From the NCBI RefSeq assembly GCF_041146795.1, contig NC_135177.1, forward strand, positions 21,674,560 through 21,738,559: a stretch of DNA of 64,000 nt. Direction: 5' to 3'. This DNA comes from Maylandia zebra (taxonomy: Eukaryota; Chordata; Actinopteri; Cichliformes; Cichlidae). Under the pieces are notes generated by a model. The model did no database searches, had not been told where the DNA came from, and worked only from the letters and a program-made list of their open reading frames with translations. Both the position numbers and the translations under genes were made by a program. This document shows positions 1-64,000 of the stretch, one piece after another; the stretch's first letter is position 1, and each line of letters starts with the position of its first letter.

Positions 1-4783
<4,783 letters not shown>

Positions 4784-6164
4784 TGATCTACGGGAATATG
4801 CAAAAACAGTCGCGCACCAACGTACAGAGACTCCTATTAGTTTGAGTCTCATTACTTTCTGGCAGATTCTATTTTTCTAATAATAAAAAACACACAATAA
4901 TTGTAGCGTGTGTTAAGTGTTATATGACTTCCAGCAGAGCTTTTCTTTGTTAGATGATGTCAAAAAGAATTTTTTTTTTTTTTTTTTGATAGCTTAAAAT
5001 TATTTTGATGATGCCAGAGAAACATATTTTGATGTTCTTCGAGAGCACATTGTCGGTGGAGTAAGAGCTTCATTTTCTCTCAGGTTGTGCTGTTGTGATT
5101 CTGTCCAGTTGTAGCTTCTGTGTGTCACGGTGTCTTTCAGACATACAAATTCAAAAAGGCAGGCCACTGTTCATCATTAGTTCGAACTTTTAAGTGTTAG
5201 TCCACAGAAAGTCTGTCTTTCAAGCAGAAAACACCAAACTTCAGAGGGATTCAAATGTGACTTTATAAAGTTTGTATCTTCACCTTGTAGTGATTTCAAG
5301 AGGTTTCTTGCTTGACTTTGTCAAAAAATAAATAAAATTTGCGCTATATAAGTTAAAGCTAAAGCCAACCAATGTGCTTTCAACAAACTTTGCAAGACAA
5401 ACAACAATATCAAGCACTAAAAGCAACCATATGCAACTACAGATGTTGGTCTAAAAACAGAAATCCACTTTGTCTTTAGCTTCCATACTCATAATAGGGT
5501 TTAAGTTTTGCAATGCTCCTTAAGGATCATGCAATGCCCTGTTGAGCCTGTGCATGCTAGCTTGCACAAATTACATCCTGTTCCTGTTTCTTCTCGGTTG
5601 TTTTTGCCCTCAGGAGTATTTAATGCAACACTGGCTTAATGCACCTGGAAGCTGAGAAAGTCAATCATCTTGTCTCTTCACATCAGCAGTTTCAGTCACA
5701 CCCGCCGGCCATGAAGAGCGGAAAGTGTCATTTAGATGCTGAATACTAAATTAAAAACTTGCCTCTTTGCGTCTGTATGTCTCCAGAGAAGTTTCTCCTC
5801 CTCAGGCTGGTGTCTGTCATAGACTGACCAATAAATACTACAAGGGCAGCAGTACCACTGAAATGGTTCCCTTTAAATGAATCCTCACATGCTTTTATAT
5901 TGTGTGAGCTGTTGCATTAAGTGTAGAGATAATACAAAAAGGTGCAAGCGTGTAAAGTAGAAATCTCTTCCCGTGTGTGCTAACTCTTCCTTCTTTTCCC
6001 CAGATGAACTTGTTTTGTTTTCTCTACATATCTTTGAATAGAGCGGCGGGTGAATGAGAAATGTCGAGATGTTTCTGCATTAAGTATGTCTGTATGTAAT
6101 CATCTCTGTCCCTGGAACAGCTGGCATTTCCCTCAAGATAATTTGCTGTAAACCTTCTAATAAA
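4784..6164 (+). other. rorc: rorc 3' UTR with candidate poly(A) signals
   Basis: Non-coding DNA after the rorc stop. AATAAA hexamers lie at 4882-4887 and 6159-6164. The second gives a 3' UTR of about 1.4 kb and is conserved in the duplicate at 25493-25498. Which signal is used cannot be told from sequence. Confidence 0.5.
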
Positions 6165-8249
6165 CTGCTGAAGCTGTGACACCAAGCAGATGTTTCACTT
6201 TATTTGACTGCTTGTGAAATCACCATAAATATTTATGCAAGGCTGAGACAAGGAAGAAAAATTAACCGAATTATAGGGAAATCCCTATCAAGTCAAACAC
6301 CAAAGTTTATTTGTTGCAGTCAAAGCTCTATAGCGAATATACTGAAAAACATCCAAATAAGTTGTCTCCAGCAAATTTCGGTAAATTTGCAGCTGCAGCA
6401 AAACAGAGGAAATATTAGTCATTGTGGGTGACTACCAGTGGTCTGTGGAAAGGTTTTTTGAGGTTGTCACACATCGACACACGCACACAACGGTTGCTAG
6501 CCAAGTTAGAGAGGAAGCAAATTAAAAGCTTCTAAATCCGTGGGATGTAATTAACCCAGCAAACAGATTTTATGTTAAAGACAGCTCCGATCAAAGCTGC
6601 TCACATTTTCTTTAATCATCTCCTGCATGCAGGTTTGGGCAACAAAACTCTCTAAACTGCTCTTGTATGTAGTGGTCTTTGGTTTCTTTAAATATTCTGT
6701 TATGCAGAACAAAAGAATAAAAGGGTCATTTTTGCCTTTGCTTAAATACCATTTCCACTCTTCTTCCTTTTGCTTAGATGTTTGTAAGAAAACTGACTGT
6801 ATGGCTGGATTTTAGTAAGCGGAAGGAGAGTGGTTTAGTAGTTTATTACCTTAAAGGAATTTCCAGTTTCCACCAAGTTATTTCACTATTACAGATGAGT
6901 GGTACACATGACTCGAGGTCATGGGAAATAGGAATATTTGGTCCTAACTACTGTAAATCAAAACACTAGTTTACCATTAAACATAAAGGCAGCATTAATT
7001 ATAGCAAAGATGCGCATGCTTACTTACTTGTCCACTCACAACTGAAACATTATAATAAAAACCTAAAAGACCCCCCCCAAAAAAATACTCACATGGAGAG
7101 GATGCTGCAACAAAGGCCGAGGGGAAAGCTGGACTATTCACACAAAGTGGGTAATGAGGGACGTGGAAATAGCTGAGCAAATGAGATACAGGTGTAGACA
7201 GTCCCGTGGGGGGAGTAACCTGAAATAACCAAAAGGTAACTACTAAACACAGAGATGTGAACTCACACTGAAACACGATACAGAAAAAACACAAAGTCAA
7301 AGACAGAAATCCAAACACAAGAATATTACAAAAAAACCTCATAACACACAAAACTTAAAACTCAAGTATTACCAAAACAAAGGTTTAAGAGGAACAAGCA
7401 GGACACTAAAAATGTAACAAACACGAAAATCTCCACACAGGGGAATAACTAAAGAACCAAAATGGAAACTCGAACTCGAAGACTTCAAAACAGAAAACTG
7501 TCAGATAGACACCGACTCTGACGCTTATCAGCTCACATCAGCTGGCTGTTAAACCAGAATGAATAATGATTACTTTGATTCGTGTTATTTCTTACTCAGG
7601 TTTTCTCATTTTATCTTTTCTTTCTTAAATTCTGCCATCTTGTCCTATGTTTTTATGTCATTTGATTATTTTTGTTGCGCTTTGGTCGGCAGCTGTTGTT
7701 TTAAATGTGCCACAGAAATAACTTTGACTGACTGGATGAAGTCCCACTCCCAAGTCTTGGAAAGCAGATGGGTTTTTCAAATGTAGTAAAGCATCTATGA
7801 AATAAACATTATCAGTCTGGGTATGTCTCTGTCTTTTGCAAATGATAACATGTGAATCTGTTTTCCCTGCCTGTGGAAGGGAGACATCTAGTTGCTCAAC
7901 GAGGAGCAGATTTGGGGTCATGAGTCTACGATTAGCGAGCTTTAATGACATGTTCCAGGAAATTTGAGTTGAGTATGTGTTCAGTAGTTATCAAAACAGC
8001 ACCAAGAATGTCTGCAGTAGCTATTTGACCATAATTACTCTGGAAAACAGACAAATGAGTGATTTGGTGAAAGAGAAGAGTTATGTTCCTTAATGGAAGA
8101 TAAAGTTGTGGGAATTCTGAAGTTTCATATGGGTAAGCTCGAGAATTATTTTGCCAGGTATTACACTGACTTACTGGTTTAGTAGATGTGAGTGCTTATA
8201 GGTTGGTTTGAGGACTCAAAACAAAGGATTTATTAAGTCAGGAAAAGGA
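6165..8249. other. rorc-downstream non-coding DNA
   Basis: AT-rich sequence with no open frame that I can assign. It is present in both duplication units except 7400-7857, which only this copy has; the second unit joins the flanks directly at about 26729. The break sits at a shared C before CTGTTTTCC. Confidence 0.5.
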
Positions 8250-8830
8250 GCGTGAGGTGGCCACAGATCAAAAAGCAGCGGCAAGAATGCTGAGCATCTG
8301 TTCCATCTGCACTATTTGGTCCCATCTTTCACGGCCTCCCTGTCCTGTTTGGATCACCTCCACTTCGGAGGTGGGGTGCCCCCGGCCTCTCGGCCTGGGG
8401 CTCGGTCACTCAGGCACGGCTGGCTGCCGGCGGAGCACACGGGTGCGTCACTGCAACTCCCCCTGGCTTCTGCTCCGCGGCTGCTGAGTGAGCCCTCATC
8501 TGGGACTCTCCTCAGCTCTTTCTGGGACAGTGGCGCGGCTGCCCCTCTGTTGGTCTTCCTTGGTCTCTTGTGTTCTGGGGGCCTCTGGATGTCTGGAGTT
8601 TTGATCTCCTCCATACCTGCTTCATGCCCTGGAGGACGGGGCTGTGGCCCCCCCACACCCTCTAGCAGATCATTACATGAAGGAACCTTTTTTAAAAAAA
8701 AACAAGCGCGTCCATGCTCACAGGTGTACACACGGGTGCTCACACACACAAACTACACCCTTTTTGGCTTCTACCTCAAAGCACACTGTGTTCTGTTGAT
8801 CTTATGTGCTGCACAATAATGTTTAATATT
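8250..8830. repeat. GC-rich interspersed repeat, short version
   Basis: Abrupt GC-rich block in AT-rich surroundings, aligned to 28651-29230 of unit 2. Unit 2 carries an extra 1529 bp ahead of it, bounded by 107-bp direct repeats. Open frames here overlap on both strands and none resembles a known protein. The transposon class is not recognised. Confidence 0.5.
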
Positions 8831-10059
8831 TAGTATTTACTGTCATATTCCCATATATCATTGTGATGTTGTTTATTCTATTACTCTTGTTCTCTTCTGC
8901 TTGCTTTCTTTTTTCTTTCTCAGCAGGTGATCCAGGTGATTGATATATGCATTTTTTATTTCTTTTTTTTTTCTTTTTTTTTCTGCTCATTCTTTTGATT
9001 TTTGGTTTTTGCCCTTCTCCCCCGTCCCTCTTCTCAGCTGTTTCTCTTTCCCTCTTTCTTTCTCCCCTTCTTTCCCCCAGTCAAGTCTGTCCCGTATTCA
9101 GTAAATGAAAATAAAATAAACAATAAAAGGTGAATCAAATGGACCATTACGGCAAGGCTGGGATGGTCAATTTGGTAAAGTAAATCCGTTGGGCATCTTT
9201 CTTTGCCTTTAGACAACAATTCTGATGGCAAAAGAGCCAAACGGGACAGGCAAAAAAAAAAAAAAAAAAAAAAGAATGTTCTTGGAGGTGAAGAAGGATA
9301 AGAGACTTTATAATACTAACAGTCCTGTGTGCATGAGGGCATTTTTCTCAGCTGAGCTCCCCTCCTAGGTCTCTTTTTTATTATTGTGAACTCTCTGATC
9401 TGCATCCAGTGTCTAAGTGCTCCAACTCCAGGAACCATGCAGAAAACAGACTAACCTGGTGTGTAGGCTTTAGTAAGCACCTCTGCACTGACACACCAGT
9501 GAAACAATGAGAGTGAGCAGTTAAGTGGTTTAGATGAGGTAACCGACTGGTACAGATGACTGCTGCAGATGACTAAAACAGAACTTTTAAGAGTCAAATA
9601 AAAAAAGGAGGGTTGTACTTTAATAAGGAACTAATTTAACTTTGAAATGATGCAGAAACAAACATAAGAAAAATGTGAAACCTTACTTAGAAAACATATC
9701 AAACACATTTTTAGTGTCGTTTAAAAAAAGACATCATAGCATGCTTGCTCGCAGGCTGCAGCACGCAAGACAGAACAGATGTCTGATCCAGGCTTCTGAT
9801 TGGGTCCAGTGCCACCCCCAAAAGCTGGGCAGGGCGTGGGATTTTCAACAATATTATGATGTTTTTGCAGTTCTGTATATCTCATTTCTACTGACACATG
9901 ACTTACCCAAAACTCCTTTTTACCAGAGAACCATTTACTGTTAGAGGCTGTCAAAGCAAAAAAAAGAAAAAGAAAATTGTTGCCTTTAATTTTCTTAAAC
10001 ATCCATGACAGGCTGTGATGTATCAGCGGGGCTTGTTTATTTTTCCATAACCCTGACCT

Positions 10060-11559
10060 CAAGGCTGGACTGGGACAAAAAATCGGCCCGGGCATTTTGA
10101 CTAGAGACCGGCCCACCAGGATAAAGATTGAAAATGTGACGTCATTCAGGGGTAAAACCGCAAAGGATTCTGGGAACTTGTGGCAAGAGGTACTAGCGCA
10201 CGCAGGCTTTCAATTGAACTCAGTTACACAGCGATAAAAAGAAACACAAAAAATGGCAAGAAGCTGTTGTATTATTAACTGCAATAGCCGGTCGCATGAC
10301 AGCCACGGGAAGCCGATCGTTTTTGTTTTTTTTATCGGATTACGTCGTTGAAGAGAAATTTTTTAAACCATGTTTCCGAAGTAAGAGCCAACGGATGGTC
10401 TGGATATACCAAATATAACGTCCCAGAACACTCCAGCTCACAGGTTAGTCTGCTCCAAGCATTCCCACAAAGGTCAGAGTTTTGTAGTAGTTAATACGTC
10501 ATTTTTCTTAACATAATTGGTGATATAGGTTACAAGCAAGTCTGGCGCTGAACAGAAATTGTCGCGCTATGCTCCTTTGTTTATTGTGCATAAATAGTAA
10601 ATTGTCCTGACACAATATTGTGTTTCGCTTCTGTTATTACCATGGTACATTGACAAAAACATACTTTTATTCACAGGATAAAACAGTTGTTTTGTATCAC
10701 TAATTGCCCAGTACGATTACAGCATACAGTATTATTGTCACTGCTACATTTCTGTAATGAACCAGAAATTATTTCCACTACTAATTAATTACCGTTGAGC
10801 TCAAAGGTCCTATTAATAAACGGTTAACGAATGTGTATTTATGAAGACGATTTGTGAGACTGGTAAACTTACCTTTGTTCGTACGATGGTCTTTCGTTCT
10901 ACACGGTGCATTTCAAGGTCCTGCACCCATCCGTCGGTAAACTGTACCTGGGCTTGTTGCAGTGACCTGAAGTTACTAAACTTCATGAGTGTATGCACTC
11001 ACTCCAAGAACCGTATAATTATAAATATGAGCGTGGTGAAAGTTGGGCAGCACGCTAACGTCCTTTGTCCACTCTGTGTGCTCGTAAGGGTCTGACCCTT
11101 TCACACCTTTGATTTTTTCCTCGTATCTTTTCTTTGTCTTTTCGTCGAGTCTGTCTTTGTACGGACCGGCATTGTTCTACTTTTGTTTTGTACATTCCTT
11201 TTTTGTGTGGCAAAGAAAAAACAAGAAGGCATTGGAACCGGAGAATGAACGTTTTGTGGTGCTGCAAATGCTTGCATTTGATGCGGTACTTGGATTGTTT
11301 CGCCACGAGTTCCCGGCATGCAATGCGCGAAAACTCACGTGATTGCTAAACAAGGGGGCGGGTGCATTCGGCCTCCTCGGCTGTAATTGGTCCAGCCCAG
11401 AGTCGATCATGACCAATTGGCCAATCCAACACCTTTCATTATATATACCCTTCCTAAAAAAATAATAATAAAAAAAAATCCATCGGCCCATAAAAATAAA
11501 AAATCGCCAGCGGCCCACCGGGCAAATGCCCGGTATGCCTGATGGCCAGTCCAGCTATG
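10060..11559 (+). mobile_element. 1500-bp non-autonomous hAT-like element, copy 1
   Basis: Starts CAAGGCTGGACTGG and ends CCAGTCCAGCTATG, forming imperfect terminal inverted repeats. It is flanked by the 8-bp target duplication CCTGACCT (10052-10059 and 11560-11567). The empty target, with a single CCTGACCT, is at 30431-30438 in unit 2. No transposase was found. A short frame from ATG 10253 begins with a Cys-Cys...Cys pattern reminiscent of the first strand of a THAP zinc finger and soon stops, so at most a remnant. An almost identical second copy, also exactly 1500 bp, is at 17421-18920. Confidence 0.88.
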
Positions 11560-11964
11560 CCTGACCTCCAAGAGGAATTTCAGCTTTTTTGTACAGCTCC
11601 CGGCACTCACCAGCACCACCTTTAATACTCGTATTTGTTTGACTCGACAAAGCTGCAGCCAAAGCAGCAAAAGAAAAATACTCCTCCTGGGTAAACAATA
11701 GTCAGTATTAAAGTTTATTTGAACTGCAAAGGAGAACTGAAGGAGAATTAAACTGGCTGGAGAAGCTGTGTTCCAGTCATTCTTTCATACACTGAGGCCA
11801 TGATGACCCTGGACCTAATCTCTACAGATTACAGACATAACAAGGACAGCAAGGCTTTTCATATCTCTGTCATATAAAGTTAACCATCACATCACTGCAT
11901 TACCTTGATACTGAATCCTGGTGTTATTTTATGAAGTGTCTATAATCATATTCCAACTTCTTTG

Positions 11965-12349
11965 ATTTGATTTCAATTTTACAACACCAAATCTAAACAG
12001 CAGCTGCCTCAACACACTTTATATTGTAAGGTAGAGATCCTACAGTAATAGATTGAAAACGTCAACAATCTTGGCGATAGTGGGAAGGGAAAACTCCCAT
12101 TTTACAGGAAGAAATACCCGGCAGGATTCTGGCTCAGGGAGAGGCCATGATCGTTTGGGGGTGAGGTGTGGGAGACGGGACAAGAACACACACTGTAACA
12201 CAAAGTGAATGACAATGAAACACTCAGCAGCCTAGACCTAATGCATATTAACTAAGGGAGGAGTCAGGGTCGCCTGATCAACCCGAACTATATGCTTTAA
12301 GGAAAGTTTTAAGCCTAAGCTTAAAAGCAGAGAAGGTGTCTTTCTCCCA
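11965..12349. repeat. Abundant teleost interspersed repeat fragment (class uncertain)
   Basis: Resembles a family I know as very common in teleost genomes (phrases such as GGGAAAACTCCC and AAGTTTTAAGCCTAAGCTTA). It continues at 14113-14180 after interruption by the LINE, and its counterpart in unit 2 (about 30840-31850) is interrupted instead by a solo LTR. No coding potential was seen. Confidence 0.5.
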
Positions 12350-13727
12350 GTCAGCAGGCCCAGACAAGGTGTGTCCTAGGATGCTAAAGGCGTGTGCTGC
12401 TGAACTTGGGGAGCCGCTACAACGAGTCTTCAATCTCAGTCTGCGACTGGGGCGAGTGCCCACCCTATGGAAGACATCCTGCATCGTCCCGGTCCCCAAA
12501 AGGAACCGGCCCAATGAGCTGAATGACTTCCGACCGGTGGCACTGACGTCACATCTTATGAAGACTCTAGAGCGGCTCTTCCTCAACCTCCTCGGACCAC
12601 AGGTACAACATGCCCAGGACCCACTACAGTTTGCATACAAGGCGGGTGTCGGAGTGGAGGATGCCATCCTGTACCTCCTACACCGAGCCCACTCACACCT
12701 GGATGGGGGAAAAGGCACGGTCAGGATCCTGTTTCTTGACTTTTCCAGTGCCTTTAATACCATCCGGCCCTGTATGCTTCAGGAAAAACTGAACAGGATG
12801 GAGGTGGACCCCTGCCTGGTGGCTTGGATCTCCGACTACCTCACCGACATACCACAGTACGTCAGGCTGAAGGACATCATGTCTGACACAGGAGCACCAC
12901 AGGGAACTGTGCTGTCCCCTCTTCTCTTCACCCTGTACACCTCTGACTTCTGCTACAACTCTGAATTATGCCATATTCAGAAGTTTGCAGATGACACGGC
13001 CATCATGGGGTGTATCTGGGATGATCAGGAAGAGGAGTACAGAAGTCTGGTGAGGAACTTTGTCGCATGGAGTCACACAAACCACCTGCAACTCAACACC
13101 TCAAAGACTAAGGAACTGGTTGTGGACTTCGGGAGGTCCAGAGAAGGTCCACTGCCGGTTCAGATAGAGGGGGAGGAGGTGGAGGTGGTCAACAAGTACA
13201 AGTACCTCGGGCTGTGGGTGGACAATAAACTGGACTGGTCATGCAACACAGAGCACCTGTATAAAAAAGCCCAAAGCCGACTGTACTTCCTCAGGAGGCT
13301 GAGGTCTTTTAACATCTGCAGGAAGCTCCTGAGGATGTTTTACCAGTCAGTGGTTGCTGGAGTACTTTTCTATGCTGTGGTGTGCTGGGGGAGCAGCACA
13401 GCAAAGAAGGACTCATGCAGGCTAGAGAAACTGATCAGGAAGTCTAGCTCTGTGGTCGGCATGAAGCTGGACACTCTGGTGACAGTGGCAGAGAAAAGGA
13501 CACTAAAAAAGCTGCTGGACATTATGGACAATGCTGGGCATCCTCTGCACACGGCCATAAACAACCAGAAGAGTCTGTTCAGTGACAGGTTGCTTCTCCC
13601 CAAGACAAGAACTAACAGACTTATAAACTCCTTTGTCCCACACGCCATCAAACTGTTTAACTCCTCTCTGGAGGGGAGAGGGAGGGGAAACAGGAGGACA
13701 AAGGAGGGGGGAACAACTAAGCTGTAG
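12350..13727 (+). pseudogene. LINE reverse transcriptase, 5'-truncated open frame
   Basis: About 459 codons open from the insertion boundary to a TAA-type stop at 13725-13727. Family motifs in order are LNDFRPVALTS, the aspartate motif FLDFSSAFNTI, GAPQGTVLSPLLF, the catalytic FADDTAIMG, and YKYLGLWVDNKLDW. A C-terminal part with the cysteine/arginine pattern typical of fish L2/CR1 pol proteins follows. The N-terminal endonuclease is absent, so the copy cannot be autonomous. The start is set by truncation, not by a real initiation codon. The open frame suggests a recent insertion. Confidence 0.85.
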
Positions 13728-13894
13728 TGCCTCTTCACCTCACTGTGCAATACCTTGTGCAATACTTTTTGTAAATAGTCAACAGTGCAATAGACTCAAT
13801 ACTTGAAATGTGCAATTCACTTGTATTTTTATTTTTATTCCTATTTATTCTATTTATCCCCTTCGTGTATTTTATTTATATTTGTCTCTGTATT

Positions 13895-14000
<106 letters not shown>

Positions 14001-14339
14001 ATATTCTGTAACTGTAACTTCTGTCGGTGCTGTGCTTTTTGGAAATCGAATTTCCCAGAGGAACCCACCCGAGGGATTAATAAAGTTCTATCTTATCTTA
14101 TCTTATCTTATCGGCTGGTTCCACAGAAGAGGGACCCGAAAGCTGAAATCTCTTCCTCTTGTAAATATGCTTCTAGTTGAGGAACTTTCTAAAAATGGTT
14201 GACTAAAAAGCAAACTTGCACATCTATTACAATAAAACAAAAGTTTTTATGATCAGTTTAATCATCACAGAGATAAATATTTAGTATTGTGTGTCTAGAC
14301 AGGCCTCCACAAAGTCTGACAAATAAGCCTGACGACTGT

Positions 14340-14519
14340 CATGGTCCTGGGTCGGTGACCCAGCGCTTTTAGTTTGTTATCATTTTCTAGTTTATTACGA
14401 GTAGACCGCTACGTTTGCCCTGGCGTCTGAAATGCTTTCGCCGTGAGGCTGGGGCCAGGATCCGACAAAGGTTAGCTGGTATCCCAGACAGGAATGGAGG
14501 TAACGCCTTATGTCCATTA
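14340..14519. other. Unassigned sequence at the unit 1 deletion edge
   Basis: First bases after homology with unit 2 ends. No gene and no terminal repeat recognised; probably a transposon fragment. Confidence 0.3.
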
Positions 14520-14922
14520 TAAATCAAATCAAATCAAATCACTTTTATTGTCACATCACATGTGCAGGTACATTAGTACAGCACATGTGAGTGAAATTCT
14601 TGTGTGCGAGCTTCACAAGCAACAGAGTTGTGCAAAATACAATAATGTAAACAAGCAAAATACAAGAATGGCTACATCTGAAACTAATAAATATATGTAC
14701 AATATATAATAGTATATGCATTTCTGGATGTGTATACTAAATATTTTTCTACGTGTATGTGTGTGTGTGTGTGTGTGTGTACACATATTTTACAAATTAA
14801 ATAGAGTAAACAATAAATAAAATATATAAAAATATACAGAGTTGAGACATGTGCAAAACAGTGGCATTACTGTACAGTATGGAGTGCATAATGTTAAAGT
14901 TCCAGTAGTGAAGCTGAGGTGT

Positions 14923-16074
14923 CTATGACGTGTTCATCAGTCTGATGGCCTGGTGGAAGAAGCTGTCTCTCAGTCTGCTGGTACGGGACCGGATGCTGCA
15001 GAACTTCCTTCCTGATGGAAGTAGTCTGAACAGTTTATGGCTGGGGTGACTGGAGTCCTTGATGATCCTCCCCGCTTTCCTCAGGCAGCGCTTCCTGTAG
15101 ATGTCTTGGAGGGAGGGAAGCTCACCTCCAATTATCCGTTCAGAGCACCGCACTACTCGCTGGAGAGCTTTGCAGTTGTAGGCGGTGCTGTTGCCATACC
15201 AGGTGGTGATGCATCCAGTGAGGATGCTCTCAATGGCACAGTGATAGAAGGTCCTGAGGATGCGAGGGCTCATGCCGAATCTTTTCAGTCTCCTGAGAAA
15301 GAAGAGGCGCTGCTGCGCCTTCTTCACTGTGTTGTTTGTGTGTACTGACCACGTAAGATCCTCAGCCAGATGTACACCAAGGAACCGGAAGCTGCTCACT
15401 CTCTCCACAGCAGCGCCGTTGATGGTGATGGGGGTGTGTACTTCTCTGCACCTCCGGAAGTCCACTATCAACTCCTTTGTCGTTGCGAGGTTGAGTGTGA
15501 GATGGTTGTCTTGACACCAGTGGGTCAGGGCGCTGACCTCCTCCCTGTAAGCCGTCTCATCACCGTTGGTGATAAGACCCACCACTGTAGTGTCGTCCGC
15601 AAACTTCACAATGATGTTGGAGTTGTTAGTGGCCGTGCAGTCGTAGGTGTAGAGTGAGTATAGGAGAGGGCTCAGTACACACCCCTGTGGAGCACCAGTG
15701 TTCAGTGTGATGGGGGATGAGGTGATGCTGCCCAGTCTGACCACTTGGCGTCTGTCAGACAGGAAGCTAAGGATCCAGCTGCAGAGGGAGCTGCTCAGTC
15801 CTAGATCCTGCAGTTTCCTGTCCAGCTTCGAGGGAACGATGGTATTGAATGCTGAGCTGTAATCTACAAACAGCATTCTCACATACGTGTCTTTCTTCTC
15901 CAGGTGTGACAGGGCAGTGTGTAGTGTCAGGGCTATGGCATCATCAGTGGACCTGTTGTGGCGGTATGCGAACTGTAGAGGGTCCAGTGAGTCAGGTAGT
16001 GCAGAGCAGATGAAGTCCCTGACCAGCTTCTCGAAGCATTTGCTCACGATGAGAAAAAATGCTTCGAGAAGCAA
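14923..16074 (-). pseudogene. LINE reverse transcriptase fragment
   Basis: Open frame of 383 codons whose first in-frame Met falls after truncation. Motifs in order are [60 protein letters not shown], the catalytic FADDTTVVG, and [14 protein letters not shown]. It ends at [15 protein letters not shown], typical of the fish Rex1/CR1 type. It belongs to a different subfamily from the 12350-14112 element. It is truncated and lacks the endonuclease. Confidence 0.85.
16026..16072. repeat. Perfect 16-bp inverted repeat at LINE internal junction
   Basis: Arms 16026-16041 (GCTTCTCGAAGCATTT) and 16057-16072 are exact reverse complements with a 15-nt loop. The hairpin marks the joint between the reverse-transcriptase part and the 5' fragment of the same LINE. 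Confidence 0.85.
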
Positions 16075-16441
16075 GTTGCATTGGTAAGATCACTGGCAAC
16101 TAGTCGGAGGTCCAACAGTTTTTGGCGATTGTACATTAAAAGAGAGTTGACTCTAGCAATAAAAAACAACATAAGCAAGCACATCAGAGGAAGAGCCAGA
16201 CGGCGAGCCACACACACTGGCGCCATCTTGGAGTTCATATCGGTTTAGATATGTGGTGAGAGGGAAACATGAAGATGAAACCAGGAGATGTCCTTACTGA
16301 ATCATCAGAGCTGAACAGGTGATGGAGAAACAGGTTTACCTTTTAGGTCACATGAATGAGTTGAAGGGAAGTTATGAACTGTTTCTGAGAGACAATTAAC
16401 ACCAGGATCCTTTTTTATGTAGCTAACAGGTGGTAACTGTG

Positions 16442-16749
16442 CAGGGGCGGGTCTAGGAAAGTTTTGCCAGGGGGCCAGGTAGGGCATTAACAGGGAAAGG
16501 GGGCACAAAGAAGTACTTTTCTTTCTTATTCTCATTTAAAATATCTAGCTTTTATTAAATAATTATCTAAATCTTACAACCAAAGTTTTTATCTGACGTA
16601 AAATGTATAGAAATCATACATATACCAACAAGACAGTGTACATCACTGTCACAACAGCATTTGTTTTCATTCAAAGTCTTTATGGCTTTAATACCTGGTG
16701 GGTCGGTCTGTAGTGTAAATGCCCAATTTTCTGTCCCAGTCCAGCCCTG
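16442..16749. mobile_element. Short hAT-like non-autonomous element
   Basis: Starts CAGGGGCGGGTCTAGG and ends CCCAGTCCAGCCCTG, resembling CAGGG-type hAT termini. The interior is AT-rich with no long frame. No clear target duplication, so the boundaries are tentative. Confidence 0.45.
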
Positions 16750-17206
16750 CAGGTTAATACTGGCAGTAGTGATGGTAAATTTGATTCTTTTTACTGAATT
16801 GAGTGTTAATGAGTCACTCACCAAAGTGAATCGGGTTTTTTGAGTCATTTGATTCACTGAGTCAGTTGACCAGAGAGTGCAAAAATTTTACATTTTCACT
16901 CAAACTTAATTTGTTTCCCTTTTCATGTAAATCCCACTGCTAAGATGAATGATTAAAAAAAACAACAACAACTATTTTAGAGAGAGAAAAGAGCAAAAAC
17001 ATTTCTAAAATTAAGCAATTTCCTATCAAAATTGCTTAATAAACATTTATTTTGTTTATTTGTATTTTATTAGTATTTTCCTTAAGTGTGTCAAATATAT
17101 ATTTTATATACATTTTCTCATCTAAATGTCCACTGCGCTGTGAGCCAGGGGGCGGTAATGCGCCTTAACATTGGTTGCCAACTAAGAAGAAGAAGAAGCT
17201 GTGAGC

Positions 17207-17420
17207 CAGGAGGGAGGGGGTGAGTGAGTGATTCGTTCGCTCGCTCTATGATTCAGCACAGGAGGGAGGGGGTGAGTGAGTGAGTGATTCGTTCGCTCGC
17301 TCTTTGATTCAGCACAGGAGGGAGGGGGTTAGTGAGTGAGTGAGTGATTCGTTCGCTCTATGATTCAGCACAGGAGGGAGGGGGTGAGCGTGTCCTGAGT
17401 GATTCGCTTATGCTTACGAT
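17207..17420. repeat. Minisatellite, about four 52-57-bp units
   Basis: Units start CAGGAGGGAGGGGG at 17207, 17259, 17314 and 17371. They differ mainly in the number of GTGA tetramers and continue with ATTCGTTCGCTC and ATGATTCAGCA. The last unit is split by the 1500-bp hAT and resumes at 18929. Confidence 0.85.
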
Positions 17421-18920
17421 CAAGGCTGGACTGGGACAAAAAATCGGCCCGGGCATTTTGACTAGAGACCGGCCCACCAGGATAAAGATTGAAAATGTGA
17501 CGTCATTCAGGGGTAAAACCGCAAAGGATTCTGGGAACTTGTGGCAAGAGGTACTAGCGCACGCAGGCTTTCAATTGAACTCAGTTACACAGCGATAAAA
17601 AGAAACACAAAAAATGGCAAGAAGCTGTTGTATTATTAACTGCAATAGCCGGTCGCATGACAGCCACGGGAAGCCGATCGTTTTTGTTTTTTTTATCGGA
17701 TTACGTCGTTGAAGAGAAATTTTTTAAACCATGTTTCCGAAGTAAGAGCCAACGGATGGTCTGGATATACCAAATATAACGTCCCAGAACACTCCAGCTC
17801 ACAGGTTAGTCTGCTCCAAGCATTCCCACAAAGGTCAGAGTTTTGTAGTAGTTAATACGTCATTTTTCTTAACATAATTGGTGATATAGGTTACAAGCAA
17901 GTCTGGCGCTGAACAGAAATTGTCGCGCTATGCTCCTTTGTTTATTGTGCATAAATAGTAAATTGTCCTGACACAATATTGTGTTTCGCTTCTGTTATTA
18001 CCATGGTACATTGACAAAAACATACTTTTATTCACAGGATAAAACAGTTGTTTTGTATCACTAATTGCCCAGTACGATTACAGCATACAGTATTATTGTC
18101 ACTGCTACATTTCTGTAATGAACCAGAAATTATTTCCACTACTAATTAATTACCGTTGAGCTCAAAGGTCCTATTAATAAACGGTTAACGAATGTGTATT
18201 TATGAAGACGATTTGTGAGACTGGTAAACTTACCTTTGTTCGTATGATGGTCTTTCGTTCTACACGGTGCATTTCAAGGTCCTGCACCCATCCGTCGGTA
18301 AACTGTACCTGGGCTTGTTGCAGTGACCTGAAGTTACTAAACTTCATGAGTGTATGCACTCACTCCAAGAACCGTATAATTATAAATATGAGCGTGGTGA
18401 AAGTTGGGCAGCACGCTAACGTCCTTTGTCCACTCTGTGTGCTCGTAAGGGTCTGACCCTTTCACACCTTTGATTTTTTCCTCGTATCTTTTCTTTGTCT
18501 TTTCGTCGAGTCTGTCTTTGTACGGACCGGCATTGTTCTACTTTTGTTTTGTACATTCCTTTTTTGTGTGGCAAAGAAAAAACAAGAAGGCATTGGAACC
18601 GGAGAATGAACGTTTTGTGGTGCTGCAAATGCTTGCATTTGATGCGGTACTTGGATTGTTTCGCCACGAGTTCCCGGCATGCAATGCGCGAAAACTCACG
18701 TGATTGCTAAACAAGGGGGCGGGTGCATTCGGCCTCCTCGGCTGTAATTGGTCCAGCCCAGAGTCGATCATGACCAATTGGCCAATCCAACACCTTTCAT
18801 TATATATACCCTTCCTAAAAAAATAATAATAAAAAAAAATCCATCGGCCCATAAAAATAAAAAATCGCCAGCGGCCCACCGGGCAAATGCCCGGTATGCC
18901 CGATGGCCGGTCCAGCTATG
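17421..18920 (+). mobile_element. 1500-bp non-autonomous hAT-like element, copy 2
   Basis: Same element as 10060-11559: same length and only a handful of substitutions by eye. It is flanked by its own 8-bp target duplication CTTACGAT (17413-17420 and 18921-18928). Different target duplications show two independent insertions rather than duplication of one. Confidence 0.9.
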
Positions 18921-19269
18921 CTTACGATTCAGCACAGGAAGCGAGGGGGTGAGTAGCTCAAATGTGTTGTTAGCATGTTAGCAGCGCGATGCTACTCTGA
19001 ACCGAGGAGCTATTTTCTTGATGCGAGCTTCTACTCAGGGGTTTTTTCTTCCAGTTCAGAGCAGAAATGCTTTTGTTATGAAACTGGCTGTTGTTTCCCC
19101 CCCACAATTTTAATTATAAGCTAGATATATTTCTACTAATGGAATTAGTTTGCTAACAACAACAGGGATGAGTCAGTGAGTCAGTTGGGCTTGTGAATCA
19201 TGAATCACGAGTCAGTAAAGTGATTCTCGAGTATTGAACGATTCGTTCACGAATCGAACATCACTACTG

Positions 19270-21372
19270 TCTATGAGGTTAACAGTCAGATTGTAATGGC
19301 GACTGCTGGAACAGCAGACATGGGATCAGCAGCCCCGACAGGTATCTAGCTATCAAATCTCATTCCTTTCTCGTCTCAAAACTAGCGTAAAAAGCGATAT
19401 CTACAGTGTTTTAAAACATTGAAAACGATGCAACGCTGGAGCTCTGGCTGTAATTGAGCCTTCGTTATCTAATTAGCATCGAGGTTTTCCACCAAAGAAA
19501 TGAACCAATTTGTGGTTCGCTTATTTAGCTGGCTCTTTAATAAATCCTGGTCTTCTCGTGTTAAAACACAAGAAGATTTTGTGTGCAGGCCACTCTTAAA
19601 TATGAGGAACAATCTATTGATTTTATAGCGTGGGGAAGTTAACGGTAACTGCTCTCACTCACGTCTTCCTCGCCTGTTACATCCCGTTTCCTCTTCCTCT
19701 GAACGTTTTGTGATGAACATGGCTAAAAAAAAAATCCGCTTTCACTTACCTAAGGGCTTCATTAAACACCTCCCAACTGTTACTGTACAGTTTAGGTGGT
19801 GTATTGTCTTTTTCTGCGTTCCTTCGTCACGCTTATCTAAGTCAATAAAGCAGCCTTAATTTATTTAAGCACCTTTGTTTAGGATCACCGATATCAGACC
19901 TATGCACTGCACATGAACTGGTTCCACTTGCTTCACAGATATAGATTGATCATGTGCTTTCAGAGACTTCTTTTCCCCCAAGATAAAGCACGCAATGGGG
20001 AAGATGCATCTCTCTAATCCAGTTAGTTGTGCATCACTCATTAGCTTCCCTGTATATGTTTGAGTTGCTCTGCTCCTGGTAACCACCCAGTCTGAATCAG
20101 TGAATAAAAATAGTTGCTTTTTAAAGCACTCCTGTGGCTCCCAGATGGCTGAAATCCAGGGACAGCACAAGCACAAGATGTAGCATTCACGCTCACAGAC
20201 ACTTCAGTGACAGTAACTCACTGTGGTTTCCCTAATAGCTTTTATCAGCGTCGTTTCCAAATCAGGTCAAGAAACAGTATATTTGTGGATTCTTCAGAAA
20301 TGACCTTAAAGAGTGTGTCCATGGGTCATGGTATTGCCGTGCATGCTGTGGGCTGTGCGTAAACAAGGCTGGCAGGGACTTGTTTGGTACACAGAGAGGA
20401 ACAGATGGTTTGCCTATTGTAGTGAGGCCTGCCGCTGATGAGCTAAAGTCATTGTTAGGGAACTGACTTAGTCTAATTACTATCCATAGTCTGATGCAAA
20501 ATATATGCCATTAACTGGTTGTATATTGACCTTAATAAATACAGATGGTAGTAATAATAACAATCATAGCTGAAACCGGGCCATCTGGGGTTACTACACA
20601 TGCAAGTACGCATGATCCAAATTTAGTAACAGTCTGTGTTATCTACCTTAAACAAAATTGTCCATTTCTAAGTTATTTTTGGTAAACAATATTCTATTTT
20701 ACATGTTGAGCACATTTAATCATGTTTGTTTTGTAAACGGTCCTGATGGTTTTCCTTTTACAATAAAAGAAAAGTAGCAGTTGCTTAACTGACTTAATTA
20801 TTTAGGCCATGCTTCCTTTACTTCTGTGCACACCTACTTTAAATGAGTTCAGTGTGGCGCATGTACTTGGTTAAGCCAGTTAGCCTGACCTTGTCCTGCT
20901 CCGCAGATATCAGGACTCAGTTCTGGAGGAGAGCGTTGCAGCGAGGTATTCGCATGGGTGTGCTGTGTTTGTGACTGTGAGCAGCAACTGCATGAGTAGT
21001 GATGATATAGTGTGTTGTTTTACATAATGAGAGGGAATGTGGGCAGAGCGATGCTCATTGTTTCCCAGCAGATTGCAGTGTGTCCCTGCTAACTCAGGAG
21101 AGATGCATGGCATTCAGTGAGTCTGTGTAATTATACATAGTCTTGCATTTCTTAGGTTAAAAATGTTCATTTTCTGTGCATTGCCAGGTTTAGATTTGAT
21201 GGGGGTAGAAAGACAAATTTTCAGACTCACTTGTTACTACAGATGTAAAAACTTTGTAGCCTTCAGTCTTTTTTTGTGTGTATATTGACCTATGGTACTG
21301 CAGTGGAGGAGATGTTGCCATTGGTTACAGGCTAGAGGTGATTGCAGAGTGGGCGATGTAGTAAGTTTTATA
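19270..21372 (+). repeat. Tandem-duplication unit 1, right part (pip5k1a exon 1 and intron 1 copy)
   Basis: Near-identical to 41260-43572. It starts 26 bp upstream of the pip5k1a ATG, directly after a hAT terminus, and ends at the junction with rorc exon 4. It lacks 202 bp present at 41630-41831. Confidence 0.93.
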
Positions 21373-24117
21373 CATACAGCCTGTATCCTCACTCCCTGCG
21401 AAACATAGGTGAGCAGATGAGCACAGTGAGCCAAACTAAACATGTAATTTTCTCATATTTATAGTATTCATAAGTGCGTCTTCTTCTTTTTTTTAGATGA
21501 ACTGTGTGCCAGCATTGTGCGTTCCCACAGAGAGACCAGTCAGTACAGAGTGGAAGAGCTCCAAGCTCTCAGGTGGAAACTCTTCAGCAGAGAGGAGATC
21601 CAAGCATACCAGAGCAAAGTATGTGCACTGTTTTCTCTTCATTTTTATTTTTTAATTTTGCGATTTCTCCTTCATGTGTGTGAGCTTACTCAGACAGTCT
21701 CAAAACAAAACATGTCATTTCACATGCTTTACGTCTGAGGCTAGTTTTGTTTGATGAATCAAACAGGAAACTGAGAAAACGTCTTTCATCGCTTCCCCCT
21801 CCTCTTCTTTCTTTGATCTTTTTTTTCAGTTGATCAGAGAGAAAACAGCAGGGTAAATTGAGTGATAAAATACAGAAACTTGAGCAGCAGACTGAATTGT
21901 TGGGACACTGAGGATGAGTTTTTGTGAGACGAGTGAAATGTTTTGCCCTTTAGAGCCCATTTTAAACAATCTATGGTGAAAGAAAAGGATTAATGAGAAA
22001 CAAACTGAGCGAAGCAAACTGAGCTTCTGTCTGACTCTCTTTCCCAGTCAGTAGATGAGATGTGGCAGCACTGCGCTATCCGACTTACTGATGCCGTCCA
22101 GTTCGTGGTGGAGTTTGCAAAACACATCCCGGGTTTCCGTATGCTGAGCCAGAACGACCAGATCGCCCTTTTAAAGACTGGTGATTTTCCCTTTTCTAGA
22201 AGGATGTGCTTAAAACACAATATATATAACTGAACAGGTTTGATCTTACTCTCTTCTGACCTGCCTTCCTACTCTTTTCAGGCTCCATGGAGGTGGTTCT
22301 GGTCAGAATGAGCCGGTTCTTTAACACAGAGAACAACACTGTGTTCTTTGATGGGAAGTTTGCTGGAACTGAGGTCTTCAAATCTTTGGGTGAGGATTTA
22401 TCTGAAGGTGTGAAACCGTCTATCTAAACACCATAACTTATCAATGCTCAGTGGTTTCTTGTCTTGCAGCTTGTGGTGATTTAATCGCAGCAGTATTTGA
22501 CTTCGCACATGGCATGTGTGCCCTAAAGCTGACTGAGCAACAGATTGCTCTCTTCAGTGCCCTGGTGCTCATCAACGCAGGTAAGCCCAGCTCGGTCTGT
22601 CTCACTCATACTGCGTTCATTTTAAGCACATCAGGAAGGAAGCGGTCTTTTCTTTTCTCGTCCTCCATGATGGCGGCACATGGTGCGGTCTTGGGTTCGG
22701 CCTTTATGTGTTCATTTGGCGTTCTCCCTGTGCCTGTGGGGACTTTGTCTTGATACTCTGACTTCTTCTCAAAGACATGACTGTTAGGCTTAATTGGCAA
22801 TGGCGTCTATGAGTTAGTGTCATAAGTACCTTGAACTGGAAATGCAGTTACAAAAATGGGTGGATGGATGTCATAGATGAATAAGCTTGACCTTACTGTC
22901 AGATGTGCATGAATAAATCTTGTAGGTTTATCATATTACTGCCCAAATATAGATGACAGATATGTTTTGTGTCTGTGTCTTATCCAGTTTGCCTCTTTTC
23001 CATTTTGTCTTGTGTAATTTTAATTCATTCTGTCCCATTAAGTTAACCTTTCTGCCTCCTAGTGGCCGTGAAGAGACATAGTTCAGTTAATAGGCCGCAG
23101 TGAATGAGGATGAACTGATGAATGAAGGAAAAGACACAGAAAAGGAAAAAACAAGAAAGACAAAGAACACTTTCCAAAAAGTGTTCTTAGGTGTTGTTGG
23201 GAAGGTGCGACAATGTTTCTGGCCTTTGAATGAAGTCCTTTCCTGTCTCGTTGTTGTTGCGTGAATTTTAAACTGAAATTAAAAGGAATCAAAGAGAATA
23301 TTTTAACAATGGACATTCAGAATAAGGGCGTGATAAATATCTGGATCCTATCACCTCATCGCTTCAGTCCTTATTTTTACTGCTGTGCTTTATGGGTTCC
23401 GCTGAAGATTTTAATGTCATTATATGTCTAAAGTATAGAATTGAAACAAACTTCTGAATGTATTTGTTAAAAAACTCTTTTATGATTTCAACCCTGCTAT
23501 TTTTGCCTGCCAAAATTGACTAAAGTTCACTGCTGAGAGCATCAGCCTGCTGCCAGGGACTTAACTTCCATGCAGCAAGTAATGCTGTCTAGCCTGTTCT
23601 GCAAAATGCTTTACTTTATGATTTTTGTTATGTTTTTCACCTTTAAAGGGAGCAACCTGAAAAAAACTCAATCCTTCTTTCATAAAACATCTTTGTGTTC
23701 AGATCGTCCGTGTCTGGAGGACAGGAGCAAAGTTCAAAGAGTTCAAAGAAGCGTGGAGTCGGGACTGACACACATTTTGCACCGAGACAATCAAGAAAGT
23801 TTGATTCACAAGGTAAATATCAGTCACCTGGGTGTTCAAACACTAAAAGGCTTGTATGCTCCATGTTTCATATCTGTGAGTACGCGTAAGATCGCAGGCT
23901 TTCCTCGCTGCTGTAGAAAGCTGACGGCTAAATGTGTGTGTCCTCCCTGCAGCTGTACCAGAAGATGGGGGTGTTGCGCTCGCTGTGCAGTCTGCACATG
24001 GAGAAGCTTCACTGGTTTAGTCAGCGGTACCCGCTCACAGCTCACTCTCTGTTTCCTCCGCTCTACAAGGAGCTGTTCGCATCAGAGGCAGAGCTTCTGC
24101 CGGGGACCACTCACTGA
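19296..24117 (+). CDS. Candidate chimeric gene: pip5k1a exon 1 joined in frame to the rorc ligand-binding domain
   Basis: Exon 1 (19296-19341) is a copy of pip5k1a exon 1 coding [15 protein letters not shown] plus one base, followed by an intact GTATCT donor. The next complete exons are rorc exons 5-10 of the second unit: 21497-21618, 22048-22180, 22282-22389, 22470-22580, 23703-23812, 23953-24117. Pip5k1a exon 1 ends in phase 1 and rorc exon 5 needs phase 1, so the joint codes Asp and the 795-nt frame is open to the rorc stop (264 residues). The product would hold the full RORgamma ligand-binding domain with its AF-2 helix and lack both zinc fingers and the hinge. By inference it could bind ligand or coactivator without DNA. 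All splice sites match the parent genes. The pip5k1a promoter is missing upstream, so expression is unknown. The alternative is an untranscribed relic or an assembly artefact. Confidence 0.5.
21373..21408 (+). pseudogene. Truncated rorc exon 4 (3' end only)
   Basis: The last 36 bases of rorc exon 4 with its GTGAGC donor; the natural acceptor and the first two thirds of the exon are missing. A weak AG at 21378-21379 could act as a cryptic acceptor. If the piece were included after the pip5k1a exon 1 copy, the frame would hit TAG at the exon's last codon, so a productive chimera must skip it. Confidence 0.85.
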
Positions 24118-25498
24118 TGATCTACGGGAATATGCAAAAACAGTCGCGCACCAACGTACAGAGACTCCTATTAGTTTGAGTCTCATTACTTTCTGGCAGA
24201 TTCTATTTTTCTAATAATAAAAAACACACAATAATTGTAGCGTGTGTTAAGTGTTATATGACTTCCAGCAGAGCTTTTCTTTGTTAGATGATGTCAAGAA
24301 GAATTTTTTTTTTTTTTTTTTGATAGCTTAAAATTATTTTGATGATGCCAGAGAAACATATTTTGATGTTCTTCGAGAGCACATTGTCGGTGGAGTAAGA
24401 GCTTCATTTTCTCTCAGGTTGTGCTGTTGTGATTCTGTCCAGTTGTAGCTTCTGTGTGTCACGGTGTCTTTCAGACATACAAATTCAAAAAGGCAGGCCA
24501 CTGTTCATCATTAGTTCGAACTTTTAAGTGTTAGTCCACAGAAAGTCTGTCTTTCAAGCAGAAAACACCAAACTTCAGAGGGATTCAAATGTGACTTTAT
24601 AAAGTTTGTATCTTCACCTTGTAGTGATTTCAAGAGTTTTCTTGCTTGACTTTGTCAAAAAATAAATAAAATTTGCGCTATATAAGTTAAAGCTAAAGCC
24701 AACCAATGTGCTTTCAACAAACTTTGCAAGACAAACAACAATATCAAGCACTAAAAGCAACCATATGCAACTACAGATGTTGGTCTAAAAACAGAAATCC
24801 ACTTTGTCTTTAGCTTCCATACTCATAATAGGGTTTAAGTTTTGCAATGCTCCTTAAGGATCATGCAATGCCCTGTTGAGCCTGTGCATGCTAGCTTGCA
24901 CAAATTACATCCTGTTCCTGTTTCTTCTCGGTTGTTTTTGCCCTCAGGAGTATTTAATGCAACACTGGCTTAATGCACCTGGAAGCTGAGAAAGTCAATC
25001 ATCTTGTCTCTTCACATCAGCAGCTTCAGTCACACCCGCCGGCCATGAAGAGCGGAAAGTGTCATTTAGATGCTGAATACTAAATTAAAAACTTGCCTCT
25101 TTGCGTCTGTATGTCTCCAGAGAAGTTTCTCCTCCTCAGGCTGGTGTCTGTCATAGACTGACCAATAAATACTACAAGGGCAGCAGTACCACTGAAATGG
25201 TTCCCTTTAAATGAATCCTCACATGCTTTTATATTGTGTGAGCTGTTGCATTAAGTGTAGCGATAATACAAAAAGGTGCAAGCGTGTAAAGTAGAAATCT
25301 CTTCCCGTGTGTGCTAACTCTTCCTTCTTTTCCCCAGATGAACTTGTTTTGTTTTCTCTACATATCTTTGAATAGAGCGGCGGGTGAATGAGAAATGTCG
25401 AGATGTTTCTGCATTAAGTATGTCTGTATGTAATCATCTCTGTCCCTGGAACAGCTGGCATTTCCCTCAAGATAATTTGCTGTAAACCTTCTAATAAA
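24118..25498 (+). other. Duplicated rorc 3' UTR with poly(A) signal
   Basis: Copy of 4784-6164. The AATAAA at 25493-25498 is retained, so a transcript from the chimeric locus could be cleaved normally. Confidence 0.5.
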
Positions 25499-27121
25499 CT
25501 GCTGAAGCTGTGACACCAAGCAGATGTTTCACTTTGACTGCTTGTGAAATCACCATAAATATTTATGCAAGGCTGAGACAAGGAAGAAAAATTAACCGAA
25601 TTATAGGGAAATCCCTATCAAGTCAAACACCAAAGTTTATTTGTTGCAGTCAAAGCTCTATAGCGAATATACTGAAAAACATCCAAATAAGTTGTCTCCA
25701 GCAAATTTCGGTAAATTTGCAGCTGCAGCAAAACAGAGGAAATATTAGTCATTGTGGGTGACTACCAGTGGTCTGTGGAAAGGTTTTTTGAGGTTGTCAC
25801 ACATCGACACACGCACACAACGGTTGCTAGCCAAGTTAGAGAGGAAGCAAATTAAAAGCTTCTAAATCCGTGGGATGTAATTAACCCAGCAAACAGATTT
25901 TATGTTAAAGACAGCTCCGATCAAAGCTGCTCACATTTTCTTTCATCATCTCCTGCATGCAGGTTTGGGCAACAAAACTCTCTAAACTGCTCTTGTATGT
26001 AGTGGTCTTTGGTTTCTTTAAATATTCTGTTATGCAGAACAAAAGAATAAAAGGGTCATTTTTGCCTTTGCTTAAATACCATTTCCACTCTTCTTCCTTT
26101 TGCTTAGATGTTTGTAAGAAAACTGACTGTGTGGCTGGATTTTAGTAAGCGGAAGGAGAGTGGTTTAGTAGTTTATTACCTTAAAGGAATTTCCAGTTTC
26201 CACCAAGTTATTTCACTATTACAGATGAGTGGTACACATGACTCGAGGTCATGGGAAATAGGAATATTTGGTCCTAACTACTGTAAATCAAAACACTAGT
26301 TTACCATTAAACATAAAGGCAGCATTAATTATAGCAAAGATGCGCATGCTTACTTACTTGTCCACTCACAACTGAAACATTATAATAAAAACCTAAAAGA
26401 CCCCCCCCAAAAAAATACTCACATGGAGAGGATGCTGCAACAAAGGCCGAGGGGAAAGCTGGACTATTCACACAAAGTGGGTAATGAGGGAAGTGGAAAT
26501 AGCTGAGAAAATGAGATACAGGTGTAGACAGTCCCGTGGGGGGAGTAACCTGAAATAACCGAAAGGTAACTACTAAACACAGAGATGTGAACTCACACTG
26601 AAACACGATACAGAAAAAACACAAAGTCAAAGACAGAAATCCAAACACAAGAATATTACAAAAAAACCTCATAACACACAAAACTTAAAACTCAAGTATT
26701 ACCAAAACAAAGGTTTAAGAGGAACAAGCCTGTTTTCCCTGCCTGTGGAAGGGAGACATCTAGTTGCCCAAAGAGGAGCAGATTTGGGGTCATGAGTCTA
26801 CGATTAGCGAGCTTTAATGACATGTTCCAGGAAATTTGAGTTGAGTATGTGTTCAGTAGTTATCAAAACAGCACCAAGAATGTCTGCAGTAGCTATTTGA
26901 CCATAATTACTCTGGAAAACGGACAAATGAGTGATTTGGTGAAAGAGAAGAGTTATTTTCCTTAATGGAAGATAAAGTTGTGGGAATTCTGAAGTTTCAT
27001 ATGGGTAAGCTCGAGAATTATTTTGCCAGGTATTACACTGACTTACTGGTTTAGTAGATGTGAGTGCTTATAGGTTGGTTTGAGGACTCAAAACAAAGGA
27101 TTTATTAAGTCAGGAAAAGGA

Positions 27122-28757
27122 GCGTGAGGTGGCCACAGATCAAAAAGCAGCGGCAAGAATGCTGAGCATCTGTTCCATCTGCACCATTTGGTCCCATCTT
27201 TCACGGCCTCCCTATCCTGTTTGGATCAATGATTCTTGTTCTTGGGGGGAAGAATGTGCATTTAGTTCTATGAGTATCGGGATGATAACACATTTGTTCT
27301 TTTTATAATTTTTCCTCTATACACATCAGTTAAAGACTTGAGTGTATACTTTGTAGTTGGCATGCAGCATGTACACACTGGCTTTTTGTGGGATTAGTAG
27401 CTTCATAGTCTGCCTCACATAACTTGAGTGATAAGAACAGCAGGAAACTGTAATTTAGTCATTTGGATTATGTGTTGTGGGTGGGCTGGAGAGTCTTTTG
27501 TTCATGGGCACAGCTGCGTGAGAATGTTCTTGGAGGTGGGTGGGTGGGTGCATGGGGGCCCAGCCCTGGAGCAGGGTGCCGCCGGTGCATCGAGCCACCT
27601 GGGGGGCTCTTCAACTGGTGGGGAAGATTGTCACATCTTGCAGGAGCTTTCCTCTCCTCAGGGGCTCTCTCTGCAGGAGGGGGAGATACAGGAGAGGTGG
27701 AGGAAGATCTCAGCCTGGGTGTTTATTGTCTTATGTAGTCTGGAAGATGAGTGGATGGTGGGGTGGGTGCAGTTTTCTCTGTGGTGGGGTTGGGTGGACT
27801 GTCCCGGGCTCTGTGGGGCTGGGAGGCGCTGCTGCGCTGGGCCCCGGTCTGGATGGGCCTGGGCCCCCTTTCCCTGGTGGGTCGCAGAGTATGGGTGTGC
27901 CTACTAGGGTCAGCGGGGGAGCTGGCCCCAGGGAGGGGTCACTTGCCCCTCCCTTCCTTCCCTCCCCATCTCCAGCTGCCTCCCTCTTCCCGCTCCACCA
28001 CAACCACCCACACATGCAGGACCTTGGAGTAGGGGTATGTCACCAGGGTGCAGAGGAGGCTACCCCCCCCCCCCCCCCGGTCCCCTTCTGGCTGCCTCTG
28101 CCTCAATTTTATCCCACAACTTAGACATTCACATTACTCACACTCTCATTACACATACATATAGGATCTTGGGGGTGGGCACGATACACGGAATCCAAAG
28201 TACCATCAGGGTGTACACCCCACCCCTGGCGTCGTTGCCCACCTCTCAATGTTAAATACACGTAGACATTGAGGGCTAGCAGGAGGGACCATGCGCTTAC
28301 CTGCTGCTCTCTGGCAGGTAGCTCCATGCCCTCCTGGGTTTTAAATGCACCTTAGAACACACATGCATCAACACTACAATGAGCGGGTGGAGGGAGGTTT
28401 GGAGTCTTCTCTCACCCCCATTCTCTGCGACCTGCTGGAGCGGGGGGGCTAGGAGGAGGAGTTGGCCGTCCGACTGCGGTATGGAGTGTGGGGCCTCCCT
28501 GCTGCTGCGGAGTCGGGGCGGTCTGCCTCCCCCCACCGCAGGGAAAAGGGTAACACCACCTGGGTCTGGGTGCAGTTCCCCCCTCCAGGGGCAAGGGTAC
28601 CTAGACGTCCAGGTACACACCGGCTCACTCCTTGGTGGCCGCTTATCGGGGCGTGAGGTGGCCACAGATCAAAAAGCAGCGGCAAGAATGCTGAGCATCT
28701 GTTCCATCTGCACCATTTGGTCCCATCTTTCACGGCCTCCCTGTCCTGTTTGGATCA
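27122..28757. repeat. GC-rich block bounded by 107-bp direct repeats
   Basis: Repeats 27122-27228 and 28651-28757 are near-identical. The interior (from about 27530) is GC-rich with G/C runs, including a long poly-C at about 28063-28078. Unit 1 has a single 107-bp copy (from 8250) and none of the interior, as expected after recombination between the repeats. Large overlapping open frames here are products of base composition. Confidence 0.8.
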
Positions 28758-29345
28758 CCTCCACTTCGGAGGTGGGGTGCCCCCGGCCTCTCAGCCTGGG
28801 GCTCGGTTACTCAGGCACGGCTGGCTGCCGGCGGAGCTCACGGGCGCGTCACTGCAACTCCCCCTGGCTTCTGCTCCGCGGCTGCTGAGTGAGCCCTCAT
28901 CTGGGACTCTCCTCAGCTCTTTCTGGGACAGTGGCGCGGCTGCCCCTCTGTTGGTCTTCCTTGGTCTCTTGTGTTCTGGGGGCCTCTGGATGTCTGGAGT
29001 TTTGATCTCCACCATACCTGCTTCATACCCTGGAGGACGGGGCTGTGGCCCCCCCACACCCTCTAGCAGATCATTACATGAAGGAACCTTTAAAAAAAAA
29101 AATCAAGCGCGTCCATGCTCACAGGTGTACACACGGGTGATCACACCCACAAACTACACCCTTTTTGGCTCCTACCTCAAAGCACACTGTGTTCTGTTGA
29201 TCTTATGTGCTGCACAATAATGTTTAATATTTAGTATTTACTGTCATATTCCCATATATCATTGTGATGTTGTTTATTCTATTACTCTCGTTCTCTTCTG
29301 CTTGTTTTCTTTTTTCTTTCTCAGCAGGTGATCCAGGTGATTGAT
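28758..29345. repeat. GC-rich interspersed repeat, continuation
   Basis: Counterpart of 8358-8940 in unit 1. It passes from GC-rich to T-rich sequence. No recognised coding content or termini. Confidence 0.45.
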
Positions 29346-31133
29346 ATATGCATTTTTTTCTTTTTTTTTCTGCTCATTCTGTTGGTTTTTGTCTTTTGCC
29401 CTTCTCCCCCGTCCCTCTTCTCAGCTGTTTCTCTTTCCCTCTTTCTTTCCCCCAGTCAAGTCTGTCCCGTATTCAGTAAGTGAAAATAAAATAAACAATA
29501 AAAGGTGAATCAAATGGACCATTACGGCAAGGCTGGGATGGTCAATTTGGTAAAGTAAATCCGTTGGGCATCTTTCTTTGCCTTTAGACAACAATTCTGA
29601 TGGCAAAAGAGCCAAACGGGACAGGCAAAAAAAAAAAAAAAAAAAAAGAATGTTCTTGGAGGTGAAGAAGGATAAGAGACTTTATAATACTAACAGTCCT
29701 GTGTGCATGAGGGCATTTTTCTCAGCTGAGCTCCCCTCCTAGGTCTCTTTTTTATTATTGTGAACTCTCTGATCTGCATCCAGTGTCTAAGTGCTCCAAC
29801 TCAACTCCAGGAACCATGCAGAAAACAGACTAACCTGGTGTGTAGGCTTTAGTAAGCACCTCTGCACTGACACACCAGTGAAACAATGAGAGTGAGCAGT
29901 TAAGTGGTTTAGATGAGGTAACCGACTGGTACAGATGACTGCTGCAGATGACTAAAACAGAACTTTTAAGAGTCAAATAAAAAAAGGAGGGTTGTACTTT
30001 AATAAGGAACTAATTTAACTTTGAAATGATGCAGAAACAAACATAAGAAAAATGCGAAACCTTACTTAGAAAACATATCAAACACATTTTTAGTGTCGTT
30101 TAAAAAAAGACATCATAGCATGCTTGCTCGCAGGCTGCAGCACGCAAGACAGAACAGATGTCTGATCCAGGCTTCTGATTGGGTCCAGTGCCACCCCCAA
30201 AAGCTGGGCAGGGCGTGGGATTTTCAACAATATTATGATGTTTTTGCAGTTCTGTATATCTCATTTCCACTGACACATGACTTACCCAAAACTCCTTTTT
30301 ACCAGAGAACCATTTACTGTTAGAGGCTGTCAAAGCAAAAAAAAGAAAAAGAAAATTGTTGCCTTTAATTTTCTTAAACATCCATGACAGGCTGTGATGT
30401 ATCAGCGGGGCTTGTTTATTTTTCCATAACCCTGACCTCCAAGAGGAATTTCAGCTTTTTCGTACAGCTCCCGGCACTCACCAGCACCACCTTTAATACT
30501 CGTATTTGTTTGACTCAACAAAGCTGCAGCCAAAGCAGCAAAAGAAAAATACTCCTCCTGGGTAAACAACATATGTCCAATAGTCAGTATTAAAGTTTAT
30601 TTGAACTGCAAAGGAGAACTGAAGGAGAATTAAACTGGCTGGAGAAGCTGTGTTCCAGTCATTCTTTCATACACTGAGGCCATGATGACCCTGGACCTAA
30701 TCTCTACAGATTACAGACATAACAAGGACAGCAAGGCTTTTCATATCTCTGTCATATAAAGTTAACCATCACATCACTGCATTACCTTGATACTGAATCC
30801 TGGTGTTATTTTATGAAGTGTCTTCATATTCCAACTTCTTTGATTTGATTTCAATTTTACAACACCAAATCTAAACAGCAGCTGCCTCAACACACTTTAT
30901 ATTGTAAGGTAGAGATCCTACAGTAATAGATTGAAAATGTCAACTATCAAATGCCTCCCTGTGAGCAAGTACTTGGCGATAGTGGGAAGGGAAAACTTCC
31001 ATTTTACAGGAAGAAATACCTGGCAGGATTCTGGCTCAGGGAGAGGCCATGATCATTTGGGGGTGAGGTGTGGGAGACGGGACAAGAATACACACTGTAA
31101 CACAAAGTGAATGACAATGAAACACTCAGCAGC

Positions 31134-31650
31134 TGTCACGGCCTGGGGGTTCAGCTGGTCGCTGATCAGCTGTCTCCCCCTCTTTCTCTCTTCTCCTCTC
31201 TCTCGCCAGGGCTGAACTCATTATGGGTTCACGCCCTTGGCCCACGCCCTCGGAGGAAGAAACACCTGTGCCTCATCAGTGTGGTATTTAAGACGGGAAG
31301 CAACAGCTGTTCTTCGCTGGATCGTTGTGAGAATCGCGTCAGTGAAAGTCGAGCGCCCCAGCAAGTATTTTCCCATGCAGTGTGTGTTTAGCATTTAACA
31401 AGCGTCTCTTTGTGTACAGATTCCCTGGACTGTTTTCCTGGTGTGCGAGTGGATTCGTGTCTGGATTGTGTGGAGAGAAACGAGCGTGTTCCCCTGGATT
31501 TTCCCCGGACCCCTGCCCCCCTCACCTTTTGTACATAGCACTGCCCCGTATCTGTGTATATAAACTCATTGGACATTGTTCTGTAATAAATTCTCTTGTG
31601 TACATCATCCCCGGAGTCCTGCGCGTGAGTCCACCTTGTACGTCGTGACA
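31134..31650 (+). mobile_element. Solo LTR of an LTR retrotransposon
   Basis: 517 bp starting TGTCACGG and ending CGTGACA, flanked by the 5-bp target duplication GCAGC (31129-31133 and 31651-31655). The empty site with one GCAGC is at about 12229-12233 in unit 1. Inside are a TATTTAAG TATA-like box and an AATAAA near 31584. No internal coding region remains. The family (Ty3/gypsy-like or other) cannot be set from the LTR alone. Confidence 0.88.
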
Positions 31651-32639
31651 GCAGCCTAGACCTACTGCATCTTAACTAAGGGAGGAGTCAGGGTCACCTG
31701 ATCCAACCCGAACTATATGCTTTCTTAAAAAGGAAAGTTTTAAGCCTAAGCTTAAAAGCAGAGAAGGTGTCTTTCTCCCAAATCTAGTGGCTGGTTCAAC
31801 AGAAGAGGGACCCGAAAGCTGAAATCTCTTCCTCTTGTAAATATGCTTCTAGTTGAGGAACTTTCTAAAAATGGTTGACTAAAAAGCAAACTCGCACCTC
31901 TATTACAATAAAACAAAAGTTGTGATGATCAGTTTAATCATCACAGAGATAAATATTTAGTATTGTGTGTCTAGACAGGCCTCCACAAAGTCTGACAAAT
32001 AACCCTGACGACTGTGTTTGCGGTGTCGATGACAGCTATGGAAACTCATTCTCATGAGGCAGGAAGTTGCCATAATCCAGAGCATAAACTCTGGATGGAA
32101 TTTGTCATTTATCAGGCAATAAGCAAAACAATCACTGAGCTAGGAATGATTCGCCTATTATTAAAATAAGGATTACTCAGGCTCTGCTGCTTTGTAAAAA
32201 AAAAATAATTTAAAGGATTTCTTTTCAGTCAGCCAGCTTTAATGGGAGTATTGGCATTTATGGTCTCACACTGTGGTATTTCAATGTAAACACAGTATAT
32301 AGGTCAAGATAACATCAAGACCAAGTAAACATCTGATACATGATAAGGACAAGCTTCTGATCCTTAAGAAAAACAGACTGTGTTGCATTAAGTTCTCAGT
32401 AGCCTTGAGAAATAGGAAAGCATAAACATACTTTGTTTTAACACTTTCTATTTAACAAACTGTATTTTATACGTTATTTTACAAGACATATTTGTATTGC
32501 TATTCCAAGATTGCCTATGTTTTTGTTTGGTTTATTTTCGTTGAAAAGTTTTCTCTTTTCCTCTCCATGTTAAGTTTTTAAGCAGGAAAAAATGCTAAAG
32601 CTGAGCTTTTCCACATAAGGGTTCCATACATTCCCATTA

Positions 32640-32942
32640 AACAGCACCAGGAATTTGAACGCATCACCAATGAGTCATGTCAAAAAACTTCCTTCCCTCC
32701 CACCTTTTTTCCGCTCCCTTAAATCCCACAACAATCGTAAAAAGTTTTTGTCCTGTTGCGGGCTTTTGCTCCTCAGACAGACAGCGCAGCGGCTTGTGTT
32801 GGACCAATTAACGGGCCCGTCTGTGCGCTGCCCCGCGGAGCGTGCTTTCCTGGGCGGCCTCTGCGCACTCTGCCAGGACAGTCAGCTGCAGCTGCAGAAC
32901 ATAAAGCACGCATAGCACGGCACGGACACGATCAGGTCCAAA
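32640..32942 (+). promoter_or_regulatory. ecm1: Probable ecm1 promoter and 5' UTR
   Basis: GC-rich stretch just before the ecm1 ATG with a CCAAT motif near 32802 and a weak TATA-like CATAAAG near 32900. Placement is by position and composition only. Confidence 0.4.
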
Positions 32943-35900
32943 ATGGGTCCGACTTGGGCGCTAATCTGTTCCACCGCTTTGCTCTTGGTTTTACTGAGCT
33001 CAGCATCCGAAGGTTGGTACACTACTTTTTTGTTGCTTCCAACTAGAAATCCTCGCAGGGAATTCGTGTTTGCTTCATGGCCGATTGCCCAGCTCCATGT
33101 TTGATCGCTCCTGCTGCAGTGGGAGCGTCTATTTTGCAGTGATCTGGTGCCAGGTAGACTTTTATACAAAGCAGTCTGCTCTGAGCACTTTGATTCAAGT
33201 TCTTCATTTCAGACATGTCTCACGTGTATTTTTATAGATTACACACAGATGCACGTATAAAATAACATTTTTATTTGTTTGTTTGTTTATAAAACTTCCA
33301 AAACTTCTCTTATTTTGTCCCACTCTACCTTTTACAGTTTTTTTTTCCGATGAAGGATCTGACTTCTTCAATACTTCCATCATTTTTCGCTCTCAGTAGT
33401 AATAAACAAACAAACAATAACAAAAAAAAAAAAACATGCGTAGTTATGGTTATGTAACTTTGTCTCACTCTTTTTTCTCTCTGTCTCTCCTTTGTGTGCC
33501 GCCTGCAACATTATAGATGAGCGCTTCTTTGAGCAGCACGAGGTCACCTTTGACATTCCCCAACTGATGCAAGGTGTGTGCGCGCGCATTCACATATTAG
33601 CGCAGCATCTCCACAGCTACCAATTATAACGTCACATGCTCATACTTGTATTTGGCCAGCTCTCACTTCAAGAGGAATGTCTTCTTTTAACCGGTTTGTT
33701 TTATGATTGCAGTGAAATGTCTTCTGTGGTTAGAAGGTTAGAAAATGTACTGATAGTCTTGTTTTTCTTCTCTCTTTTTATGGAAGTGACATTCTAAACC
33801 CCGAAAGAGCCCACCACTCTTGTTTTAAGGTTATTTGCAGCCAGGTTGAGTTAGTTGTGGCCCAGTTTGAGTACAGAACTAAAATATAATTTAAAAAAAA
33901 TATAAAGCTGTGTCTTTCTGTCTGTTTTAGTGTTTTACTTCATTTAAAATAATGTATATAAAAATCTGGTATTATGTTTTGTATCTTTAGAGATGCAGAA
34001 AGAGATGGACTTGAGAGGTCACTTTGGTATGGGCACTGTTTATCGTCTTACCTCTAGTTATAATGTTTTGGCATAAATGCACTACATACCCCCCCAATTA
34101 AATTAATATATTTTGTGGTTTTTTGCTGTTTTCCCAGATTCACAGCGGCCAGTGCAGCCTCAACCAAGGCAGAGAGGTGAGCAGATATTCACAGTAGTGT
34201 GCAACACCATGGAATGTCTTTAAGTAGTCTTCGGGAATACTTTTCCAGGCTTCTTAAAAGCACACTCAAAGCTTTTCTTTGTATTTTGGCTGCCTTTGGT
34301 CCATTCTCTGTTAAGAGTTTCTTCCAATTCTTTAAGGACACACCGCACACCATGCTGAGATATGTCTCCAGTTTTCAGCTAATAGCTCTTTGTGAATCAG
34401 CTTATTAATGTAAAAATACAATTTTATGCCTTTGTAACCTTTGTCATTTTTTTGTAGAGCCTGTTTATACTTGAATGATTCCCAGGTCAATGATTAGTGG
34501 CATAATTTAAAATTAAAAAAAGACTGGATTGTGATAAAAAAAAAAAAAAGGCAGCTATGGTCCTAAGAAAAACTTCAGAAGGTTTGCAATTTATTTTTCA
34601 AGTGGCTCAAAACTTTTGCACAGTACTGTACTTACCTACTCATAAGTACCACCTGGGTCAGGGAATCTTTCTTGCCTTCTCTTGTTTGATTTAAAAAAAA
34701 AAAAAATGTTATTTGTTTTCTTAGGTTTCAGACCAAGACCAAGAGGACGTATGCATCTACTTTACTTACATTTTTTTTTTTTTAAACTTGCTCCTTCTGT
34801 ACTATGTTCTACTGCTAAAAGTGCCGACTGTGGTCTTTCCCCTGCAGGCCCACCAACTGTTGGTCCCCGTTCTTACAGCGGTCCTCTTCCGACAACTTAT
34901 AACGTTCAGTTTCCTCTCGGTCGGCCAACGTCAGAGAATCTCCAAGCCATCTGTGACTATAGCGACCTTCGTCCGCGCTACCCATCATCCTACTTTCCTG
35001 ACTCAGGCTACGGAGTTGACAAGTTGAGGGCCTCTGCTGTGAATAATGCAGAGGCCTGGCTGAGCACATGCTGCAAAGACAACCAGACGTGGGAGAGAGA
35101 AGTGACCCTGTGTTGCGCCACACAGGCTGTATGTTTTCACAACAGCTCTTATAGCTAATTCAGCAATACTTTTTTAGCTCTGCGTAAATATAAAGTGATG
35201 TCATGGTGACCTGTGTTTGTTGCTTGAGTTCCTCTTCTCTTACTTTTGCTGATGATTCGGGGTTTTTTTTCAGAATAGGGAAGTAGTGTTTTCTCTACAT
35301 CCATGTAATAAAAAACACAATTTGTGCTGTTTAGGAACAATGCACTAATAATATACAGTAACATATACAGTTTTTTATTGCACTCATATTCTTTTCATTT
35401 TTGAGTCTGTAAATGTAGAAAAAGCAGCATTTTTTTCAACCACTTTATGAATTGGACCTGAACATAATTGGAGCATGAAACATTCTTCACATTGCAGAGG
35501 TGATGGTACTTGGGTTTTGTTTTTTTAAAAACAAAGTTGAAAACCTTGAGCGCTTTCAGTCGATAAGCCCGTTTAATCAGCCCAGGCAGACATAACAGGC
35601 GGACAGGCCTTGGCACGAGCATCAAAACTATGTTGAATTCCTCAGTGAGCGTTACCTTAGCAGCTTCTTGTTTGTTTTCTAATTTGTCTCTTGACAACAT
35701 AACTTCAGGTGGTGAATTTATTCAATAAGTAGCAGACAAGGTGCAGACTTCATGTTATTATTGAAGAATTTCATTCACACTGTGCACCCTGACTGTCTGT
35801 GTTACTCTGTTTTGTGCTTACTCAAGTGGGAGCTGTCAGTTGAAAAGTACTGTGAGGAGGACCTTTCAATAAAGCATCCTTGGTATCACTGCTGTAAAAT

Positions 35901-37862
35901 AAACGACAACAACAAAAGGCTCAACTGCTTCAGCAATGATGCTCCAAACCCAAACTACGGGCCGACACAGGGGCTGCCAGTGGAACCTCTTCCCTCTACC
36001 GCTGAATTCACCTTTAACCCGAACACTTGCCAGAGGTGCGTAGAAAAGCAAAAAAAAAGATTATCAATATTTTTGCTCACTCGGATTAAAGAGGATAATG
36101 CATTTGTTCTCCGTCAGTCTCAATAAACAGTACCAAGGTTAAACCATAAATACTTTGCTGCCTCAGCCACTAAAGGCAGTACTTTTAAGGTACATTAAGT
36201 AATTTTTTAGATCGTTTAATAGAAAGAAAATATTGTACTCATAAATGTATATTGATTTGTGTGTAATTATGCCTTTCAACAAATTAGTAATTCTTATAAA
36301 CTTAGAATGAATCCATTAAAAATGCATAGCAGCAGGCACCATTTTTAATACAGTAGCTGAGATGGTTATCACTACATTGCATTTATGTTTATGTATTAAT
36401 CTAACAATACACTTTACAGCAAATGATAGTACTAATGATTCTATTACTGTGGAAAGATGTTATTGTGCACTTGCTTATATTGATTTTGTTGGGCGTGCAT
36501 CATCTGTCAAGTTCAAAAGTTTAATTGCAATGAAGAGAAGAGTCCTGTAGAAGAAGTAATGTCAGGTTATCATTTAAGGCAAAGAGAAAAAGTAGCTTCA
36601 TATTGCAAAACACATTTCCGTTATGCTGAATTCATCCTGAGCCCGTAAGAGGCATGTCTGTGTCTGACCTTATGCCTCATGCATTGCAGGACACACGGCC
36701 CTGTTCCCATAGCCCTCATAGAAAGGAAGACCAAGAAACTATCTACTCCCCGAGCTGCTGACATCAGCTTTCCTCCTGGACGACCCACCGCAGATACCAT
36801 TGAATCAGTGTGTCACAACCAGAGGCTTCGCCCCGCCTACAGCATCAAGTGCCTCCCACGTTCAGGCTATGAAATGGTGGCTCTTCAGGCGAAGACCGTT
36901 AATCTTATAGAGAAGGGATTCAAAAGTTGCTGCAAAAATAAGAAGACTAAAGTCAACTGTGCTGACCAGAAGGTAAAAGAATAGCAGCTAAAAATACACA
37001 TTTTCGCTTAACTGAGTAGTTTCCATGTCGTGACACTTCATTCTTGCTCTTCATTTCAGTGGCGTGAGGAACTGAACAAGTTCTGCTTGCGTGAGAACAC
37101 AGGACGGGTGAATTACCCCTGCTGTCTGAACCAAAGTGATAAATACAGCTGTTTCCAGCAGATGTCTCCAGACCCGTATTATAATGTGACTTCTGCTCAT
37201 GAGGAAGTGTCGCTGAACAAGATATGTGACACTCACAAAACCATCAAGAAGAAGTAAGACACTATTTATTGCATTTTTCTTTGATCTGATCTTCCTATAA
37301 TTTATTTTTGTTTCTTTTGATGTTTTTTCCATTTTTTCTATTCATTTTGCTCTGTGAAATGTCAACACATTTGTTTAAGTATATAATCTGTGGGCAGTCT
37401 AACATGAGATGCATTTGCATCAATGTGACTGTGTTTTAGATTCCCTGTTGGGTTTCCTCTTAAGGACTTTGTGACACAATGCTGCCCCCTGCAGGAAGAA
37501 GAGAAGACCGCTTGCTCTGCGCGACTGGTAAGTCCCATTAAAAGCCATTAAAAGGGAAGTTTGTCTGCAAAAATAAGACAAATTGCAAAAAAAAAGTTTG
37601 GCCTAGCAACATTTAAAATTTGAACAGAGAGTTCTGATTTCCCGCTGCTGTTCTGCCTTTGATCTCTCCATGACATCAGCTTGAAGAAATGTCACAGAAG
37701 CTGTGCGCATCAAAGAGGGCTGTTCCCAGTACTGTCCGCCGCTGCTGCAAATCGTCCTCACAAGAGACTCCACAGTGCATCTCCAAAATTATCATGAGTG
37801 CCATCACCAAAGCAACCAACTTCTCAAGCCAGAAGAAGAGGAAAAGGTGCCCTATCTCCTAA
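32943..37862 (+). CDS. ecm1: Extracellular matrix protein 1
   Basis: Secreted cysteine-rich glycoprotein of the extracellular matrix; the mammalian form binds matrix partners such as perlecan and fibulins. Exons: 32943-33012, 33517-33573, 33991-34026, 34138-34176, 34725-34748, 34848-35128, 35827-36035, 36690-36972, 37060-37253, 37440-37527, 37680-37862; 487 codons plus stop with all phases consistent. Residues 1-22 form a signal peptide (MGPTWALICSTALLLVLLS). A Pro/Gln/Arg-rich stretch follows, then three repeats opening FPLGRPTSENLQAIC, FPPGRPTADTIESVC and FPVGFPLKDFVTQC. Each repeat carries the albumin-like Cys-Cys pairs typical of the family (TCCKD, LCCAT, HCCKI, SCCKN, PCCLN, QCCPL, RCCKS). 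The small exons 3 and 5 are the least certain; exon 3 could end at 34017 instead of 34026. This is the only ecm1 copy, because unit 1 lost its own. Confidence 0.92.
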
Positions 37863-38268
37863 GCTTGTATGGCCTTTCGCTGCTGACCCCACTGTCGCTG
37901 GGCTGTTCGGGATATTGGTGAGATAGCAGCAGACGTGGCATTCGGTCACTGAACAGAAACGATTCGTGCAACACTTAAATGTTTGTAAGACAAAATGAAA
38001 TGTAAAATGTTGACCGAGTTTTCTAGCTTCAACTACTGCCGGCGTTCTGAGACCAAATGAGCATTTCTACCATTTATACTACACATACTTAGCATACTGT
38101 TACATGCATAGTTGCTAAAACAGACTATTGTCTAGGACACTGTACCACTATTTTTATAGGCTCCTCTTTGCATACTTGATTATTAATTTCTTAATTCTTT
38201 TGGAAATTCAAGATCTTTTTTTTCTCTTTTATATGGTTTCTAGTTAAGATCTTCTCTGAAAAAGTGAT

Positions 38269-38274
38269 AATAAA
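38269..38274 (+). terminator. ecm1: ecm1 poly(A) signal
   Basis: AATAAA about 400 bases after the ecm1 stop, preceded by an AT-rich 3' UTR. Confidence 0.65.
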
Positions 38275-39044
38275 CACATTTTTAAAATCTTCCTTTCTGT
38301 CTGGTTTACTGTGTGACACTTTGGATACAAGTCCATGCTGCTTTAACCACAGACCACAAAATTCCCTTGTTACAGCAGCACAAGGTAGAAGTTGAAAGGA
38401 TAAATTAGGGATGTATTGGAAAACAATAAAAAATAGAAAAAAGAAAAAAGGTTTACAACAACAACAAAAAACCGCCTGGCCAGAGGATGAAGCCTGCCCT
38501 GCCTTCTCCTTCTAAATGAAGGTACAAAAAAACAACAAAAAAACCTTCTGTCCTGTGAATAGGGGTCTTGTTCCCTAGAATAGACCCCTCCCCTCGGGAA
38601 CAATTATTTTTCACAGGACGGAAGTGGGTGCTCTGGTTTCATTTGCAGTTAATCTTCTGGACAGGTTGCCAGTCCATCACAGGGTTCATGCAGAAAGGCC
38701 CCAGCTGACCAAGAGGCTCATAAACTGCTTGAAAAAAGTTTTATCTCAACAGCTCAAAAAGGTGCTCAGTAGTTTGTATGGCTGGGCACTGTCATGCACC
38801 AAGAGGATCCCAGGACTCCCTGTACCAACTGTAGGGTCTGACAGTTGGTCCAAGGATTTCATCCTGATATATTATGGCAGAAAAGGTGCTGTCCCCCAGC
38901 CTGAGGAGTTAAATGCCAACTGGACTCCACAGTACCTGGCAGTGAGTTCAGGGACCAGTAAAGGACATCACCTCATGTTATCAGCAATTACAGCCCAAAA
39001 AAAAAAACACCTAGGAAAAAAAAGTCCAAAAAGATGATGAGGGA
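38275..39044. other. Intergenic DNA with degraded repeat sequence
   Basis: Contains phrases of dispersed fish repeats (about 38650-38960) and a chance open frame of 137 codons at 38624-39037 with no recognisable domain. Not called as a gene. Confidence 0.4.
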
Positions 39045-39055
39045 CAAATGTTTTT

Positions 39056-39602
39056 ACAGGCCTCCACCCGTGATTATTCAGCCCCCTGAGTCAATACTTT
39101 GTAGAACCACCTTTTGCTGCAATTACAGCTGCCAGTCTTTTAGGGTTTGTCTCTACCAGCTTTGCACATAGAGACTGAAATTCTTGCCCATTCTTCTTTG
39201 CAAAACAGCTCCAGCTCAGTCAGATTAGATGGACAGCGTTTGTGAACAGCAGTTTTCAGATCTTGCCACAGATTCTCGATTGGATTAAGATCTGGACTTT
39301 GACTGGGCCATTCTAACTCATGGATATGTTTTGTTTTAAACCATTCCATTGTTGCCCAGACTTTATGTTTAGGATCGTTGTCCTACTGGAAGGTGAACCT
39401 CCGCCCCAGTCTCAATCTTTGGCAGACTCCAAGAGGTTTTCTTCCAAGATTGCCCTGTATTTGGCTCCATCCATCTTCCCATCAACTCTGACCAGCTTCC
39501 TTGTCCCTGCTGAAGAGAAGCACCCCCAGAGCATGATGCTGCCACCACCATATTTGACAGTGGGGATGGTGTGTTCAGAGTGATGTGCAGTGTTAGTTTT
39601 CC
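39056..39602 (-). mobile_element. Tc1/mariner transposon remnant
   Basis: On the minus strand, 39140-39349 reads the DDE transposase C-terminus with [18 protein letters not shown]. The part at 39350-39590 reads, in a different frame, the upstream domain (SGGASLQQGQGSW and FTF-like region). The frame is broken between them and both ends are truncated, so the copy is dead. Confidence 0.85.
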
Positions 39603-40014
39603 AAGCTAAAACTCAGTGGAGATTTCAGCTGTGTGCCGGTGATTGGACATCAGTCGCTGATAAAGTGGGTTCACCTACAAAGTGCTCTGTAGGGAAACAA
39701 GCTCCAGCAGCTCTGCACTCAGGAAACAAACTATATTTACTTATCTTGTGCAGAATAATGCGCAGGCATTGCATTATATCGAGCACCGGCTGTCCAGTTA
39801 AACTGTGACTATCACCAGGTAACGTGGGCGTGTTTCTTGAATTAGCAGCAGGTGTTAAACAGCTGACAGGTGAGCAGGATGTATGCAGGTAACTCGAGGG
39901 CCGTTGAGCTGATCGCATCCTGAGGAAAATGTCAGCTCGTTATTTAACACAGAGACACAGCCACAATCATCAAAGCTTTAGATGATTAAAAAGTTTTTTT
40001 AACCTAAGAACAAG

Positions 40015-40512
40015 AAATGGCAGATTCCCAAAAACTGCTGTAAAAAAACTATGCAATAATGTTTTTTTCCACTTTAAATCACTCAGTCTTTTAAAAATAC
40101 TTCAGCCTGAACTGTATATATTAAATATTAATTACAGTTTGGGGATTTTAACCCTTTAAAGGCCAGTATGTTTACATAACTCCATTGATTTTTATTGAAT
40201 CCCCCCAGCCAAACAAAAACAATTTCCATAAAAAACATTTCAAGATGCATTTGATCATTGTTTTTATTAGGCCCAGAGATGGGCCAATGATATAGCAGCG
40301 ACATTCATTTTCATGCATTTCTATTTTTTCTGCAGTGTCAGATTTTTGTTTTACAAAAAACGATACTCCAGGTCCTAACAACAAAAAATGCCACCTTCCC
40401 AAAAACTATTATATTGTATTTTTTTTCCCCCCACTGACACAGTCTTTTAAAACTTCAGCCTGAATTATAAGTTTAAAATATTAATTACAGATTTTGGATT
40501 TTAACCCTTTAT
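40015..40512. repeat. Diverged direct repeat pair, about 130 bp each
   Basis: About 40015-40160 and 40380-40512 share the series CCCAAAAACT, CAGTCTTTTAAAA, CTTCAGCCTGAA, ATATTAATTACAG and GATTTTAACCCTTTA in order, about 365 bp apart. No coding content. Confidence 0.7.
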
Positions 40513-40589
40513 AGAAGAATTTTAAATTTAAAAGAAATTCTCTGGCAAATATGGGATATATTCATTTAGCACAGTCAAAATAGCATGAA

Positions 40590-41180
40590 ATGATCTTCTA
40601 ATGTTGTCCCGATTCATTGTTTCATTCATTTTTCTTCTTATCAACAGAAAATTTGCAGACATTGAAGCATCAAAACACCAGCTTTGGCATCCACTCTTTA
40701 TTTTAAGGATGAGGACAAAGGCATGTCCTCTCTGTCATCACACAAGCCAGATTCACCTGACCAGTCTGGTAATCCATCTAAAAGTGGTGGTCCACAGAAT
40801 GCCGATAAAAGCAGCCTTCGAACAGGTACAGATGGCACCTCAAAGTCTATCAGTGTCACCACCTGACTTACATGAAAGTCAAGTAAATACAAAAAGGAAG
40901 CAGACTGAATCAGGGCATCTTTGGAAACATCACTCCAAATCGCAGTCCTCCACCTGCAGAGCTACGACGAACAAACAGAGCAAGAGGAGGCAGGAAAAGG
41001 GAAGCAGAGGTCATAAACCGGTGGAAATGAAACCTATTAGCTCCCCAAGAAGTTTTGACTTGTACCACGGGGCTGAATTGTTTTATTTTTACAACAAGAG
41101 TCAGCCGACAACTTCTTTTTTGAGTAGTGTATATATTCAATTGCGGGCGCCTTTCTGTCGCACTACAGCAAACTGAAACC
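40590..41180. other. Gene-like but unassigned stretch upstream of pip5k1a
   Basis: Codon-like composition with an open frame of 191 codons (40601-41176) and a second overlapping frame (40684-40866) rich in Ser, Asp and Lys. Neither matches a family I know. It may be a decayed exon or retroposed fragment. It lies in the segment deleted from unit 1. Confidence 0.25.
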
Positions 41181-41285
41181 GTCCCACGTCCCTCCACTGG
41201 AGGCGCTGTGGTGCTGCAGCAGCAGCAACACGAGCATCAAAATTCAAGTGTCGGCTCTGTCTATGATGTTAACAGTCAGATCGTA
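41150..41285 (+). promoter_or_regulatory. pip5k1a: Probable pip5k1a proximal promoter and 5' UTR
   Basis: Sequence before the ATG containing CTGCAGCAGCAGC and a TATATATT box at about 41129. Only the last 26 bases are kept at the duplicate exon (19270-19295); everything upstream there is transposon. Confidence 0.4.
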
Positions 41286-43572
41286 ATGGCGACTGCTGGA
41301 ACAGCAGACATGGGATCAGCAGCCCCGACAGGTATCTAGCTATCAAATCTCATTCCTTTCTCGTCTCAAAACTAGCGTAAAAAGCGATATCTACAGTGTT
41401 TTAAAGCATTGAAAGTGATGCAACGCTGGAGCTCTGGCTGTAATTGAGCCTTCGTTAGCCGTTAGCTAATTAGCATCGAGATTTTCCACCAAAGAAATGA
41501 ACCAATCTGTGGTTCGCTTATTTAGCTGGCTCTTTAATAAATCCTGGTCTTCTCGTGTTAAAACACAAGAAGATTTTGTGTGCAGGCCACTCTTAAATAT
41601 GAGGAACAATCTATTGATTTTATAGCGTGCTATAAAGTAATTCCCGACACCACGTTGACCAAACTGTTTTGTTATCAAACCGGCTGTCTTGTTGACGCTT
41701 TATGGTGTTTACACGCAAACGAAGCAGGTGAAGGCGAGTTGAGATTTTATAAATAAAGATCGCCGTTGCTTGGTAAATGAATGGGACGTGTGTAATACTG
41801 CTGGTGTTAACCCCCCCCCTCAAGCATCTATGGGAAGTTAACGGTAACTGCTCTCACTCACGTCTTCCTCGCCTGTTACATCCCGTTTCCTCTTCCTCTG
41901 AACGTTTTGTGATGTACATGGATAAAAAAAAAAATCCGCTTTCACTTACCTAAGGGCTTCATTAAACACCTCCCAACTGTTACTGTACAGTTTAGGTGGT
42001 GTATTGTCTTTTTCTGCGTTCCTTTGTCACGCTTATCTAAGTCAATAAAGCAGCCTTAATTTATTTAAGCACCTTTGTTTAGGATCACCGATATCAGACC
42101 TATGCACTGCACATGAACTGGTTCCACTTGCTTCACAGATATAGATTGATCATGTGCTTTCAGAGACTTCTTTTCCCCCAAGATAAAGCACGCAATGGGG
42201 AAGATGCATCTCTCTAATCCAGTTAGTTGTGCATCACTCATTAGCTTCCCTGTATATGTTTGAGTTGCTCTGCTCCTGGTAACCACCCAGTCTGAATCAG
42301 TGAATAAAAATAGTTGCTTTTTAAAGCACTCCTGTGGCTCCCAGATGGCTGAAATCCAGGGACAGCACAAGCACAAGATGTAGCATTCACGCTCACAGAC
42401 ACTTCAGTGACAGTAACTCACTGTGGTTTCCCTAATGGCTTTTATCAGCGTCGTTTCCAAATCAGGTCAAGAAACAGTATATTTGTGGATTCTTCAGAAA
42501 TGACCTTAAAGAGTGTGTCCATGGGTCATGGTATTGCCGTGCATGCTGTGGGCTGTGCGTAAACAAGGCTGGCAGGGACTTGTTTGGTACACAGAGAGGA
42601 ACAGATGGTTTGCCTATTGTAGTGAGGCCTGCCGCTGATGAGCTAAAGTCATTGTTAGGGAACTGACTTAGTCTAATTACTATCCATAGTCTGCTGCACA
42701 ATATATGCCATTAACTGGTTGTATATTGACCTTAATAAATACAGATGGTAGTAATAATAACAATCATAGCTGAAACCGGGCCATCTGGGGTTACTACACA
42801 TGCAAGTACGCATGATCCAAATTTAGTAACAGTCTGTGTTATCTACCTTAAACAAAATTGTCCATTTCTAAGTTATTTTTGGTAAACAATATTCTATTTT
42901 ACATGTTGAGCACATTTAATCATGTTTGTTTTGTAAACGGTCCTGATGGTTTTCCTTTTACAATAAAAGAAAAGTAGCAGTTGCTTAACTGACTTAATTA
43001 TTTAGGCCATGCTTCCTTTACTTCTGTGCACACCTACTTTAAATGAGTTCAGTGTGGCGCATGTACTTGGTTAAGCCAGTTAGCCTGACCTTGTCCTGCT
43101 CCGCAGATATCAGGACTCAGTTCTGGAGGAGAGCGTTGCAGCGAGGTATTCGCATGGGTGTGCTGTGTTTGTGACTGTGAGCAGCAACTGCATGAGTAGT
43201 GATGATATAGTGTGTTGTTTTACATAATGAGAGGGAATGTGGGCAGAGCGATGCTCATTGTTTCCCAGCAGATTGCAGTGTGTCCCTGCTAACTCAGGAG
43301 AGATGCATGGCATTCAGTGAGTCTGTGTAATTATACATAGTCCTGCATTTCTTAGGTTGAAAATGTTCATTTTCTGTGCATTGCCAGGTTTAGATTTGAT
43401 GGGGGCAGAAAGACAATTTTTCAGACTCACTTGTTACTACAGGTGTAAAAACTTTGTAGCCTTCAGTCTTTTTTTGTGTGTATATTGACCTATGGTACTG
43501 CAGTGGAGGAGATGTTGCCATTGGTTACAGGCTAGAGGTGATTGCAGAGTGGGCGATGTAGTAAGTGTATAC
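41260..43572 (+). repeat. Tandem-duplication unit 2, right part (authentic pip5k1a exon 1 and intron 1)
   Basis: Counterpart of 19270-21372. Beyond about 43563-43572 the sequence is single copy and runs on through pip5k1a intron 1. Contains 202 bp (41630-41831) missing from the other copy. Confidence 0.93.
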
Positions 43573-46500
43573 ACCAAGTTTATATAAGGACAGGACACAG
43601 GAACTCATTCGCTGTATTTATTTTGTTGCACTTGAGTGCCTTTCTTACCAAACATCTGTATGCTGGGATTTAATGACTTATCTTTGTTTAGCAATTAAGC
43701 AAAGGTCTTGGCTTGGTGTTTGCATTATTATTTTACAGGCACACAAACAGAAGCTGTTGTGTTTGAGGTTTCATGCAGGCATGAAAACCCTCCAGTGTTC
43801 CTTCATATCTCCATGCGGCATTAGCTTGTCACATGGTGAAATAAACATTGAATTACACAGAATTGAACAGAATATCAGTCTCATAGATCTCTAGTCGGAT
43901 AACAGAGTTTACTAAATGGCCTAATTTAAAGGGGACCTGTTACCTCATTTCCTGCTTCATATTTCATTCTTGGGCTACAAGAGTAGCTTTGCGTGATTCA
44001 CTGTTCAAAAAAAATCCCTATTTATCTTATACCAGGCCTTTGTGCTGCCCCTCAGTCCATCACCGTTCAAAACAAAGCATTTAAAGAGTTGTTAGGTTGC
44101 CTTTAGGAAACATCTGAGCATTCGTGAGCATGCTGGAGTGGATTTCAGTTATAAAATCAAAGTTAGTCTGAGGCTTAAAGTAGGCTGGGACAGCAACAGC
44201 TAGAAATTGCACCATTTTTTGAAAGGAGGTGGTGATGTTGACACACATCCTGGGGGAACAGATGAATGTGGAGCAGCTAGCTCATGGGAGAAGTAGTTCC
44301 AGTTCACATACTGGGTGCAGCCGGTAGTAACTGTGGCCACATTTAGGTTTGGGTTCATCATCGGTCTTATAGTCATCCGTCAGTGCTGGAAATAGCCTAA
44401 TTAACCAGCACAGGGATTCATAAACAGTCCCTAACAAATTCGTCATTGGTCAAAGCCTTTCCAACTCAAACTCTTCAAATTTATTTCAAGCCTTGACTTT
44501 GAGTACTGACTGCATGGGTTGGGTTTCAGAGTCTCAACAAAGGAACTATACAGAGTGCTTACTCTGTATATGTAGGATTTTCCTTGCAGGTTTTCGAGCA
44601 CTTATCTTCCTCTCAATTTAACTTTTTCTGTTTTCTTTTTAGGGACCAGCAGCATTCGAAAAATGGCCCCCGCCGAGGTAACTATGGCAGATACTGTAAA
44701 TGTAACTACTCTCAGCTCTAAGGGGAAAAGGAGAGCAGAGCAGGCTTATAGGGCTGAACTTTTTTTCATCCAGACATTGGCAGTTTGAGGCATCGGTCAC
44801 TAAAAGTTTATTATGGAAGTGAGAGAGTGGCTCTTGTAACGCAGGAGAGCCACATTGTTGTTCCTCAAAGCTCTACATAGATTAATATTTAAAAGTTTTC
44901 TTACTTTGAAATATGAATAGTTACTCATAATAATACTGTAGGTTCAGAAACAATTATGACATTTTTGTAGCTCCAATATCAATAAAAGGAGGAAGTGCAG
45001 AGGTAGTTTTTTGGTCAGGAATAGTAACATCAGGCTGATTGCTGTTTGATTAGTTTCCTGTCTTACAATTTGACCTTCCTCTGCAAGTTCAGTTACTTGT
45101 GAGCCCAGTTGATCGCTTGGTTAAGGCTGTCATCCATCTGGCCTAAAGCTTGCATACTACAACAGCTAGCTCATTGTTTTCTGCGTTTACCAGCACAAAC
45201 ACACATCAAACTGTGTTTGATTTTCCTTTGACAGCTTTCTGCCTCTCTCCTCAGATGCCCGGCTCTTCAGGCATGAGTATGAAGAAGACCATTGGACACC
45301 GGGGCGTTGAGACTACCACAGGAGAAACTACTTACAAAAAAGTAAGGGCAGGGGTCGGGGTCAGTGACAACAGTGATTTGTTGACACCCGCAGCACTGAG
45401 CCGGAGTGATCCAAGGTGTTTACAGTTCAGTGGGTTGGCCTGCATGTTTTGGTGTCTGTATTCTAAAATTAGTTTGGAAGTTCCTCTTGCTGGAAACCCA
45501 AGAATAGTGAGTGAAACAGCAGAAGTCACAGGGGTAAAATGCTGTTTGTTCCAGTGCTTACTCTCTTTTCCTCGCTGACCTCCCTAGACTACGTCATCTG
45601 CCCTAAAGGGAGCAATCCAATTGGGCATCGCTCACACAGTTGGCAGCTTAAGTCAAAAGGCGGAGAGGGATGTTCTCATGCAGGACTTTGTAGTTGTTGA
45701 AAGCATCTTCTTCCCGAGGTTTGTGATACGAGTTGTTTGAATGCATGAGGTGAACTGTTATTTTTCCATTTTGCATAGTTTAATGGTTTATCTGTTTCTT
45801 GCTCTTTCCAGCGAAGGCAGTAACCTGACCCCTGCTCATCACTACAGTGACTTTCGCTTTAAGACCTATGCTCCTATCGCCTTTCGTTACTTCAGGGAAC
45901 TGTTTGGCATTCGGCCAGATGACTACCTGGTCAGTATTAACCCCAAGGCTTATTCTGCCATGTTCACCACAGCTGTGTGTGAATCTCTACATGCTGCATA
46001 TATATTTAGTGGTTTAAGCAAACATGATCCCCTTTTGGAGAAATAATGAACAATAGCTGAAGGTTTTCTCCTTTTTTCTTTTCTTTTTTTTTTTCCTCAA
46101 AAATGATGATGCTTTTGTCTGCATCATCACCACATTTGCTGACACAGTGGGCATGGAGCTGCGCCATCTCAGACAGAATGATAAGCTGTGGTCCAAGTGC
46201 TTTTTGGCTCCGTTTTATTTTCCTCCTGACTCTTTCTCTGCTGTCTGTTTTTACAGTCAGCACTAGAAATACTGATAATCATGTCTCTGTAGTTTAAATC
46301 GATCAATTGTGCAATCAGGAGCCAGTGACCCATATATCTTACTTCAGAAACACAAAATCTGTTTTGTTTTTTTGGATTTTATATTAATGCGGGTTCATCT
46401 GTCTCTTTCTGGAAGTATTCTCTGTGTAATGAGCCGCTGATCGAGCTGTCGAACCCCGGAGCCAGCGGTTCCCTCTTCTACGTCTCCAGTGATGATGAGT

Positions 46501-49500
46501 TTATCATCAAGACTGTCCAACACAAAGAGGCAGAGTTTCTCCAGAAACTGCTGCCTGGATACTTCATGGTGAGTGTGGATAGAGTGGGAGGTGGGAGTTT
46601 GTTTAGAATGAGTGACTATTACTGCAACAATTCTCAAGTAAGGGGAGGTTTTTCTTCTAATTTCAGTGTCTAATTTTTTTTTGTCTATTCCCTCTCCCTT
46701 TCAGAATATAAACCAAAACAAGCGCACCCTGCTGCCTAAGTTTTATGGACTGTATTGCGTTCAGGCAGGCGGTAAGAATATCCGTATTGTTGTGATGAAC
46801 AATCTCCTGCCCAGAATCATCCCCATGCACCTCAAGTATGACCTGAAAGGCTCCACCTATAAGAGACGGGCTTCCCCTAAGGAGAGAGAGAAGGCCGTCC
46901 CCACTCACAAAGACCTGGACTTCATCCAGGACATGCCTGATGGCCTGCTGCTGGAAGCAGAAAACTACAATGCTCTGTGCAAGACTATACAGAGGGACTG
47001 CCTGGTGAGTTACAGAGATGTGGCGGGTTTGTATAGATTGTTTATTGAAGTACTGAGCACTAAAGTGTATGGAGAATGGCTTGGCAAGCTCAAATAGTAC
47101 ACCACCACTTTATATTGTTGTTATCCTCTTGCATAAAAGATACAAAAAAAATGAAATTTCTCTACATACAGCATAAATGTGAAGAAATATCAAAGACTTT
47201 TTAGATTCATTTAGTTATTTTAGGCTATTTTTCCATATAATGAAAAGTCCTTACATTGTAAATGGCCTGCAGATGGCTTGACAGATTGTACAACACATGT
47301 AATGTCGACATGTAGCGCACTGGCACTTCATTAAACTTTACATTTTACAGAGACTACTATAATTTCCAATTTCTCCAAAGTCGATTAGTGGTTGTTGATA
47401 GTTGGCATTGGTTGTTGTTTGCTGTCATGCTCCAGGGTCATCAACAGATGTGTGTAGTGTCGGAAAGATGACTCAAGCTTGCATGACACTGCAAACTAAT
47501 ACCTTATTTACTTTGAGGGATGGTATCTTTTGAAATGATGGGGGTAGACTGGTGCCAATCTGCACAGACTGCCAGAATGTTCTGTATCATTTTTCCTTTT
47601 AATCAGCAGCTGCACATGCTTTATTGATTCGATCCATTTCCATTACCTCATTGTTCCAGGGTTTTCAGCCACCAGAGGTTCTGGCTTTCCACCAAAGAAA
47701 AATCATTAGGACTGTCATTTGTATTTTTGTTTGTTTGTTTGTTTTTTGCTTTTTTGATTTGGGTGTGTTATTTAGTTAAGTTTAAAATAGATTTTCTGAT
47801 CAGATGACTTTTTTGTTGTGTCATGTAAAGCAGATTATTTGAGTTATATCTTTTCACCTAATGACTGTGACTAACATCTAAATATTTGAATGCAGTTTGA
47901 AAGTAAATCACAAAACCCAACTCAAGACTTTTAAGGATTCCAAAATAATTTTTAAATATTTTTTTTATGTAAGAAATTACCTCTTGTGGTCCATACTTTG
48001 GAAATAACTGTATTAGAGGGTTACCTAGGCAACTGCCGCCTTGAAAAATCTCACTTTGATCCCTGTGTAGATGGGATGTATTTCAACTTTGGGCTCAAAC
48101 TTTGTTTCCAGGATCAAGATTAAATCAGAATCAGTGGTCACATTACAAATATTTTTGTTCTTAACTGTTGCTGGATTGAACACTTAGACCTGTTTTGTCA
48201 TATTTTAAAACCTTGCTGCTGTAGCGTAAGGAAACAGCAGCAGGGTTTTTAAATGAGCGTAATATATATGACAGCATGTCACATTTATTATTGTACACTC
48301 GTATCATGTTTTATTGTAGTGTTGCCAAAGTCTTTGGCGCCTGTTGTGAAACAGTGTGTCTTTGCATTGATTTACAGTTGGTTGTTCCAGTCGTTGCCAG
48401 ACGATTCTCATTGCACTTGTTTCTTTGTTGCAGCTCCTGCAGAGTTTCAAGATCATGGATTACAGTCTGTTGATGGGCATCCACAACATGGACCAGGCCA
48501 GCAGAGAAAAGGAGCGTAGTGGAGGCAGTTTGGTCGACAATACGGGGTCTGAAGGAGCAGTGACCCCGGATCAGCGCCGACCACAAGCCCAGAAAAGTCT
48601 GTATTGCACCGCCATGGAGTCCATCCAGGGGGAGGCTCGAGGGAAGGGAGCTTTGGATTCAGAAGATCAGTGAGTGTGACCATCAGCACACCTGTATCAG
48701 CCTGTATTTGCTTGCTGGGGAAATTGTAGCTGTGAAATAATGGTGAATGAAGCAGTTGTTCTTTCTGTGACCTTGCAGCATGGGTGGTATTCCTGCTCGC
48801 AATAGCAAAGGAGAGAGGTTGCTGATCTACATCGGCATCATCGATATTCTCCAATCTTACAGGTATGTGTGTCAGAGCAGCAAAATCCACTCTTTATATA
48901 TGCATTTATGCTAATTCATAAGCAAGATTCACGCCACTTATGTAAGTTGCACTAAATAGTTTCATTATGTGATATTATTTAGGTTTATTAAGAAGTTGGA
49001 GCACTCCTGGAAGGCGCTGGTCCATGATGGGGTAAGTCGTACACTATACATCACAATATGTATTAATAGACTTTGATTGTAATTGTAGCTTGCATATTAA
49101 CTGATTAGCTTGGACTACAAAGAATTATGACTGCTTTTTTTCACTTTTAAGAGTTGGTGAATTAAAACAGAAATGTTGCTTTATAAGGTCTGTCAGGTTT
49201 TAATGATCCTTTTCCTGGTACTTAGGACACAGTTTCAGTTCACAGACCTGGCTTCTATGCAGAGCGCTTCCAACAATTCATGTGCAACACAGTGTTCAAG
49301 AAAATTCCACGTACGTCTGTCTTTGTAATTTTACTGCATTGAGAGCAGAGGTGTGAAAAGTCCCGATGATTGCACTGATCATTTCCTGTTGTCCTCTTCA
49401 GTTAAACCATCACCATCCAAGAAAAGCCGCGGTGGAGGTCAGGCAGGGCTAAGGAGGGCGCCCACTCTTGGAGCACCCACACCGCTCTCCCACGCGACAG

Positions 49501-50799
49501 GACAGTCATCTGTGGATTCCAGACTAGTTTACCACTCCCATTTTAAAAGCACAGAGTCCGAGGCGGACAGCGGTAAGAGCCAAGAAGATGAGGTCACATT
49601 AAGTAGATCTGTGGTTAAGTGGAGTGGTCACTGATGTGGGAACAAGTTCAGGCCCCAAACTTTTGTCAAGCATTAAAAATGAAATTGGTGGGGGAAAAAT
49701 TGAGATAAAGTTCAGCAGATAGCATCAGCAAACTACACATTGTAGTGACACTCAGTGACATTTGAAACACTAAAATGATGTTTCAAATGTCACTGAAATG
49801 TTTGGCGCTTTGTGTCATCTGATGTCACGCACACACACGTGCAAAGTCAGACCTGTTACGGTAGTTGTAGTTAATGTGAGCAGTGAGTGTCCATATGTCT
49901 GTGCAGAATGTGATTTGTTAACTCTGACTGAGCCAATGTACAGTCACAGAGTCCTGCAGAAGCACACAGCTGTCGTGTGCTTACTTTCTACCTACTTTTC
50001 ACCTGATTACAACTTCCCATCATAGAAGGCAAGAGAAAGGCAGTGCGCAGCATCAGCCTTGGAAAGACTAGTCAACTAGTTGCGCTCATCCCCATACTGT
50101 ATCTGCAGCAGCTCCTTGCATTCCCCACAGGCTTAATTTTGTTCTAAACTGCACTCAGCTTTGGATAAGCTTGTTAAACTCTCTGTAATTGCCATATTAA
50201 TATCTTTTTTTTTTCCTCAGGTGTGCAGTCAGGAAGGCCGGATCTGGTTCCTCGGACTCCTCCGCTGGTAGACAACCCTGCAGACTGCGAGGCCAATCTG
50301 TCCACCTCATCACAAGGCAGCACAGGAGTTGTCTCCACCTCTCCTCCCCTGCGGTAAAACCTCTCATCTTCCTTCTCGTGCTCACGCTGTGTTTTTTCAT
50401 CTCTTCTGGTCTGACTCTGACTTTCCTCTGCAGCTCTGTAGGCGTGGAAGTGCACAAATCGGCAAACACTGACTGTGACCAGGCTGTTTCCCACAGGTAC
50501 AGAGTACAGCCAATGATAAGTCTGTTTAAAAAAAACAAAATCAATAAATATGGGTTGTTTTTTTTTAACTCCTTATGTTAGTCATTGTGTCTCATTGATT
50601 GCTTTTTCCGCTTTGCAGTTTGGGAGTAGAAGGGGCTGCAGATAATTCAGGCAACCTGTCTGGAAATGAAGATGTAGTTTCTCTGTCGGACATCGTCCCT
50701 GAGACCAACATCTGTTTCGTAAGTGTGTTCATTCGCTAGTGTTTATGCATGGTGTCAGAAATACAAAACAATCTTAATTACATTTTTTCTTTGCAGTAA
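41286..50799 (+). CDS. pip5k1a: Phosphatidylinositol-4-phosphate 5-kinase type 1 alpha
   Basis: Makes PtdIns(4,5)P2 from PtdIns4P at the plasma membrane, supporting actin dynamics, endocytosis and signalling. Exons: 41286-41331, 44643-44677, 45255-45341, 45588-45718, 45812-45929, 46416-46568, 46705-47004, 48434-48669, 48779-48862, 48983-49031, 49226-49310, 49402-49572, 50221-50353, 50434-50496, 50619-50718, and the TAA at 50797-50799; 597 codons with consistent phases. Key features: [18 protein letters not shown] with the ATP-site Lys near residue 171, [13 protein letters not shown] at about 236, catalytic [12 protein letters not shown] at about 299, and the activation-loop segment [19 protein letters not shown] that sets type I substrate choice. 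The tail from about residue 445 is low complexity and ends ETNICF. The stop codon is the first codon of its exon. Type 1 alpha is chosen by similarity and by adjacency to psmd4. Confidence 0.94.
43573..44642. other. Single-copy remainder of pip5k1a intron 1
   Basis: No gene, repeat termini or conserved element recognised. It ends with a pyrimidine-rich tract and AG before exon 2. Confidence 0.6.
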
Positions 50800-53700
50800 A
50801 AACACTCCCAGCAATGAGAGACTTCTGGAAACGGCGAGGTGGGTAGAAGAAAGGCAAAATGAACTGGAGTCAGTCATCCACCGCAGACCCTCCATCGCTC
50901 CTCTGCTGTTTTGTGACCTCTGCAGTTTATACAGTAGCCACCGAATAAAACAGCATGGTTTGTGACCGTGAGGAAAGCAGTGATTTGGACCATGTTGTGC
51001 GGTAGGCTCCAGACTTCCCCAGCCATCAGCACTGTCACTGTGTGTACATATTTGTCCACACCTATCCAAAACTGTCCGATACACACTCAGAAAAAGGCGT
51101 TCGGCCCTGAATTGAAGATTTCCCTTCATGTCCGTCTGCAGCGATGATATAATAAACAATATAATGAGTTGTATATTGTATTGAAAGAGAAATAACAAAA
51201 AAAGAGGTCATCTTCACTATCACCAGTTGATCATGGAAGGCAGTCAAATTATCCCTTGAAGAGCCAGTCATCCTGCCCACTATCCACAGCATGAGGAGAT
51301 GTGGGTAGGAGTGGGCAGGGACAGTTCAGCAGGAACACACACACAAAAGCACATGAAGGGCATAGCCTACATAGGAGGAATGAATGTTACTGTGCGTTCG
51401 TGCACAGTCTAGGTGGGTTCACATTTCCGTGACTCCCACTCCGGCGTACCTGTTATTGCACATCCATCTCCCCTCAGCACTCTAAGCTATCCATGGCTCT
51501 CTCACCGCCATCGATAGAAATCCGTCAAATCAACACCTGCTGCTGTCGACTCTGTAGTCGTGTTTGCGTTTTTCTTTACCGATTGTACAGTATTCATTTA
51601 AAACAGCAGAGGGATGGGGTTTTAACCTGACCTATATGGTCATTTTTTTCTTATAAGTTATTTTTCTGGAAGCCTCAGTGGTGCCACATAGATCTTCCCA
51701 CTGCTGAATGTACATTGTAGTGTTTTTCCGCATAAAAAAACGTGTCTTATTTAGGGATGGGTATCGATAAGATTTTCACGATTCAGATTCCATTTTCGAT
51801 TCTGTTTAACGATTCGATTCTTTATCGATTCTCTTATCAATTCTTTTTTTTAAAAAGGAGAACACTAAGGTTGATTAGCTTAGAACTTTGTTTCTTCTTT
51901 TTGAATAAGATAGAAATTTAGGAGTAACATGGCTTTACAAACCCAACAGTGAGATCTTAAGAGATCCACAGCCTACGGCTCTTCAATGGGGTGTCACAAG
52001 GTCCCCGGGAAAAAAAATTGTAAATGTAAAATAATAAAATAAATATTCTTCTGTAGCAATAACAAAGTTTAACATAAATTATTCTGTAGCAATTACACAA
52101 GAATATCCAGTAATGTCCCTGCCTACAATTAAACACATTCACTAACCGAAAATCGGGGCATCTGCTGTGGCAAATGAGTGCAAACCTTTTACCACAAACT
52201 TAGTCACTGCTCGGTGACATTCGTCTATCCTGGCCTGAAAGGAGACGCTACCGGTAGACTGCAGCGAGAACTGCCAGCATCTGAGCCAGACTCTGTCTGT
52301 CTCTCTCATCATGGTCACCTAAATGCACAGTAATGGCAGGTTTTGTAATAAGGCAGATCGCACTAACATAATATGCACTGTTAGTTGATTATTTACCTGC
52401 CGCATTAACGGGAGAGGACGTGCAAACGTTACCGCTGCTGCTGGGTTGAGATTCACGAGTCCGGAGCGGAATTAAAAACACGACATTCATTTAAGGTCAT
52501 CGCGTGTTTTGTGAGCAAATGCTTTTGCATATTCGTAGTGTTTCCTCCCTTAAATGAAATATCTACTTTTCAAGTATTGCAAGTTGCCCTGTTGTCATCC
52601 GTTCTCGTAAAGTATAACCAAACTTTTGAGCGTTTGAGCCGCCATGTTTCCTGCCAGGTAAATGACGCTCCGTAACGTGGTGACGTCATTCGGGGCGACT
52701 GGAATTGATAAGGGAATCGTTTGCAAAAATGGCAAACAATTCCAAGGAATTGAAACAGTGGGAACCGGTTCTCAACAAGAACCGGTTTTCGATACCCATC
52801 CCTAGTCTTGTTACCATGGCAGATCACATTTATACTAACCTGAACATCTCCCCTCTCTGTTTATGGCCGTATGTGCTGAAGTATAAGTGTAACAGCATTG
52901 CTAACCAGTAGATGCTGTTGAATTTTTAATTTAAAGTTGCCGTGCATCATGTCTGTGCCTTTCCGTGTTTGTCCCCTTCCCTTACATGCGATGAAAACTG
53001 ACACTTTTTACAGGTGAGTGCACTGGTTACACAGAAACCTGCCTTATCACTACAGCTGAAGTCCTCAAACTGCCATTTATACGTCTCGACCAACCAGTGA
53101 GTCAGTTTTCAGACTTTCAGTTTTAAAATCTATTACAATCTCCCTTTTTTTGATTACATCAGGTATTCGGTCACTGCGGTTTTTCATCTCAGCCAATCAC
53201 ATCGCTCCCTGTCACAGCATACATTGAAGGATATACCGGCCTCCTCATTTCTGCTGGTTACAGAAATGACACTCGCTCACATCCACTCAGACCAATATTA
53301 TTAACGATAAGTAATTTTTGTATCGTGTTTTTATGAAGTCTTGCTCAGCTTCAATGTGGCTGTGTTTATTCTACCTAAGTGATTTTTTTTTTCTAACCCC
53401 AAGAGATATTTCTGATAGAGAAATCACTACAAAGTGACTGAAGGAAAACTTGAGACATCTCATTTAAAGAATCGTTATTTATGTTTGTTGAGCACATGTG
53501 GTCTATGCAGCAGAGAGGCTTGGGAAGAAATATGAGCTGTGACTAGAGAAAGAAGGAAAATTACTCATGTTCATCAATGCACAGCTGACGATTTAAGTCT
53601 TTTTGTATTATAAGCAAGTCACCAAAGAGAAGAGCAGAGTAGACTGAAGATTTAGTGCAGTTAACGTGAGGCTGAGGGCGAGGGCTTTAGATTACTGCAT

Positions 53701-54716
53701 GGACTGATGGTTTCTGTATGGTAATAACACTGGGCTGACCTGTGTTTAAGGATTTATTATTAAACTGGATGTATTTTGTTTTTCCTGACGTTGAAAGTTT
53801 TATCTGACGTAAAATCCAGAGCCTGATAACATTTCTTTGTCAATTATTTCTTCATTTCAAGATTTATCTCCACATTCCTGTGAAATTCATTCATTTGTGG
53901 TAGCGTTTAGAACCTTTTAGTTGTACTTGAAATGAAATAGTTCTGGTAGTTTGCTGAAATGTAAACTAATCACAGTTATAATACAAAAATGAAATGCCAC
54001 AGCCAACAGAGTAAACACTCTGACAGTGTCTTCAGATCAGAACGAGTCCGGGTTTGATTTTGCGAGAGCTGCATTTTGATGTTTTTATGTGATGAATTGG
54101 TTGCACTGGTTAATTGCTGGCTGCACACCAGTTTTGCTGGAGTAATGTACTACACCGTGACAAAAGGAAAAACCTCCTTTGGTGCTTCTAAGGCAGTACA
54201 CTCAGTAGTAGACACTACAATGAATTTGAAGTAATGCAATATGAACCACAATCTGCCACTTTTCAGCTCTAAGAAGCATATTTATTGATACGACTGATTG
54301 CTGTAGGTTGAAGTGATGTGTTATGTACCTTTTTAGATGATTGTAAGTAAAGTGTATACTGACAGAAGGATGTCTGAAACTTTATAGCATGTGTTGCCTA
54401 TAAAGGGAGACTGTTTGACAATTTCACTTTTTATATTACATGTTTGGATTGTGATACGATAGATATATTCTCTCCATGATGATTTTCTCCATGCTTTTTT
54501 CTACATGAATGTGTTATACGGCTCTTGAGCCACCGTTGCTGGTTGTCCTATATGCTTCGATTACTATATTTTTACTGTGTACAAAATGTGTATATGTACA
54601 TATGAGTCACGGAAATGCCTTCTCATGCGATATGTGCTGCCTGTCCCTCCGGCCATGTTTCAGTTATGTGGTGGTGGTGGTGGTGATGTTTTCATGTCTG
54701 ATTTTAAATGAATAAA
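50800..54716 (+). other. pip5k1a: pip5k1a 3' UTR with poly(A) signal
   Basis: No other gene is found before the AATAAA at 54711-54716, which is the best-placed signal and implies a 3' UTR near 3.9 kb that includes a hAT-type element. Shorter 3' ends are possible. Confidence 0.5.
51752..52804. mobile_element. hAT-type non-autonomous element in the pip5k1a 3' UTR
   Basis: Terminal inverted repeats TAGGGATGGGTATCGA and TCGATACCCATCCCTA define a 1053-bp element. Flanking 8-mers GTCTTATT (51744-51751) and GTCTTGTT (52805-52812) differ by one base, as an aged 8-bp target duplication. The interior holds AAGAACCGGTT- and GATTCGATTC-type motifs and no transposase. Confidence 0.85.
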
Positions 54717-56324
54717 CACATTTTGTAAGTCTTCATTTTGGTTGGTTGTTGTTGTTTTTAAATCTGAGCATCGCAGTGAATGCTGCAGTTACTAAAATTG
54801 ATTTCTTGTTTTGCACCCTATTATATCACTTCCTGCATGAAAATATGCACTTTGGTTTCATACTGAGCTGGAAAGGATTAACTTTACTTTTTCCACTTTT
54901 TGCCATGTTACAGTTTATCCCAAAATGGTTTGTGAAGGAAAGATTTAATCTGTTTTTGGGAATTCATATGACTGAAAGTCTTACTGGTGTCACACTGCCC
55001 ACTGGTGGGGTGTGAGATGCTCCTTGAGTGGATCCTGATGGTAGGTGAATCTCATTAAAATTAGCTTGCCATCCATCCTCAGGTGAAATAATCTGCTGTC
55101 AGAGCTCCAGGTGATGCTTACAGAGTAACGAGTGTTTGGAGGTAATGACAGCAACAGGAACTGGCTTTATCTTTCCAGTTTAAGCCAGTCGACATCATCC
55201 AGGTGCAATGTTAAAGACCAAAAGTTCATTTATTGTTTTGTTCCAAATTGGGCCAAGAGTACATTGTTCCTGGTAATATCAGTGAGGGATCTAAACAGAT
55301 GTTCCAGATGCTAGGAACTGGGACAAACTGTTCTTGAAATACTGAAATGAACAAACTTTGTTTGCACTGTCTGATCAGTTACCGCAGACAGGAACTCAGA
55401 GAATTGCAGCTGTTTTTAGATGTAAGGACTTTCACATGACCTGGGTTGGTCTTTTCAAATTCAAATTCAAATTTTTTAGGAAGACCAAAACTTTCCCTTA
55501 GAGATCTGCACAAGTGGAAGATGAAATAAGTCACAAGTGTGTGTGTGTGTAGCATGTTGCAGACATTAAGAGTACAGTTATTTTCACTTAAAGGTTGAAC
55601 CGTTTAGTATCAGTGAAGATAGTGAGTTCTTTTGATAACATTTCATGGTCATTCAGTCACTGTCAGGTGAATAATGTCAAGGTTTCGAGCTTCTAAGTTT
55701 TTTACAGAGAAATGCATATCTCATACCTTCCATCCCAGTTGTGAAATCCTCTGCCTCTGGATGATTTGGCCCCCACTTTAGGATGTTTAACCCACTTTTA
55801 TTTGCAAGGCCAACATCGGTTGACCTGCTTTCTTTCCACTGGACTGTGGATGGTTTCTTTTTCTTTTTTTAAACTGAAAATATGAACTAATGGGGGCTTT
55901 GATGTGTGAGTGTGTGTGTGATTTTTTTCCTATTACATATTAAGTGCGATTAAGAAAACCACAGCAAGCTGTTGCAGCATGTACATTGAAATATGATGTA
56001 AAGCCATTATTGCTTCTTACATCTTTTCTAAATTGTATGCAATGTAAAGATTTTAATTATTTCGGTATAATTTAACCTGTTTTCCTTTAGTTTATAACAG
56101 CTTATAACAGTCAGGCATTCCAGCTCACTGTACCAGCAATTGAAATTGAAATTCTGAGATAATAGCTTAAAATTTCTTTCTGACTGGCAATTTTATGTAT
56201 TTATTTTTCAGAATCGAAAACAAGCTCCTATATATACCTATACGCTATGGAATCCGTAGATTGTACACAGCAAGAAATATAAAATTTAAAGATTTGGCTT
56301 TATCGGAGAAATTTCGATTTAACT
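54717..56324. other. Intergenic DNA between pip5k1a and psmd4
   Basis: AT-rich with short TG runs near 55540 and 55910. No gene or defined repeat recognised. Confidence 0.5.
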
Positions 56325-56373
56325 TCATTACCCACAAAGCATCACGATGACGTAGTAAACGGCAGACGCCAAG
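56325..56373 (+). promoter_or_regulatory. psmd4: psmd4 core promoter motifs and 5' UTR
   Basis: TTACCCACAAAGCA (56328-56341) resembles the ZNF143/SBS promoter motif with one mismatch. TGACGTA (56348-56354) is a CRE-like site. Both lie within 50 bases of the ATG, as is common at TATA-less housekeeping promoters. Confidence 0.4.
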
Positions 56374-61603
<5,230 letters not shown>

Positions 61604-61623
61604 GCATAATGCACAGTGTTATA

Positions 61624-61629
61624 AATAAA
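61624..61629 (+). terminator. psmd4: psmd4 poly(A) signal
   Basis: AATAAA 20 bases after the stop codon, giving a very short 3' UTR with a GT-rich stretch (about 61643) downstream. Confidence 0.75.
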
Positions 61630-61989
61630 GGATGAGAATTGCCCTGTGTGTGTCATTCACCATAGCGTCATTATTCTCCTCAGAACAGGTAACAGTTTGT
61701 TCACCTTTTGTTTATATAGCTGTGTAAACTCTAAACATTTGCCTTTTTTATGTACTTATCTGATGTTAACCCTTCTGTGTTCAGGACTTGTGTTATCTTG
61801 ATTTTTTTGTTTTTAATGTAACTAAGTTACATGGTTACATGGACAGATTTCCTCAATAAATTTCCAGAATTCAAAAGTTTATTTACAGTTTTTAATTTCC
61901 TTGCACAAACTAGAAAAAAATGTTGGCCTGATACTTGCATACACTTCCATTTAAGAATATAATTGAAATATTTATTTATTTATTGTACA

Positions 61990-62665
61990 ACTTATTAGTA
62001 CAGGTTGGATTCCCTTTTGCAGGAAACATTCCTCAGAGATTTTGGTCCATATCAAAATGATCACACAATTGCTGCAGACTTGTAAGCTTCACATCCATGA
62101 TATCAATTTCGCATCGGTGCATTGCCCTGCTGGAAGCAGTCGTCAGAATGGAAATGTTGGGGTCATAAAGAAAATATCCAGCTCATCAGACCAGGCAACG
62201 TTTTTGAATCTGTGCTTCAATTTTAGTGAACCTGTATGAATTGAAGCCTCACTTTTTTGCTCTTAGCGGACAGGAGTGGCGCCCAGTGTTGCTGCTGTTG
62301 CCCATCTGCTTTAAGCTTTGGCATGTTCTGTCTTTAGAGGTACTCTTCTACATATCTTAGTTCTAAGGATTGATCATTTCTGGTGTTGTTGCTTTCCTAC
62401 AATCCCAAAGAAGTCTGGGCACTCTGACATCAACAAGACATTTTCACTCAGAACAGCGGCCCACTGTGAACCCTATGATTGTGCGGTAAATCTTAGTAGG
62501 TCAGCAGTTTCTGAAATAACATTACATTTCTTCCCCAACCTAATGGTGGGGTCGAACTCCAGCGGGTCGTCTTGAACCTGTCTACGTGCCTACATGCATT
62601 TAGCCGCTGCCATATGATTGGCTGATTCGATATTTACGATAACAATTACCTGAACAAGCACCTAA
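61990..62665 (-). mobile_element. Decayed DNA-transposon repeat (Tc1/mariner-like), minus orientation
   Basis: Matches by memory a widespread vertebrate repeat: CATCAGACCAGGCAACGTTTTT, then CTGACATCAACAAGAC, then GTCAGCAGTTTCTGAAATA, ending near TGATTGGCTGATTCGATATT. It is internally deleted and has no intact frame. Class assignment is from recall and is tentative. Confidence 0.5.
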
Positions 62666-62749
62666 TGGACTGATGATACTGTATGTTAAAATGCTGTGAA
62701 TCACATCATAGTGTGTAAATAAGACGAAGTCGATAACCGAATTATTTTT

Positions 62750-62896
62750 TAGTTGTTTTCTTTTGTGGGAGATAACAGAGGGCACTTTCTGACGTCTGCG
62801 TTTTATTTGGTCCAGTAGCTCACCGTCGCATTTGATGACGCAAACACGTATGACACCAAGTGCAAAGTGAGGAACCAACTTCGCTAACTTGCAGGT
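62750..62896 (+). other. Possible non-coding first exon of a downstream gene
   Basis: More GC-rich stretch ending CTAACTTGCAG followed by GTAACA, a usable splice donor, with a CRE-like TGACGCAA upstream. The next gene would lie outside the window. Weak evidence. Confidence 0.2.
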
Positions 62897-63574
62897 AACA
62901 TAATTAAATTACAGTTCTCGTGTCCTCTTTAATGCTAGCACACTTAACACGCAGCGGATAAGATGGATTAGAGCCCGCATACCCGAGTGCTGCACTGCTC
63001 CAGTTATTTGGACTGCTTAAGGAGAGTTGGTGTGTTTTCATTAGGAAGGCCAGCTAGCAGGTAACTGCTAAAGTAGCTAGCTGTTAGCAGTAGCACACAC
63101 TTGTTGCAAAACGACTGTGAAGTTTGACTTGATGGTATGAGAATTGTGCAGTAGTTTCAGTGTTTTCCTTTTTTAAATGTGCTGTTCTGCACCGGTAGAG
63201 TCTCTCCTCTTGGAGTTTTTCTTTGACTAACCCCTTTTCACGCCAACTGTTTTCGATTTTAGTCAGCGTAAACCTGCAAGCTGTTGTGGACAAAACAGAA
63301 GTTTGCATGTTTAAAGCAAGTAGAAATGGTATCCCAAATCTTTGACCTAAAGTTTAACGCTGTTTTGGATTTAATTGCTTTATACTTTTGAGATTCTGAA
63401 GTGAATACGTACAGTCAAACCATGCATTCATATAAATGTGTAATTTGGACTTGGTGATATTGAGATATGTGAAGTACAGGTAAGTGTTTATACGCTTTTT
63501 ATTGTCTAGAAGAGCAGATAATTCATTCATTAAAATTGCAATCAAACTTTGGTCAATACTTTAAGCGCATACAC

Positions 63575-63835
63575 TTCGACCACTTCATTAGGTACATCCG
63601 TTCTACTGCTCTTTTATGCAAATAGCCATCTAGCCTCTCACGTGACAGCACTCAGCACATAGAGGCACGCGGACATGTTCAGTACGACCTGCTGAAATTC
63701 AAACTGAGCATCAGAATGAATTGATTTAATAAGTGACCTAGCATGTAGCGTGGTTGATGGTGTTAGACAGCATGCTCTGAGTATTTTAGATGATCTGATT
63801 TGCTAGGATTTTTCCGCGCAAAAGTTAAACACATT
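63575..63835 (+). mobile_element. Second decayed copy of the Tc1-like repeat, plus orientation
   Basis: Begins CCACTTCATTAGGTACATCC and runs through CATCAGAATGAATTGATTTAA to GGATTTTTCCGCGC, the mirror image of the terminal part of the 61990-62665 element. Together they form an inverted pair about 0.9 kb apart. Confidence 0.5.
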
Positions 63836-64000
63836 TGGACAGTGAAGGAATGTCAGGGTTCTTGCTCAGAAAAAGGATCAACATGCTCTGAAGTCAGAGC
63901 ACAAAAACCTTTTTTGTAACAAAATATCGATTTCTGCTGTCCCTGTATCGATACATTATTAGCAAACAAAATATCACGATACTACACAGAACCATTTTTC

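Follow-up and report, generated by a model that had tools for sequence, protein, structure and literature searches.

In the 64,000-nt stretch of Maylandia zebra DNA analyzed here (the window), exon 1 of pip5k1a lies upstream of, and in frame with, the ligand-binding domain (LBD) exons of rorc. We consider it likely that this arrangement is a genuine chimera of young age, in frame yet orphaned of its promoter, and that it is an unexpressed by-product, probably not functional. It offers a clear example of a tandem duplication producing an in-frame chimera.

Structure of the chimeric frame

The exons involved and the rorc parent are as follows.

1..4783, + strand: parental rorc, DNA-binding domain (DBD) exon to stop; open frame, extends left of the window
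19296..19341, + strand: duplicated pip5k1a exon 1; 46 nt, ATG, donor gtatct, phase 1
41286..41331, + strand: parental pip5k1a exon 1, identical to the copy-1 exon
21373..21408, + strand: stub of a broken 102-nt rorc exon; 36 nt, donor kept, acceptor lost
21497..21618, + strand: rorc LBD exon, copy 2 (this and the next five by AG/GT sites and exon/frame check)
22048..22180, + strand: rorc LBD exon, copy 2
22282..22389, + strand: rorc LBD exon, copy 2
22470..22580, + strand: rorc LBD exon, copy 2
23703..23812, + strand: rorc LBD exon, copy 2
23953..24117, + strand: last rorc exon, copy 2; contains PPLYKELF and the stop

Pip5k1a exon 1 and the six rorc LBD exons (21497-24117) splice to 795 nt that are open for 264 aa plus a stop, with canonical splice sites throughout. 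An exon, splice-site and frame check reproduced the frame of the original prediction, including its phase 1 to phase 1 junction, and a base-exact match confirmed the duplicated exon 1 with an intact donor upstream of complete rorc LBD exons. Exon 1 is identical to its counterpart in the complete pip5k1a gene. The claim of zero coding differences in the 749-nt LBD part also held on recounting (0 differences from the counterparts within 2156-4783), and the whole chimera is completely identical to its parents over the 795 coding nt. The motif PPLYKELF in the last exon corresponds to AF-2. The LBD exons had been numbered 5-10, which is incorrect; they are at least 6-11, because an acceptor, read by eye just left of the window, precedes the first rorc exon in it. 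The phase match alone is weak evidence, since six of the nine rorc acceptors visible in the window share phase 1.

The exon stub sits within the chimeric intron. Its inclusion via cryptic acceptors was rejected as a route to a product: each of the 17 AG sites tested, which lie at 21201-21404, closes the frame at residue 16-46. Because all 17 stop early, only the direct splice from 19341 to 21497 yields the 264 residues among the acceptors tested.

Origin by tandem duplication

Self-BLAST and block alignments resolve two copies of a unit running from the 3' part of rorc into pip5k1a.

About 2033..21366, + strand: copy 1, from the 3' part of rorc into intron 1 of pip5k1a
21367..21372, + strand: filler TTTATA at the tandem joint; 6 nt, from three sequences compared by eye
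About 21373..43566, + strand: copy 2

As had been predicted, the joint lies at 21373: pip5k1a sequence (in copy 2 to 43566) stops at 21366, TTTATA follows, and rorc (from 2033) resumes at 21373. The breakpoints fall inside the 102-nt rorc exon (1967-2068) and in pip5k1a intron 1, within two genes on the same strand, and the unit is repeated as a direct tandem. Copies 1 and 2 are 99.3% identical over 10,530 aligned columns in seven blocks (0.3-2.6% divergence per block, plus insertions), an identity that is beyond chance and marks a real duplication. Together with the joint sequence, these alignments support the proposed origin of the chimera by duplication. They indicate that it arose from one direct tandem duplication, which formed the chimera between its two parents, each apparently retained at its position.

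Both parents were inspected in the window. The rorc frame, checked within the window, is open from the window start to the stop. For pip5k1a we examined exon 1, the exon 2 region and one kinase exon (46705-47004), which matches solved PIP5K type I alpha; this was the only type I chain among the kinase matches listed, and the paralogue letter of pip5k1a is thus not independently supported.

Probable loss of the parental 5' flank

The two copies differ sharply upstream of the chimera.

19267..19295, + strand: parental 5' leader remaining in copy 1; 29 nt with 2 differences relative to copy 2
41050..41285, + strand: parental pip5k1a 5' flank; only the last 29 nt present twice in the genome
16767..19266, + strand: hAT-like element adjoining the leader; nested 1.5-kb element at 17420-18921
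14340..19266, no strand assigned: copy-1-only stretch, largely mobile elements
32943..37862, + strand: ecm1-like gene, copy 2 only; 11 exons, 1464 nt, open ATG to stop

Homology between the copies stops 29 nt before the chimera ATG, and the parental flank was not carried along beyond that point. When the pip5k1a flank was searched against the genome it was found in two places, the second being only its last 74 nt (29 leader and 45 exon) in copy 1. Copy 1 lacks about 9.2 kb of what copy 2 has on this side, comprising the ecm1-like gene and the 5' flank of pip5k1a. The ecm1-like exons were placed by hand with AG/GT sites, and the product has a Pfam ECM1 match. In their place, copy 1 has the 14340-19266 stretch, which contains a reverse transcriptase frame; blastn (dust on, word size 7, E 1e-3) aligned no part of it to 32016-41256.

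We class 16767-19266 as hAT-like from its inverted termini and the 8-bp target-site duplications of its family. The family termini are TAGTGATG in inverted orientation, and the family occupies at least 41 places (a lower bound, with 40 of 324 first-look candidates scored). Fourteen relatives were fetched, and 8-bp target-site duplications (≥7 of 8 bp equal) were found in 10 of the 12 with both ends readable. The window element has no target-site duplication, its flanks ACTGGCAG and CTGTCTAT being equal at one of eight positions. Among the 40 other listed genome matches of the element, 17 end exactly at 19266 and the rest at most 11 nt beyond.

Because copy 1 retains only 29 nt upstream of the ATG, the parental pip5k1a promoter region has probably been lost from it. 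A young tandem duplication in direct orientation, broken in the rorc exon and pip5k1a intron 1, created the chimera between its parents, and we propose that copy 1 may then have lost the ecm1-like gene and pip5k1a flank, rather than copy 2 gaining them. The loss could have come about by recombination between two hAT copies or by an element-adjacent deletion. With the parental promoter region gone, the chimera would probably be silent or only spuriously transcribed. The case also illustrates how a mobile element can end up where a chimera's promoter would be, soon after its birth.

Unlikely in our estimation, low-level transcription and splicing of the chimera without any function would draw on what copy 1 retains: intact splice sites, the final 29 nt of the leader and a CpG-rich beginning of intron 1 (CpG observed/expected 0.67-1.15 in the first 600 bp downstream). 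The missing upstream flank argues against such transcription. Two points in turn tell against our main reading of promoter loss: part of the promoter remains if pip5k1a transcription starts among the 29 shared nt or within these 600 bp, and the element sequence now upstream in copy 1 is not CpG-poor (observed/expected 0.37-1.20 in the 1,200 bp ahead of the chimera ATG), mobile elements being able to supply promoters.

Possible assembly artifact

Two haplotypes placed head to tail (a false heterotype duplication) could also produce a false chimeric gene. The copies differ by 0.3-2.6% per block plus insertions, as haplotypes could, and false chimeric gains from such errors, in which exons of different genes are likewise joined in a duplicated region, are on record in the part of PMC9516828 available to us. 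In that same account, false copies are mostly separated by gaps, and some are joined through sequence that no reads support. In contrast, the window contains 0 N bases; hence there is no gap at the joint or between the copies, which makes an artifact unlikely. The joint offers no homology for an assembler overlap, with only the 6-nt filler. We searched the M. zebra assembly itself (962 Mb in 63 contigs) with three queries (pip5k1a exon 1, the pip5k1a flank and a 471-nt joint query) and found no copy outside the window: exon 1 occurs in two places, the flank in the two places given above, and the joint query matched three places, namely the joint itself and its two parts, all within the window. 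One ecm1-like exon, searched separately, is single copy. The intact joint is therefore present at one place in the genome. Finally, copy 1 taken as a "haplotype" would be missing both the ecm1-like gene and the flank of pip5k1a, a loss that would be easier tolerated after duplication. Taken together, we regard an artifact as highly improbable.

Identity of the predicted receptor domain

The predicted protein has a PF00104 (nuclear receptor LBD) match at E 2.7e-21, and no zf-C4 DBD was listed for it at E up to 1, whereas parental rorc carries zf-C4. Its residues 8-258 align with solved ROR LBD chains, and the best 60 of its 341 PDB matches are all ROR. These matches agree with the predicted whole ROR LBD with AF-2 and without a DBD. 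Several listed ROR-gamma chains begin to align, from their own fifth or sixth residue or so, at residue 15-16 of the query; since these matches start near the chain start, the rorc part approximates a known foldable unit. Two alignments with ROR chains show the vvefak and fpplykelf motifs unchanged.

LBD identity is 57% to ROR-alpha and 56% to ROR-gamma, and identity alone is indecisive. In a tree restricted to ROR LBDs (258 columns, 193 gap-free; human ROR-alpha and ROR-gamma in, human ROR-beta and NR0B out), the window gene groups with human ROR-gamma, outside five other ROR-like loci of this genome (support 0.971). We take these loci to be two rora, one rorb and two rord, partly by characteristic motifs and with human ROR-beta outside the tree. 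Nine further loci found with the ROR query, whose listed match edges have no ROR exon boundary near query residue 122, were kept outside the tree. The best PDB match of the DBD is ROR-gamma, with ROR-alpha and ROR-beta DBDs absent from the matches listed. By its grouping with ROR-gamma outside the five other loci, we rejected the possibility that the window gene is the teleost fourth type, rord, described in the available part of PMC5553892.

Coding identity and selection

The original prediction argued that the frame has not decayed. The zero differences stand; as a sign of retention they are weak, since only 1.3-2.6 changes are expected. At the local noncoding divergence of 0.35%, the probability of zero changes in 749 nt is 0.07 with both copies free and 0.27 with copy 2 alone free. 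Against the 1.2% divergence of other blocks, the probability of no change on one free branch is 0.008; divergence is equally low in the rorc introns adjoining the LBD exons. By a rough model, the probability that a free frame escapes stops and indels is 0.76 when divergence is 0.35% and 0.39 when it is 1.2%. Neither the zero-change probabilities nor the free-frame model showed constraint on the chimeric frame. The intact frame can be explained by youth, possibly with gene conversion, without selection. Below about 1% divergence, finding that a spliced frame is still open is therefore a poor guide to function.

The working gene of the original prediction could, in our rendering, be driven by a residual or mobile-element promoter; its product, a 264-residue RORgamma LBD lacking the DBD, would draw ligand or coactivators away from the full-length receptor. 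The frame is open with canonical splice sites, and its rorc part resembles a foldable unit. Upregulation was seen for 24 of 76 chimeras formed by tandem duplication in Drosophila yakuba, according to the accessible text of PMC5460883. Against this, the parental 5' flank is gone beyond 29 nt with a hAT-like element in its stead, no test shows constraint, use of the stub exon via any of the tested AGs truncates the frame, and the hinge is absent along with the DBD. We find the working gene unsupported and, as an explanation, very improbable indeed; the decoy-receptor idea is possible but unsupported. If expressed, the product would be a lineage-specific RORgamma LBD decoy. We likewise give very little credence to a scenario in which the chimera was first under the pip5k1a promoter and made an interfering free RORgamma LBD, so that a hAT-linked promoter deletion spread by silencing it, or, more boldly, in which it is a natural decoy still expressed from the element.

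Comparison with known systems

We found no description of a rorc/pip5k1a chimera in the open-licence literature searched. Scans of IMG/VR turned up 0 exact matches to the joint and 0 confirmed relatives of the LBD, a result that is uninformative for fish. The ROR type of LBD belongs to class NR1F. DAX1/NR0B1 is a nuclear receptor that has an LBD and lacks a DBD. SHP/NR0B2 is likewise an LBD without a DBD, as described in the part of PMC3346990 at hand. Unlike these NR0B receptors, the chimera has an LBD of the ROR type and is a predicted duplicate fragment; the best 60 PDB matches listed, all ROR, place it outside NR0B.

The D. yakuba chimeras, as far as the available part of PMC5460883 describes them, likewise combine the 5' end of one gene with the 3' end of its neighbor; both parents are kept there, as they appear to be here. 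The present case differs in being from a vertebrate, in missing its own 5' flank and in being predicted from sequence. PIPSL, a hominoid chimera of PIP5K1A and a linked gene, also uses PIP5K1A sequence; in the available portion of PMC2773790 it is attributed to co-retroposition and has another partner, whereas the chimera reported here would have formed by tandem duplication.

A tandem duplication places pip5k1a exon 1 in frame with rorc

The existence of the chimera, in which pip5k1a exon 1 would be spliced to the ligand-binding domain (LBD) exons of rorc, is explained by a direct tandem duplication seen by self-alignment. The two units and the exons of the predicted transcript rebuilt from the window are:

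about 2033-21366, copy 1 (left unit) of the duplication
about 21373-43566, copy 2 (right unit) of the duplication
19296-19341, pip5k1a exon 1 of the chimera, canonical splice site
21497 to 24117, six rorc exons of the chimera, canonical splice sites

The original prediction of an open, in-frame chimera held for this transcript, whose exons meet in phase 1 and encode 264 residues ending at the usual rorc stop. Its 749 rorc nucleotides carry no differences from copy 1, again as predicted. The phase match is unremarkable, since six of the nine rorc acceptors visible in the window are phase 1. Because the left breakpoint falls within a 102-nt rorc exon, the chimeric intron retains a 36-nt stub of that exon with its donor. 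Including the stub through any of 17 AG sites tested (21201-21404) would end the frame at residue 16-46.

Identity of the parental genes

The predicted ROR-type LBD was recovered in the product, which contains a nuclear receptor LBD (PF00104, E 2.7e-21) and matches solved ROR LBDs over residues 8 to 258. The top match was ROR-alpha (275 bits) and the second ROR-gamma (273 bits), so LBD similarity alone is insufficient to name the gene. In a tree of LBDs from the window gene, from five further ROR-like loci in its genome and from human ROR-alpha and ROR-gamma (without human ROR-beta, and leaving out nine further loci matched in the genome search), the window gene grouped with human ROR-gamma, outside the five other loci (support 0.971). 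The DNA-binding domain of parental rorc had ROR-gamma (7xvn) as its top match, with no other ROR DNA-binding domain among the matches listed. The gene on the right encodes a type I PIP5K; its top match was type I alpha, with no other type I chain among the matches listed. The names rorc and pip5k1a are therefore likely, though not proven, to be correct from these comparisons. Gene content and mobile elements suggest that the DNA comes from a fish.

The chimera lacks the parental upstream region

Homology 5' of the duplicated exon 1 ends at 19267, 29 nt upstream of the ATG, a point the original prediction missed. Beyond it, copy 1 (14340-19266) and copy 2 (32016-41256) have no detectable shared sequence and contain:

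ends at 19266, copy 1, hAT-like element directly abutting the 29-nt leader
14923-16074, copy 1, reverse-transcriptase frame, 383 aa (PF00078)
32943-37862, copy 2 only, ecm1-like gene of 11 exons between rorc and pip5k1a (exons set by hand, AG/GT sites)

A further reverse-transcriptase frame (PF00078, 463 aa) lies at 12336-13727 in copy 1; the two frames differ from each other, are on opposite strands and occur only in copy 1.

The ecm1-like frame is open over 1464 nt, and the joined protein matches PF05782 (E 4.1e-43). This gene had no match in copy 1, and a 286-nt exon query from it was single copy in the genome, as was the pip5k1a 5' flank in copy 2 apart from its last 29 nt. The simplest order of events would be that copy 2 retained the older arrangement and copy 1 lost it.

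Among 40 of 324 candidate places scored elsewhere in the genome, 17 hAT-like elements stop exactly at the position equivalent to 19266 and the remainder at most 11 nt beyond. Of 14 relatives fetched, 12 had both ends readable; an 8-bp target-site duplication was present in 10 and absent in two. Flanks of the window element are equal at only 1 of 8 positions. In copy 1 the target-site duplication and the left-hand DNA are both missing, which suggests either that two hAT copies recombined or that a deletion arose next to the element.

With the parental upstream region missing, the chimera as found is most likely not working. Idle transcription of the frame is improbable on the same grounds.

An assembly error appears more improbable still. 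Falsely duplicated copies are mostly separated by gaps and sometimes linked by sequence without read support (PMC9516828). In contrast, the joint between copies (21366/21373) shows neither gap nor homology; it carries a 6-nt filler, and the window contains 0 N. Across the genome (962,127,851 bases in 63 contigs; window at C11:21674560-21738559), the exon 1 query matched two places and the joint query three (the joint and its two parts). All lie inside the window, so no additional copy was found elsewhere with these queries.

Identity of the rorc copies is compatible with neutrality

All 16 substitutions in the rorc block are noncoding (4,610 columns); the 749 coding columns are unchanged. Expected coding changes are 2.6 if both copies are free (P of zero, 0.07) and 1.3 if only copy 2 is free (P = 0.27); placing 15 differences at random, with the sixteenth, at the joint, excluded, gave P = 0.10. 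Neither substitution counts nor random placement in this block thus provided evidence of constraint on the chimeric frame. By rough modelling, an unconstrained frame would escape stops and indels with P = 0.76 at 0.35% divergence and 0.39 at 1.2%. If local divergence were 1.2%, the probability that one free branch shows no substitutions would be 0.008; the adjoining introns are at 0.3%.

Divergence is uneven, at 0.30% in the rorc block (2033-7399) and 1.2-2.6% in later blocks (7858-14339). The rorc block (16/5,359) differs from the other six blocks (61/5,171; Fisher P = 6e-8), but not significantly from the pip5k1a intron block alone (P = 0.13). This unevenness may reflect gene conversion in the rorc part, in which case sequence identity between the copies would carry even less information; it could also stem from poorly aligned repeats or from a regional difference in rate. 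CpG content 3' of the ATG is alike in both copies and gives no verdict.

Predicted product and comparison with known systems

Because its LBD segment approximates the unit used in solved ROR structures, any protein made from the chimera could fold, and its AF-2 could bind coactivators. On general principles of nuclear receptor function, such a product would be expected to compete with the full-length receptor. Nevertheless, with the upstream region missing, a working decoy is the least probable reading.

Tandem-duplication chimeras are already a known kind. Of 76 found in Drosophila yakuba, 24 were upregulated, and one duplication with a secondary deletion is described there (PMC5460883). SHP, like the predicted product, lacks a DNA-binding domain, but SHP-type receptors belong to NR0B (PMC3346990). 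PIPSL also uses PIP5K1A but formed by co-retroposition (PMC2773790). The literature searched yielded no paper on a rorc/pip5k1a chimera.

Other differences between the copies

A 1.5-kb element was seen only in copy 1, at two sites (10061-11560 and 17420-18921) that differ at 3 of 1,502 bases. For the 10061-11560 element, an apparent empty site lies in copy 2 at about 30431-30439 (CCTGACCT), so this element was inserted after duplication or is polymorphic. Copy 2 alone carries an insertion at 31134-31648 that by eye resembles a solo LTR (TGTCACG...CGTGACA), and about 200 bp of its pip5k1a intron 1 (41630-41831) are absent from copy 1. Copy 1 has one instance of a 110-bp stretch (8247-8356) that copy 2 carries twice, ~1.4 kb apart (27119-27228 and 28648-28757).
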